Positions 1 to 64,000 of a DNA stretch of 64,000 bases are shown one piece after another. Within the stretch, counting starts at the first letter, position 1; each line of letters opens with the position of its first letter. The stretch spans positions 332,501 through 396,500 of the forward strand of contig OX463827.1 in assembly GCA_949825045.1 (NCBI GenBank). Reading direction: 5' to 3'. Origin of the DNA: Argyresthia goedartella (Eukaryota; Arthropoda; Insecta; Lepidoptera; Argyresthiidae). The notes beneath the pieces are model-generated. The model saw only the letters and a list, made by a program, of their open reading frames with translations. It did no database searches and was not told where the DNA came from. A program made the translations under genes and the position numbers.

Positions 1-640
1 TTAGCGGAGTCGTAGCCTTGTACTTAAGAGTGCTTCTATTTGACAGAGGACCAAAAATTATTGTTCGTATGTCAGGATTTGTGCACCTTTTACTCTAAAT
101 AAATGAGTTTTGAAGGATTTAATCGAACGCTTCCCAACTACCGCCAAAATGGGGCGCGTTTGCTGGTATAGTTTACCATTCAATTTGCTTGTCTGCCATT
201 TCGATTTGCAACTTATCTAGGGTAGTCTTCAAACACTGCTATTTGAGATGATTACACGCACCAATGAAAATAGTCCCTTTATCTGAATGCATTTAAGAAA
301 CTCTCCGTGCCAAAATCTGGAACTAGTTATATGTGCACCGCCCTAGTAGTCAAACATATCCATACACATAAATATTCCATTGAGTTTTAGCACCACGTCG
401 TCTAGTAAAGGTTATTATATTAATATAATGCGGTCCCGCATAATCAACCCCCATATGAGCAATGTGTTTAGACATTTTAAATCTGCATTCGGGTATATTT
501 GCGATCAGTTTAGATATGAATGGTTTCGGTCGTATTTTAAAGCAAATTTTTCACGCAAGAACACGAGATCACACAATCCCACCACCAGATAAAATTTAGT
601 ACTTCTGACGTAATAAAGACAGTAAGAGCTGTGTTTTAGT
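1..640 (-). pseudogene. BEL/Pao integrase-core remnant
   Basis: Read on the minus strand from 640 downward, the conceptual product carries the end of the H2C2 linker (a stretch resembling LLRQKYWILSG with W replaced by a stop), then a segment resembling GVDYAGP with the first catalytic Asp. Further on are a region resembling the second Asp block (SDxGT-like, degraded) and, near 150, a stretch resembling APHFGG.WE with the catalytic Glu. Several stops and at least two frameshifts remove any coding capacity, and the tract around 300-340 is short of residues, so a deletion is likely. It is the downstream continuation of the fragment ending at 4839. Confidence 0.7.
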
Positions 641-679
641 ACAGGGTGGCGTTTTGGAAGCGTTTTACGACTTAGCAAC

Positions 680-1640
680 GTGTTTTAATTATTGAAACGT
701 TCTACTCAACCCAATCGTGTATTGCGGAAACGCTAAGAAAATTGCAGTCAATTTTTGGTAGAAATCACTTACGTTCGCAACGAACAATAGCTCTTTTAGT
801 GAATAAATTTGAGCAGTACGGCATTGCAAAGATAAAACAGTTCCTCATCGTGTCAGAAGGGGTCGTACAGAGCAGAATATCTAAATTGTTCGTGAAAGTA
901 TAGCTGAAGAACCCACATTGTCTTCTAGGCGACGTTCTCAACAACTCGGAATTAAGAGGACTTCTCTGCAGACGATTTTGAAGAAATACCTTTATTTGTT
1001 TCCATATAAGGTTCAGATAATTCAAGAACTTCAGCCTCGATACCATGAACGCCGTCGTGATTACTTTAGTGTTATGCTAACCAAGCTGGAAAGAGACCCC
1101 AGATTTTCATCAAAAAATCATCATGAGTGACGAAGCTCATTTCAAACTCAGCGAATATGTTAATAAACAAAATTCTCGCTATTGGAGAGAAGAACAACCT
1201 TCTTTGATCCACGAACGACCACTGTATCCTCGTCGAGTAATGGTTTGGTGTGGAATTGTGGTTTGGTGGTCAGGAGGGGTAGTTGGGCCTTACTTCTTTG
1301 AAGATGCTATGGGTGTTGCTGTAACAGTGATTGGAGATCAGTACCGTATGATGATAAATTTTTTTTTCTCGAATCAAGCGAATCAGTTAAGCTTGGGAAA
1401 CATGTGATTTCAACAAGACGGGGCCTGTATCACACGGCACGAGCCACAATAGAAACATTACAAATAATTTTCCCGGTCGATTAATTTCGAAAAACGGTGA
1501 CATTGATTGGCCCCCAAGATCGCCTGATTTAACTGCTCCTGACTTTTTCCTGTTGGCATAGACACGTTCCTTTAGATAAAGGAATGTGTCTATGCCAACA
1601 GGCCCATTAACTTTGAGCAATTAAAATAAAATCCCACCAA
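680..1640 (+). pseudogene. Tc1/mariner-type transposase relic (DUF4817-like N-terminus)
   Basis: A conceptual protein can be followed through frameshifts. An N-terminal helix-turn-helix region (around 690-850) resembles the STQSC.AETLR...FGRN pattern of insect DUF4817-type transposases. A linker with SSRRRSQQLGIKRTS follows (918-980). A catalytic block with the first Asp in MSDEAHF lies at about 1120-1140, the second Asp in FQQDGA at about 1405-1420, and the end of the domain in PPRSPDLTAPDFF at about 1520-1550. The frame breaks near 860-1115 and after 1375, and a hairpin inversion disrupts it at 1551-1600. The wild-type product would be the DNA-strand-cutting enzyme of the element bounded at 642 and 4836. 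Confidence 0.7.
1551..1600. repeat. Near-perfect hairpin (24-bp arms, 2-nt centre)
   Basis: Arms 1551-1574 and 1577-1600 are reverse complements with a single mismatch, separated by GA. The right arm is the normal transposase sequence; the left arm replaces part of the coding sequence just after the APDFF motif. This looks like a local template-switch inversion that created a snap-back inside the pseudogene. Confidence 0.9.
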
Positions 1641-2863
1641 AAACATTCTGTAAAAAACTAGCCAAGTCTCGATGGAGCTGCTTGTTTATCTCTAAAAAGT
1701 AATGAAATCTAGACAAAGTCGTGCCAAGTCTAAGGTTCCTTACTGCGATTTCTTTATCATTATAGTTAATGTTGTGTTACTTGGCCGTTGAACATTCTTT
1801 ATACGTTAGTGGGTACAAGTCAATTTTGTTAACACGTAATGTTATATCTGTTGTAACTATCTATGTTATATCTGTTACTCTTAATGTCAAAAAAAAAAAA
1901 GTCATGGCAAAGTTATTTTTATTTTACATACTAATTTGATTAAAAAAAATTCCTTTGTATACCCTTAACGAGCAGCATAAAACGATCACGGGAGGCACCT
2001 GCAGTCATTTTCTAATATTTCATAACGTGTCTCTATCAGGAAACTGATACTGATACTGCAGCTTGTAATTTATTGTAATTAAATAGGACGCAGTTCAAAA
2101 TTGACGTGCACCCACTAACGTATAAAGAATGTCTGTTCAGGCTTCTCAGCACCTAATGACCTCGTAGGGGCCCATCAGCTACGAGGTAGCGTGACGATCA
2201 GGTGCCAAGAAGTTATGAACGTCGGCGATTCACCGAGCTAAAGTTATGTGGGGTAGATCTAACCTGGTCTGTGCTTCGGTCCCGTCAACCTCCTGTCTCT
2301 CTGCAAGGCCCGGGCGCGCCCTAGGCTCTTCTTGGTAGACAGGTTCTTCAGCCAACCAGGTATGACTGGCGGGCCAGCGTCAATGAGCACAGTGGTCCAA
2401 CACAGGTTATGTTTCTACGTGGTAAATACGAATCGGGCACGAAAATCCGAACTTTATCTGGTTCGAGAGACAACGGCACACTCAGCTTTATTAATAATCC
2501 TGAGGGAATCCCGAATACATTCCAGATGCCCTTTGATTATTTTCAACAACCTAATCAACACGCGTTTTCATTGCGAGGTTTATTTTTTCTGTCTGTCAGT
2601 TGTCAAAACTGCCAGATTGACAGCTAACGTCAAATTAAAATGACCGTTCAGAAACCATCGATCGAATATCGATTTGGAATCGAACAATGTCCAAAGGCCA
2701 AGACACACAACATTAACTATAATAATAAAGGAATCGCAGTAAGGAACCTTAGACTTGGAACGACTTTGTCTAGATTTTATTACTTTTTAGAGATAAACAA
2801 GCAGCTCCATCGAGACTTGGCTAGTTTTTTACAGAATGTTTTTGATGGGATATCACTTCTTTT
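1628..2863. repeat. Large inverted duplication interrupted by a solo LTR
   Basis: The sequence 1628-1850 (3' end of the transposase gene and downstream sequence) recurs in reverse complement as 2095-2133 plus 2687-2863, at roughly 90-95% identity by eye. The solo LTR at 2134-2686 sits inside the right arm, and removing it with one copy of its ATGTC duplication makes the arm continuous. About 245 bp (1850-2095), including a run of twelve A at 1889-1900, separate the arms and are not recognised. Confidence 0.8.
2134..2686 (-). mobile_element. Solo LTR of the BEL/Pao family seen at 42217-49571
   Basis: The 553 bp are colinear, in reverse orientation, with the 543-bp LTRs at 42217-42759 and 49029-49571. 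They begin TGTTCAGGC and end ATCGAACA on this strand. Perfect 5-bp target duplications ATGTC flank it (2129-2133 and 2687-2691), the length usual for BEL/Pao. No internal region remains, so the element was lost by LTR-LTR recombination. It is more diverged from the two LTRs at 42-49 kb than they are from each other. Confidence 0.93.
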
Positions 2864-3497
2864 TGTATAAACGTGGGCATATTGATTTATTTTATTAGAT
2901 TTTCGGGAGATATCCGGGAGATATGAAAACGGTTTACACCGAATCTATACCAAGAGAAAACCAAGCTCTTCTGTTTTCTAATCAGGGTCACCAGGTACCC
3001 AGATCTTCGATTATCCTAGTTTTTATAGTTTTCCCTTTATGTGGCTCTTAAGCCCTAACTCTGTACCAAATTTCAGTTCTCTGAGTTTATGGAAAGTACT
3101 AGTTCTATTCTGATGATCATGAGTGAGTGAGTGAGTGAGTGTTATAAAATGCGAAACTTTGCTTTCGCTTAACTTCGGAATTAAATGACCTACAGACTTG
3201 AAATTTTGTATTTTAAGTATGTGATTCTAGTTTACTGAATGAAAAAAAATTCTGCGTTCTGGTTTTATCCAGAGGTTTGATATTAGAGACACAGTCACTG
3301 AGATAACGCAGGAAATGTGTGAAAATGTAATGAAAAACGCGATGAAAAGGATTCACATCTGCCATGCTGCTAGAGGTGGACATTTGTCTGACAATATTTT
3401 CTATATTTAATTGCCGGTCCCAAATACTATAATTAACTAGAAATATTTAACAATTTTTATATTTCATATAATAAAATTACAAAACTAAAGTTATATA
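2864..3497. other. Unassigned repeat-like DNA with a (GTGA)n microsatellite
   Basis: No coding homology was seen. A tetranucleotide run of GTGA lies at 3122-3142. The surrounding text (about 3010-3250) has the look of a dispersed non-coding repeat but shows no TIRs. It lies between the right arm of the inverted duplication and the maT mariner, inside the 642-4836 element. Confidence 0.4.
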
Positions 3498-4805
3498 CAT
3501 AGTCAGGTCATAAGTTCTGTCACATGTACAATATGAAATAATTTAGACATGTTTATTATTTATGTAAACATTTATACAGCAAAATGAACTTAATAAAACA
3601 TAGATTCTTATGGTAATAAAGTTTATTCAAAATGACCCCGGCGATTTTGAATACAGGCCTTTATTCTGCGCGGCCAGTCGTCTATCGCAGCACGAACGAG
3701 GTCCATGTCAATATCGGCGGCTGCCTTAATCAAGGATGCCTTGAGTGACTCCAAATCAGGATGAGGCTTTGAGCAGGCCTTTTCCTCCAAGTAATGCCAT
3801 ATCTTGTAATCTAACGGACTCAAATCTGGACTGGAGAAGCGCCAGTCTTCGTGCCGGATGAAGTCGATTTCACGCGCCGCCAGCCAGTCTTGTGTGCTTT
3901 TCGCTCTATGAGCTGGCGCAGAATCTTGTTGGAATACCCAGTGCCTGTTATTAAACATGGTATGAGAAACAGGTTCCACATGGTTCTTGAGGACTGTATT
4001 TTGATACACAACTGCATTCGTTTTTACGCCTTTCTCACAAAAATGTACCTCAGTTAAGTCCCAATAAGAGACTCCCAACCAAACCATGAGCGTGGATGGA
4101 AAATGACCTCGTTGGACACGCGGAATACGGTTGCTCGCTTTTTCACTGCTGTGTGCGTATACCTTATCATTTTGTTTGTTGTAGCTCTCTTCCACGGTGA
4201 AAATTTTTTCATCCGAAAAAAGATTTTCCCGATGCTTTTTTACCGCGTACCGCTTCAACAAAGCGCGGCATCTCTTCAGTCTCAGGTCCATTAAACGAGC
4301 GTCCAAACGATGTCCTATTTTTCTTCGATATGCCCTAAGCCCTAAGTCTTCATTTAACACCCTTTTCACCGTGGTCCTGCTTAACCCCATCTGAAGGGCC
4401 AACAGTTTCTGCTTACGTATGGGATTTCTTTGAATTCGCGCCTTCACAGCTTTTATCACTGCTGGAGTCCTAACAGAGCGAGGGCGACCACTTCTTGACC
4501 TGTCATCTACACTAGAGTCTTCATTTTATCGTTTTATGGTACGATAAACGAATCTTTTGGTTATATTCAAATTTTTCAGTAAGTCGAAAATCTAAATTGG
4601 CGCGTTACCGCAACGATGCAACGCAATAACTGCGACACGGTCTTCTTTAAATGTCCACTCCATATTTAAAAATGAGGAAAATTCTAAAAGGTACACATTT
4701 TTATTTTCATGAAAAATTCGAAATACGAATTCAATAAACTTTTTTGTGGCCAGCGTTCTAAATTCAAAAGTTTTATAGTGTGACAGAACTTATGACCTGA
4801 CTGTG
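3498..4805 (-). mobile_element. maT-type mariner element (DD37D), full length, inactive
   Basis: The element is 1308 bp, the usual size for mariners. Its TIRs read CAtAGTCAGGTCATAAGTTC (from 3498) and CACAGTCAGGTCATAAGTTC (reverse complement of the right end, 4805 downward), running at least 25 bp with one difference, and are flanked by TA on both sides (3496-3497, 4806-4807). It carries one transposase gene on the minus strand. It is inserted 31 bp inside the right end of the 642-4836 element. Confidence 0.9.
3623..4663 (-). pseudogene. maT (DD37D) mariner transposase, two nonsense codons
   Basis: The wild-type protein cuts and pastes the element by binding its TIRs through an N-terminal paired helix-turn-helix and cutting with a DDD triad. 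The frame starts at ATG 4661-4663 (MEWTFKEDR) and would give 346 residues. Two in-frame stops fall at about codons 24 and 46, after which 278 codons are open (4459-3623). The catalytic residues are visible: Asp in LFSDEKIF, Asp in VFQQDSAPAH and Asp in SPDLSPLDYKIW. The last two are separated by 37 residues, which defines the maT group. The element could not make its own enzyme. Confidence 0.9.
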
Positions 4806-4838
4806 TATATAGCTAATCTGTTATTTGGCCACCCTGTA

Positions 4839-5660
4839 TGACAGTTCCTACGGTAAGTGTAGTCAATTATTAGATCTACTAAGTATATGATCCTTTCTCT
4901 GCAGTAGAACAGGATGCTTCTTATCAAACGACAGCCCAGTATTTTCCAATCTCCTGCCTTGCAATATCGTCATCTATTATAGGTCCTAGTCTCTGAATAT
5001 GGGGAGAACATTTGTTTTTGGAAGCCACAGTCTTGTGTTCCGGGAAATGTACCATTTGTAAAGCCCATATTACCGCCGATTCTGCTACGCTGATATCATT
5101 TGCCGTGACAAGTCCTCTTGATCTTAACTTTCGTATAAAACGCCGAATCGCTTTGCCACTGAATATAACAATGGTAATTCCTTTTGAACCGACGGTGACG
5201 CTGTATATTTTTGTTCTGTAACTTCTTTACCACCATTTGATGCAACGGCCAATTTTCTCTGATAGCTTTACCCCACGGAGGACCAGTCCACCAAAACGGG
5301 TGATCTCGTAGTTCGACATCAAGCCTCGCGACAAGTAGTCACTGGGATTATTTGTTCCCGAGATATGATAGAAAAGTGATGAATTCACATTTTCCTGAAT
5401 TTTTGCGACCCGATTAGATACAAATACTTTCCATCGATGTGGGCTTGAGAGAATCCAGTGTAACGCCACGGTTAAATCCGAAAAAGCCGCGATCTGATCA
5501 ATTTTACATCTTGATGTGTATTGGTCTAGTAAAAGTCATATAAGCTTAGCCATCAGAAGTGCCGCACACAACTCTAATCTGGATAATGGTACCGTTTTAA
5601 TTGGGGCCATCTTTGGTTTTTCGCACAATAAACGTATCGTATTATGTCTCGTTTTGTTTG
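4839..5660 (-). pseudogene. BEL/Pao RNase H to H2C2-finger remnant
   Basis: Minus-strand reading from 5660 gives an RNase H tail with RLLCEKPKMAPIK and LSRLELCAALLMAKLI. This is followed by the 80-codon open piece 5469-5227, with HRWKVFVSNRV, ISGTNNPSDYLSRG and a terminal WW, typical of the BEL/Pao RNase H to integrase linker. Beyond 5226 the frame shifts, but an IIDD block and LSFDKKHPVLLQRK, the start of the H2C2 finger, are readable down to 4839. Stops and shifts are frequent. The fragment is bounded by a SINE at one side and the 642-4836 transposon at the other. Confidence 0.8.
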
Positions 5661-5665
5661 TATAT

Positions 5666-5930
5666 GAATAATAATAATAATAATAATACCTTGGACACAA
5701 TTTACACACATTGATCTAGCCCCAAACTAGGATTCCCTGTATCTTGGGTGCTAGACAACGATACACATACTTATATAGATATATATTATACTCAGATAGA
5801 TAAACAACCATGACTAGGTTACAAACATCCGTTTTCATCAAACAAATATTTGCCCCCACCGGGACTCGAACCCGGGACCCTTGGCTTCGTAGGCAGGGTC
5901 ACTGCCGACTCGGCCATTCGGGTCGGCGAC
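5666..5930 (-). mobile_element. tRNA-derived SINE, copy 1
   Basis: In reverse orientation the head holds an RNA polymerase III A box TGGCCGAGTCGG (5916-5905) and a perfect B box GGTTCGAGTCC (5872-5862) at tRNA-like spacing. An unrelated AT-rich body and a (TTA)n tail (5690-5668) follow. The head does not fold into a whole tRNA that would be functional, and a second copy lies at 9590-9845. It interrupts the old BEL/Pao frame between its RT connection and RNase H. The target duplication is not clear. Confidence 0.8.
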
Positions 5931-5939
5931 ATTATACAA

Positions 5940-6238
5940 AACAGTCTCGTAGGCCTTTCCACTGGCAATTTCAAACGCCAATAACGCTACTATTTCGTTC
6001 TTGGATACTTCCACGTGACTTGGTTTACTTATTTGGTCTAACAATAGTAGCTCTTGAAATCTCGTCCCATTATTAATTATCGCTTGTGAAGGAACATCAT
6101 CCCAGTCTTATTTTAGAATCCAGAGTTCTTTAATCAACATGTTTCGCATATAGTATGACTGGTCCTGCAAACAATAATATATCCCAAAACCGAGCAACCA
6201 TTGGCACAATTTTTCGGTTTAAACATTCCCATGTACTT
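5940..6238 (-). pseudogene. BEL/Pao RT-connection remnant
   Basis: On the minus strand the frame includes a stretch resembling IVPMVARFWDIL...GPVI, equivalent to the conserved VARIFDPLG...APV block of BEL/Pao RT. LIKELW and WDD follow, and then a conserved VSKNE...GKAYETVLY segment that leads into RNase H. The minus-strand frame from 6044 is open into the SINE. The upstream side is joined in frame to 8416-8542 once the LINE 6239-8415 is left out. Confidence 0.75.
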
Positions 6239-8415
6239 GATGATGATGATTATGAGGTGAGATGCCCATTAAACCACAGGCAGGTGATCGGTCTCTATCG
6301 TGACTATTTCACCCGATTCCCAGTGTTTGAGCCCTGGTTACTGTTGGTTCAACAGATATCCCTCCCCAAATCTTCTTGTTCGTTTAATGAATTCTAGGAT
6401 GTCGCTAACCTTTAAGTTTGACAAATGATCTGATTTAATGTTATTCATCCCTAGTGTTTGCCACCTTATGTTTAAAAACATTACGCATTCTCCCAAGAAG
6501 TGCTGGCCACTTTCCGCCAAGCCACAGTGAGGGCATGATGGGTCTTATACGAGCCTTAATAATGATAGGTATCTATTTAGTTTGCAGTGACCTGTCACCT
6601 CACTTACCAGTATTGCTAAGTTTTACCTACTAAGATTAAGTAAATATTTAGCCTTTTTAGGGCTTTCTCAAGATAAACATCTTAGACTATCTACAGTCTT
6701 TGGTTTTCTTCAGTTCTTGGTTTGCGTCTCACGTAGCTATCATGTTGAAGATGTTCTTTGTGACAGTCGCTGATATAGGTTATCTTGGTTTTGGTCAAAT
6801 AAAACGCTCATCAGCGCCGTTTCTTGCCAACTTATCTGCTTTTTCGTTACCCTAAATCCCTTCATGACCGAGGACCCATGCGATAATTATTTCTGATGTT
6901 CTTCCCAAAGAGTTGAGACTGGCCTTACACTCTTTGACTTTGCAGATTTATTCATTGGTTGTCTAAGCGCCTTTATGGCTGCCTGACTAACATAATAAAT
7001 TACTACTGTCTTGTTTTTGAATTCTGCTGCTTCCCTAAGTGCTTCAGCGCTTCCATCATGGCGTAGATTCCCGCTTGGAACACGCTGGCGTATAGCCCCA
7101 AAGCAATTGATTTGTCTTGTTTATTGCTGTCCATGATGCAAAAACCAGCTCCTGCTAGATTTGTGCTCTCTATTCTTGAGTCATCCGTGAAGCAACTGAC
7201 AACCGGTTGGTCTGTTTCTATTTCCAATCTTCTGTATTTCTCATCGAATCGTATGTACTTCTTTATCAGATTGTTGTTTGCCAATAGCATTGCCAATTTT
7301 CCACCTGACGTTTCTACAAAAGAGGCATGACCTGTGTCTATAGAGTTGCCTTTCCGTTCTTTGTTCATTTTCAATGAAACGGAAAGTACCATTCTGTACC
7401 ATTTTTCAGTTGTTGTCCTTTTTACTTCTACATGCAATGAGTTTAAATTGAGCATTGTTAGTAAGGATGCCGTTGGTGTAGACCTCACGGCTTATGTGAT
7501 CATAAGACATGCCAATCTTTGTACCTTGCCAAGCTCTTTTTTTCGTTGCTAGTTCTGTTCTTTTCCACCAAACAATTGACCCGTATATGAGGAAAAAAAG
7601 GTAAATTAACACCGATAAATATAACATAAAATGGAATTTTTAACATATAAGGGTTGGTAGAATAGAACCCTTGGTAGAATGATTGCCGTGTAGATCCAAT
7701 GGACGATCTCTGGCTTCATTCTCCATCTGTTCCCTATAGCTTTCTTGCATTGGAATATGACTCCAATTGCCTTAGCGCACTGTGACTTTACATGAGTGTC
7801 ACACTTTATTATCCAGTCAAAGGTCACTCCTAGGTATTTAATCTCACGAACTACTTCTAGTTTTGTGCCGTTCAACGTAATAGGAAGCATTTCAATTGGT
7901 TTCCGTTTATTCGTAAAGAGTAGTAGCTTTGTTTTCTCCGGGTTTAGGTCAAGGTCTATTTCTTGACACCACCTTAAGACCTTTCCTTTTGCGTTCTTCA
8001 TAATATCTCCTATCGCATTAAGCACGTTTCCTATTATAACAGTAGCCCCATCTTCTGAATATACCTATAGGTTTTTCAGGTTGGCAACGCGAGTTATAAG
8101 GGAGTCTATAAGAAGGCACCACATCAGTGGAGATAAGCATCCACCTTGTGGGAATTCTCTATTTGCTCCGATTGAGTAGCTAGTCCCAGCAAGATATGCA
8201 GTGATTACACTATTTTATATCATGGTTACCACTCATTTTGCTATCTGTTCATGTATTCCGTCCCACTTAAGGGATTCTTCTATTGCTTGGAATTTTGCCG
8301 TGTCTAAAGCTCCCTCTACATTTAAAAAACATCCCAGGGCAAACTTTTTGTTTTCTAGTGCTCTTTTCACCTTTATCGTTAGGTTGTGTGGAGCTGTTTC
8401 TGTTGATTTCCCTTC
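6239..8415 (-). mobile_element. 5'-truncated non-LTR retrotransposon with RNase H domain
   Basis: It is flanked by perfect 11-bp duplications CCCATGTACTT (6228-6238 and 8416-8426). The 3' end carries a short (ATC)n tail (GAT repeats at 6239-6249 on this strand). The 5' end begins inside the reverse transcriptase, so it is a truncated insertion of 2177 bp. A related, much shorter copy of the same 3' end lies at 58884-59066. Confidence 0.9.
6338..8400 (-). pseudogene. LINE reverse transcriptase / RNase H ORF2 fragment
   Basis: From about 8400 downward the conceptual protein starts at the RT block KRALENKKFALGCFLNVEGAL. Further blocks are FPQGGCLSPLMW, a degraded YADD position (VYSEDGA), and the open piece 8025-7606 with DLNPEKTKLLLF and IKYLGVTFD. 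An RNase H domain follows at 7488-7003 (FTDDSRIES.....GAGFCI, FQAGIYA). The C-terminal zinc motif CPHCGLAESGQHFLGEC is at 6540-6480, ending near 6338. RNase H together with this RT type points to the I/LOA/R1 side of LINEs rather than CR1. It has several frameshifts and is dead on arrival because of the 5' truncation. Confidence 0.8.
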
Positions 8416-9590
8416 CCCATGTACTTAGATTAACATCAAATGAAAATGTATCGGTACGCGATTCCCATTTGACACCCAAATTTTTTTGACAGGCATCGTC
8501 TTCAAAGTGCACTGATTGAGGGTGTAAATGCGATTTTGGCAATGTAGCTAATACATCTGCTGAATGACTTGAAAATTTTAATAAGTCAAAGCCCCCGCTA
8601 AAAACATGTCTATCAATTGTGACAATGGCTTCGACGCTTCAGGCACAGATTGACAACTGGCTACAAAATCATCCATGTAGACGGATCTCGTTATTACTTG
8701 AGCGGCTAAAGGGAAGTTCTCCCGCTCATCATCGCCAAGCTGTTTCAACGTATGCAGTGCCGAATATGGACTTACTGATAACTTGAAACAGACTCGTGTG
8801 AATGCCAGTAACTGAATATGTTCATTAGGATGAAACCTATACAGCATTTGCGGGTATTTATGATATTCTGGATATACCTTTATTTGCAGACACATTTGTT
8901 TAACGTCCGCAGAAAACACCACAGGAAATAAGCAAAAGTTAAGTAGAACCGAGAAAATATCGGCTTGCAGATTTGGTCCCATATGAAGGATTTCATTAAA
9001 CGATACGTTTTTGTCGGTACGTGCGCCAGCATCTAAAACCTTGCGAATCTTCTTAGAGACTTTATCATTCCGTATGACTCCATGATGTGGTATCACATAT
9101 CTACCGTTACTGTCATTTTGTTCCACCGGAGCTACGGAACCATTGTCTATTTATTCCTTGACTACTTATTCATACTCAACACGCAGGTCCGGAGTCGCGC
9201 GAAATTTCTTTTCTAGATGTTAAAGCCGTCGTTTGGCCGCTTTGAATAATCTTTCTAATAGATCTAGGTCTGTTTTAAATGGCAACGCCACAGTGTATCT
9301 GCCAGACAAATCTCGCATAGTATTATCCTTATAAAAGTCTTCACATTCTTGCTCTTCTTTGCTCCACTCAGCATTGGTAAAAGATGGTACTTCTTTTAGT
9401 TCTCAAAATGTATGTATCCCTATTGAGTATCATCTATTGAGGATCTATGAGTATCTGTCATACAGCAAAGAGCTTATGTTTTATTTCGAATGGGAAGGTT
9501 AGCTATCGGAGCCTCTCCCATTATCAAGAATCCGAGGGTAGTTTGGATAGCAACAGGTGAAGATGGCGGACCCATGACACGACTGTCAAT
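8416..9590 (-). pseudogene. BEL/Pao protease-RT remnant
   Basis: Reading downward from 9590: the end of the protease-like domain (GPPSSPVAIQTTLGFLIMGEAPIA), a linker with SKEEQECEDFY and SGRYTVALPFK, and then RT from about 9126. The 182-codon open piece 9126-8578 shows VIPHHGVI, MGPNLQADIF, VFSADVKQM and the catalytic box YMDDF at about 8680. A frameshift near 8580 leads into the piece 8542-8416, which ends where the LINE is inserted. Three or more stops and shifts occur. Confidence 0.85.
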
Positions 9591-9845
9591 AGTAATAATA
9601 ATAATAACTTAAACAGTATTTACACACATTGATCAGGCCCTAAACTAGGATTCCCTCTATCTTGGATACTAGACTACGATAAACATACTTATATAGATAA
9701 ATATTATACTTAGATATATAAACAACCATGACTAGGGTAAAAACATCCGTTCTCATCAAACAAATATTTGCCCCACCGGGACTCGAAATTGGGACCCTTG
9801 GTTTTTTAGGCAGGGTCACTGCCGACTTGGCCATTTGGGTCGTAT
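9590..9845 (-). mobile_element. tRNA-derived SINE, copy 2
   Basis: It is colinear with the SINE at 5666-5930 over its whole length, in the same orientation. The A box is TGGCCAAGTCGG (9833-9822), the B box is decayed (9788-9778), the body is the same, and there is a (TTA)n tail at 9607-9590. A direct repeat ATTACTATT on the minus strand flanks head and tail and may be the target duplication, but it is low-complexity sequence. It lies at the protease end of the ancient BEL/Pao copy. Confidence 0.8.
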
Positions 9846-9896
9846 CGTAATAGTAATAGTCATCGTGAGAACAGCTCTGCACCCAATCTGTTTATA

Positions 9897-10691
9897 TGTT
9901 ACGGCTAAAGCTAGGTGTGAAACTAAACTTAAGTTTAGCCGGCTAGTTTTAAGATTAATTTTGAGCCTCGGCTAACGTCCGAAATAATGTTCATTGCGAT
10001 AAATGATTTCAACATTAGTCGGCTAAACTGCAGTTTAGCCTCGACGCTGTTGAGGCTAAAGATGGGAGAGAAAATAAAGAAAGGGTGAGAAAGTATGGTT
10101 AACATTAGGCGACTAAACATAAATTTATTTTTCAGTATACTAAGCTAATGTTGAAAAATTACCGTCTTAATCTGGAATAAGTGATGATAATGATTCGGTA
10201 TCCGTAAACACTGCAGTAGCTTAGGCGATGGATAAAGGGGGTGAGCGAAGCGAAGCCCCCTTTACCTTCGTGTTAGGTTGAACATGTAACAACAACAAAA
10301 AATACTTATACTCGTCTCGTTACAGTTTTTGTTGTTTTTACATGTTCAACCTAACACGGAGGATAAAGGGGGCTTCGCTTCGCTCACCCCCTTTACGCTT
10401 CACCTAAGCTACCGCAGTGTTTTGCCCTGATATTAGAAATAGCTTTCTCATCTGAATAAAATTACCCCGCCCCGCTCCCCGCAGTCGCACGAATACTTCG
10501 TTTTCAACATTAGCTAACTAATGTCCAACATTAACCGAAACGCATCGGCTAATGTGCGGTCTAGCCGATTAAAGATGACATCCGTTATCACAAACGAACA
10601 TAACTTCGGACATAAGCCGTGGCTCGCAATTAATCTTAAGACTAGCCGGCTAAACTTAAGTTTAGTTTCACACCTAGCTTTAGCCGTAACA
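9897..10691. mobile_element. Non-autonomous TIR element (TGTTACGGCTAAA ends)
   Basis: The 795 bp have TIRs starting TGTTACGGCTAAAGCTAGGT, nearly identical for about 65 bp and recognisable for about 115 bp. It is flanked by TATA (9893-9896) and TATT (10692-10695), so a 4-bp duplication with one change. The first 13 bases and the target are the same as those of the transposase-bearing element at 55708-58496, so it is probably a deletion derivative or relative mobilised by the same enzyme type. It has no coding sequence. Subterminal copies of TTTAGCC/GGCTAAA recur in both ends. Confidence 0.8.
10206..10422. repeat. Long internal palindrome (about 95-bp arms)
   Basis: Arm 10206-10302 and arm 10324-10422 are reverse complements at roughly 90% by eye, with a spacer of about 20 nt. 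The arms begin AACACTGC and end GCAGTGTT and contain a GC-rich block GGGGGTGAGCGAAGCGAAGC. It sits in the middle of the 9897-10691 element and may be a snap-back MITE inserted in it. It has no ORF. Confidence 0.8.
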
Positions 10692-10845
10692 TATTATATA
10701 TAAAAAGAGAAGGCCTGACTCACTGAATGACTCATCAACGCCCTGCCCAAACCCTGCATACTAGAAAGCTGAAATTTTGCATAGTGGTTCCATTTAAAAT
10801 GTTACCAAGGAATAAGGGCGGGTTTTGAAAAATCCATTCCTGAGG
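10692..10845. other. Short repeat-like spacer
   Basis: About 150 bp of non-coding sequence lie between the TIR element and the LINE tail. The text (CTGACTCACTGAATGACTCA, then AAGCTGAAATTTTGCATAG) looks like a dispersed repeat but has no ends that can be defined here. Confidence 0.3.
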
Positions 10846-11795
10846 AGTCAGAGTCAGAGTCATTTTTTTATTGAATATAAATAAATAAATTATCTTATTC
10901 AACGTCAAAATTATACTTACTTATAACTACAAGTCTTTTTTTTTTATATAAAAAAAAGACTACACCGTTTCGGAAGGTGGGCCTCGGGGTTAAGAAGAAA
11001 CGGCAAGAAACTCCCCCATACCTTTTTTTTTTAAAAAGTGACTTTACAACAGGTACTGGTTTCGGTCTAAGGAAATTCGCCGGCGAGTGATAGACTTGAT
11101 CCATCGCCCCTCGTCGAATTTCTGTGCGCTGAGATGGTATGGACCATGCAGTTTTGTCATCTAAGTATTCCTTAATACTATAATAGGACTTTCTTAACAG
11201 CTCATTTTTAAAATAGTTTTTGAACCTCTTTTCAGGAAGGATCAATGATTCCTGTGGTATTTTATTGTAGAAGCGAATACAGTGCCCCATGAATGATGTG
11301 CCTACTTTACTTAGTCTAAATAATGGTAGTGCTAACCTATTTTTATTTCTAGTGTTAATTGTATGGCTATCACCTACAATTTTAAATAAAGCTATGTTTT
11401 TTCTTACATGCATGATATTCTCATATATACATATTGACAGGTAACCGTAAGTATATTAATTTCTTTGAATTTTTCTCTTAATGATTCTCTATCATCTAAT
11501 TGATATATCGCCCTGATCGCCCTTTTTTGTAAGAAAAATATCGTATTTATATCTGCTGCTCTCCCCCAGAGCAAATTCCATAAGACATAATACTGTGAAA
11601 ATAACTAAAGTAAACCAATCTGGCAGTTTCAACATCTGTGAGATATCTGATTTGTCTGACCGCAAAAGCGGCTGAGCTAAGTCTTCGTGCGAGATTAGTT
11701 ATGTGAGGACCCCATTGAAGTTTCGAATCTATAGTGATTCCGAGAAAGATTGTGTCTTCAACGAGGTCCAATCTTTCAGATCCTAATGTGGTACA
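10846..11795 (-). mobile_element. 5'-truncated Jockey/CR1-like LINE, 3' end
   Basis: The last third of an RT ORF in two frames (11771-11547, then about 11540-10895) is followed by a 3' UTR with AATAAA and a (GACTCT)n tail at 10860-10846. The product matches, almost word for word, the C-terminus of the LINE at 51600-55080 (FLGITIDSKLQWGPHI, LVYFSYFHSIMSYGI, RFYNKIP, YYSIKEYLDDK), so it is the same clade with a different tail. The frameshift is near 11550. It is 5'-truncated at about 11795. Confidence 0.85.
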
Positions 11796-11799
11796 ATGG

Positions 11800-12080
11800 T
11801 GGGGTAAAAATATGTATAAAAGTCCGACAGTTTTTAAGTTAGGATCATCATCACATTTTGTGTTAAGGCTGACGATTAAAAACTTATGAAAACGTATCTC
11901 AGCGTTTTTAATTTTTTATTTTCTACCCCTGAGGGGGTAAAATAGAGGTTGCAAGTTTGTATGAAAGTCCGTCAGTTTTTAAGTTAGGATCCTCAAATTC
12001 TGTGTTAAGGCTGAGGTTTTAAAATTAATGAATACGTTTTTTTAAGTTTTACCTCTTAGGGGGTAAAATATGGGTCGAAA
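11800..12080. repeat. Tandem duplication of about 135 bp
   Basis: Two diverged head-to-tail units both contain AGTCCG(A/T)CAGTTTTTAAG, GTTAGGATC, TGTGTTAAGGCTGA and a final pyrimidine-rich block followed by GGGGGTAAAATA. The units start near 11805 and 11940. Not coding. Such units recur in insect repeats, but I cannot name the family. Confidence 0.7.
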
Positions 12081-12099
12081 GTTTGTTTGTTTGAGGTAA

Positions 12100-15000
12100 A
12101 CAAATGGGACCTACTTAAATATTTTTAAACACTTTGCTCACTGAATGTTAATAAAATTGTTATTTTTACATTCCCATATAATGAAAGCTTTCCACAAGCT
12201 GTAAATTATCTTAGATATAAGCTTAATATTTATGACATTACATAAAATGTCATATATTAATAGATTGATTCATCTGATTGACTCTAACAATTATGTTAGT
12301 GAAAATGTTTATTTGTCAGAAAGGTATTGGTAGTAACCACCTTTCAGATTTTTACAAACGACAGAGGTAGCTGTGTTGCTATATTTTTTTTTTAGTATTA
12401 CAGCCAAGGATTTGGCTAACCTGACTGCTTTTTTTGAGCACAGACAAGGGATATTGGAAGACATTCCAAGTAATTTAAATTAGTTCATAAGACAAAAGAG
12501 GAAATCTCTAGCATACATAAGCCACTAAATATATTAAGCAAGCATAGGAGATCAAAAATATGCAATATCTTGCCCGAATTAGAAAATTAAAAATGTGTAA
12601 TAATATTCCAATATTAAATAATATTCAGATAAAGGGTAAGCCCCACTTAAATATTACTTATCAAAACATGCAGAGGCTACCTGACAAAGAACTTGTATAA
12701 GAATTATTTCTTAATAATTCTGACACCGATGTTATTTATATAACAGAAAACTGGTTAAAGAAAAATATGTCTTTTAACATAAATAAAAACAAAATTGTCA
12801 ATTGCTACAATAGAAAGAGTGCTGATAGAAGTGGTTCTTTAATCATAGTAAAAATAATATTAAGGTGAAACAACGGAAAGATATTCTTGCACTAACTGTA
12901 GAAAGACAAAAAGAGGTATCTTGTGTTGAGTTGGATTGCCATATATTTTTTTGTGTCTACAGACCTCCGAGAGATGAAAAAAGGTTATAGCAATTTTGAG
13001 GAGATATTTGAGGAAGCCCTTATTAAACTTTGTAATAACAGAAAGAAGACTATTTGTGGCTATCTTAATGTAGATACAACAATAAAACAACGATTAATAA
13101 CTCTGTGCAAATCATTTAAATTATGTCATATATTTATAAAGCCGACAAGAATTACACTTACCATCCAAATTTGCTTAGATAAAGTTTTTTGCGACTGTGC
13201 AATCACAAGTAAAATGTAATTAAATGTTTACCATACGATCACAGTGGTTAAACAGTTTCATTCCCGATTGCTAGTAAGGATAAGACTGGTCCATCATTTT
13301 ATAGGTCTATTACATCCCGTAGACTAAAGACATATGAGAAAAACTTATATAAATTTGGTACAGTACTGGATTTTAATGAACAGAACCCAAACAAAATTTA
13401 CTCAAACTTTTTCAACCTTATTCAAACAGAATTCAATAAAGTTTTATTTTAAAGAAAGTCAGTGACGACAACGGTAAATCATAATTAAATGTCTGGGCAA
13501 CGTTTGAAGTTTGTAAAAGTAGAGTTATCGTGTCTGACCTTTATGAACAAAAAACCTAAAATCGATCGAAAATTTTATGACTATGTTAAAAAATATAAGT
13601 TGGTTTGGACCACTACAAAATCTTTACACATTAATAGGAAAATACAAAATTCAAATAATAGAATGAAAACGGTTTGCCTAAACATAAACCGTGACACTGG
13701 CAAAGTTATACCAAGGGACAATGATTTCTGCCTTAAGATAGGTGATGATGTTGTTAAATCCAACGCGGAGGTAGCTCGAGCTTTTGAAACATTCTTCACC
13801 AATGTACCCTTACTCACAAAAGAGTGTCTAAAATCATCTCCATGAAGTAGAGACTATATCGACGATAAAAATGCTTGGGACTGAATTGTTCTAATTAATT
13901 GTGAGCATCCTCACTGCCAGAGTTTCTTTTACTGGACACTTGGAGGCCTTTTACACCTCCAAAGATTAATATAATTATACAACTCTTGACTGTGGGGACC
14001 ATTTACATCTCCTATTATCATTGTATTATTGACTAAAGAGACTATACATCTCTGTTATTTATATTTTAATTATTTTATTATGACATGAGACTCTTTACAT
14101 CTCTCAGAAACAATAATTAAGTACTTTTTTTTTTTTCTGATAATATGATAATAATACCAAATGTTCTGTAAAAAATGAAATGAAATGACATGTGAAAGTG
14201 CCCTTGTGGCCTATTTACAGAATAAACGTTTTGAGTTTTGAGTTTTATCAAAAACCAACACTATCGTCAGTAATTTTTATTTAAAAATTCATCATGAATG
14301 TATACCCCCAGGATATTGTCAAAACGTATAGATTACTTAACTTTAAATATACTGACTTGTGGGGTATATCAGTCAAAATCATTAGTTTAATAATACTAGT
14401 TATAGCCCCACACCTAGCTAATATATTTAATAAATTTTTGACGGTGGAGCTTTCCCAGACCTCTTAAAACACAGCAAACTTATACCTCTTTTCAAGTCGG
14501 GAGACAAGGGTTATCCTTAAAATTTCAGACCAATATCTGTTCATCCAGCACTAAGTAATTTTTTAAAAGATTATACTCATTCAAATGCTCTCACACTTCA
14601 AGCGTACAAACCCCTTCATATCATATTTATTCTGCATGGGAAGTCGCACAGGATGCTATCGGCGTTTTTTGCAATCTGTCGAAGGCATTTGATTGTGCTA
14701 ATCATAATACGCTACTTAAATCACTAAAAAATTAAATCATTATGGATTTAGAAATAAAGCAGTGGATCTACTGTGATAATATCTAAGTAATTAAATTGAA
14801 TAGGCAAAAGTCAACGGCGTTAAATCTGATGGGATTGGGAGTAAAAATTGGCGTTCCACAAGGTTCCATAGTAGGCCCTTTTTTATTCCTGGTATGTGTT
14901 AACGATCTGCCTTCCATGGTAGAGATATTGACTGACATAGTGTTGTTGCTGATGATACTTCAATGGTCTTCAAAATTTAAAGACAAAAAGAAAATTTTGA

Positions 15001-16025
15001 CGATGTTAATTGTACATTGCCTTTTACCTTGAATTGGTTCACAGTTAATAATTTATTGTTAAATGCTGGTAAAACCAAGTGTATCAATTTCTCACTTCTA
15101 AATGTCAGGCAAGTTGAGACCAGTTTAGTGTCAGATAGCAACACCTGAGAAAATAATACGAAGTTCTTGGAATAACTATTGATATCAAATTGAACTCTAC
15201 AAAGATAAATTAGCTAGTAAATTAATTTATGCGTGGCTTACGCTGCTAGGAACATTAGACAAAACACGGATGTAGCTACATTTAGGCTAGCCTATATTTT
15301 AGTTACTTTCATAGTGTCATGTCCTATGGTATCTTGTTGTGAGGGAAAGCAGCGGATATTCAAACTATTTTTATTTTACAGAAAAGAGCTATTCGAGTAA
15401 TTCATAATTTAAAATGAACAACAGTCTCCTTAAGAGAGCTTTTCAAATAAATTGACATTCTAACTGTAGCTAGTCAATTAATTTTCGAAAATATAATTAA
15501 TGTACGCAAGAACCTTACAAACATTTTCCAAACTTAGCGATAGCTGTAATATTTACCTACGAAATAATCATAGACTAGTTGCGCCCCTGTTTAGACGCGC
15601 GAAAGTTGACAATTATTCTAAGGGTCTGTGCATTCTCTAGTACAATAAGATTCCCCTGAAGATTTTGAAATTGTTATTTGAGCAATTCAAAAAGCATGTT
15701 AAAGCTACTTTGTCGAAAAAGTGATATTAAAATGTTCAAGATTACTTAAATGACGGGACTGTATGGGATTAATGTAGCTCAACACAGAGCTTGCTGTTAT
15801 TTATTTTGTAATTATACACATATATTCCTGCCTATTTATCATTTTAATTAATATTGTTATATTTGCATTAGTTAAGCACAATACATTTTTAAAAGAGATC
15901 TAAAAATCAATCTGTGGGAGTTTCTACGCCCTACTTCTCCCATAGTTGTCCAATGTAGAGAAGGGGCAAAAAATGACGCGGCAAAATATGTAAATATCTA
16001 CAGTAATAAAGAACTTTGACTTTGA
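12100..16025 (+). mobile_element. Degenerate Jockey/CR1-like LINE, nearly full ORF2
   Basis: Reading with many shifts, it starts in the ORF1 C-terminus (12130-12480; IVIFTFPYNESFPQ and ITAKDLANLT, as at 60560-60800). The endonuclease is at about 12650-13220 (ITENWLK, VELDCHIFFCVYRPPRDE), and the endonuclease-RT linker at 13489-13845. The RT runs from about 14330 to 15760 (VPQGSIVGPFLFLVCVNDLP at 14850-14910, VADDTSMVF near 14945-14970, SYFHSVMSYGILL near 15310). The 3' end is a short (CTTTGA)n tail at 16011-16025. Stops average one every few dozen codons. A 3' end of a sister family is inserted at 13858-14246. Confidence 0.75.
13858..14246 (+). mobile_element. Severely 5'-truncated LINE 3' end nested in another LINE
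   Basis: The 389 bp are almost identical to 54684-55078: the last codons (DDKNAWD), the same 3' UTR with repeated ACATCTC blocks, and a (TTTTGAG)n tail at 14230-14246. It interrupts the host LINE between the conserved segment ending near 13845 and the RT start near 14250. The close match to the 51600-55080 element dates it as recent compared with its host. Target duplications are not clear. Confidence 0.88.
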
Positions 16026-16425
16026 CGTTCTCCTCTGAAGCAAACGCCACAATAGTAGCCAATGAGAAGGGTCTATAATTAATTGACCATGTTCGAAACA
16101 TCACCGATTTTATTTTTTACTATCGGAACAACAAGAGTTCTTATCAGACCGGGCGGTAAATAACAATGCCGCGCACATACCCTGCCACTCACCATTGCCC
16201 TCCCACCCCCCTCTCCCGCCGCCCGCCTACCTACAGGCAGAACTAGTTCGTCATGTTCGCACTTTGAAGGCTTTGACCTTGTTGCGAGCGGCGCGTGTCG
16301 TAGCAGGTCACGGCACGACACGACGTGGTCACAATACGTCCTGCTGCCGTGTGTCGTCGGAGGTTGAGCGGCACACGCTAATGTAGTTGCGTTTGTGAAG
16401 TCCAGGAGCCCCTTAGCTTATGTCG
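16026..16425. other. Unassigned GC-richer stretch
   Basis: No homology was recognised. The part 16150-16380 is markedly richer in C and CpG than its surroundings, with runs such as CCCACCCCCCTCTCCCGCC. Short open frames on both strands (16079-16321 minus, 16195-16386 plus) show no domain and are probably chance products of the base composition. Confidence 0.35.
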
Positions 16426-16427
16426 AT

Positions 16428-16832
16428 TTTTAGGGTTCCGTACCCGAAGGGTTCCAAACGGGACCCTATTACTAAGACTCCGCTGTCTGTCCGTCCGTCT
16501 GTCACCAGGCTGTATCTCACGAACCGTGATAGTTAGACAGTTGAAATTTTCACAGATGATCTATTTATGTTGCCGCTATAACAACAAATACTAAAAAACA
16601 GGATAAAAGAAATATTTAAGGGGGCTCCTATACAACAATTCTTTCAATACCACATACAAACTTATGGATGCACCTGGTTACGTACATGGAGTGTGAAAGT
16701 AACCGCACCAATAACTTTGTAAACAATATTTTGCTGTGTAAATCCAAACTATTCACTCCACACCATCGCTTCCATTGAACGGTGGTACGGAACCCTTCGT
16801 GCGCGATTTAGACTCGCACTTGAACGGTTTTT
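16428..16832 (+). mobile_element. GGGTTCCGTACC repeat, copy 1 (MITE-like)
   Basis: GGGTTCCGTACC (16433-16444) and its exact reverse complement GGTACGGAACCC (16784-16795) bound a 363-bp non-coding unit. Inside are a variable CTGTCCGTCCGT run, CACCAGGCTGTATCTCA, and TTAAGGGGGCTCC. Three more copies lie at 19143, 21531 and 21930. It extends past the right inverted repeat to a shared TTCGTGCGCGA...GGTTTTTTAG segment. No enzyme is encoded and the flanking duplication is unclear, so assignment as a MITE is an inference. Confidence 0.7.
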
Positions 16833-17340
16833 TAGTAAATGATCAATGTTTGAAATGAATGCGCACATTTGACTTTTCTACAGGAACACGATTTTTCACA
16901 ATTTCAAGGTATCTCTTAACTTTCTACGAGAAAAACATCATATTTGGATAAACCCAAAAATCCAGCTATATATGGGTAATACCTAATATATCTTAGAAAA
17001 TATTTCTACCATAGGTAAAGATGGTATGAAACATGTGAACCCAGAACAACTCAAATGAGACGTGTGTAATTTGATGTGGGCCGTGATAACCTCATCTATA
17101 AGCAGGCTGACCACGCATACAATTATGACTCTTAAGGCTTTGTGATAGGTTTTAAGGTAGGGTAGTTTTGTTTAATTGTGTCGGATAAGGAAAATGGCTC
17201 TGCCGGGCAGCGGCGGCGGCGGCTTCTGTGTCAGCTGCTTGCCGGAGAGTGTGACGCAGCGAGATTGTTGATTTAGGTTCCAAATAATCGGTTTGCCGCT
17301 GCGAGCGCGAAATTAATTAATTTCATAATGTAATTGCACA
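16833..17340. other. No gene recognised
   Basis: AT-rich sequence without coding or terminal-repeat signals, except a GCGGCGGCGGCGGC run at 17209-17222 inside a short GC-rich block (17195-17300). I see nothing that supports an exon. Confidence 0.3.
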
Positions 17341-17344
17341 TGGA

Positions 17345-17480
17345 CCTGTTGGGAACCGAGGTCGCGGCAGACCACGTGCTCGATGGGCAGACAACATCGT
17401 GGCGACTGCAGGAACAGACTGGCTCCTAGTAGCTCAAGGCAGAATGAATGGAAATCTCTAGGGGAGGCCTATACCCAAAG
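17345..17480 (+). pseudogene. RTE-type LINE, C-terminal fragment
   Basis: The conceptual peptide GRGRPRARWADNIVATAGTD, then W and VAQGRM, and after a one-base shift WKSLGEAYTQ, matches the very end of insect RTE/BovB-type reverse transcriptases (R.RWxDDI....G..W...A.dR..W..l.EaftQ). Only about 45 codons remain. The tract downstream (17575-17640) is simple TTTA/TTTTA sequence that could be a decayed tail. Confidence 0.7.
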
Positions 17481-18850
17481 TGGGGTCCTCGTTCAACCTA
17501 ATTAGTAATAGATATATTAATTTTATACTTTCTTGTTACTAGATAACTTTTAATTGACCAGGGATTGGATCAGGAAGGATAAAGGCTTTTTTATTTTTAT
17601 TTTTATTTATTTATTTATTTTATTGCATTTATTGCATTTCATTATTGAAATCAAAGCACTATTCAACTACAGTAAAATCTGGAAACGAAACTCAAGGGAC
17701 CACTGATATTTGTTCGTAGTAACCGGTTGGCGCACAAACCGACCTGATAATTTGAGCTTGATATTGTTATTCAAATCCTAATAATTAATAGTTAGGTAAA
17801 CATATTTTGAAGTTCTAATGAAGTTAAACTTTACAGAACTCATTTTGCGCAAGTGTCTACTTTCACCTTGCGACATTTACGCGGGTATTACTTATGAGTA
17901 GGTTTTGAAAGCAAAATTTATTTCAACAGGTAGATTATACTCAAAATAATTCGCTATTAGCAGTTCTTCACTTTATCCAATTGCGAATGAATTTACTTAT
18001 ACCTAAATATGAAACCAAACTTTAGTATACATTGTCTTTGCCAAAATCAGTAATCCGTAATAGAAGAGTTCGTTGAATTCAAATTATTCTATCCAAAAGA
18101 GTATAAGTAAATTGATTTAGCACAACATAGGTATCACGTGCAATCTTTTGTATTACACAATGAACATACGTGTTTTTCTGGGTCTCAAATATAATAAGTC
18201 ATATCAAATGCGTGACAGGATTCTCAATATGTTTTGCTGTCAAAAAAGAAAGTAACGTACCTATTTCAGCTTATCGTTCACAGGAAGTCACAATCACAGC
18301 ATCAAAATACTTTATATTCGCACTGCACGAATATGTCACCATCGTCGTCAGAGCTCACGGATGATTGATTAGCTTTTCGCGTGAGTCAAGACGTTACTTA
18401 ACTTAAGAGTGAGATATCATAATGTTAAAGTAAGAGCAAGCGAGAGGGAAGCCATATTTCCCTGTTTATCTTATTTTTTCATTTGCGGCGTTGTCGACGA
18501 ATCGAAAGTGGGTAAAGGCACAGATATCTCAAATGCTCTGTGGGTAAAGGTAATGTAACCATCAACATATCTATAGGTATTTATACTCTTGATACAAAAT
18601 TCTATAAATTGTGTATTTTCCATAGTAATCCGTAATTATTTTTAAGAGCAGTAGGTAATAGCATAGTTATTGCATATTCTATTTTAACATACTCTGAATC
18701 ATACAAATTCTCAATGTTTCAGTACCACATATGGAAACTCCATCTCACATTTATTTTCAGCGACAAGTTAATATCTCTCCCCTTTGCCTTTTCCCCTTTG
18801 TTCTAATGCTCATACTGCTGACAAATTCATAATATCCATGATGAAACTTG
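17481..18850. other. No gene recognised
   Basis: 1.4 kb of AT-rich sequence with simple TTTA runs at 17580-17625. Six-frame reading shows only short frames without domain signals (for example 18170-18364). No TIRs, LTRs or LINE tails were seen. Confidence 0.35.
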
Positions 18851-19142
18851 TCACTAGTGTAATAGTAGTTTATGTGACTGATACATAATGGAGGGGATTA
18901 AAACTCGAGAGTGGGTTCTCTCGCTCGCCTCTTTCGCCTTCGGCTCGTTTCATAATTTTCGACAAATTTTGGCATTCAAATTTCGAACGTCGACGCCCGC
19001 CTGCGTGCCGCCCCTAGTTTGTCTGGGAAGTTGGTACTACTGAACAAGCTAAACAATTATCAATGCCACAATGCCGGTCAAACATGCGGTTTCTGAACAC
19101 ATCAAAGAGAGCTTATGTTATGTATGTATATAAACTAGTAAA
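18851..19142 (-). repeat. Dispersed repeat also present at 33609-33860 and 62152-62400
   Basis: The segment 18955-19135 is the reverse complement of 33660-33830 (TAAGCTCTCTTTGATGTGTT, GCGGCACGCAGGCGGGCGTC). The neighbouring AGTTTATGTGACTGATACAT (18869-18888) recurs at 33614-33633 in the same orientation, so the copies differ by an inversion. The family is unknown and it is not coding. Confidence 0.65.
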
Positions 19143-19549
19143 AACCGGTCAAGTGCGAATCTAAATCGCGCACGAAGGGTTCCGTACCACCGTTCAATGG
19201 AAGCGATGGTGTGGAGTGAATAGTTTGGATTTTACACAGCAAAATATTGTTTACAAAGTTATTGGTGCGGTTACTTTCACACTCCATGTACCTAACCAGG
19301 TGCATCCATAAGTTTGTATGTGGTATTGTTGTATGGGAGCCCCCTTAAATATTTATTTTATCCTGTTTTTTAGTTTTTGTTGTTATAGCGGCAACAGAAA
19401 TACATAATCTGTGAAAATTTCAACTCTCTAGCTAGCTAGGTTCTTGAGATACAGCCTGGTGACAGACGGACGGACGGACGGACGGACGGACAGCGAAGTC
19501 TTAGTAATAGGGTCATGTTTGGGACCCTTCGGGTACGGAACCCTAAAAA
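19143..19549 (-). mobile_element. GGGTTCCGTACC repeat, copy 2
   Basis: Reverse-oriented copy of the 16428 repeat, with inverted ends at 19177-19188 and 19532-19543 and a (GGAC)n run at about 19464-19490, longer than in copy 1. Closest by eye to copies 1 and 4. Confidence 0.75.
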
Positions 19550-19671
19550 CTAGCACATGCGCGTGCGATGCCTCCTCCTGCAGGAATTCCTCCTCCTTTA
19601 CCTAGCACAATCTCTGACAAATTTAATGAACGACCTAACTGACTCACAATGTCATATGACATATCTATATA

Positions 19672-21421
19672 CGTGGTGGTCATATAATTAAGAACGATTT
19701 GTAGTACCAGATATTTTTTTTCAAAACTATGCTATGTGTACCTTTAAGTTCCTTCTTAAAAGTAATAAGTTGTGTTATGAAATAGCTACATCGATAAAGT
19801 AAACGGGATTAGGAGTAAATATTTAAAACATTTACTATTTTTTTTACAAATTTAATTGACTATCGATAATTACAAATTCAAGCAGTAAAAATGCTGGACA
19901 AATAATTAAGAACGATTCTTAAGCTGCTCGAGAGTTGTTTCCGTAGATACTTAGATTTTACAAATCACATTAAATAAGACAGTCACAATGTTAAAAATTA
20001 TAATTTAATACATTTTATTCTAAGTTAATAGTTTGTAGCGTGACCATGGCTTTTAATAACTGCCTTACACCGACGAGGCATTGATTCTATCAATTTTTGA
20101 CATTTTTCAAGAGAAATAGAGCGCCATTCTTCTAAAAAAAACGTTATATAACTCAGTTAGGTTACCACATCGTCGATTTGAAACCTTTTTCTTGACTTCG
20201 CACCAAAGATGCTCTATGGGATTTAAATCTGGGCTGTTCGGTGGCCATTCTAAGACAGAAACTGATTGAGATGTGAGGAATTCTTTAACGGTGCGTGCAG
20301 TGTGCTTCGGATCGTTGTCGTGTTGGAATGTCCAAATAATCGGAAGTACGTCTTCAGCATATGGTAACATAGTTTCTTCGAGTATATTTTTGTACTGGAA
20401 TTGATCCATGTTTCCTTCTATCAGTCTAACAGGTCCAACACCATGACCAGAGAAGCATCCCCAAATTTTCACATTTCCACCACCATGCTTTAATGTCATT
20501 TTTGTGTACTTGGGGTCGAATGCTGTATTCGGAGGGCGTCGAACATATCGTTTCCTATCAGAACATACTCTGTTAATTTTTGTTTCGTCAGAGAAAAGAA
20601 CATTTTTCCACTGTCTTGCTGTCCAGCTTTCATACCTCCTAGCAAATGCAAGCCGGGCTTGCCTTTGACACTGTTTCAACTTGGGCACCTTTCTTGCTAT
20701 CCTTCCGTTCAACTTCGCTTCTACCAATCGCCTTCGGATAGTGCGCGCTGAGATCGCTGAAGGGTTATTTTCACCAAAGTATTCTTTTTTAACTCATTAG
20801 ACCCCTTAAAAGGGTATTGTTTTGCCAAACGCACGATATTTCGATCGTCTCGCTGAGATGACTTTCTCTGTTTAGCTACACGAGGAATATTTAAAGTTGT
20901 TTGATGTGTGTTAAAAATGCTTTACAGCGTGGAATATCATCGTTTTTGAGCACTGCAAATGATTGGCAATCTTTTTATATGACCAATTCATATCGCGAAG
21001 TTTTATTATTACTTCCCTTGTAGATGCATCACAACTTTTATTTTTTCCCATTTTTTTATTATGAAACGATCAACTTTTTGACTTTTACAGAACTAAATGG
21101 CGCCAAAATTACTCGAATAGTGGCCTAGTTACAGAGTGTTCTCTATTTAAATTTGAATAAAAAAATAAACTATCCAGCGTTCTTAATTATGTGGCCAGCC
21201 AGTAAGTTTGCAATAACATGTTAAGATATATTATATACAAAAAGTTTACTTATATAATAATATTGTTGAATTTATCATATTATAATAATAATGCTACGAT
21301 TGTGTAAAACAGTTTTACGATACCGAGAGAGATACAAAACGATATGCAATAAGTGTTATTTTCGTAAGTTTGAAAAAAGCTTGTTTTCAAATAGTCGTTC
21401 TTAATTATATAACCACCACTG
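19672..21421 (-). mobile_element. Tc1-like element of the IR/DR type, complete
   Basis: The 1750 bp are flanked by TA (19670-19671, 21422-21423). Two 244-bp inverted repeats (19672-19915 and 21178-21421) each contain an outer and an inner direct repeat sharing AATTAAGAACG. The outer copies start C(G/A)TGGTGGT; the inner ones are at 19894-19915 and 21178-21198. This IR/DR layout is the one described for Sleeping Beauty, Paris and Minos relatives, where four transposase sites are needed. One transposase pseudogene lies on the minus strand. Confidence 0.9.
20025..21051 (-). pseudogene. Tc1-like transposase (DD34E), frameshifted
   Basis: The start ATG is at 21051-21049 (MGKNKSCDAST), followed by an HTH segment (IIKLRDMNWSYKKIANHLQC). 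Stops and shifts occupy 20930-20730. The 206-codon open piece 20727-20107 carries the catalytic triad: Asp in VLFSDETKI, Asp in TFQHDNDPKHTA and Glu in PDLNPIEHLW, the last two 34 residues apart. A shift in an A-run near 20135 separates the last 35 codons, which end at TAA 20027-20025 (SHGHATNY). Length and motif spacing are normal for Tc1. Confidence 0.9.
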
Positions 21422-21530
21422 TATATATGTAGTAATTGTAGCTTTGTCAAAGCAATGTCGTCCATCTTATGAACCATACTCACTTGAACCATATATCTAT
21501 GAACCATACTTTTACTAAAGTGAGTTGTTT

Positions 21531-21934
21531 TTTTAGGGTACCGTACCCGAAGTTTGCCAAACGGGAGCCTATTGCTAAGCTTCCGCTGTCTGTCTGTCCG
21601 TCCGTCCGTCCATCTATCACCAGGCTGTATCACATGAACCGTGACAACAAATACTAAAAAGCAGAATAAAATAAATATTCAAGGGGGCTCCCATACAACA
21701 AACTTTTTTTTTCCTCGTATTTGCTCGATATTGATAACGGAAACAGGTAGACGCTTGAAATATTCACATAATATTAAGTCATACAGTAACTTTAAAAATT
21801 AATAAATAAATTAAATTTAAACAAATATTTAAGGGGGCTCCCATACAACAAACATGGTTATTTTTAGCCGTTTTAATAGATAATGGTACGGAACCCTTCG
21901 TGCGCGAGTCAGACTTGCAATTGGCCGTTTTTTA
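21531..21934 (+). mobile_element. GGGTTCCGTACC repeat, copy 3 (diverged)
   Basis: Inverted ends GGGTACCGTACC (21536-21547) and GGTACGGAACCC (21885-21896). The middle is rearranged, with TTAAGGGGGCTCC present twice (about 21681 and 21830), so it carries an internal partial duplication. It abuts copy 4 head to tail. Confidence 0.7.
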
Positions 21935-22312
21935 GGGTTCCGTACCTAACGGGTAAGAACGGAACCCTATTACTAAGACTTCGCTGTCCGTCCGTCCGTC
22001 CGTCCGTCTGTCACCAGGCTGTATCTCAAGAACCTAGCTAGCTAGAGAGTTGAAATTTTCACAGATTATGTATTTCTGTTGCCGCTATAACAACAAATAC
22101 TAAAAAACAGGATAAAAGAAATATTTAAGGGGGCTCCCATACAACAATTCTTTCAATCCCACATACAAACTTATGGATGCACCAGGTTACGTACATGGAG
22201 TGTGAAAGTAACCGCACCAATAACTTTGTAAACAATATTTTGCTGTGTAAAATCCAAACTATTCACTCCACACCATCGCTTCCATTGAACGGTGGTACGG
22301 AACCCTTCGCTC
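21930..22312 (+). mobile_element. GGGTTCCGTACC repeat, copy 4
   Basis: Inverted ends at 21935-21946 and 22294-22305, with a (CCGT)n run at 21987-22010. It is truncated just after GGAACCCTTCG, lacking the outer segment of copy 1. Its start overlaps the shared tail of copy 3. Confidence 0.75.
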
Positions 22313-23330
22313 TAGCTAAGTTACTTTCAGTAGCCGGCGCCAGAACGATTTGTACGACAAATAAGAAGTTAACTTTTTATTTATTTATTCGTTGAGTCAT
22401 TCCTGCTAAATATAAAAGTTTTAGGTCTTCAGCCATTCAGCGGCTTTGTCAGTTACTGTGAAGAGGTCAGTCTCCATCATATTTTCTTTTAGGACAGACT
22501 TGAATTATGTGCTCCATGCTCTGAACGTCCACCCGGCAATCACAGGCTGGTGTTTCTCTCCAGCCATGCCTGCTTCGGAGGCGGTTTAGCTGACACCGTG
22601 CCTTACGGGTAAGGCTGAAGCCCTTAGGTTTCTCCGTTGGGTCGAAGTTAGCATGGGCACATTTTTCCAGGTTTGTAGGTGGGTAACTAGTCCAATCCTG
22701 TTTCCAAGCATCCGTGATGTTGAAGTTGGTCTGAATGAGGTTCTCTGCATTCTCTGGATTTTAATAGCCTCCCTAGTGAGTGTTTTATTCTCAGCTGTGG
22801 GGGTGGAATGTGACTAAGAGTTGGTAACCATTGTAGTAGAGTTGATTGGATGGTACCTGAAATGCATCTCATGGTCTTGTTGAGCTCAACATCTATCTTG
22901 CTAGTATGGGCGCTATTAAGCCATACAGGAAAGCAGTATTCTGCCGCTGAGTACAGAAGACTGAAGAGTAGTACGGAGTACGTTGGCGCTTGCTCCCCAG
23001 ACGGTTCCAGTCAGTTTATGCGAGATGTTGTTGCGTGTTTGGAGCTTATTCTCAACTTATGGGTGTGATGTTTGTAAGTTAGCGCTCTGTCAAGTGTCAC
23101 CCCAAGATATCTTGGATAGGGGCTATATTTGAGATAGGTCTCTGCCAGGGCTACCTGCGGTTTGTATTCTAAACCTTTATTTTTCAGATGGAAAGTAGAC
23201 ACTTCCGCCTTAGTAGAATTTAGGATTAGCCTCCACTTCTCAAAATACTTAAGTAGAATCTGCATCTCTCGGCTCAAAATATCTTCTGATTTTTTAAATG
23301 TCTTATCTTGGAAGGTCATGGCGATGTCAT

Positions 23331-23438
23331 TCATTCATTCATATTCTTTATTGCACAGAAATCTTAATAGTAAGGTAACAAAACATTTTGTGAGAAAAGG
23401 CGAGCTTATCTCTAAAGAGAGATTTCTACCAGCAAACC
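23331..23438 (-). mobile_element. LINE 3' end (CR1-like family of 26690-29920), tiny copy 1
   Basis: About 108 bp matching the last part of the 3' UTR at 29805-29920 (TTTGCTGG, AAATCTC, AGAGATAAGCTCGCCTTT, AATAAAGAAT), with a (TGAA)n tail. A 5-bp ATGAC flanks both sides. It lands exactly after the ADD of the host LINE's RT catalytic box. Confidence 0.85.
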
Positions 23439-23750
23439 TAGTCATCTGCGTCTGTGAATCTCCGTGCTTTGGTTTTTGGCAGGTCGTGGATATATAGATC
23501 AAAATGAAGTGGAGCCGGCACCTTGCTTTGCTTGTCACCAAGATGTACGACAAACTCTCTATTGCATAGTATAAGGTTTAGGAGGCTACATAATTTACGA
23601 CAAGGGACAGCTTTGACCAGTTTGTACATTAGAACTTGCCTCCAGACTATATCATAGGCCGCTGTAAGATTTATGAATATTGACAATGTTTTAAGTTGTT
23701 TCTGGAATCCAGCTTTAATGTGTGTAGTGAGCGATAGTACCTGATCTTTC

Positions 23751-24097
23751 ATAATTCATAATTCTTTATTGCACACACATATTCAATTTAAAAGGTTACA
23801 TTAGGAGAAATCATATGTACAAAGGCGAGCTTATCTCTAAAAAGAGATTTATTCCAGCAAACCAAGGCATGAAAGGGAAATGTATCATGAAAGCGTAGGC
23901 AGTTTTCAATATCTAATATCTAATTTATACTAAAATACTTAAAATATAAAATACGGAAAATAAAAAACTTATATACCAGACTACTAAATACAATACATAC
24001 ATATACTTGCAAATATAGTTTATATATTATAATGATAAACATACTATAGCTCTCACGAAAGAGAGAGGAAGTGCTCTTTTCTAAATCTAAGCTGCTT
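23751..24097 (-). mobile_element. LINE 3' end (CR1-like family of 26690-29920), copy 2
   Basis: About 347 bp carrying the last ten or so codons (KEHFLSL) and the whole 3' UTR of the 26690-29920 family, ending AATAAAGAATTATGAATTATG. It replaces about 100 codons of the host LINE's RT, so the insertion went with, or was followed by, a deletion. Confidence 0.8.
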
Positions 24098-25845
24098 TAT
24101 TAAGAGCCAGATTTTTGATGACATGGTTTGTTTCACCGATGGAGAAGTTTCGTGACAGGTATTCATCCACAAGAAGTTTGCTTTTTTGCCATCTTTAATA
24201 TGTTTGGTAGCAACTTTATCTCCTGTAGCCCTCGAGACATTGACAATTATGTTAGCTAGTGCATTCGGCAGTTTTTCGGGAACCGGGCTAGTAGATCGCC
24301 TTGTGTTTCCCGGGAGCTAGTTCAAAACCCTGCAAGCCTTCTGCTCGATATCTTAAAGTCTATGCTTTGGACGGTGTCAATCCACTTTGTTCTTCTATTT
24401 TCATTAAGTGGTTCCAGCAATTCGCCACCAACCGCGTGGTCTCCGGTGTGCAGATATTCTGCAAACAGTTTCGAACTCTCTTTAGTCCAGCACGGAATGG
24501 AACATTTTCTGTATTCTCTCGGTATATGCTTTTTTGCTGTCTTCTGTATGAGTTTGACGAAGCGGTTATAGTTATCAACCTAAGCGGGTATCCATCTGAC
24601 AGCGGCGTCCATGGCAGTTCCAAATTTCAGCCAATTCGTTTTTGAAAAATTGAACCTGGGAAGTGGCATAGAGTCGACGAAAGGAACTTGGACTCCGATA
24701 TCCACAAGAATTGATTGATGTTGGCTGTTGGGGAAGTACGGTTATATTCGGCTTATGGTTTGCAGTGGGTTTGCCTGATGGGTCACAGGATAAAAAGTCA
24801 AGTCCGGGTTCTAATATTTATTCCATCTTGCTGACTTGAATGATCCCCTGTCCTTGGCGTTAAATATAAGCTGTATGTCATTGGTTTCTACCCCTGAAGG
24901 AGATCAATTCCATTTTGGCCATCAGAGCCATACCGCCAGTTGGTGTGGTGGTAATTGAAGTCTCCGGAATAAAGACATGCGTGGGGGTACACCGGAATCC
25001 CATTAGTCCAGGTGGAAAACGGAGGCTTGTAGATGTTGGTTATGGTGAGGTCTCTTATTTTTAAAGCCATTGCAGAAAATTTTGGCTGCTGGACATAGCC
25101 GAGTGGCGAGACATCTGCTAGGTCGTTCCTAGCGTACGTGGTGATTCCATATTGAGGATGATAAATTGGATAATGAAGTATCCATGTATAGTCCCCCTTT
25201 TGATACGATCTTGTTCACTCTTAGCATGTGTCTCTTGTAGTAGTAGTGGGTCAATTTTCAGCTCTGTCAGGATCTTAATTAGTAGTTCGCACTTTGCTGA
25301 ATTTATGCCGTCTATATTTAACTGAGAGACTCGTATACTAGGACCGATATCTCTAATCTAGCCCTAGCCCAAGGGCTCTCAGAAGAACCGTAAAGTTGTT
25401 TTGACAGCGTCATAATTGTATAATTTAATGACCCAGAATTTGTTTTTCGCGTGAGGTCTTAAGGACAGGAACGGCAGCCAAAGGTTTGTTGTTCGATTAG
25501 CACCACCCGGGGGACACGTGCAGGGCTGTGGTAGGTAACTCCTGCTGACGCGAACAATTTCGTCCCCCAAGTTTCCCAAGAAGTTAACTGTGTTTGAATG
25601 ATAGCGTGACTGAAAATAGTGTTGATCGAAGCACGAATCGGGAACATAAAAATGTGAGTTATTGACTAGCGAACGAAAGCGTTCGCTTAGGCCAAAATCA
25701 TTTCGTATGTCTGAATTTTTGTCCGGCAACTCAATTTTTCAACCGGTTCTCGTGAAATTTTGAGAACAGGTTTGATAATTAAATGAAATTATATTATCGA
25801 TCAGTTTTTGGAAATTTTTCAAAAAACCCGAGATTTGTGGATGCA

Positions 25846-25902
25846 CAATCTGTTTGGGCTGTAGTGTATTTTATTAAAATACACTACAGCCCAAACAGAT
25901 TG
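25846..25902. repeat. Perfect 57-nt palindrome (28-bp arms, 1-nt centre)
   Basis: Arms 25846-25873 and 25875-25902 are exact reverse complements around T25874. The outer part reads CAATCTGTTTGGGCTGTAG. Such a tight perfect hairpin is best explained by a recent fold-back template switch. Confidence 0.95.
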
Positions 25903-26415
25903 ACAGATTTTGAAAAAAAATAGACTGAGAATAACATTGGCTATATCATTAAGTGTAAAGCCATTACGTTGGATTACATATTTTTGAAAGTTATTAGTGC
26001 GGCTACTTTCATACTGTATCACCTACGTAATCAGGTGCATTCATAAGTTTGTATATGGTGTTGAAAGAAAATGCAGTTGGTTTATTTACTGACCGAGGGA
26101 GCGAAGCGACCAGTTTCGAGATTGGCCAAAATACCTTCTGTCTGTCTGTCTGTTCTCGCCTAGTATTAAGTTTTCTGTACTATACTGTGTTTCTCAACAT
26201 ATTCTCATGAAATTTTGTGATCAGGTTGGATAGCTATGCGATTTTTTTTAAATGGCGGACTAAGGGCGTTACAAAGTTATTGGTGCGGCTACTTTCAAAC
26301 TCCATGTACGTAATCAGGTGCATTCATAAGTTTGTATGTAGTATTGAAAGAAAATGAAGTCGGGTTATTTTACTAATAATTATTTCAGTTGTTCATCAGT
26401 TCAACTTCAAGGAGT

Positions 26416-26461
26416 CGGGGGCCTGATGGGGGGAGTGGAGGGGGGAAAGGGGAGGGGGGGA
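26416..26461 (+). other. G-rich tract with quadruplex potential
   Basis: Seven or so runs of four to eight G within 46 bases, strand-biased, about 230 bp upstream of the CR1-like LINE. No function can be assigned. Confidence 0.7.
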
Positions 26462-26673
26462 AGTTTGCTATAGCAAACGTATTCGTTATAGCGGATTTCA
26501 GTGATTGATTTTATTTCGGAAAATGTATACCTAATAAAACTACGCGGTTCTCTCCACTTTCATGAAACGAACCCGTCGACACCAAATTTGACCTTCTAGG
26601 ACTAAGGAACCATTACCAAATAATAAGGGTTGAATAGTATCGTTGCTTATGTTAGCTAGCATAAGCATCTAAT

Positions 26674-29601
26674 ATGCATACATTGAAATCTCTCTCTCTC
26701 TCTCTTGGTTCAGGAGGTGTCTCTCTTGGTTCAGGAGGTGTCGACTCCCTTGCGGACGCATCATTGTCTAGCAATCTGAAACGAGTGTTCAACAAGTCGG
26801 AGTTCAATTTCAATGTCGTTCATATTAATGCCCAAAGCATTCCTGCTAGTTACGCTGATCTCCTGGAAGCTTTCAGTGATCAGATTATACATGGTATTTT
26901 TGTATCCGAATCATTTCTGAAACCATCTCTTCCTTCCTCCATGTATTCTCTGCCAGGGTTCAGGCTCTATCGCAACGATAGGACAGGCAAAGCAGATGGC
27001 GGGGTTGCTATCTACTTACGTTCTGACATTCCGTGCAAAGTCATCTGCCACTCGCCAAGCCTGTACTGTGTTTCAGCTGAGTATCTCTTCCTTGAGATCA
27101 GCTTGCACCACAACAAAATTCTTCTGGGTGTATATTACAGCCCCTCACTTCGTATCGATTACTTTGATTCTTTTGAATCTCTACTCAGTGACTTGACTCC
27201 TCTTTATAGTGACACTCTCATTCTCGGTGATTTTAATACCTGTCTCCTGAAAAATAACGCCCGCTCTGCCAAACTTAAATCTATTGTAAATTCCTCTAAC
27301 TTACATATTCTTCCCCTTGACGCTACTCACTTTCAACCGCACTGTTTTCCCTCCCTTCTCGATCTCATGATTATCTCCAACATAGCCAAGGTGGCTGCTC
27401 ATGGCCAGCTTAATGCCCTATTCTCCTATCACGATCTGGTGTATGTTTCATACAAAATTAGGCTCCCTAAGCGCAAAGTCAAATTCCTTGATATTCGAAG
27501 CTTCAAAGGTGTGAACCTCGATTCCCTGAAATCAGATGCCTCATCTGTCGATTGGACCCCCGTTGTAACTGGTGAGACCGTTGATGACAAAATCCTGAAG
27601 TTCAACTCAATTGTCCTGGGGCTGTTCGACAAGCACGCACCAATGAAAAAGGTCAGGGTAAAACATTTTCCTGCTCCGTGGTTGACAGACGCTATCAAGC
27701 GTTTAATGGCAAAAAGAAACCGTGCGAAGGGGCGATATAAGAGAGACCCAACCGATAACAATCTCCTAACATTTAAACGCCTTCGAAACCTATGCAACCG
27801 CATGTGCCGTGACGCCAAGCGACGCCACATCTATGAGCGTATAGAAATGAACACCCCAGCTCAGGTCTGGAAATTTCTTAAAACCCTTGGTGTTGGCAAG
27901 TCCCAGGAATTTTCTTCAGGTGATGTCGATCTCAAGGGTCTTAACCAGTTCTTTTCTTCTCCCCCCCTCGTGATAGAACCCGCCACAAAGCAGGCAACCC
28001 TTCGTCATCTACGGTTGAAGGCTGCAGTCTGTACCTCACCGTTCAACTTTAGTCTCGTTGCAATCGGCGCAGTTAGAAAGGCAGTGCTAGCGGTCACATC
28101 CAAAGCTGCTGGTGGCGACAACGTCAGCCATCAGATGATCCACAGCGTCCTTGAAGAGTTGCTCCCTCCAATTACCCACATCATAAACTTCTCTCTATCA
28201 GCTAGATCTTTTCATAGTCTGTGGAAGAAAGCTCTTGTCATCCCACTGCCCAAAAATTCCAATCCCTCCTCCTTCAAAGATTACAGGCCCATATCTATTT
28301 TACCTATTCTCTCCAAAGTCCTTGAATCCATTGTCCACTCCCAACTCACCTCCTACCTTTCATCAAACAAACTTCTCAATCCTTTCCAATCAGGCTTCAG
28401 ACCAGGGCATAGTACTACCACAGCACTTTTAAAAGTCAGCGATGATATACAGCTAGCCATGGATCAGAGGTTGGTTACGGTGCTGGCCCTGCTTGATTTC
28501 AGCAATGCCTTTAACTGCGTCGATTTTGACATTCTTGTCGCTATATTAACATCGCTGAATGTCTCCTCCCACGCTGCTGGCTGGTTCGACTCATACCTGA
28601 GAGGCCGTCAGCAGCGCATTAAGTCTGAAGAGACCGAAACTCAATGGTGTGATCTTTCCTCAGGAGTGCCTCAAGGTGGTATTCTCTCTCCTCTTCTTTT
28701 TTCAGTCTTTATAAACTCCATCTCCGACGTCCTCTCTTCTTCGTATCATCTGTACGCAGATGATCTACAAATTTATCGCCACTTTTCCCCCTGCGATGTA
28801 GTTTCATCCGTGGAGGCACTGAATGCTGACCTCGAGAATGTGAAAGACTGGGCCTCATCATACGGGCTGTTAATAAACCCGAATAAATCACAAGCCATGA
28901 TTTTAGGAACCAGGCACACTCTTTCCTTGTTACAAAAACCCATTGTTCCCGTATCATATAATGGCATCACAATAGAGTACACAGATAAGGCGAAAAACCT
29001 TGGGGTTATTTTTGACAACCAGCTGTCTTGGTCTCCACATGTCAGCGAGGTCAGCAGACGGGTCTTTGCGTCTTTTCACTCCCTCAGGCGTCTGCAGTAC
29101 TTCTTGCCGCGGCAGACCAAAATCACCCTTGCTCAGTCCCTTCTCCTGCCGCTAATCGACTACGCCGATGTATGTTGGGCGAGCGCGAACGAAGATCTTC
29201 TGAACAAACTCGAACGACTTCAGAATCTCGGGATTCGGTTTATCTTCGGGCTGCGCAAATTTGACCACGTCTCTCAATTTCGCAAAGAGTTGGGGTGGCT
29301 TCCGATTCGTCGTCGCCGAGACTCCCATATTCTTTTTTGTCTTTTCAATATATTGAAAAATCCGCGCTACCCCAGCTACCTTCGAGACCGCTTTGAGTAT
29401 CTCTTTTCAGGAGATCGGCAACGGAGATCTCACACGGTCTCACTCTTAGCCACTCCAAGGCATACCACTTCCGCATATGAGCACTCCTTCAGGTTGCAGG
29501 CGGTCCGACTGTGGAACGCACTTCCTTGTGCGATAAGAGACAGCCCGACTCTTTTCGCTTTCAAAAACCGGGTAAAAGAGCACTTCCTCTCTCTTTTGTG
29601 A
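26674..29601 (+). CDS. LINE endonuclease-reverse transcriptase (ORF2), open
   Basis: The protein nicks target DNA and copies its own RNA there. 975 codons are open with no stop. An APE-type endonuclease occupies about residues 50-260: INAQS near 52, SES near 78, ILGDFN with Asp186, and a terminal YHDLVYVSY where most relatives have SDH. A linker follows. The RT (about 500-770) shows YRPISILP, LLDFSNAF with Asp608, SGVPQGGILSPLLF and the catalytic YADD at 694-697. The C-terminal part carries ASANEDLLNKLERLQN and ends KEHFLSLL. The listed ATG (26674) may lie in flanking DNA upstream of the insertion point, so the native start is uncertain. Catalytic residues are intact, so this copy could make active enzyme if transcribed. 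Confidence 0.88.
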   Translation: MHTLKSLSLSLGSGGVSLGSGGVDSLADASLSSNLKRVFNKSEFNFNVVHINAQSIPASYADLLEAFSDQIIHGIFVSESFLKPSLPSSMYSLPGFRLYRNDRTGKADGGVAIYLRSDIPCKVICHSPSLYCVSAEYLFLEISLHHNKILLGVYYSPSLRIDYFDSFESLLSDLTPLYSDTLILGDFNTCLLKNNARSAKLKSIVNSSNLHILPLDATHFQPHCFPSLLDLMIISNIAKVAAHGQLNALFSYHDLVYVSYKIRLPKRKVKFLDIRSFKGVNLDSLKSDASSVDWTPVVTGETVDDKILKFNSIVLGLFDKHAPMKKVRVKHFPAPWLTDAIKRLMAKRNRAKGRYKRDPTDNNLLTFKRLRNLCNRMCRDAKRRHIYERIEMNTPAQVWKFLKTLGVGKSQEFSSGDVDLKGLNQFFSSPPLVIEPATKQATLRHLRLKAAVCTSPFNFSLVAIGAVRKAVLAVTSKAAGGDNVSHQMIHSVLEELLPPITHIINFSLSARSFHSLWKKALVIPLPKNSNPSSFKDYRPISILPILSKVLESIVHSQLTSYLSSNKLLNPFQSGFRPGHSTTTALLKVSDDIQLAMDQRLVTVLALLDFSNAFNCVDFDILVAILTSLNVSSHAAGWFDSYLRGRQQRIKSEETETQWCDLSSGVPQGGILSPLLFSVFINSISDVLSSSYHLYADDLQIYRHFSPCDVVSSVEALNADLENVKDWASSYGLLINPNKSQAMILGTRHTLSLLQKPIVPVSYNGITIEYTDKAKNLGVIFDNQLSWSPHVSEVSRRVFASFHSLRRLQYFLPRQTKITLAQSLLLPLIDYADVCWASANEDLLNKLERLQNLGIRFIFGLRKFDHVSQFRKELGWLPIRRRRDSHILFCLFNILKNPRYPSYLRDRFEYLFSGDRQRRSHTVSLLATPRHTTSAYEHSFRLQAVRLWNALPCAIRDSPTLFAFKNRVKEHFLSLL

Positions 29602-29920
29602 TAGTTGTAGTATGTATATTATTATTATATGTAAACTTTATGTACAGGTTTATGTATGTATTGATACGTATTTAGTAGTTTGTTAGATACGAGTATGTAT
29701 TTTATTTACCGTATTTTATAGATATGTAATTTACTTATATGTATTTTATTATTGTTTAGATATTGTGCACTGCCTACCCTTTATTGATAAAATTTCCTGT
29801 CATGCCTTGGTTTGCTGGAAGAAATCTCTTTTTAGAGATAAGCTCGCCTTTGTACATATGTTTTCTCTTAATGTATCTTTTTTAAATAACTGTGTTCAAT
29901 AAAGAATTATGAATTATGAA
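26690..29920 (+). mobile_element. CR1/Jockey-like LINE with intact ORF2
   Basis: The 3' end has AATAAAGAATTATGAATTATG (about 29898-29918) and the same 3' UTR as the short copies at 23331 and 23751. The 5' boundary is inferred: TGAAAT occurs just before the CT run (26684-26689) and directly after the tail (29915-29920), and may be the target duplication. No ORF1 precedes the ORF, so the copy is probably 5'-truncated at, or just upstream of, ORF2. Near the 5' end a 21-bp unit CTCTCTTGGTTCAGGAGGTG(T) is tandemly duplicated (26700-26741). Confidence 0.8.
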
Positions 29921-30036
29921 ATGAGACAAGCGCGTTCCCCGAGTAATTGGAAAATTCAAGCACCTGAAATTCAATTTAAAATTGGACTTTATTCGTTAAA
30001 TTGTTCGCACAATAAACTTGTATCGCATAATATTAA

Positions 30037-32653
30037 CCTTCGGCATACAAGGTGGATTTTTGTAACATGCCCTACATGGTGGGTGTGACATACCCTAATA
30101 AAACCGCGCATTGCAGACATTACAAGATTGTTGCATAAAAAATATTTCAATAAACTGATTTTTTACATCATTAGGAAGGACAAATAATAAAAATATGATT
30201 TATATTTAGTAATTATTTATTAGTTATAAAGGAACAAAAATCAGTCTATTCTGGACCACTAAATTAAATGGCTTCCACATTAGGGGCCTTTTTTAAATTA
30301 TTATCACAATTTGCTTTCTAAAAATTCTCAAAATCAACTTTATAAACTCACAATGAACTATCATAAAAATAAAACGTCAAGAATAATAAAAACTCTTCAT
30401 CTTTAGTTTTCATCTTTGCAACAGTTTTCGCAAATAAACTTGCAATGTTCGAGGCACAGCGGTATGGCACATTTCTCGCGTATATATTTTGTTTTTCGAT
30501 CTTTCTTCCTTGGTCATTTAGCACATCTTTGCATCGCATTAGTCTATTTTGGTGGAGTGCATGATAGTGCGCCTAGATGTTCTCCTAATCTTTTACGCAG
30601 TTCTTTAGATAATCTTTCGTTCTCCGATCTTTTTCTCTGGTGTTCTTCTAGTAAGGCAAAACCGATTTTTTTTTGGTAGATTCGCCTGTAGTTAGTTTTT
30701 TTATCTGTATATTATTGTTTGACAGATATATTATCATCGCGTTTATACCTGCATGATTCACCAGGGCAAAAAATAATGTGAGTGGCCACCGGGGCGAGTT
30801 TCGGCAAACGTCTTATGTTCTTGAAAGTTTGTCAACTACATCTACACCACTTTTTGTCGCATTATAAAATGTGATGATTTCTGGTTTTTGTTTCGCTCCA
30901 GTTTCTTCGTTTATGTTGAGTCATGGTGTAATGTTGACAAAAAATATGCCTTTTTCTTGGTTTTGGCACGTATGAAACCAAAGTTGTTTTCTTTTGGAAG
31001 CCGAACACAGAAGTGTGCTCCTCGCGTCTTGTCTTGAATTCAGCTGGAAGACAGGTTTTATTTGCGCGTGAAGTCCCAACAATTGTGAGCTTGAGCTTCT
31101 CAAGTAAATTCTGTGCAGTCTCCAAACTGGTGAAGAAATTGTCCATCGTTATTTGCATGAGGTACCCGACACGCATTGCACCATCCTGTCTACCAAATCA
31201 TATGGCTTGTTGCTTACAAAGTAAGGACTACCATCGGGCTGTGTTCCACAATAGATTTCCATGTTCATCGTATAAAACGTTTTACTGACTATAAGAGCAA
31301 ATATTTTAAACCTGAAACCACATCTTCCTCTGAACGCAAAAAGCTCTTCGTCTAAAGTGAGATATTCATGTGGTGAATACGCATCTTGGCAATTAGTAAC
31401 AAAACATTCAAATACATCTCGAATAGGTGCCAGTTTGTCCATCTTAGGTCTATTTGTCCTTGCCAACATGTCGTCGAACCTCAGGTGATTAAATAAGAAA
31501 GTAAATCTATTTCGTGTCATAGTCAGTCGAAAAATATCAATGCCTGTGCCATCTGTTGCCCACAAGTCTTCTAAATTTTTTCTCCCTGCTCGAAATACAC
31601 CAGCCAGTATCAGTAGTCTGATAAATGCCTTAAGCTCTACAAGTGACGTTTCAGATCTCGTGGAATCAACAGCTTAATCGGTTTTCTGTGACAATAGTAA
31701 ATTCGTTCGAATCCTGTCATTTGTATGTATCAAAATTGTGTATTCTCTGATAAAAATAGTTCAAAGCAGTCTAAGAGAGATTTCTTATCCCTTGCGAGTG
31801 ACTTGACGACCATTGTTGCTTTTATTATGTTCTCATTTCTGGTACGAACATTTGTTTTAGTTGGATTTTTTTGCCACTTTGTCCCATCTTTACCATAAAA
31901 ATAGTCTCTAGAAGACGGCGATGACGACTGGCTTTGAGAAGCATTGTTCTCATTCGACGATTCTGTTTGAATTGAACGTGACAGCGGTATTTCTTCTGAC
32001 GCACTGGACGCGGGCCTTTCAACTTGGATTACTTCAGTTGATATTTATATTTCGCATCATGATGATCTTGTTCGCTCTCGAATACCAGATGACCGCCTTA
32101 CTGCTTTCCGAGATGTCTGTCTCTTTCGAGAAAGTGATTGTCTTTATGAATGCTCCTTTGTAAGTGGCTGGTTGACATTGACATCTTCAGCATCAGCCTC
32201 ACTTCCATGATCTGAAGCTATAGTCAAGTGATCGGACTCACAATCATTTTCAGACGAAATAATGTCATCGCAATCAGGGTCATCTTCTTATAATAAATAT
32301 TGTTGAATGAGCTCGTCTCTGATAAAAGCCATTATTTTGACCTAAAAAATAAAATGTGCTAAGTTAAACGTAGTGAACGTTAAACATGTAATGTACAATT
32401 ACCAAGTTATCTTATCTTATCTTAACATTATTCTAATGCGGAAAAATAACAACAAGACACTTACCTAAAAATCTGCATCCCGTACAAGGTGGTGTGTGAG
32501 ATACCCAAAAAACGTCTAGCTTCCAAGAGCGCAAGCACACCACTGAGGCATTCACACCTATCGAAGCGGCAACGTGTCTAACTCACAACGTCATTTAAAA
32601 AAAGTTGTAACAGTTTTTAACTGTCTGCGGTGTATTAAATTGTATGCCGAAGG
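30037..32653 (-). mobile_element. piggyBac-type element, full length, inactive
   Basis: The 2617 bp are bounded by TTAA (30033-30036 and 32654-32657). The terminal repeats CCTTCGGCATACAA (30037-30050) and its reverse complement (32640-32653) match for 14 bases. Both the TTAA target and the size are piggyBac hallmarks. The transposase gene runs on the minus strand with several breaks. The last 90 bp of the right end are part of the segment duplicated at 61107. Confidence 0.92.
30403..32332 (-). pseudogene. piggyBac transposase, several stops and shifts
   Basis: The start ATG is at 32332-32330 (MAFIRDELIQQ), followed by an acidic N-terminus (DDPDCDDIISSENDCES). The core is in two open pieces, 31565-31149 and 31176-30862. 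The catalytic Asp residues are visible in LTLDEELFAF (about 31370), ITMDNFFTS (about 31150) and the shifted GVDVVDKL (about 30840). The C-terminal Cys-rich finger (CAIPLCLEHCKFICENCC, about 30470-30415) ends at TAA 30405-30403. The internal stops and frame changes make it non-functional, but motif order and length are those of the family. Confidence 0.88.
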
Positions 32654-33132
32654 TTAAGCCGTGAGAATATGTTTAAGTATATAAGTATGTCGAAAGGCTC
32701 ATCATGTCTACTTTTCTCACAGAACCACTAGTATTTATTGGTTTTTACATACCAAGAGATCAGCCGGACAGAAATCCAGACAGAAATGATAAGAAATAAT
32801 AAATGTTTATGCAGAACAAAAGGTACAAACCTGTTATAAAAACTTAGCTTAGGTGTAGAATACAGTTTATTATGTTATAAGACAAAGTGCTGGTTGGTTA
32901 TGTACATAATTCATTGAGAATAACGTTGGAGTCCCTACGTCCCAAGATAGGGTTACCCATGTGTTTAGGAATAATCATCAAGCCCCTCCAAAAATATGAA
33001 TAATTAATAGTAAGTTACCAAATGTGTCATGTTTCTTTTAACATTAAATCCCAAATTACGAAAGCATTTTTCCCAAGCTGAAACGGAGACGCTAAACTAT
33101 TCCGCTAGTTCATCCGATAATTTTCAAGGGCC

Positions 33133-33239
33133 TTACCACAAAAAAATAAACTCCTGTCCAACACTTGTTTAAAAACAAAAATGTATAGGATTTGACGTTT
33201 GTTTTGAGGTTTAAAGCCGTTTAATACTTTTTGTGGTAA
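33133..33239. mobile_element. 107-bp MITE-like unit (TTACCACAAAAA ends)
   Basis: TTACCACAAAAA (33133-33144) and TTTTTGTGGTAA (33228-33239) are exact 12-bp inverted repeats around AT-rich sequence. The same unit is in the duplicate at about 61676-61782, with one changed terminal base. Confidence 0.65.
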
Positions 33240-33608
33240 CACCGCAAGGGTTCAGGGGTTTGGGGTTGAAAATCAGTAAAAAAAGCATCTAGTAATAAAG
33301 GTTTTCATTTCTTAAATATTATTCCATATTCATATAAATTAGGTATGTTTATTTTAACAATAGTAGGTATATCAGTAAATGTAATGCCAATTGATTTTCA
33401 CAATTAGCAGCATCGACCTCGCAGACTAAGTGAATCTCATAATTGTTTAATGTGTCGTGTAATACTCGTCAACCTGAATGGCAAGACTACACTAGTAAGT
33501 TACACGGTCTGAGTTCACTCGCCTGACGACAACCGCGCTCGATGTAGTTCTAGGTATTATCTTACACAATAGCTACTTGAGATGATATCAAGCGTGAAAC
33601 GTAGCAAC

Positions 33609-33860
33609 AATAGTAGTTTATGTGACTGATACATAATGCCTAATTATGTACAGTTACATACACTAGTTTATCTACACACATATCATAAGCTCTCTTTGAT
33701 GTGTTCAGGAACCGCATGTTTGACCGGCATTGTGGCATTGAGTTGTTTAGCTTGTTCTGTAGTACCAACTTCACAGACAAAGTAGGGGCGGCACGCAGGC
33801 GGGCGTCGGCGTTCGAAATTTTAATGTCATAATATGTAGAAAATTTACACATTATGGTCA
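33609..33860. repeat. Member of the dispersed repeat seen at 18851-19142
   Basis: Contains AGTTTATGTGACTGATACAT and, reversed relative to the 18.9-kb copy, the block from TAAGCTCTCTTTGATGTG to GGCGGGCGTCGGCGTTCG. A minus-strand frame of 76 codons (33870-33640) crosses it and is repeated at 62413-62183, but shows no domain. Family unknown. Confidence 0.6.
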
Positions 33861-34277
33861 TTATGTTCAATATTCAGATAAGAAGTTAGTTTTTACAAAG
33901 TAGTTTAACATTATGCTGATCGTAACGTGCGGTTTTTTGACGCTGTAAAGATGGTTTATGATACGTGTGTAGATAAATATTTTTATGATATTGTTGAAAG
34001 CTCAGGGGGCCAATTCTCACAATGGCGATATTTAATCACATTCGACATTTATCGATCCATATGACATATTTCGATAAATATCACGATTGACCTATTCTCA
34101 TGCAATGACAAAAAGTCACAATCGATTATCGAGCAAATCAGTTCGATACGTATCGACTACTCTGAGGCAGTCGACATTGAAAATATCGACTTTGAGCTCA
34201 TGAAAAAAAGTTAAACTGTCAAGAAGCATGAGTTTGTTTGAGATGAGATTGTTACACTGAGAAATACCTAACTGAAA

Positions 34278-35110
34278 ATGTCATCATTGGATAGTTTTGT
34301 TGCTGCTTTTGTAGCAGGTTAAGTGGACGATTTACAACTGCTGCTGCAACATCTCGTCGTCGCGTCCAATGGAGGATCGATCCATGGGAATTAGCAGAGA
34401 GATTTTGTAAAAAACTTTTGCCTTTCCAAAGCTTTGACCATGGACGTTATGAACATGGTTGAACCACTGATGCAGCAAAAAGAATAAAATTACAGACGAA
34501 AGTAAGTACCCCTCTTCGTAGAAAAATTAGTAGGTGCTCTACCTATCTTCTCCCACAGTGGTCCAGTGTAGAGAAGTGGCAAAAAATGACTTTAAGTACA
34601 TGTAAATATCTATAGTAATAGACATTTGGAATATAACCACGTGAAACAGAGGACTTTTTGTGGCATGTCTGGTGTGGTATGTGGATTCATTGACCTATGT
34701 ACCAATTTGGATTCTTTGTTTTATGTGAACCCACTGCTAACCAATATTTTTATGATTGTTTCAGGTTTTCTGCGCTTTAAACTTTTTTTCCACTGGCTGC
34801 TATCAATCTCCGGTGGGAAACAATTTTATTGTTAATATTACGCAACCAACAGTGTCAAGATGCGTTCAGGAGGTGGTGGAGACCCTAAATCATCCTACCA
34901 TATTTGGCGAGTGGGTCCACTTTCCTAACTCATTTCAAGAAATGAAATCTGTAGTCAGAGAGTAAGACAATGTTTACAATGTTACTTTATCAGTTTTTAT
35001 GACATGTATGGGTTTCCTGGAATCACTGGCTGCATAGACTGTACTCATTTATAAATTTTTACACCAGCCTCAACGGATCATGATGAAAGGAGCTATGTAA
35101 ACCTACCAAA
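34278..35110 (+). pseudogene. Harbinger transposase remnant (two exons, truncated)
   Basis: Exon 1 (34278-34501) starts MSSLDSFVAAF; it has a stop at codon 15 and shifts, but IDPWELAERDFVKNF..SKAL is readable, and it ends at a good donor (GTAAGT, 34502). Exon 2 begins after TTTCAG (34760-34764) and reads VFCALNFFSTGCYQSPVG, then SQPTVSRC-like text and NHPTIFGEWVHFPNSFQEM. After a stop at 34961, a shifted MYGFPGITGCIDCTH contains the first catalytic Asp of the HARBI1-type DDE domain. The sequence stops being recognisable near 35110, so the second Asp and the Glu are lost. The wild-type enzyme would cut at the GGGG(C/T)CAATTCTCA ends. Confidence 0.85.
34531..34625 (+). mobile_element. LINE 3' UTR relic inside the Harbinger intron
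   Basis: About 95 bp (CTTCTCCCACAGTGGTCCAG, GTAGAGAAGTGGCAAAAAATG, GTAAATATCTATAGTAATA) matching the 3' end of the LINE at 12100-16025 (15930-16010). It lies in the intron between the two transposase exons and is shared with the duplicate at 63072-63170, so it predates the duplication. Confidence 0.75.
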
Positions 35111-35302
35111 TTATTCTATATTATTATATATACTATATTACTTGTATAACAATTGTCGCATAATAAAACATAATTTAAGTGCATAAAAATCTTTTATTTT
35201 TATTATTCATATGTGTTCAATAAAATCAAATATATGTTTTCTTAACAGTTTAAGTAATAAAACATTTTTTAATGAGTTTGTTACAAAAACTTTATTTGTA
35301 TG

Positions 35303-35515
35303 TGTACAAGCATGCACATCGTTGGTATTCACTGTACTTTTATAACCTAGATAATTATTGTAAATTAAGCATAACACGTAGTTTACCTTTCTAGGCTAAA
35401 GACTAGTCTGAGTTAGTTGCAATAAAGCACTCGGTACAATTACCAGTTAACGTCTTTCCTTCGGAACCTACAACATACATCCTACAACAACACGTTACGA
35501 GCTAAGGCTCGTACA
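35303..35515 (+). repeat. 5' LTR of the young BEL/Pao element
   Basis: Begins TGTACAAGC and ends CTCGTACA. The U3/R boundary is placed at 35376 and R/U5 at about 35457 on the basis of the extra R copy at 41262-41343, which starts and stops at exactly these points. Confidence 0.95.
35341..35457 (+). promoter_or_regulatory. LTR core promoter and poly(A) signal
   Basis: A TATA-like TATAAC starts at 35341, 35 bp before the inferred transcription start ACGTAG (35376). AATAAA is at 35421-35426, about 31 nt before the inferred cleavage site (35457). The start and cleavage sites are inferred from the ends of the R-only copy at 41262-41343; spacing to both signals agrees. Confidence 0.7.
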
Positions 35516-35517
35516 TT

Positions 35518-35530
35518 TGGTCCTTCGAGC
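35518..35530 (+). promoter_or_regulatory. Primer-binding site, tRNA-Tyr
   Basis: TGGTCCTTCGAGC, two bases after the LTR, is complementary to the last 13 nt of an insect tRNA-Tyr (acceptor strand starting CCTTCGA, CCA added). Minus-strand DNA synthesis would start here. Complementarity stops after 13 nt in this copy. Confidence 0.85.
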
Positions 35531-35630
35531 AAAGTTGATTGTGGTTACGGTTATTCCTACTCACTACGGGATAATACGTGATTGGAGTCAGCGTATCGGC
35601 GCCGTTGGAAACACAGGACGTTGTAAAACC

Positions 35631-35935
35631 ACAAACATCCGTCCGGGGGTCAACTTCGGCGGGAACAAACAGCCGTCTGGAGCCAGGAGGCGCCAGCGGG
35701 AACAAACATCCGTCCGGGGGTCAACTTCGGCGGGAACAAACAGCCGTCTGGAGCCAGGAGGCGCCAGCGGGTACAAACATCCGTCCGGGGGTCAACTTCA
35801 GCGGGAACAAACATCCGTCCGGGGGTCAACTTCGGCGGGAACAAACAGCCTTCTGGAGCCAGGAGGCGCCAGCGGGTACAAACATCCGTCTGGAGGTCAT
35901 CTGCGACGGGAACAAACAGCCGTCCGGGGTCAGCA
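35631..35935 (+). repeat. Leader minisatellite, about nine units of 33-37 bp
   Basis: Units start ACAAACATCCGTC or ACAAACAGCCGTC and end GCGGG. Two types alternate: a 34-bp unit containing GGGGGTCAACTTC and a 37-bp unit containing GAGCCAGGAGGCGCCAG. It lies in the untranslated leader between PBS and gag. Open frames across it in both strands are by-products of the repeat. Confidence 0.9.
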
Positions 35936-35960
35936 GACTTGGGCATAACAAAACAACAAA

Positions 35961-38900
35961 ATGGCAGACAAATTGGGAGATGTGCTGAAACAACAGGCGG
36001 TCATCATTGATCAAATCAAGGGCATAGGCGACAATTTCAACAAAGATGGACCATCAAGGAAGAACAAGGAGTACCTGAGGGTCCGTTTGGAGCGGTTACA
36101 ACTAAACTGGGAGCAATTTGAGCTCAATCATTCGCGCCTGATGAGCAAGGAAGATAAAACATCTGAGTACTTCACCGACAACGTCTACGAGAAAGCTAAA
36201 GCGAGCTACCTGTCCATCAAGCAAGCAATTTCGGGATACGAGCAAAGGATGCGTCAACAAGAGGTGCAAGAGCAAGTTCAGGATTACAACACCGACCCCA
36301 AGGCTACACAATCAGCTACATCATCGGCTTCACATTCCGGAACAAAGGTGTTGGAGCTTCTGGGCGAGCAACGATCAAACATCAAAGCTTTAGAACGAAC
36401 CATAAGAAATGTGAACATCGACTATATCTCGGAAAAATGGCAGTTAGAAGACAAACTGAAGACTATATCAACTCGCTGGCAAACTTTCGACAATATGTAC
36501 TGGAAGCTGGATAACCTGCTTGATGACACAACAGAGTACGAAATGGAGTATAATAGGCTGGAAAAGTTATTCGACGAGGCAAAATCGCTCATCAACGGAA
36601 AAATGGGATATATTCAACATAGGGAACAATCGACACCGAAAATAGAAATCCCGACATTCGACGGGAATTACTCCAAATGGACTACATTCAAAGATTTGTT
36701 CACGGAGACTGTGCACAACAACAAAAACATATCGCCGGCCCAGAAAATGCAACATTTAAAAACAAAACTTAAGGGGGAAGCAGAACGCCTGGTACAGCAT
36801 TTACACGTTAGCGCCAACAACTATAAAGACTGTTGGGAAATATTGGAACATCGTTACGACAATCTTCGTCTCCTCTTCGGATACTATGCGAACTTATTGC
36901 TCAACCAACCTAACATACAACAAGCAACCGCGACCCAGGTGAAAAGACTACACGACACGACGTTGGAGAACATCAATGCTATTGCAAACTTAAACATTGA
37001 TACTAGCGGATGGGAACCATTGGTGGTGCATATCCTTCAACAAAAACTGGATCCCGAGACCCTGCAGTCGTATATCGAATCGCTAGAATCACCTCGGGAA
37101 CTGCCAAAACTCGATAGCTTTTTGGGCTACCTCGAACACAAATTCATCTCATTGGAGTCCAGCAACAGTAAAGCTCCAGGGAACAACTACAACAACAAGG
37201 AACAGAACAAGAATTCGTCAAACAACAACCCTCCCTTTTTCAAGTCGGTTAATAAAAAGGGGGCAGCCAGTTCAACGTTCAAACCACGAACCTATTATAC
37301 AGCAAAGAGAACGTGCCCGCGCTGTAATGGAGAACATGGATTATACGCGTGCCAAGAGTTTTTGCACCTTGAACCTTTGGCTAAATTACGAGAAGTTGAA
37401 AAACTGAGAGTATGCAGCAACTGCCTGTTTGGACACAACGGGGATATTTGCAGATCAAACAAAAAATGTAAAGAGTGCAATGGGTCGCACAGCACATTGC
37501 TGCACGAGGCAATATCTAGGCCAAGCAAGTCAGCAAGCCAGCAAGTGAACCGGCACAGCACGCACGTATCGAGTACGGAAACAAACGAAGTACTGTTGGC
37601 CACAGCAAAACTTATGGTGCAAGCCAACGACGGAACTTATGTAACGCTGAGAGCTTTACTCGACCAAGGTTCTCAGATAACAATGATAACAGAGGACGCT
37701 GTGCAACGGCTACAACTCAAGAGGATCAAAAACAATGCTGATGTAACTGGGTTGGGAACAACACCCAACAAATGCAAGGGAGAAATCCATCTCGATTGCA
37801 AAGCTCTACACAACGACTACAACTTCGTCATGGGTGCCTTAATTATGAGGCGACTGACCAACAAGCTGCCTAACAGATCGTTCGATGTGGACTCTTGGAA
37901 GCATTTACAACATTTGAAGTTGGCGGACCCAGAGTTCAACATAACAGGAGAGATCGATATTTTATTGGGCGCTGATATTTATCCGGAATTGATAATGGAA
38001 GGCCTGATTAAAACAAACAATCAAGCAATTATTGCGCAACAAACACGGTTGGGATGGGTGATATGCGGAAAATTCTCCCAAAGGACTTTCAACTGTCATG
38101 TCACCATCAACAATATGGAAGATATCAGCAATTTTTGGGAACAGGAGGAGATAGCAAGCAACCAAGTTGAAACTAGCTCGGAAGACTTCTGCGAAAAAAT
38201 GTATGCGGAAACAACAGAGCGACTTCTTGACGGACGATACCAGATTCGCCTCCCGATGAAGAAGGACTTCAAGAACAAGCTGGGACTATCAAAACCACAA
38301 GCTATTGCACAGTATAAACAATTAGTGCGCAAGCTTAACAAAAACAAAGAATTTTCCCAACGCTACAATGACTTCATGGCCGAATATGAACAATTGGGTC
38401 ATATGGAGATATCAAATAAACAAGAACAGCTTCAATATTATCTACCGCACCACGGAATCTTGAGAATGGAAGCGGTCACAACAAAGCTAAGAGTAGTATT
38501 TAACGCCTCGGCAAAAACAACAAGCGGATTCAGTCTCAATGACTTGATGGAAACAGGACCTAATCTTCAAGCGGACCTTCAAGGACTATTACTACAGTGG
38601 CGACAGTACAAATACGTCTACTCAGCAGATATTGAGAAGATGTACAGATTCATCGTCGTACATCCGGAAGATAGGCCACTCCAGAAAATAATTTGGCAGG
38701 ATTCATCAAAGAAAATGAGAGAATTCGAATTGAAAACAATAACATACGGGACTAAGGCCGCGCCTTACTTAGCCCAGAAAACGTTGAAGCAGCTCGCCTC
38801 GGACGAAGGCGATAAGCTTCCTCAAGCAAAAAGCGTCCTTCAGAACAACTTCTACATGGACGATGCACTCTTCGGAAAACATACAACAGAACAAGCAAGG

Positions 38901-41267
38901 TTAACAAGAGACCAGCTCATAACGCTCCTCAACAAAGGCGGGTTCAACCTCCGGAAATGGTCAAGCAATGACCCATCTTTAGTTGCCGATCTACCCGAAG
39001 AGATGAGAAACCCCCGAAACTTCAACTTCAGCGAAAAGGAAACATCAAAAACACTTGGGTTGGGATGGAACCCGAAGAACGATCAATTTATGTTCACATC
39101 AACATTAGAACAAACAACAAACTATGTCAAAACAAAAAGGCATATGTTAAGTGACGTCGCTAAGCTATTTGACCCACTTGGCTGGCTGTCGCCAGTTACG
39201 ATTAAAGCAAAAATCATGTTTCAACAAGTATGGCTGTCTAAGATTTCCTGGGACGACGAATTGCCGGAGGATATCCAAAAGGAGTGGACAACTATAAGGA
39301 AGGATCTTCAAAACATACAACATTTTACAATACCGAGATGGTTGGGGATTGAAGAAACAAACTGCAACATCGAATTACATGCATTTTGCGATGCGTCAGA
39401 AAAAGCATACGCCTGCGTCGTTTACTCGAAGGTTACGTTGTCTACCGGCGATGAGAAAATAACACTTGTCGCAGCGAAAACTAAAGTAGCGCCCATAAAT
39501 AAACAAATAACGCTACCAAGATTGGAGTTGGGTGGTGCATTATTACTAGCCCGACTGGTGGACAAAATAAAACACAGATTTGCTGAAAATCACAACATGA
39601 AGATAATTGCATGGACGGACTCAATGGTCGTGCTGGGATGGCTGCAAGGAGATGAACATCGCTGGAAACCCTATGTGGGAAACCGGGTTCAGGAGATCAA
39701 GAGTGTCGTCCCGGCTCAACAATGGAAACACGTGAAATCAAAGCAAAATCCAGCGGACTGTGCTTCCAGAGGACTCCTTCCGTCACAACTGCGGGGGTTC
39801 AACCTTTGGTGGGAAGGGCCTCATTGGCTTCGAAACAACGACGCAACACAAATGGCTACGGAACCTTCAAGTTATTCAACAAACGAAGAAATAAAGATTC
39901 AAGCTTATCCAGCACAACAAACAGAAATGGGGGTCATCGCCAGCGTCATCGAAAAATGCAGTTCATTGTCAAGGGCTACGCGCATACTAGCGTGGGTGTC
40001 ACGTTTCATAACAACGGCACGCGACCCGGCGACAAGGGGCAACTCCAAACACCTATCGTTGCAGGAAATACGACGCGCGCTACAGCGAATAGTAAAACAA
40101 GAACAAAATACGTATTTTAAATCCGAAATTAAAGATTTAAAATCAAAGGGAACTGTCAGATCCAACAGTAACATTATCAAGCTGAATCCTATCTTGGATG
40201 AAGAGGAGAACCTACGTGTCGGAGGCAGGCTGAAGAACTCAGAGTTGGGGTACACGACAAAACATCCAATAATTCTGCCATCAAACAGCAGACTGACACA
40301 GTTATTAATCGAACAAGCTCATCAACAAACATTACACGGAGGTTCCCGGCTCACGTTAAATTACCTGAGACAGCGTTATTGGATCATCAGCGGCAACAAA
40401 ACAGTAAAACAAAGATTGAGACTATGCGTGCCGTGTACAAGATTCAAACCGCAAAAACAAAACCAGAGGATGGGAGACTTACCAAAAGCCAGAATAACAC
40501 CATCGAGACCGTTTTACAACTGCGGCGTGGACTTCGCAGGCCCAGTAGATGTCAAGGCCAATAAAGGAAGAGGAGTCCGAACATCCAAGGGCTACATCGC
40601 CGTGTTTATCTGCATGGCAACAAAGGCCATTCATCTGGAACTGGTCTCGGATCTGAGCACCCAAGCCTTTATTTTGGCATTGAAAAGGGTGGTCAGTAGA
40701 AGGGGTCTGATAAAAAACATATGGAGTGACAACGGAACAAACCTCCTGGGAAGCAGCAGAGAACTTAAGAAACAGTTCAAGGAACAATCAACATTTAATG
40801 AAGACTTCGTGAACAAGACAAATGAGTTGGAAATCCAGTGGCATTTCATCGCACCGGCCTGGCCAACTGCGGGCGGGTTGTGGGAATCCGCTGTCAAATC
40901 CATGAAGTATCACCTGAAAAGAGTGATAGGGGAGCAAAAACTCACATATGAAGAGTTTTACAGCCTTCTAACATGCATAGAAGCTTGTCTCAACTCGAGG
41001 CCGCTGCTACAGCTGACCGAAGACACAGAGGATCGGGAATTTGTCCTAACTCCGGGTCACTTCTTAATCGGCGAACCTCTATTAGCAATACCAGAAGAAG
41101 ATCTGAAAGGCGAAGTCAGTCTGCGAAATCGGTGGAAGTTAACCACGAAGATGTACCAGGACTTCTGGAAGAAATGGTCATCAGACTATCTACAACACTT
41201 ACAAACGAGGAGTAAGTGGAACAACAAAACAGAAAACTCGAAAATCCGGCTCGAAGGACCAACGTAG
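35961..41267 (+). CDS. BEL/Pao Gag-Pol polyprotein, open, integrase tail replaced
   Basis: One frame of 1768 codons starts at ATG in CAAAATGG. Domains in order: Gag DUF1759-like (about 220-400, with IPTFDGNYSKW); Cys-rich knuckles (about 451-515, CPRCNGEHGLYAC and later pairs); and an aspartic protease with LLDQGSQ at about 565-571 (Gln where Ser is common). RT follows with VFNASAKT, YSADIEKM and the catalytic YMDD at 965-968, then RNase H (FCDASE, Asp1144; WTDS). The H2C2 finger is HQQTLHGG...CVPC. The integrase triad is Asp1524 (VDFAGP), Asp1590 (SDNGTN) and Glu1642 (GGLWES). The DUF5641-type C-terminus starts normally (LTPGHFLIG) but ends after KWNNKTENSK, where the frame runs into the tRNA-like sequence. 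It lacks about 70 residues compared with the element at 42217. Confidence 0.93.
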   Translation: MADKLGDVLKQQAVIIDQIKGIGDNFNKDGPSRKNKEYLRVRLERLQLNWEQFELNHSRLMSKEDKTSEYFTDNVYEKAKASYLSIKQAISGYEQRMRQQEVQEQVQDYNTDPKATQSATSSASHSGTKVLELLGEQRSNIKALERTIRNVNIDYISEKWQLEDKLKTISTRWQTFDNMYWKLDNLLDDTTEYEMEYNRLEKLFDEAKSLINGKMGYIQHREQSTPKIEIPTFDGNYSKWTTFKDLFTETVHNNKNISPAQKMQHLKTKLKGEAERLVQHLHVSANNYKDCWEILEHRYDNLRLLFGYYANLLLNQPNIQQATATQVKRLHDTTLENINAIANLNIDTSGWEPLVVHILQQKLDPETLQSYIESLESPRELPKLDSFLGYLEHKFISLESSNSKAPGNNYNNKEQNKNSSNNNPPFFKSVNKKGAASSTFKPRTYYTAKRTCPRCNGEHGLYACQEFLHLEPLAKLREVEKLRVCSNCLFGHNGDICRSNKKCKECNGSHSTLLHEAISRPSKSASQQVNRHSTHVSSTETNEVLLATAKLMVQANDGTYVTLRALLDQGSQITMITEDAVQRLQLKRIKNNADVTGLGTTPNKCKGEIHLDCKALHNDYNFVMGALIMRRLTNKLPNRSFDVDSWKHLQHLKLADPEFNITGEIDILLGADIYPELIMEGLIKTNNQAIIAQQTRLGWVICGKFSQRTFNCHVTINNMEDISNFWEQEEIASNQVETSSEDFCEKMYAETTERLLDGRYQIRLPMKKDFKNKLGLSKPQAIAQYKQLVRKLNKNKEFSQRYNDFMAEYEQLGHMEISNKQEQLQYYLPHHGILRMEAVTTKLRVVFNASAKTTSGFSLNDLMETGPNLQADLQGLLLQWRQYKYVYSADIEKMYRFIVVHPEDRPLQKIIWQDSSKKMREFELKTITYGTKAAPYLAQKTLKQLASDEGDKLPQAKSVLQNNFYMDDALFGKHTTEQARLTRDQLITLLNKGGFNLRKWSSNDPSLVADLPEEMRNPRNFNFSEKETSKTLGLGWNPKNDQFMFTSTLEQTTNYVKTKRHMLSDVAKLFDPLGWLSPVTIKAKIMFQQVWLSKISWDDELPEDIQKEWTTIRKDLQNIQHFTIPRWLGIEETNCNIELHAFCDASEKAYACVVYSKVTLSTGDEKITLVAAKTKVAPINKQITLPRLELGGALLLARLVDKIKHRFAENHNMKIIAWTDSMVVLGWLQGDEHRWKPYVGNRVQEIKSVVPAQQWKHVKSKQNPADCASRGLLPSQLRGFNLWWEGPHWLRNNDATQMATEPSSYSTNEEIKIQAYPAQQTEMGVIASVIEKCSSLSRATRILAWVSRFITTARDPATRGNSKHLSLQEIRRALQRIVKQEQNTYFKSEIKDLKSKGTVRSNSNIIKLNPILDEEENLRVGGRLKNSELGYTTKHPIILPSNSRLTQLLIEQAHQQTLHGGSRLTLNYLRQRYWIISGNKTVKQRLRLCVPCTRFKPQKQNQRMGDLPKARITPSRPFYNCGVDFAGPVDVKANKGRGVRTSKGYIAVFICMATKAIHLELVSDLSTQAFILALKRVVSRRGLIKNIWSDNGTNLLGSSRELKKQFKEQSTFNEDFVNKTNELEIQWHFIAPAWPTAGGLWESAVKSMKYHLKRVIGEQKLTYEEFYSLLTCIEACLNSRPLLQLTEDTEDREFVLTPGHFLIGEPLLAIPEEDLKGEVSLRNRWKLTTKMYQDFWKKWSSDYLQHLQTRSKWNNKTENSKIRLEGPT

Positions 41268-41343
41268 TTTACCTTTCTAGGCTAAAGACTAGTCTGAGTT
41301 AGTTGCAATAAAGCACTCGGTACAATTACCAGTTAACGTCTTT
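41242..41343 (+). other. tRNA-Tyr 3' end joined to an extra R segment
   Basis: 41242-41261 reads AAATCCGGCTCGAAGGACCA, which corresponds to the T-loop-to-CCA end of insect tRNA-Tyr. The CCA is not genomically encoded, so the source was mature tRNA. 41249-41261 is the exact reverse complement of this element's own PBS, and the match to the tRNA continues seven bases beyond it. Directly after, 41262-41343 is an 82-nt copy of 35376-35457, the LTR part between inferred transcription start and poly(A) site. The gag-pol frame reads through the tRNA part and stops five bases after it. Confidence 0.85.
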
Positions 41344-41367
41344 TCCCTGTTGGTTGATTTGGCAGCA

Positions 41368-41580
41368 TGTACAAGCATGCACATCGTTGGTATTCACTGT
41401 ACTTTTATAACCTAGATAATTATTGTAAATTAAGCATAACACGTAGTTTACCTTTCTAGGCTAAAGACTAGTCTGAGTTAGTTGCAATAAAGCACTCGGT
41501 ACAATTACCAGTTAACGTCTTTCCTTCGGAACCTACAACATACATCCTACAACAACACGTTACGAGCTAAGGCTCGTACA
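41368..41580 (+). repeat. 3' LTR of the young BEL/Pao element
   Basis: Identical to the 5' LTR over 213 bp. The 24 nt before it (41344-41367) hold no purine-rich tract, unlike a normal plus-strand priming site. Confidence 0.95.
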
Positions 41581-42216
41581 GTATGAGTTAAATCTGGCTA
41601 CCCATTTTTGATAGAGCTAGACCTTGAATCTGTGAGTTATAAAGTATCTCTTCTACCTTAAATCAGTCTTAAAAATATCAAACTCACAACATTTAAAATT
41701 TAACTACTAACTATTACCTTCAATTACTCAAAACTCACAACATTTAAAATTTAACTACTAACTATTACCTTAAATTAGTCTAATATTACATAATCACAGT
41801 GATATTTGGTTTCTTGGTTTCCATAATTTTCTTTATCATCATTAAATATAACTTATTAAAGCCTCTGGTTAAAATTACTCGTATTAACCGTGCCGTCAAA
41901 CTATCTGCAATTCTTTGATGAATTCTTGATTACATTTTTTTTGTATTTATTTTTCTCTTCTAAATTTTTATTCCGAGAAATCTCTGCGTCTAACGATTGT
42001 TGCATTCTCTTTGATGCAACATTCCTTTGTTCTTTTTTGTAAGAATTTTCGGCTTATTAACCAGTAATCCGCAAGGTGCGTCGTCAATAAGCTAAGAAAT
42101 TAGAGTTTTATATAAGCCGAGTTTAGAGTTTTCGGAGCTTCTGTTGATTCGAAAAATTCTTGTGGGGGAGGTAATATCCCTTCATCTGTTACTTCTAAAA
42201 AATAAAGAACACTATT

Positions 42217-42759
42217 TGTTCGATTCCAAATCGATATTCGATCGATGGTTTCTGAACGGCCATTTTTAATTTGACGTTAGCTGTCAATCAGGCAGTTTTG
42301 ACAACTGACAGACGAAAGCCCTCGCAATGTAAACGCGGTTTGGTTAGGGGTTGAAATTAAATCGCAGGGCATCTGGAATGTATTCGGGATTCCCTCAGGA
42401 TTGTTAATATAGCTGAGTGTGTTGTTGTCTCTCGAACCAGATAAAGTTCAGATTTTCGTGCCCGATTTGTATTTACCACGTAGAACAAAATCTGTGTTGG
42501 AACACTGTGCTCATTGAAGCTGGCCCGCCAGTCATACCTGGTTGGCTGAAGAACCTGTCTACCAAGAAGAGCCTAGGGTGCACCCGGGCCTTGCAGAGAG
42601 ACAGTTGACGGGACCGAAGCACAGACCAGGTTAGATCTACCCAACATAACTTCAGCTCGGTGAATCGCCGACGTTCATCACTTCTTGGCACCTGATCGTC
42701 ACGCTACCTCGTAGCTCATGGGCCCCTACGAGGTCATTAGGTGCTGAGAAGCCTGAACA
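42217..42759 (+). repeat. 5' LTR
   Basis: TGTTCGATTCC...GCCTGAACA, 543 bp. Contains the palindromic TCGATATTCGATCGATGG block near the start and GAGGTAGCG/CTCGTAGCTC-type inverted text near the end. Confidence 0.95.
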
Positions 42760-42762
42760 TTT

Positions 42763-42782
42763 TGGTAGCAGAGCGTGGTTTC
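42763..42782 (+). promoter_or_regulatory. Primer-binding site, initiator tRNA-Met
   Basis: TGGTAGCAGAGCGTGGTTTC, three bases after the LTR. Its complement ends in CTCTGCTA plus CCA, the 3' end of eukaryotic initiator tRNA-Met (acceptor AGCAGAG). It differs from the tRNA-Tyr primer of the element at 35303, which separates the two lineages. Confidence 0.8.
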
Positions 42783-43296
42783 CTGAGATTTGCAGCCGTC
42801 AAGGGCTCCAGGAAGGCACGATTTGGGACTATCAATCTGTAGGTATAGGCGGTTAAGTAACTGGTTGTTCCTATATCCACATAGATTGGTAGTATTGTAA
42901 GCTATAAGTCTATTGCTGGTAGTAGACAGACAGATATTGAATTGAAATTTGCATTGAAACACCAGTTAGTCAATCTATTAGTGGTCTAGTAATGCTATTG
43001 AATGAATGTTTTGGTTAACATAGGTAGTTACATCTATTGATAGCAGGCTATTACATTGTTTTCAGGTTATAGCAATTTATAACTTGAACTAATATTGACT
43101 ATCTGTGTGTGTTATAATGATAAAGGGAAACTAAATTGTATTTACAGAATTTATATAGATATAAAACTCGGTTCCTATTGTTTAAGGAAAACAACATTGT
43201 TTAAGTTGTGGTTTAGGGTTCCCTCGTTTGGGTTGTAGACTGGAGAGTCCAATAAAATTGAGTTACTGCAAATTGTGAGTAAGTATCGTTCCGATC

Positions 43297-45120
43297 ATGT
43301 CGTTATCTGAAATCCAGAAGGGTGTTTCTAAGGAACTCAGATGGTTTTCCTCCGCACACGGTCTGATAGACCGTTTAGATAGGCATGATGTGGTATTGGA
43401 GCGGTCTATGGACGTTAAGGAACGTTACAATAGGGTGCTCGAATTGTCCGCGCAGGCGGAATCAGTTGATGGTTGTGCACCTGACAGGCTATCACGGTTG
43501 ATAGGGGATGTCGACCAATGTATGGAGATGGCAGCTGCTATCACGCAGAAGGCTGCGGACATACGTAGACAGCGCGAGTCCAGCCATGATGGTGACATTG
43601 AAGCACCTCTGCCGCATCAGGGATCGGGGTCCAGGTTACCTGCCATAACTATGCCTACTTTTGACGGCGTGTCCGGTGAATGGATGAGCTTCATCAATCT
43701 GTTCGACAGTTTGGTGCACTTGCGATCGGACATTACCAAGTCTGTCATGATGGCTCAGCTGGTGGCAGCATTGAGGGGTGAGCCTAGGGAGCTGGTCGCT
43801 CATTTGACAGTTACGGAGGGTAACTATGAGACGGCCAGGCAATTGTTGGTCAGACGTTACAACAACAAACGGAGGTTGGCCGATGCCCAACTGAACCGTT
43901 TGTTCAGCATCCCGGTTGTGAACAAGGTCGGGGCCATACAGACGGAGGTTTTGAACCCATTGTTGTCCGTCACCAAGGCTCTAGAGAATCTTGGACTTCC
44001 GGTTGGTGAATGATCGTACCTACTGTTGTACATTGTACTTTCCCGCCTACCCGCTGACGTGCAGACTCGTTTCGAACAGTCTCACGGGAGGTCGGCCGAG
44101 GACCTGCCCGCCTTCTCCGACTTGGTCGGATTTTTGGAACAGGAGGCTCGACGGGCAGAGAATTTGGGGTTGACGGTCACCCATCCTTCGGAGCCACAGA
44201 GAGCTGCCGGGAGCGCTGTGAGTAGGGGCCCTCCGACGAGGAAGGACCGCACCAACCGGCAGTCGTATGGGACTGTGAGTGAATTGACCCCACATGGTGA
44301 GACCTGCCCATGTTGTAGGCAGATTGGCCATGCTGTGGCCAATTGCAATAAGTTCGGGGAACTTAGGGTTCAGGGACGGCGCCGGATGGCCAAGCAGCGG
44401 AGCTGATGTTTCCTGTGCCTCGGGCCACACATGGCTAGGGACTGCACACGCACACAAATGTGCGGATATTGTGGTGGGCCCCACAACAATCTGTTGTGCA
44501 TGAACCAGTCCGGCCAACAGCCACCACAGGGCCGTACCCAGGGTGACACGGCATGGGGCCCTGAGAATTCGTTTGCAACTCGGAGCGCAACTCAGGGGCC
44601 AACGTCCCCACGTGCACAGGGCAGTACTAGGGTGCAGGGCCGCACTCAGGGTCATCACATGGGGGGCCCTGAGTTTTCGGTTGCGACTCAGCATCCGACT
44701 CAGCGGGCAATGGGGCCACAAGCACGCGGCCACCCAGGGGTGCAGGGCCGCACTCAGGGTCATCACATGGGGAGCCCTGAGTTTTCGGTTGCGACTCAGC
44801 ATCCGACTCAGCGGGACATTGGGTGTGTTGAGCAGGCCGTAACAGGCGGGTGGCATGGGACACCTTCGAGCTATGCGGGTGCGGTTCGGACGCCGCCTCA
44901 GTTGTCGCCCCGCTCGTCGCCTCGTCCTCGTCGGTCAGATGTGATGTCCCCCCCGCTCATGGAGCGGCTACGGTTGAATTCACGCCCACCCCCCTTTACG
45001 GGGAATCGTAGGGTGGCAATGGAACCGGCGCGTGGGCCATTTGTACAATGGGACCCTCTGGCGTATAGCTGCATACCTGATCGGTTACAGGCAGAGTGGG
45101 GCCCCGGGGGCCCTCGCTAG
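43297..45120 (+). pseudogene. BEL/Pao gag, two breaks
   Basis: Three consecutive pieces: 43297-44013 (MSLSEIQKGV...; DUF1759-like core with MPTFDGVSGEWMSF), a frameshift, 44026-44406 (SRLPADVQTRFEQ; knuckle CPCCRQIGHAVANC), a TGA, and 44431-45120 (CFLCLGPHMARDC and CGYCGG knuckles). The last piece includes a Gly/Gln/His-rich stretch repeated in tandem. The stop at 44404 is what deamination of a CGA codon would give; the terminal TAG at 45118 may be another transition. The wild-type product forms the particle that packages RNA. Confidence 0.85.
44627..44830 (+). repeat. Tandem duplication of about 114 bp within gag
   Basis: GTGCAGGGCCGCACTCAGGG followed by TCATCACATGGGG and GCGACTCAGCATCCGACTCA occurs at about 44630 and again at about 44744, giving a repeated QGRTQGHHMG.PEFSVATQ peptide. 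It lies in the low-complexity tail behind the zinc knuckles. Confidence 0.85.
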
Positions 45121-48100
45121 GAATTTGCGGCCCAACCATTTGTTGCCCCCCAACCGGAGACGGTGGTGTTACCGATCGCCTCTGTGCTTGTTTGGGATTT
45201 GGCGGGCAACTCAACATACGTTCGCGCCCTATTAGATTCTGGAGCTCAGGGCTGCATTGTATCGAATGATTTAGCAAAATGGTTGGGCCTCAAGGTAAAT
45301 AGGTATAATAAATCGATACGAGGCGTGGGGTATGTTACGGTTACGAATGTAGTTGGTCAATCGGTGATCACGTTCTCTCCACGTTATGACATTTTGACAA
45401 AAACATCCGTGCAAGCTTTAGTAATGACGCATGTCATGGGCAGTCACCCCTTGGTGAAGTTGAATCCGGCCGTGCGATTCCGTTGGCGGATCCCGATTTT
45501 GACACTCCAGCCCCGGTCGACCTGCTCCTGGGAGCAGACGTTCTGGGTAGGTTTCTGTTGTCGGATCGGCGAGTTCTTCAGTCGGACGGGTTGATTGCTG
45601 TGGATACTATGTTTGGTCACGTGATCATGGGTCCGGCATTGCCAATGGTTAGGCCTGCCGAGTCAGATGGCATACTTATTGGCTCAGCGTTGTCAGACGC
45701 TATCCAACGTTTCTGGGAGATAGAGGAACCTCCCACCGTTCGTCAGAATCGACGCAGACGAAGAAGAGTGCGAGTTGTTTTACCAGAATAGTACTGGTCG
45801 CCTTCGTTCTGGTCGTTTTGTAACTCGACTGCCTTTTAGGGCCAATCGACCGCCACTAGGAGAATCTAGGAAGATGGCTGAGACGAGATTGATGTCGATG
45901 GAGCGTAGGATGTAAAGGGGCGCCGTATTTAAACAAAAATACGTCGATTTCATGAGGGAGTATGAGTCGTTAGGACACATGTCGGTATCGGGTGTGGACT
46001 GGAGATCTGAGGATCATTGTTTCCTTCCACACCATGCCGTCCTGCGAACCCCTACCGGCAAGATTCGAGTTGTTTTTGATGGGTCAGCACCTACCTCGAA
46101 CGGGATGTCCCTGAATCAGTGTCTACATTCGGGACCCAAGTTGAGTCGTGATATTTCGGATATTCTCACGAGCTTTCGGAGACACCAGATTGTATTTGTC
46201 GCAGACATTCGGATGATGTTTCGGCAAACGGTAATTCATCCGGCTGACAGAAGGTATCAGTTGATACTTTGGCGTGAGTCCATGGCCGAGCCAGTCAAGG
46301 TCTATGAGTTAAACACGAACACGTATGGGTTACGGTCTAGCCCGTATTTGGCGATGCGTACCCTGCGGGAGTTGGCGTCGCGTGACCGTGTGAGCTATCC
46401 TAGAGCCACCGCTATCCTGGAGCAAGATTTGTACGTCGATGACGTCTGCACAGGGGCAGCCAGTGTAGAGGAAGCTCTGGACCGACGTGACGAGCTCATT
46501 CAATTGCTGGAACAAGGCGGCTTTGAACTACGCAAGTGAATGTCCAACTCCCCTGAGTTGATGGCTGGTCTCCCAGATGAGTTTCAACAAGACCCGCACG
46601 TTTTTGAGAATCCTGACAACCCTAACATGTTGTCAGTGCTTGGAATTCAGTACCGGCCCGTCCATGATGAGATTACCTATCGGGTGGTTTTAGAAACACC
46701 GAAGGCCTGGACGAAGCGGTCAGTACTGTCAACGATTGCGAGAACGTTCGACCCGAATGGATGGATTTCTCCAGTCACCTTTGCTCTCAAATGTTTTATG
46801 CAAAGGCTATGGGCGGCTCAGTTGACCTGGGACACCCACCTCTCAGGTGATTTGTTGACTGATTGGACGTGAATGTTCACCTCGCTATCGGACATAAATA
46901 ATGTATCGCTGCCGAGGAAATTTGTCCCTGCTGGGGATTACAGGGCAACCCTTCACGGGTTTTGTGATGCCTCTGAACGAGGGTTTGCGGCAGCGGTTTA
47001 TTTGCGAACCGTCACCTCCACCGGGGAGGTCGACGTGCGTTTGGTTTTGGCAAAAAGCAAGGTAGCGCCTATTCGGACAAGGACGACGATTCCAAAACTG
47101 GAACTGTCCGGGGCTGCTCTTTTGACCAAACTTTTGAATCACACTCTAACAGTGTTGCGTGGGTCAGTGGTTTTGGAGGATACGGTGTACGCTTGGACGG
47201 ACAGCCAGATTGTTTTGTGCTGGCTGAAGGCTTCGGTCCATAACTTAGAGGTTTTTGTTGCGAACCGTGTCTCCCAGATTGTGTCGTCTGAGGTCCCACT
47301 GACCTGGAGACATGTACCAGGAGAATTGAACCCGTCTGATTGTGCATCCAGGGGATGTCGGGCTCCTGAACTCGTTAGACACCATTTGTGGTGGGGACCA
47401 CCCTGGCTTGCCAAGAGAGAATCGGACTGGCCCCACAGCCATCTAGTAGTATCTTCGGATCATGGCCCCAGAGCGGCCTTGCATGTTACCCAGAAGGCTG
47501 AGGACCCTGACGCCGGGTTTCTGCTGGACCGGTACAGCTCACTTGACAAGTTGATAAACGTGTCCACTTGGATTAGGAGATTCGCTCGAAATTGTCGTAC
47601 TCCTCGCGATCAGCGAACGTTGAACCCTATTCTGACTCCGGCAGAGCGAAACGAGTCGCTGTTGAATTTGGTCCGGTTGGTACAGTCCTCGAAGTTTGGG
47701 GCAGAATTGGAGATTATACGAAGTGGACGTTCGAAATTGAAGGGAGCCGTCGCGCGTCTCAACCCCTTTGTTGATTCGATCGGGTTACTTCGGGTAGGAG
47801 GAAGATTGCGCAATGCGAATCTGTCGTATTCGGCTCGTCACCCACTTCTGCTTCCCAAGGGGGGACACTTAGTTGAATTGCTGGTGACTGATCGTCATAT
47901 TAAAAACGCGCATGCCGGCTGTAACTCGTTGTTGGCCACGCTCCAGCGGGAGTTTTGGATCTTATCTGCCCGCCGTGTCATACGGAACGTCGTGTTTCGG
48001 TGCATGCCTTGTTATCGACTTAAGGCTGCCACAATGCAACCTCTCATGAGGGACTTGCCCCCTGATCGTGTGAATGAGGTCAGACCGCTTTCAGGTGTTG

Positions 48101-48996
48101 GTACGGATTTTGCAGGACCGTTTATGGTGAAGAGTTCACGATTGCGTACCGCTAAGCAATACAAGGCGTACCTATGTGTGTTTGTTTGTTTATCCACCAA
48201 GGCGGTACATCTCGAGCTCGTTGCTGATCTCTCGACAGAGGCTTTCATTGCTTTTTTGGATAGGTTTGTTTCTCGAAGGGGACTTCCAACTTTGATCCGC
48301 TCTGATAACGGCACTAACTACATCGGTGCGGAACGATACTTACGAGAGATAGTCAACTTTTTGAATGTAAATAAAGTGGATATTGGAACGGCCCTCTCCC
48401 GTCGGGGTATACAGTGGACCTTCAGACCACCGATTTGCCCCCACTGGGGTGGGATTTTTGAAGCCGTAATTAAGTCAGCTAAGACGCACTTAGGGCGTAT
48501 AGTAGGTCAGACCGCGCTGACTTTTGAGGAGCTCGCGACATTGTTTTGTAAGATCGAGGCCGTTCTCAATTCGCGACCGTTGTGTCCGCTCAGCTCGGAT
48601 CCAAATGACCTGGAGGCTCTGACCCCAGGCCATTTCTTGATAGGACAGTCACTTAATGCGTTGCCCGAGCACCCCTTCGAGGGAGTGAAATTGTGTCGGT
48701 TGTCAAGGTATCAGATGTTGCAGCAGTTTACTCAGAATTTCTGGAAGCGTTGGTCGCTCGAGTATCTGCATATCTTACAACAGCGCCTTAAGTGGACTGA
48801 CAAAACTAGCCCCCCTAGTGTTGGTGACCTCGTTCTGGTTAAGGATGCTAACCTACCGCCACTACGTTGGCGCAGGGGGCGCATTGTTAACTTGTTCCCT
48901 GGCAAGGACGGGACCCCCCGGTCTGCAGAGGTTCTAGTAGGAGGCTCGGTTCTAAAACGAGCGGTAGCAACGTTGTCTCGGCTGCCCGTAGATTAG
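45121..48996 (+). pseudogene. BEL/Pao pol, several nonsense codons and shifts
   Basis: The protease piece 45163-45594 (RALLDSGAQGC) shifts to 45483-45791 (VDLLLGADVLG; FWEIEE). After two breaks, RT 45952-46539 has VFDGSAPT, VADIRMMF and the catalytic YVDD (about 46434). TGA at 46537 and TGA at 46870 stand where Trp is expected. The piece 46873-48996 (707 codons) holds RNase H (GFCDASE; TDSQIVLCWL), the H2C2 finger (HIKNAHAG...CMPC), integrase (VGTDFAGP, SDNGTNYIG, GGIFEAVIKS) and an intact DUF5641 tail ending AVATLSRLPVD. The breaks are few and mostly point changes, so it was active not long ago. Confidence 0.9.
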
Positions 48997-49028
48997 GGGA
49001 CAGGTGGGTGCCTGTCCGGGCGGGTGAT

Positions 49029-49571
49029 TGTTCGATTCCAAATCGATATTCGATCGATGGTTTCTGAACGGCCATTTTTAATTTGACGTTAGCTGTCAAT
49101 CAGGCAGTTTTGACAACTGACAGACGAAAGCCCTCGCAATGTAAACGCGTTTTGGTTAGGGGTTGAAATTAAATCGCAGGGCATCTGGAATGTATTCGGG
49201 ATTCCCTCAGGATTGTTAATATAGCTGAGTGTGATGTTGTCTCTCGAACCAGATAAAGTTCGGATTTTCGTGCCCGATTTGTATTTACCACGTAGAACAT
49301 AACCTGTGTTGGAACACTGTGCTCATTGAAGCTGGCCCGCCAGTTATACCTAGTTGGCTGAAGAACCTGTCTACCAAGAAGAGCCTAGGGTGCACCCGGG
49401 CCTTGCAAAAAGACAGTTGACGGGACCGAAGCACAGACCAGGTTAGATCTACCCCACATAACTTCAGCTCGGTGAATCGCCGACGTTCATCACTTCTTGG
49501 CACCTGATCGTCACGCTACCTCGTAGCTCATGGGCCCCTACGAGGTCATTAGGTGCTGAGAAGCCTGAACA
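49029..49571 (+). repeat. 3' LTR
   Basis: 543 bp, same limits as the 5' LTR. The preceding sequence GTCCGGGCGGGTGAT (49014-49028) is the probable plus-strand priming region. Confidence 0.95.
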
Positions 49572-50567
49572 CTATTATTAGTAGGCAATAGTTTTCAAAA
49601 CTGTTAAAAAAAATGTTTTGAAATAAGATAGGTACATAACATTTAAAATAAACTAAATCCCTACACATTTCATTGAAAAGTCATCTGACACTCAAAATGC
49701 ATAAGGTCGAAAAACCAGTAAGTGAAACTTCAATAAATTTCTTATGGTTCTAGTTTGCCATATGATATTCAACCCTAGGTGGGTCGGATATTAATTTCCT
49801 TCACCGTACATATAAAGTTACTTTACTTACCAATCTCAATCACATTTCTTATTTCTGGCACAGCTATACATGACGGGCTGGATGTATCCTCTGAAATTAA
49901 AAACAAATAGATTAATGAAAGGACCTCGCTTAGTCAACTAAAGGACTTAAGATTTAGATCAGGGGGTGGGTGTGGTAACAATGCATAGGGGTACACTATG
50001 TCAAATACATTCATACTCACCAATCTGAATATCTTCACCCATCTCAATAATGTCCTTAACTATTTGTGTTGACTCCGCAACATTTTACTCGCTACCCGTA
50101 CTGCCTGAAATAAAAAAGTATTAAGTGACAGAGGGTCAGATATTCACCGAGGAACTAATATGAGTATGGGTTATGTTAGCTACATTTACTTACCAAAGAC
50201 GAACTTCTTTGACTCCTGCAGTCCGGGTGGCAAGGGATGATTTACTTAAAAGTTTTAAAACCATTGCATCTTCTTGGGTAAATTGGTCTGGAGGAGAGCC
50301 ATCACCAGTCATATTTGCTGCTCTGTTCACCAATGCCTTCTTTTTTTGAACTTCGACTTCTGATCATGCCATGTCTAAAATCAATATGAAACTATTACCG
50401 AACTGACAATGAATGACTGATATTGTCTAGGAAGTATTGTATGGGTTAGTATATTTTATGCTTACTTTTTTCCACTCTTCTGGAGACTTATTCGCTCCAG
50501 GAATCTAATTTAATTCAGCAGCCAATTTCTCCCACCTCGCTGCTGGTAAAAGACGCTGAAAACGCTT

Positions 50568-51195
50568 GGGTTGATTTTTTGGGGAAACTCTACGGACAAG
50601 GAAATTATTTTTAAGGCGCAGAAACGCTGCATTAGATCAATGTGTAAACTTAAAACAATTGATAGTTGTAGACCATTTTTTAAGAAACTCAACCTGCTTA
50701 CTTTGCCCTCGCTTTATATTTTTGAGATAGCAGTCTTTGTAAAGACAAATCCGAAATATTTTGTTGCAATCTCCACAATACGAGACAAAGGTCTTCGCAC
50801 GCAACATCGCCACAGGCTGCTTTTACCACGATGCAGGACCGCATTGATGAGAAAAGGTGTTTTATTTATGGCTCCAATTATATATAATAAGGTGCCAAAT
50901 GATATTAAGGACATGCATTTAAATTTATTCAAAAGTAGTTTATTTAAGTTACTAATTGATAAATGTTACTACAGAATTATTGACTTTTTAGAGGATAAAA
51001 CAATTTAATCTAATTTAATTTGACATTTAATCACAACAATTTTATAATTTGATTTGACATAACTATTGCATGCTTGCAGGAATATTCATACGCCCAGATG
51101 GGCAGCACATGGAATGCACTGAAACTCTGTATATAAAGATCTATTTTATTTACCCATGTACATGAATAAACGATACTTTACTTTACTTTACTTTA
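50568..51195 (+). mobile_element. 5'-truncated LINE inserted in exon A of the Myb/SANT gene
   Basis: The open frame 50571-51008 encodes the last 145 residues of a Jockey-superfamily RT (IFWGNSTDKEIIFKAQKRC, FMAPIIYNKVPNDIK, YRIIDFLEDKT). A 3' UTR with AATAAA and a (CTTTA)n tail at 51174-51195 follow. The Myb/SANT-like frame is recognisable on both sides in the opposite strand. A short GTTTT repeat may be the target duplication. Confidence 0.85.
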
Positions 51196-51599
51196 AAACT
51201 TCCCTTTTGGGGAGCTTTTCGGGTAACTGTAGGATGCGGTTTTCTGTGTTTTTTAACTGTATTTTCCATAATTTGGGAGTTTATTTTGCTTTTACTTTAA
51301 AACGCAACGACAAAAATGAAAATAGATGTCAGTCAATGTCAACGTCATCACTCCTCCATGCTTGCGGTCTGTTACACCTAAATTTTTTATTTTATTTTAT
51401 TGCAAAAGAGTGAGATTTTGATAATTTAGTTACTATTCTGAACATATTAGTTACTTAAAGAGTTATTGCATTGAGATTTAGAAATATAACATGATAAATT
51501 TGTATTTTTCTCTATAAATCTTACAATGTAACACAGTCGAGAAAAGTTAAATTGTTCGAGAAAACGGAACGATTCCTTATTTGGTTCCATAGACACGAA

Positions 51600-54500
51600 T
51601 GAATCGTTGTTGTTCTGTGGACGTTAGACATATTGTATCACCTTCCATATTGTTATCGCCGGTCACTGAGAATATTTATATATATTTATATGACATTACA
51701 GCCAAAAATTTGGCTTCTAACTCTGCTTTTACTGAGCAGCCTAATATGAATCTGGTATCAGACCAGAATAACAGGATGCATTTAAATTAGTTCATAGGAC
51801 AACAGAGGACCCAGGCTCTGGCAACATATGTTCTAGTATATTAGAAAACCCTAAGAATAAGGGAAGCTCACATGCTAAGTATATAAGCCTGGTTCATCAG
51901 AATATTCAATGTATTAGAGGCAAACATCTACAAATAGAGTTATTTTTAAATTGTAACAAAATTGACATTTTGTGCATAACAGAGCACTGGTTAACTATTA
52001 ACGAAATTATGTTTAGCTTTAAAGATCACCAGGTTGGTAGTTCGTTCACCAGACTTAATTCAATACATGGTGGGGCATTAATCATACTAAACAATCATAT
52101 GAAATTCAAGGAACGTAAGGACATTGTTTCCTTATCTGTTGAACGAACTATAGAACTTGCAGCTGTGGAATTAGAACAGTTCATCGTTATATGTGTCTAT
52201 AGGCCACCCTTGAGCGACTTTGAAATGTTCGAGAAAATAATGGAATCCGTCCTAACTATTTCATCACACAGTACGAAACGATTAATTATATGTGGTGACT
52301 TTAATGTTAATCTGTTAGAAAGAACTACTCTCAGCGTTAGATTGATAAATCTTTTCTCATCATTTAGGCTTAGCCATTTATTTATGGAGCCAACAAGAGT
52401 GACTGCTACTAATGCTACATGCATTGACAAAATTTTTACTGATGTTATTCCAATCAGTAAAAGTGTTATCAGTGAATTGGATTCAGATCATTTAGGTCAA
52501 TTATTTCAATTTGATTCTATTAGAGAACCTGTCATTAAAAAGAAAATTTCGTTTGTGCCAATAACTGCTGACCGGTTAGAAAGAATGAGATACTCTTTAG
52601 CCCAGGAACTACCGTTTTTGGCTGCTGAAAAGTCTCCTAATATAATGTATAACTTATTCTTTGAAACCTATATGAAACAGTACAGCGCGATATTCACTTC
52701 AAAATCGGTTGTGGTTAGTGGTTTAAACGACTTTAGTACGTGGGCTACTGCAGAGTTGCATAAACGCAGGCAAGCATTGTATGCATTGTATGAGGAACGA
52801 CGGTTCAACATGAGTGACGAATTTAAAGAACAAGTCAAACAGTTCTCCAAACAATTTAAATTAGACTGTCATACAGCTAAACGTAATTTTCTGAGTAGTA
52901 AAATTAAGAATAGTTCCGATGTTATAAAAACGACTTGGAAAATAATTAATGAGGAGGCCGGTCGTAGTAAAAAAGCGAGTCACGATTACGAACTAAAAAT
53001 CAATGGACAGCTTACGAGTTCTAGCTTAGAAGTTGCAGCTGAATTTGAATCGTTTTTTACTAATGCACCGGCTTCCACGACTAAGTATTTAAATTCGTCA
53101 CCTTTGTCTGCTGTTGCAATATTAAAAGATAATGTCTCAGAGTGTGCTTCATACTTGAATTTTAAGCACGTCACAAGTTCAGATGTCGTAAAGGCATTTA
53201 AATTAATAAATGTTAAGAAAACGAATGATCTTTAGGGACTCTCTGTTCACGTCGTTAAATCCCTGATCGAATTAATTGTACCTGACCTAGCGGTCATTTT
53301 CAACAATTGTATAGACTGCGGTGAATTTCCTGATTTAATGAAACAAAGTAAGATAATTCCCCTCTTCAAAGCAGGTAGTACTCAAGACCCCACCAATTTC
53401 AGACCTATATCAATACTACCAACTTTTAGTAAAATTTTTGAGAAATTAATCTTATCACAGCTATTACATCATTTTGAATCAAATAAGCTAATGCATAACA
53501 AACAGTTTGGATTCACTCGCGGTCGTTCAACAACAGATGCCGGAATTCAGTTCATTGAAAGTATTTTTGATGCCTGGGAAGAGTCACAAGATGCCCTAGG
53601 CATTTTTTGTGACTTATCTAAGGCTTTTGATTGCGTTTGTCATGAAACATTGATCAGGAAATTACATCATTATGGAGTTAGAGACACGTCATTGAATTTC
53701 TTAAAATCTTATCTGAACGGAAGAATACAAAGGGTAGACGTAAACGGAGAACGATCACCAGGATCATTGGTTTCTTTGGGCGTGCCACAGGGCTCAATAT
53801 TGGGACCCTTCCTATTCCTCATCTATATAAACGACTTACCCTATCTAGGAAGGGACTGTCATGATATGGTACTGTTTGCTGATGACACCTCACTTATTTT
53901 TAAAACAAAGCGAAACCAACACGCTAATGATGATCACGTGAACAATAACATATCAAGAGTGGTAAATTGGTTTAATGTTAATAATTTGCTATTAAATGAG
54001 AAAAAGACTAAATGTGTTAAGTTTCTTACTACTAACGTTAAAAATAATCAGACATGTATAACAATTAAAAATGTGGAATTGGAATTGGTAACCAGCACAG
54101 TGTTTCTAGGTATAACGTTGGATTCCAAACTCCAATGGGGTCCACATATTGATAAGCTATCGAACAGACTGAGCTCTGCAGCTTTTGCATGCAGGAAAAT
54201 CCGTCACTTGACAGATTTAAAAACAGCCAGATTAGTTTATTTTAGTTATTTTCATAGTATTATGTCCTACGGTATTCTGCTCTGGGGCAGTGCTGCTGAC
54301 ATAAATACTATTTTTGTACTGCAGAAGCGGGCTGTTCGTGCGATTTATAAAATGAATAATAGCGATTCTCTTAGAAATAAGTTTAAAGAAGTAAATATAT
54401 TGACAGTCCATAGTCAATATATTTACGAGAATATTATGTATGTCCATAAGAACATTGTTAACTTTCGAAGAAACTGTGATATACATAACTTTAATACTAG

Positions 54501-55080
54501 AAACAAGGACAAACTTGCAGTGCCCACTACTCGGCTCCATAAAATAAAAAACTCGTTCAAGGGTAATTGTGTAAGATTTTACAATAAACTCCCAAGCACT
54601 TTGACAGATCTATCAATTAATAAGTTCAAGAAATACATCAAGCAAAGGCTTATTTCTAAAGCTTACTACAGTATTAAAGAGTACATAGACGATAAAAATG
54701 CTTGGGACTGAATTGTTCTAATTAATTGTGAGCATCCTCACTGCCAGAGTTTCTTTTACTGGACACTTGGAGGCCTTTTACACCTCCAAAGATTAATTTA
54801 ATTATACAACTCTTGACTGTGGGGACCATTTACATCTCCTATCATCATTGTATTATTCACTAAAGAGACTATACATCTCTGTTATTTATATTTTAATTAT
54901 TTTATTATGACATTTGAGACTCTTTACATCTCTCAGAAACAATAATTAAGTACTTTTTTTTTCTGATAATATGATACAAATACCAAATGTTCTGTAAAAA
55001 ATTAAATGAAATGACATGTGAAAGTGCCCTTGTGGCCTATTTACAGAATAAACGTTTTGAGTTTTGAGTTTTGAGTTTTG
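51600..55080 (+). mobile_element. Jockey/CR1-like LINE, almost intact
   Basis: The 5' limit is uncertain (somewhere near 51600, in the end of ORF1: ITAKNLASNS at 51700). The 3' UTR (54712-55050) has several ACATCTC blocks and ends in a (TTTTGAG)n tail at 55057-55078. Its 3' end is nearly identical to the short insert at 13858-14246. It is the last insertion in the right arm of the Harbinger element, about 100 bp from its right TIR. Confidence 0.88.
51791..54711 (+). pseudogene. LINE ORF2 (endonuclease-RT) with one nonsense codon
   Basis: Two long open pieces, to 53235 and from 53236 to 54711, are in the same frame and separated only by TAG at 53233-53235, where the relatives have Trp. The endonuclease shows NIQCIRGK, ITEHW, VYRPPL, ICGDFNVN and ELDSDHLGQL. 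The RT shows FRPISILP, FGFTRGRSTTD, FCDLSKAFDCV, LGVPQGSILGPFLF and the catalytic FADD at about 53875. The C-terminus ends YYSIKEYIDDKNAWD. A single G-to-A change therefore separates it from a full-length ORF2. The frame overlaps the ORF1 stop region near 51790 in a different frame. Confidence 0.9.
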
Positions 55081-55183
55081 AATATAGTTTACGTGCAACA
55101 TTCGATATTTCTGTGCGATAAAGGTGTCGTGATATGTTATCGATTTTGCGATATTATCAAAGATATTGAGAATTGACCCCCAG

Positions 55184-55707
55184 CTCCCGAATAACTTCAA
55201 TCAACTGTCTCTTGACATTCGAGTAATAGGCGATATCTGATCTGGGCACTAATGTTAAACGACAAAACATGATCATATTTTATCGATTTACTATCGTACG
55301 AGTTGGAGTTCGAAACGCCAGATCTATGAAGTGGCACTTTATCAAATGAATAACAAAAATAAATTAACAGTGCGTTGGTAATACGAATGGAATTGTTACA
55401 AACTAAGTAGGCCGTGAATTGAGATCCATATGGTATAAAAATGCATAAATTACGAATCACGAATGACGAAATTGATTAAATATCTTTTCTGGAAACCATT
55501 TCTAACATATTGTATGACTTGCATGCCTTGGTCGTTTCGCACGCGGCGCCCGGTGTGGGCACCCACTGTACGAACACGTACCGAGCCGAGGAGGTGAGTA
55601 GTCAGCGTTATTATAACGATCAGTTATTCAAACGATTTTGACTGAACATCATTACAAGAAACAAACAAATATTGCGATACGGGTGGCACTATATATATAT
55701 ATGTATA
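55184..55707. other. Flank between Harbinger and Ginger-like element
   Basis: Not assigned. A short GC-rich island at 55538-55600 followed by GAGGTGAGTA could be an exon with a donor site (frame ...VVSHAAPGVGTHCTNTYRAE), but I see no homology and no matching acceptor. Confidence 0.3.
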
Positions 55708-58496
55708 TGTTACGGCTAAAACCCGAAGCGCGGCTGCACCTAGTTTTAGCCGGTTAGAACTAGGTGTAGCCACTTACTCTTGGTTAAACCTAGTACGAGC
55801 CGATTATTTTCGGGTAAAACTAGGTCTATCCTTCATCATGCCGGCTACAACTAGGTTCGGCCATTCCCTGTTAGATAAAACTAGGTCTATCCTTCATCAT
55901 GCCGGCTACAACTAGGTTCGGCCATTCCCTGTTGGATAAAACTAGGTCTATCCGATATCATTCCGGCTAGAACTAGGTCCAGCCATTCCCTGTTGGATAA
56001 AACTAGATGCAAACAAGTTGAAACAAGTAACAGGCGCCTGTCTCACGCGAGTCGCGCCCCTGCCGCCCGCCACCCGTACACCCGCGTTTGTCATTGCGCT
56101 TTGAGTTTAGTACGCGTTGTGCCGTTGTACAAAACAGACGTACTTTCTTGTTTTTGCGCACTCATACGTTCGAATTCAGAATGGCTGTGAATGAAGACCT
56201 ACAGACTATGAAGTAAAGTTTTTTGGAACAGTTTCAGTGTTTATTAGCCACAAAACATGGTGAAATCAAAGCTATATGAATGATCTGCAGTATTCCAAGT
56301 TTATAGAAGACGTTAAAGCTGCCAAAATATCCACGAAACGTTCTACGTTACAATATCGCCATTTGAAGCGCTTCGATGTTTGTTGTATTGGCGACATCGA
56401 AAAGTTGATTTCTCCTGTGTCGAGCACCGAAAATTCCGAAAATATCAAATATTGCGTCAAGAATGAAGACTTGTTTGATGTTCTTCATGAAATACATCTG
56501 TGTGTTGGGCACGGCGGAAGAAATAGAATGGTTGCAGAAGCTAAAAAGAAGTATGCAAATATTACTCATGAGGCGATTCTTTTGAATCTTCGTTTATGTA
56601 AGCCATGTCAAATGAAACAAAAATCTACCAAAAAAGGCCTTGTTGTAAAGCCTATTTTATCCAGCTAGCTAAACAGCCGTTGCCAAGTAGATTTGATAGA
56701 CATGCAGACAAACCCAGATGGTGGCTACAAGTTTATACTAGTTTATCAGGACCACCTCACGAAATTCGTACAACTTCATCCGTTACAAAGAAAGACTGCG
56801 GAAGAAGTATCAAAGAAATTACTTGATATATTTGGTATCTTTGGATCACCCTCAATACTTCAATCCGACAATGGCAGAGAGGTCGCAAATCGAGTTGTGG
56901 AAAGTTTGACGCAGATGTGGCCAGGTTTGAAGATTGTTCATGGGAAACCACGACACAGCCAGTCACAAGGTAGTGTTGAACGTGCCAATTAAGACATCCA
57001 AAAAATGCTTATGACTTGGATGGCTGACGAGAACTGCCAAAAATGGTCAGAAGGCTTACGATTTATTCAGATAATGAAAAGCTTACCATCACGTAATTAA
57101 AAGATCGCCGTACCAGGCAATATTCGGTTCTGATGTAAAGCTCGGGCTGAAATCATCTGATCTACCACCTGAAGTCCTTGCAAATATAGAAAGTGAGGAA
57201 TATCTTGGGAAATTCTTAGAGAGTTAGTTGATGATGAGAGTGACGAAGCTACTAAAGAGAATGAGCCATCAAAAGAGAATGAGCCATCAACATCAGGAAG
57301 TTGCCAGAAAGAAATCGAAATGACATATTGCGGGCTTTGTGACCAGAATGAGGAGAAAAAAATGTAAGAAGAAAAAAATTCCTGACGGGGACAAAGGTAG
57401 AGGCGACTTTCCCAATGTGTTAATGGTTGTACTTGAATGTAACGACAAGGGGTTATACAAATTAGGAAACAAATACGGCACTATAACAGAACTATTTTCA
57501 AGAAATCAGTTCACTGTGTGTTACTAAAAATTTTTAGATGTTGACATGGTTTCACCCGAAAAGAAATCACTACGCCAAATAGCCAATACACAATCGACCT
57601 CTGGTGGGCAAGGCTATAAAAGATGCCACTGCAAAACCAAATCTGGCAACAAAAAGTGCCTCTGCAAAGCTGCTGGTATTTTATGCAACTCAAAATGTCA
57701 CTCAAGTTTAAGTTGTTCTAATAAATAGTTTATGTTACTGTATAAAAGTGTGATTTATAATTATAATAACATTATTTAAATTATAATATGCTACTATTGT
57801 CTGTTGTTAAAAAAATGTTCCTGATTGTTCCTATTATATTAAAAATTGTACTCCTTATAATTTGTGTTAATTATTACAATGTGATTTATAAGAATAAAAA
57901 AACTCTCTACGTTTCTTTTTATTGGATGTTTTTTTTAATATCTAAAAAAGCTCTGCCGATAGCATGCCGGCTACAACTATGTACAGCCAATCCCTGTTAG
58001 ATAAAACTAAGACACGCGCTGCTGCTGCAGACGCTGTGAGTCACACTCGCTAGTAGACCTGCAGTAGATCAGGAGCACCTGGCGCTCACAACCTGCAGAG
58101 GCGCGTGCCTCGCTATGCCCTCCACCCCGCGCCGCTGCTGCAGATGCTGTGAGTCATGAGTGTGACGTGGGGCGGAAGGCTTGGCGGGACACGCATCTAA
58201 GTTTTATCCAACAGGGATTGTCTGGACCTAGTTCTAGCCGGAATAATATCGGATAGACCTAGTTTTATCCATCAGGGAATGGCCGAACCTAGTTGTAGCC
58301 GGCATGATGAAGGATAGACCTAGTTTTATCCAACAGGGAATGGCCGAACCTAGTTGTAGCCGGCATGATGAAGGATAGACCTAGTTTTACCCGAAAATAA
58401 TCGGCTTGTACTAGGTTTAACCAAGAGTAAGTGGCTACACCTAGTTTTAACCGGCTAAAACTAGGTGCAGCCGCGCTTTGGGTTTTAGCCGTAACA
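55708..58496 (+). mobile_element. Ginger-like DNA transposon with iteron-rich TIRs
   Basis: The 2789 bp are flanked by TATA duplications (55704-55707, 58497-58500). TIRs of 303-304 bp (55708-56010; 58193-58496) begin TGTTACGGCTAAAACCC and are about 95% identical. Each TIR holds an irregular array of (A/T)AACTAGGT boxes and three tandem units of about 62 bp (TCCTTCATCATGCCGGCTAC, then GGTTCGGCCATTCCCTGTT). The encoded enzyme has a retrovirus-like integrase with an HHCC finger. TG...CA-type ends, a 4-bp target duplication and this enzyme fit the Ginger group, the cut-and-paste relatives of LTR-retrotransposon integrases. Confidence 0.85.
56180..57728 (+). pseudogene. Ginger-type transposase (integrase core plus Cys-rich tail), broken
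   Basis: A start near 56180 (MAVNEDLQ) is followed by stops. The piece 56276-56668 carries a finger with H in LHEIHLCVGH and C in LRLCKPC. After a shift, 56693-56992 holds the integrase core: Asp in the VDLIDM region at about 56690, Asp in LQSDNGREV, and Glu in SQGSVERAN, 36 residues after the second Asp. Further pieces resemble KRSPYQAIFGSDVKLGL (about 57105-57145) and a central VVLECNDKGLYKLG..YG (57425-57480). The tail (57600-57728) has CHCKTKSGNKKC, CKAAGILC and CHSSLSC, the Cys-rich end found in KRBA2-like Ginger proteins. About six shifts or stops. The catalytic triad is still intact in sequence. Confidence 0.82.
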
Positions 58497-58500
58497 TATA

Positions 58501-58721
58501 TATATTACCAGACATTCTCTTGAATCTTTATTTTTTATATTTATTACCTATGAATCGTGAGGAAGCGTATGCCGTAGCGGTGCTAAGCATTTATATGTAA
58601 GTATGTAAATGTATGATTTTGCTTTAAGAGTTACTTGTACCAAAATCGGTATAATACCAGTTTTGGATAAGTTTGATACATATCTATCTATCTAATCAGA
58701 CTTATACCAAAATTGGTATTA
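58501..58721. other. Spacer with palindromic ACCAAAATTGGT-type motifs
   Basis: 58639-58716 contains three related motifs (ACCAAAATCGGT, ATACCAGTTTTGG, ACCAAAATTGGT) in alternating orientation and two TATC runs. No coding signal. Confidence 0.4.
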
Positions 58722-58870
58722 AAGATAGATAGATATAAAGTTTATTCAGTCGTCAAAAAAAGCAAAACAGATCACAGAAAATACAACAAGTAGGCACAGA
58801 ATAGGATAACAAAGAATAGAAACAACAAGAAGTTACATACAAATGAAAAAAAAATAGGGTGATCCGACAT
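58722..58870 (-). mobile_element. Probable LINE 3' end with (TATC)n tail
   Basis: On the minus strand the text runs GACGACTGAATAAACTTTAT and then TATCTATCTATCTTT, the arrangement of an AATAAA-bearing LINE 3' end with a short tandem tail. Only about 150 bp remain and no ORF is left, so the family cannot be given. Confidence 0.5.
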
Positions 58871-58883
58871 ACATAGTTTACCT

Positions 58884-59066
58884 ATATGATGATGATGATG
58901 ATGATGAGGTGGGACACCCGCTGAATCACAGGGATCGGTCCTTTATTTTGACTATTTCATCAAATTCCAATGTTTGGGCACTGGTTACTGTTGGTTACAC
59001 AGGTGTCCCTCCCCAAATCTTCTTGTTCGCTTAGTGAATTCTAGGATGTCGCTAAACTTTAAGTTA
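58884..59066 (-). mobile_element. LINE 3' end, same family as 6239-8415
   Basis: Matches 6239-6425 in the same orientation: (GAT)n tail 58889-58907, TCCCTCCCCAAATCTTCTTG, GAATTCTAGGATGTCGCTAA. It is cut off after about 180 bp, so it is a very short 5'-truncated copy. Its (GAT)n tail has expanded relative to the longer copy. Confidence 0.85.
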
Positions 59067-59370
59067 TAATCGGCGTAATCGGACCGCACCCGAGGCTACA
59101 CGGCAAAAACAGCTGTGCTGTATTTTAACTAAATAATTTTGTTTAAATTCGTCTATTTGTGAATATAGTGTTAGTTTTTAGTGTTTGTTAAGTCAATTAA
59201 TAGTATCCCAGTGATGAACGTGGTCAGAATTATAATTGTGATAAAATAATCGATCACGGGCCAACAGACCAAAGGACGATTCAAACTGTCGTGTTCAACT
59301 GACATTGTCTTGCCTTTCCCTTGCTACATAGCGAGTATTTTTTGTCTTTGTTTTCACATTACTAATCATA

Positions 59371-60432
59371 ATGATGACTCGCAATGCTTTGTCTTGCCAA
59401 GCGGAGTCCAGGCTCCAACTGGTTTTGCAGGAATTAAAGCAAGCAAAGGGACAGGTGGAACAATTAGAAGCAGAAAGAGATGAAAATGAAAAAAATATCT
59501 TGGAAACCTTAGAAAACAATCAAAAATTAAAGAGGGAACTGTCCGCGCTACATTCCATTGATATTTCTATTACTGAGGAACGGGATAGGCTGCAACTAAT
59601 AATAGATGGGTTTGATGAGCACTGTGGCACTGAGTTTGAGTCCGTCCTGCACAGAACTTCAATCCTGGAGAAGGAACTGTGTGATGCCCACCAACATATC
59701 ACACAGCTGGAAGAAGCGGCTATTAGCTCTGCCACAGTGACCACGCAGAGCTTATTTGATGAATTGGTAGCAGTAAATACTTCCTTGGGCCATGTCTCTG
59801 TTGCGGGCTGTAGCTTGCCCACTATGACTATTGACCTTAATAAGGATGACTCAGTGTGTAATGTGGCAGCCAGCAGCAGGGACAGCACACACAAATTGAA
59901 ACTAATTAAAAATAAGTTAAGAAAATATGTAAAAATTAATAAGTTTATAAAAAAAACCAAAAATATGCTAAAGAAACAAAAAAAGGTTGTAACAAAGCTT
60001 CATAATAAAAGAAGGGTTGTAGATAAACTGGAGCTGTGTACTGCTCAGCTTAATTATAATCAGATTAGCTATGAGGACAACATGCATGAGCTAAGATGCA
60101 AACTTGACCAGGCAGAGCGCTCCCTGGGGCACTACATTAGCCTCTATGACAAAACCAAAGCGGAAACCAGGGAACTGAATCTAGCTATGGATGCAGTTCT
60201 CAGTAGCGAGGTTAGCCTAGAAACTAAAATATTGGAGAGCTGCTGTTGTGTGCCGGACTGTGCTCCGTCAGCTACTTCCCTTCTGGATGTTAGCACTTCA
60301 TATCCAGGTATAAAAACAATTATGTACAGTGATGAACTTGGAAAAAATATGGGCCAATTATTAAATATGTATATGGAGCATACGGTAATAAATAATTGTT
60401 TACCCAACTGTAATCTGCATGATATTATATAA
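59371..60432 (+). CDS. LINE ORF1 protein, coiled coil then degraded SGNH-like part
   Basis: 353 open codons start at ATG 59371 (MMTRNALSCQAESRLQ). Residues about 10-75 and 95-120 have heptad-like Leu/Glu/Lys patterns typical of the trimerising coiled coil of ORF1 proteins. A basic stretch (about 172-215, KLIKNKLRKYVKINKFIKKT) could bind RNA. A second coiled region follows (about 220-275). The end (YSDELGKNMGQLLN) resembles the first block of the SGNH/esterase domain found in CR1 ORF1 proteins, with the block's usual Gly-Asp-Ser altered. TAA at 60430 and a second stop near 60520 interrupt it; the rest (to 60825, with VMFTFPYSDSLPQ and ITAKNLATHS) is in frame downstream. Confidence 0.75.
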   Translation: MMTRNALSCQAESRLQLVLQELKQAKGQVEQLEAERDENEKNILETLENNQKLKRELSALHSIDISITEERDRLQLIIDGFDEHCGTEFESVLHRTSILEKELCDAHQHITQLEEAAISSATVTTQSLFDELVAVNTSLGHVSVAGCSLPTMTIDLNKDDSVCNVAASSRDSTHKLKLIKNKLRKYVKINKFIKKTKNMLKKQKKVVTKLHNKRRVVDKLELCTAQLNYNQISYEDNMHELRCKLDQAERSLGHYISLYDKTKAETRELNLAMDAVLSSEVSLETKILESCCCVPDCAPSATSLLDVSTSYPGIKTIMYSDELGKNMGQLLNMYMEHTVINNCLPNCNLHDII

Positions 60433-60825
60433 AAAGTAGATATTGCTACATATAGTGATGACTGTTATTTAATCATATGCCTCGGTGATAGGGGTAATGT
60501 GAACAAGTCTGACTTAATTTAATATTTAGACAAGCTCTGTTCTTTAAAAGTAAAACAAATTGTTATGTTCACATTTCCTTACAGTGACAGCCTGCCACAA
60601 TCAGAAAACAACCTTAGATATAAGCTGAATATGACCTTGCATACTATATCATGCAATAATAATATACATGTAATGGATACTAACAATTTTGTTAGTAGAA
60701 ATAAATATTATTTGACTAAAGGTAAATATTACCTTCCTAGTTATTATAAAAGACAAGTAGCAAATTCGCTGTCCTATTATTTTAATATAACAGCCAAAAA
60801 TTTGGCTACACATAGCCTCTATTGA
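60433..60825 (+). pseudogene. ORF1 continuation (SGNH-like C-terminus)
   Basis: In frame with ORF1 after two stops. It reads YSDDCYLIICLGDRGNVNK, then KQIVMFTFPYSDSLPQSE and YFNITAKNLATHSLY. The same C-terminal peptides are found at 12130-12420 and 51690-51790 in related LINEs, which shows that they belong to the normal ORF1 product. The family resemblance to SGNH hydrolases is faint and an inference. Confidence 0.6.
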
Positions 60826-62548
60826 GCATTATACTGATGTTTCAAACAAAACCTTGGAAGTTTTTCCAAGTCATTTAAATTAGATAAAACGACAATAGAG
60901 AAAGTCTCTAGCCCGTCAAATAATATAAATAAAGTACATAATAAAAACAGAAAAATTCGATATTGTAAAATAAATGCAAAGTTTACTAATCTGGTCCACC
61001 AAAATATTCAAGGTATTAGCAGTAAATTATTAGAGTTGGAGTTGTACATGAACTCTTTTAATATTGATATTTTATGTCTAACAGAACATTGGCTAAAAAG
61101 TTATCAAAGCGGCAACGTGTCTAACTCACAACGTCATTTAAAAAAAGTTGTAACGGTTTTTAACTGTCTGGGGTGTATTAAATTGTATGCCGAAGGTTAA
61201 GCCGTGAGAATATGTTTAAGTATATAAGTATGTCGAAAGGCTCATCATGTCTACTTTTCTCACAGAACCACTAGCTTTTATTGGTTTTTACATACCAAGA
61301 GATCAGCCGGACAGAAATCCAGACAGAAATGATAAGAAATAATAAATGTTTATGCAGAACAAAAGGTACAAACCTGTTATAAAAACTTAGCTTAGGTGTA
61401 GAATACAGTTTATTATGTTATAAGACAAAGTGCTGGTTGGTTATGTACATAATTAATTGAGAATATCGTTGGAGTCCCTACGTCCCAAGATAGGGTTACC
61501 CATGTGTTTAGGAATAATCATCAAGCCCCTCCAAAAATATGAATAATTAATAGTTAGTTACCGAATGTGTCATGTTTCTTTTAACATTAAATCCCAAATT
61601 ACGAAAGCATTTTTCCCAAGCTGAAACGGAGACGCTTAACTATTCCACTAGTTCATCCGATAATTTTCAAGGGCCCTACCACAAAAAAATAAACTCCTGT
61701 CCAACACTTGTTTAAAAACAAAAATGTATAGGATTTGACGTTTGTTTTGAGGTTTAAAGCCGTTTAATACTTTTTGTGGTAACACCGCAAGGGTTCAGGG
61801 GTTTGGGGTTGAAAATCAGTAAAAAAAGCATCTAGTAATAAAGGTTTTCATTTCTTAAATATTATTCCATATTCATATAAATTAGGTATGTTTATTTTAA
61901 AAATAGTAGGTATATCAGTAAATGTAATGCCAATTGATTTTCACAATTAGCAGCATCGACCTCGCAGACTAAGTGAATCTCATAATTGTTTAATGTGTCG
62001 TGTAATACTCGTCAACCTGAATGGCAAGACTACACTAGTAAGTTACACGGTCTGAGTTCACTCGCCTGACGACAACCGCGCTCGATGTAGTTCTAGGTAT
62101 TATCTTACACAATAGCTACTTGAGATGATATCAAGCGTGAAACGTAGCAACAATAGTAGTTTATGTGACTGATACATAATGCCTAATTATGTACAGTTAC
62201 ATACACTAGTTTATCAACACACATATCATAAGCTCTCTTTGATGTGTTCAGGAACCGCATGTTTGACCGGCATTGTGGCATTGAGTTGTTTAGCTTGTTC
62301 TGTAGTACCAACTTCACAGACAAAGTAGGGGCGGCACGCAGGCGGGCGTCGGCGTTCGAAATTTTAATGTCATAATATGTAGAAAATTTACACATTATGG
62401 TCATAATGTTCAATATTCAGATAAGAAATTAGTTTTTACAAAGTAGTTTAACATTATGCTGATCGTAACGTGCGGTTTTTGGACGCTGTAAAGATGGTTT
62501 ATGATACGTGTGTAGATAAATATTTTTATGATATAGTTGAAAGCTCAG

Positions 62549-64000
62549 GGGGCCAATTCTCACAATGGCGATATTTTATCACATTCGACATTTATCGATC
62601 CATATGACATATTTCGATAAATATCACGATTGACCTATTCTCATGCAATGACAAAAAGTCACAATCGATTATCGAGCAAATCAGTTCGATACGTATCGAC
62701 TACTCTGAGGCAGTCGACATTGAAAATATCGACTTTGAGCTCATGAAAAAAGTTAAACTGTCAAGAAGCATGAGTTTGTTTGAGATGAGATTGTTACACT
62801 GAGAAATACCTAACTGAAAATGTCATCATTGGACAGTTTTGTTGCTGCTTTTGTAGCAGGTTAAGTGGACGATTTACAACTGCTGCTGCAACATCTCGTC
62901 GTCGCGTCCAATGGAGGATCGATCCATGGGAATTAGCAGAGAGATTTTGTAAAAAACTTTCGCCTTTCCAAAGCTTTGACCATGGACGTTATGAACATGG
63001 TTGAACCACTGATGCAGCAAAAAGAATAAAATTACAGACGAAAGTAAGTACCCCTCTTCGTAGAAAAATTAGTAGGTGCCCTACCTATCTTCTCCCACAG
63101 TGGTCCAGTGTAGAGAAGTGGCAAAAAATTACTTTAAGTACATGTAAATATCTATAGTAATAGACATTTGGAATATAACCACGTGAAACAGAGGACTTTT
63201 TGTGGTATGTCTGGTGTGGTATGTGGATTCATTGAACTATGTACCAATTTGGATTCTTTGTTTTATGTGAACCCACTGCTAACCAATATTTTTATGATTG
63301 TTTCAGGTTTTCTGCTCTTTAAACTTTTTTTCCACTGGCTGCTATCAATCTCCGGTGGGAAACAATTTTATTGTTAATATTACGCAATCAACAGTGTCAA
63401 GATGCGTTCAGGAGGTGGTGGAGGCCCTAAATCATCCTACCATATTTGGCGAGTGGGTCCACTTTCCTAACTCATTTCAAGAAATGAACTCTGTAGTCAG
63501 AGAGTAAGACAATGTTTACAATGTTACTTTATCAGTTTTTATGACATGTATGGGTTTCCTGGAATCACTGGCTGCATATATTGTACTCATTTATAAATTT
63601 TTACACCAGCCTCAACGGATCATGATGAAAGGAGCTATGTAAACCTACCAAATTATTCTATATTATTATATATACTATACTATATTGCTTGTATAATAAT
63701 TGTCGCATAATAAAACATAATTTAAGTGCATAAAAATCTTTTATTTTTTATTATTCATATGTGTTCAACAAAATCAAATATATGTTTTCTTACCAATTTA
63801 AGTAATAAAACTTTTTTTAATGAGTTTGTTACAAAAACTTTATTTGTATGAGTTAGATCTGGCTACCCATTTTTGATAGAGCTAGACCTTGAATCTGTGA
63901 GTTATAAAGTATCTCTTCTACCTGAAATCAGTCTTAAAAATATCAAACTCACAACATTTAAAATTTAACTACTAACTATTACCTTAAATTACTCAAAACT
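62549..64000 (+). mobile_element. Harbinger element, second copy (left part)
   Basis: Left TIR GGGGCCAATTCTCA at 62549-62562 after CAG (62546-62548). The transposase remnant runs from ATG 62820, with the same stop at codon 15, the same donor, the LINE relic in the intron (63072-63170), and exon 2 from 63307. It shares all visible damage with copy 1, so the element was already dead when the segment was duplicated. Confidence 0.88.
62820..63650 (+). pseudogene. Harbinger transposase remnant, second copy
   Basis: Same structure and breaks as 34278-35110: MSSLDSFVAAF, stop, WELAERFCKK-type text, intron, VFCSLNFFSTGCYQSPVG, NHPTIFGEWVHFPNSF, stop at 63503-63505, then MYGFPGITGC. The Asp codon of the GCIDCTH motif is mutated here (GACTGT to ATTGT region near 63577), a difference from copy 1. 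Confidence 0.82.

Follow-up and report, generated by a model that had tools for sequence, protein, structure and literature searches.

In minus-strand strong-stop transfer, the enzyme first copies R up to its 5' end and runs off there. End-to-end template jumping, in which an enzyme that has reached the 5' end of its template continues at the 3' end of a second one, is known mainly from the enzymes of R2-type (non-LTR) elements and group II introns. In the HITME model of tRNA-bridged recombination, copying reportedly stalls at a strong hairpin before the enzyme switches, and CCA is joined directly to the sequence of the stall. For retroviruses, PMC12220202 describes a precedent from HIV-1 replication: an experimentally inserted hairpin was deleted and replaced by tRNA sequence, 63 nt from tRNA-Asp or 65 nt from tRNA-Glu. 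The article also mentions circular MLV DNA with tRNA-Gly (Colicelli and Goff 1986) and tRNA sequence beside an HIV provirus; these sites lie between the LTRs of the circle or at the outer LTR end and are explained by primer use or self-priming (PMC12220202).

All coordinates given here refer to the window, that is, the whole analysed stretch of 64,000 nt from Argyresthia goedartella (OX463827.1, 332,501-396,500, forward strand). Positions 35303-41580 are occupied by a young BEL/Pao-type element with LTRs identical at 213/213 positions and a 5-bp target site duplication (TSD) (Table 1), and the 30 family 3' LTRs that were fetched, the window copy among them, are identical across 213 bp. A TSD size of 4-6 bp is usual for BEL/Pao elements, and the class assignment further rests on TG...CA LTRs, a Pao-type peptidase, a DUF1759 gag and a DUF5641 integrase end. 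Domain matches in the window element were obtained for Peptidase_A17 (4.4e-53), DUF1759 (7.9e-36), Integrase_H2C2 (3.3e-10), DUF5641 (3.3e-09, cut at position 39 of 94) and RVT_1 (6e-06, under its curated cut-off). The PBS is of the tRNA-Tyr type, as in the published BEL-Pao family Achilles, whose primer is tRNA-Tyr according to PMC4580426, although this is not a general requirement of BEL-Pao elements.

Table 1. Features of the BEL/Pao-type element in the window and of its insert
Feature	Positions	Strand	Remarks
TSD left, GTATG	35298..35302	.	5-bp repeat
5' LTR, 213 bp, TG...CA	35303..35515	+	213/213 vs 3' LTR
R segment found again in the insert	35376..35457	+	begins at LTR position 74
PBS, 13 nt, TGGTCCTTCGAGC	35518..35530	+	complementary to tRNA-Tyr 64-76
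gag-pol frame, open, 1768 codons	35961..41267	+	native up to 41237, remainder within the insert
TCGA, 4 nt, spacer between pol and tRNA copy	41238..41241	+	differs from aligned normal copies
tRNA-Tyr 3' end copy, positions 57-76 with CCA, AAATCCGGCTCGAAGGACCA	41242..41261	+	sense orientation
82-nt copy of the R start of the LTR	41262..41343	+	last 3 nt common with native 3' UTR
native 3' UTR	41341..41367	+	common to the other 39 scored copies
3' LTR	41368..41580	+	213/213 vs 5' LTR
TSD right, GTATG	41581..41585	.	5-bp repeat

Between pol and the native 3' UTR the element carries an insert composed of TCGA, 20 nt corresponding to tRNA-Tyr 57-76 and 82 nt of R. The preliminary description had reported 20 nt at 41242-41261 of which 13 are complementary to the PBS, an 82-nt repeat of 35376-35457 and a further 24 nt before the 3' LTR. 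All of these are present, the 13 nt being the last of the 20, the repeat being exact (41262-41343) and the 24 nt belonging to the native 3' UTR; from 41341 on, all 39 further family 3' ends in the scored set match the window. The gag-pol frame is also disrupted as had been described, but its native part ends at 41237 and not at 41241, as became evident from an alignment with 7 normal copies, which read GAAAAC/CTTGCAG where the window reads GAAAAC/TCGA/AAATCC. Past the native part, the frame stays open for 9 further sense codons and closes with a stop whose last base is 41267. At the joint of CCA and R there is zero overlap and there are zero added bases. The border between the R copy and the 3' UTR is uncertain by 3 nt because TTT (41341-41343) belongs to both sides, and a short hairpin is predicted immediately beyond the 3' UTR junction (a weak prediction, made without a shuffled control).

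The 3' end of the five tRNA-Tyr genes that were read in the assembly (L101, L104, L105, L107 and L108) is GGTTCAAATCCGGCTCGAAGGA and matches 41242-41261 up to the CCA, which is encoded in none of the five, a gene reading that covered these five loci alone, further tRNA-Tyr-like places with GGTTCGAAGGA being present. As the insert has a gene-identical 3' end followed by a CCA that is not encoded, its source was therefore a mature tRNA, in agreement with the preliminary description. A genome search with the 21-nt tRNA-R joint, allowing up to 3 mismatches, gave 26 matches (7 for the reversed pattern used as control), among which only that in the window was exact and the other 25 all had 3 mismatches; the exact CCA/R joint thus occurs once in the genome. 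With up to 3 mismatches allowed, the 24-nt string formed by TCGA and the tRNA piece has 191 occurrences, one of them exact. Judged from the sequences, chance is no serious option for the origin of the tRNA piece and its joint, because five tRNA-Tyr genes share the 3' end and the exact joint is unique. Rfam gave nothing useful for the 24-nt insert or for 41100-41700, and ARAGORN detected no tRNA in the window.

The 3' ends of 40 family copies, from 202 candidates, were scored. The insert structure is present in 1/40, namely the window copy, and the native pol junction, leading into the integrase tail and env, is kept in 35 of the 39 others. Within these searches, a lineage trait is ruled out by 1/40 scored 3' ends and one exact joint genome-wide, and the view of a single event stands. 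Beyond what had been described before, the insert replaces a 2.26-kb deletion: the window copy is without 2,261 nt of the normal copy, comprising the integrase tail and env. The env that follows the integrase is thus absent from this copy but present in its family, as in copy L002 with a Baculo_F match (3.6e-33). Three other family copies with internal deletions (L006, L019 and L056) show exact shared stretches of 7, 3 and 5 nt at their joints, as determined by eye, and no filler, and the filler in the window is unusual because those deletions lack it. L042 is a fourth rearranged family copy.

The insert probably goes back to a single minus-strand synthesis that went astray and included an end-to-end jump onto a tRNA. 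Having copied U3 and the adjoining 27 nt at the end of the 3' UTR, reverse transcriptase would have abandoned this template at TTTT, where the junction is observed and its direction presumed, and would have restarted via 3 nt of homology in the 5' R of genomic RNA. Leftward copying of R would then have reached the capped RNA end, a run-off that is suggested because the edge of the R copy is sharp at LTR position 74. With this template exhausted, the enzyme would have jumped end-to-end to tRNA-Tyr, which also primes this element, and landed on its free CCA terminus. This step is supported because the CCA/R joint is exact and CCA is not gene-encoded. The tRNA would have been copied to about the presumably methylated A58, that is, 18 nt and two A matching A58 and A57, in keeping with the end proposed in the preliminary description. 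The enzyme would finally have returned to pol at 41237, with the 4 nt TCGA left unaccounted for, and the DNA would then have been completed and integrated normally, because the LTRs are identical and a 5-bp TSD is present.

On the tRNA side the joint is exact, coinciding with the 3' end of tRNA-Tyr including CCA, whereas on the R side the RNA 5' end at LTR position 74 is putative and we infer from the sequence that the jump was exact there as well. The T of a TATAA lies at LTR position 39, the copied R segment beginning 35 nt downstream, and the AATAAA of the window element lies at LTR position 119. It had been suggested that the donor was a prematurely polyadenylated R transcript and that the copy defines the boundaries of R. 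Such an R-only polyadenylated RNA is unnecessary because the TTT microhomology allows a switch into the 5' R of ordinary genomic RNA, and at most the 5' boundary is defined, because the right edge sits on this same microhomology with the 3' UTR. When family ends with an adjoining poly(A) were searched for, there were 0 matches, a result that neither maps nor excludes a poly(A) site.

As in the HIV-1 case of PMC12220202, tRNA sequence here replaces a deleted stretch after reverse transcription, but the element is a natural germline copy, and its 20 nt come from its own primer tRNA and adjoin the start of R. As at the MLV and HIV sites (PMC12220202), a mature tRNA with CCA was copied in or beside the element DNA, but the tRNA in the window is internal and joined to R. 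The proposed jump from a 5' end to a 3' end resembles that of R2 and intron enzymes, although the enzyme here comes from an LTR element, and it differs from strong-stop transfer in that the strand would have moved to a tRNA end instead of the 3' R. In keeping with the HITME model, the locus has the 3' part of a tRNA, in sense orientation and with CCA, where sequence was deleted, but CCA adjoins the start of R, and the joint with the 3' UTR is R/UTR. The locus represents a natural germline case in which the reverse transcriptase of an LTR element seems to have joined the exact end of its mature primer tRNA to the putative exact start of the element RNA. It suggests an ability of this enzyme class to pass between two RNA ends that share no homology. 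The family gains a testable cap site (LTR position 74), and env-less derivatives can come from an env-bearing element in one copying round.

Several points count against the jump account, which concerns a single copy known from the assembly alone. The match to A58 and A57 requires that copying went 2 nt past the presumed stop or that both A are coincidental, and it is conceivable but unlikely that the template was instead a 3' tRNA fragment whose end, in a second run-off, made the left edge. The copied length of 18-20 nt is near the range of tRF-3a (17-19 nt; tRF-3b has 22 nt, both as described in PMC7472051). Also, the tRNA-Tyr 3' end is catalogued as an 18- or 20-nt small RNA, miR-2779, in a beetle and two thrips, and bmo-miR-2779 of Bombyx is named as homologue in the thrips. 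However, an m1A58 stop on whole tRNA leaves an identical edge, and priming normally uses the whole tRNA. As template and primer are indistinguishable in the final DNA, tRNA-Tyr might also have served as primer. Its CCA would then have been elongated on the 3'-terminal part of minus-strand strong-stop DNA, and the resulting tRNA-R plus strand would later have become linked to the 3' UTR, with copying that continued back into the tRNA. Such a course yields the same order tRNA-CCA-R, with a primer that the PBS marks as the normal one, but it is distinctly improbable: end-to-end alignment and an extra switch are needed because the U3 bases that precede R (AAC) do not evidently resemble the tRNA 3' end (CCA). 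An identical end-to-end joint would result if tRNA had been ligated to decapped element RNA and then copied, which demands decapping and unusual ligation on top of two template switches and is extremely unlikely.

At the DNA level, the piece might stem from the PBS of another tRNA-Tyr-primed element by repair or template switching. PBS-like sites are plentiful (932 + 965 with up to 1 mismatch; control, 3), and two of them (C16 and C19; L151 and L152) match the 24-nt string save at position 58, which also speaks against the jump account, as does L092, which has the same LTR end and a PBS of 18 nt. The AAATCCG of the insert could not derive from a PBS like that of this family, because the PBS has only 13 nt in the window element and in three further copies read (L037, L039 and L056), in all of which it is identical. 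A PBS, moreover, adjoins an LTR end and not R, the C16 and C19 sites continue into sequence other than R, cuts exactly at CCA and at the start of R would need coincidence, and exact string and exact joint each occur once, so that an origin of this kind is very unlikely. An assembly or sequencing artefact is scarcely credible, since no other exact tRNA-R joint that could have been misjoined was found in the assembly and TSD and LTRs are intact.

An insert consisting of TCGAATCC and 2 extra A, as a 22-nt fragment, was considered and is weakened, as TTCAAAT, not TTCGAAT, stands in each of the five tRNA-Tyr genes; at the sole place with G57 (C17:8296121) there is no tRNA gene. The PBS-like sites L151 and L152 have TTCGAA, then G or T at position 58, then ATCC. 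Among some 1,900 PBS-like sites about 0.5 occurrences of TTCGAA are expected and 2 were observed, which may reflect chance or a shared error at that spot, and the TCGAATCC reading may therefore still be alive.

That tRNA-Tyr gets copied by LTR elements in this genome, in support of the end-to-end jump, is shown by 40 distinct longer copies of this tRNA, which include CCA and mostly adjoin apparent LTR ends. Position 58 differs from the gene in 31/40 of these (over all 40, the base there is T in 20, G in 10, A in 9 and C in 1), compared with at most 3/40 at any other position, and the commonest start, found in 24/40, is exactly at A38. Very likely, these copies form an archive of reverse transcriptase copying modified primer tRNA, with misincorporation at m1A58 and a stop at modified G37 after over-copying, the window copy being the sole detected case in which an end-to-end jump from the RNA 5' end led to the tRNA. 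In the open-access literature searched, neither fossils of tRNA modification in genomes nor a tRNA-R joint in an LTR element were found. With their changes concentrated at position 58, these copies would make it possible to infer tRNA modification and errors of primer copying from assemblies alone. One tRNA-Tyr copy (L136) adjoins the LTR end of the window family itself.

The BEL/Pao-type element of the window has two 213-bp LTRs with 0 differences between them, is flanked on both sides by a GTATG target duplication and contains a 1768-codon open frame with matches to DUF1759, RVT_1 (below the curated cut-off), Peptidase_A17, Integrase_H2C2 and DUF5641, the last represented by the first 39 of its 94 positions only. 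Among the best 120 listed of 7,955 candidates scored, the relatives of the pol end are arthropod proteins; the top E-values belong to pseudoscorpion proteins with 45-47% identity, identity reaches 67%, moths such as Plutella follow next after the highest, and many of the matches listed carry a Baculo_F domain.

Features of the window element and observations on its surroundings
Feature	Positions	Strand	Basis or remark
BEL/Pao-type LTR retrotransposon	35303-41580	+	LTRs, target duplication, open frame, domains
Primer binding site (PBS)	35518-35530
Repeated units around CATCCGTCCGGGGGTCAACTTCGGCGGGAACAAAC in the leader	35640-35940		by eye
Insert between pol and native 3' UTR	41238-41343
ORFs resembling a second BEL/Pao element, intact integrase end VGDLVLVKDANLPP	43297-48996		by eye
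ORFs resembling mariner-type transposases and non-LTR reverse transcriptases	3623-4459, 20107-20727, 26674-29601, 51970-54711		by eye

In the assembly (1.109 Gb, 89 contigs), 40 family 3' ends were scored of 202 candidates, and the whole query was matched by the window copy alone, the other 39 matching from 41341 on. When the place of the pol end was fetched for all of these 39, 35 continued from GAAAAC into CTTGCAG, and this native continuation was absent in L037, L039, L042 and L056. In one normal copy, on contig C31, it completes DUF5641 (9.2e-23) and is followed in the same frame by a Baculo_F-like envelope protein; the Baculo_F-like match is 1.5e-06 for the protein start in L031 and 3.6e-33 for the remainder in L002. 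In these two normal family copies, env is in frame with gag-pol and RTKR precedes GFFNGVGQ. Since normal copies have 2,261 nt, env included (measured in the C31 copy), between the same two edges, the window copy has, on comparison of the sequences, lost this internal stretch, and the insert spans the gap. The window bridge is unlike the joints of the other deletion derivatives L006, L019 and L056, which share 7, 3 and 5 nt, respectively, and lack filler. Past its break, L042 continues into sequence without a match anywhere in the window element. In L056 (G000:C20:21790979-21793079) an inverted stretch of gag and leader immediately adjoins a 5' LTR, perhaps an element nested in an element.

The bridge consists, in this order, of TCGA (4 nt), AAATCCGGCTCGAAGGACCA and the first 82 nt of R, and rechecking of 41221..41580 bore out the details of the preliminary description, which had read a tRNA-Tyr 3' terminus joined to an R-only copy. 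Exact matches to GGTTCRAATCCGGCTCGAAGGA occur at 12 places in the genome, five of them full tRNA-Tyr genes (L101, L104, L105, L107, L108) with an intron of 16-17 nt, which share this 3' end; ARAGORN called Tyr for four of the five and Asn for L104, with the intron placed differently. The T loop reads TTCAAAT in each of the five, and the bases after each gene differ from CCA; by comparison with these genes, the 20 nt of the insert are therefore positions 57-76 of tRNA-Tyr, with a CCA that was added post-transcriptionally. The joint between CCA and the start of R has one exact place in the genome, that of the window, and the other 25 matches within 3 mismatches have exactly 3 each (control 7); no second case of a tRNA end joined to the start of R was found. 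As to whether the structure is a single event or a lineage trait, it is present in 1 of the 40 scored 3' ends, and the insert is a real, single, recent event.

The order and edges of the parts suggest a particular path of the minus strand, which runs right to left on the element map. It would have copied U3 and then 27 nt of the 3' UTR, continued on R from LTR position 155 back to 74, then on tRNA-Tyr from position 76 back to about 58, and finally resumed pol at 41237. TTT is common to both partners at the first switch (3' UTR/R), the second (R/tRNA) has zero overlap and zero added bases, and the third (tRNA/pol) leaves 4 nt without an explained source. At the R/tRNA switch both partners are cut at presumed RNA ends. 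The path is consistent with the proposed run-off from an R-containing RNA, and the prematurely polyadenylated donor suggested with it can be dispensed with, since ordinary genomic RNA can serve. The insert had also been expected to define both boundaries of R; the left edge alone holds as a presumed RNA end, because the right edge, 31 nt past AATAAA, is set by the TTT overlap and is not taken as the end of R. The left edge, LTR position 74, lies 35 nt past the first T of TATAA (position 39), slightly long for a TATA-directed start. A genome search for family ends followed by poly(A) gave 0 matches, which speaks neither for nor against a given poly(A) site.

For HIV-1 primer copying, an excerpt of PMC13191261 gives a main stop before m1A58 and minor stops at 55, 54 and 37, with which the tRNA edge in the insert agrees. 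Two A past position 59 match A58 and A57, and these may possibly be due to chance or be untemplated. Alternatively, the template may have been a tRNA fragment from the 3' end, which at 17-19 nt (sizes given in an excerpt of PMC7472051) would leave nearly the same edge. An insect small RNA listed as miR-2779 (AUCCGGCUCGAAGGACCA; 20-nt form AUAUCCGGCUCGAAGGACCA) is identical in sequence to the CCA-bearing 3' end of tRNA-Tyr, with U at position 58 of the 20-nt form. The window insert is well explained as tRNA-bridged template switching, an already known kind of accident.

The PBS of the window element and of three other family copies holds only 13 of the insert's 20 tRNA nt, and L092 (G000:C1:28268435) has an LTR end as in the window family, a PBS of 18 nt and a different leader. 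PBS-like sites in the genome number 932 + 965, some 1,900 (control 3), and ATCCGGCTCGAAGGACCA, a match of 18 nt, is present in 27 of the 29 distinct sites read, followed by varying sequence. Two PBS-like sites, L151 (C16:35492711) and L152 (C19:9935410), have TCGAA before position 58 in common with the insert and G or T at 58; with 1,900 sites, chance alone would give about two matches of this kind.

Longer copies, tRNA-Tyr 39-76 with CCA and at most 3 mismatches, occur at 77 places (control 0), five being the tRNA-Tyr genes themselves, mismatched in CCA. The 43 places read (29/29 with 0 or 1 mismatch, 13/35 with 2, 1/13 with 3) collapse to 40 with distinct upstream sequence; the unread places are, with 2 mismatches, two genes and 20/22 of a series on small contigs with GAGGGACCA in common and, with 3 mismatches, three genes and nine others (position 58 per listing: A 4, G 3, T 2). 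Position 58 is unlike the gene in 31 of the 40 distinct copies (T 20, G 10, C 1; A in 9), and every other position differs in at most 3. The start lies at A38 in 24 of them (by chance, A38 would match in a quarter), while 6 start at 39 and 10 farther to the left; copies that end right of 39 were invisible to the search. In 35/40 a TG falls among the 9 nt that follow CCA (about 0.4 by chance, estimated), as would be expected for a short spacer and a putative LTR end. The copies read (L100, L102, L103, L111, L112-L150) mostly adjoin apparent LTR ends. Separate events are favoured by L114/L128 and L130/L135, pairs that differ upstream and at base 58 despite the same downstream sequence. Such copies are most simply read as over-copied primer tRNA, with misincorporation at a presumed m1A58 and with base 37, a G in the gene and presumed modified, as the stop; they are possible germline fossils of both modifications. 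L136 (G000:C30:15443221-15443358) is one such copy beside the window family's LTR end (60/60 nt): its tRNA-Tyr part reaches to about position 29, has C at 58 and meets the leader at around 35602, the stretch between being missing. This putative fossil set is more novel than the window event. One tRNA copy recurs many times, mostly on small contigs (series on C44, C60, C64, C70, C77, C79 and C88); in the four loci of it that were read for this, L123, L124, L148 and L149, it is preceded by CCAGCGACC, which is tRNA GGTCGCTGG in reverse complement, as though the strand had folded back on itself.
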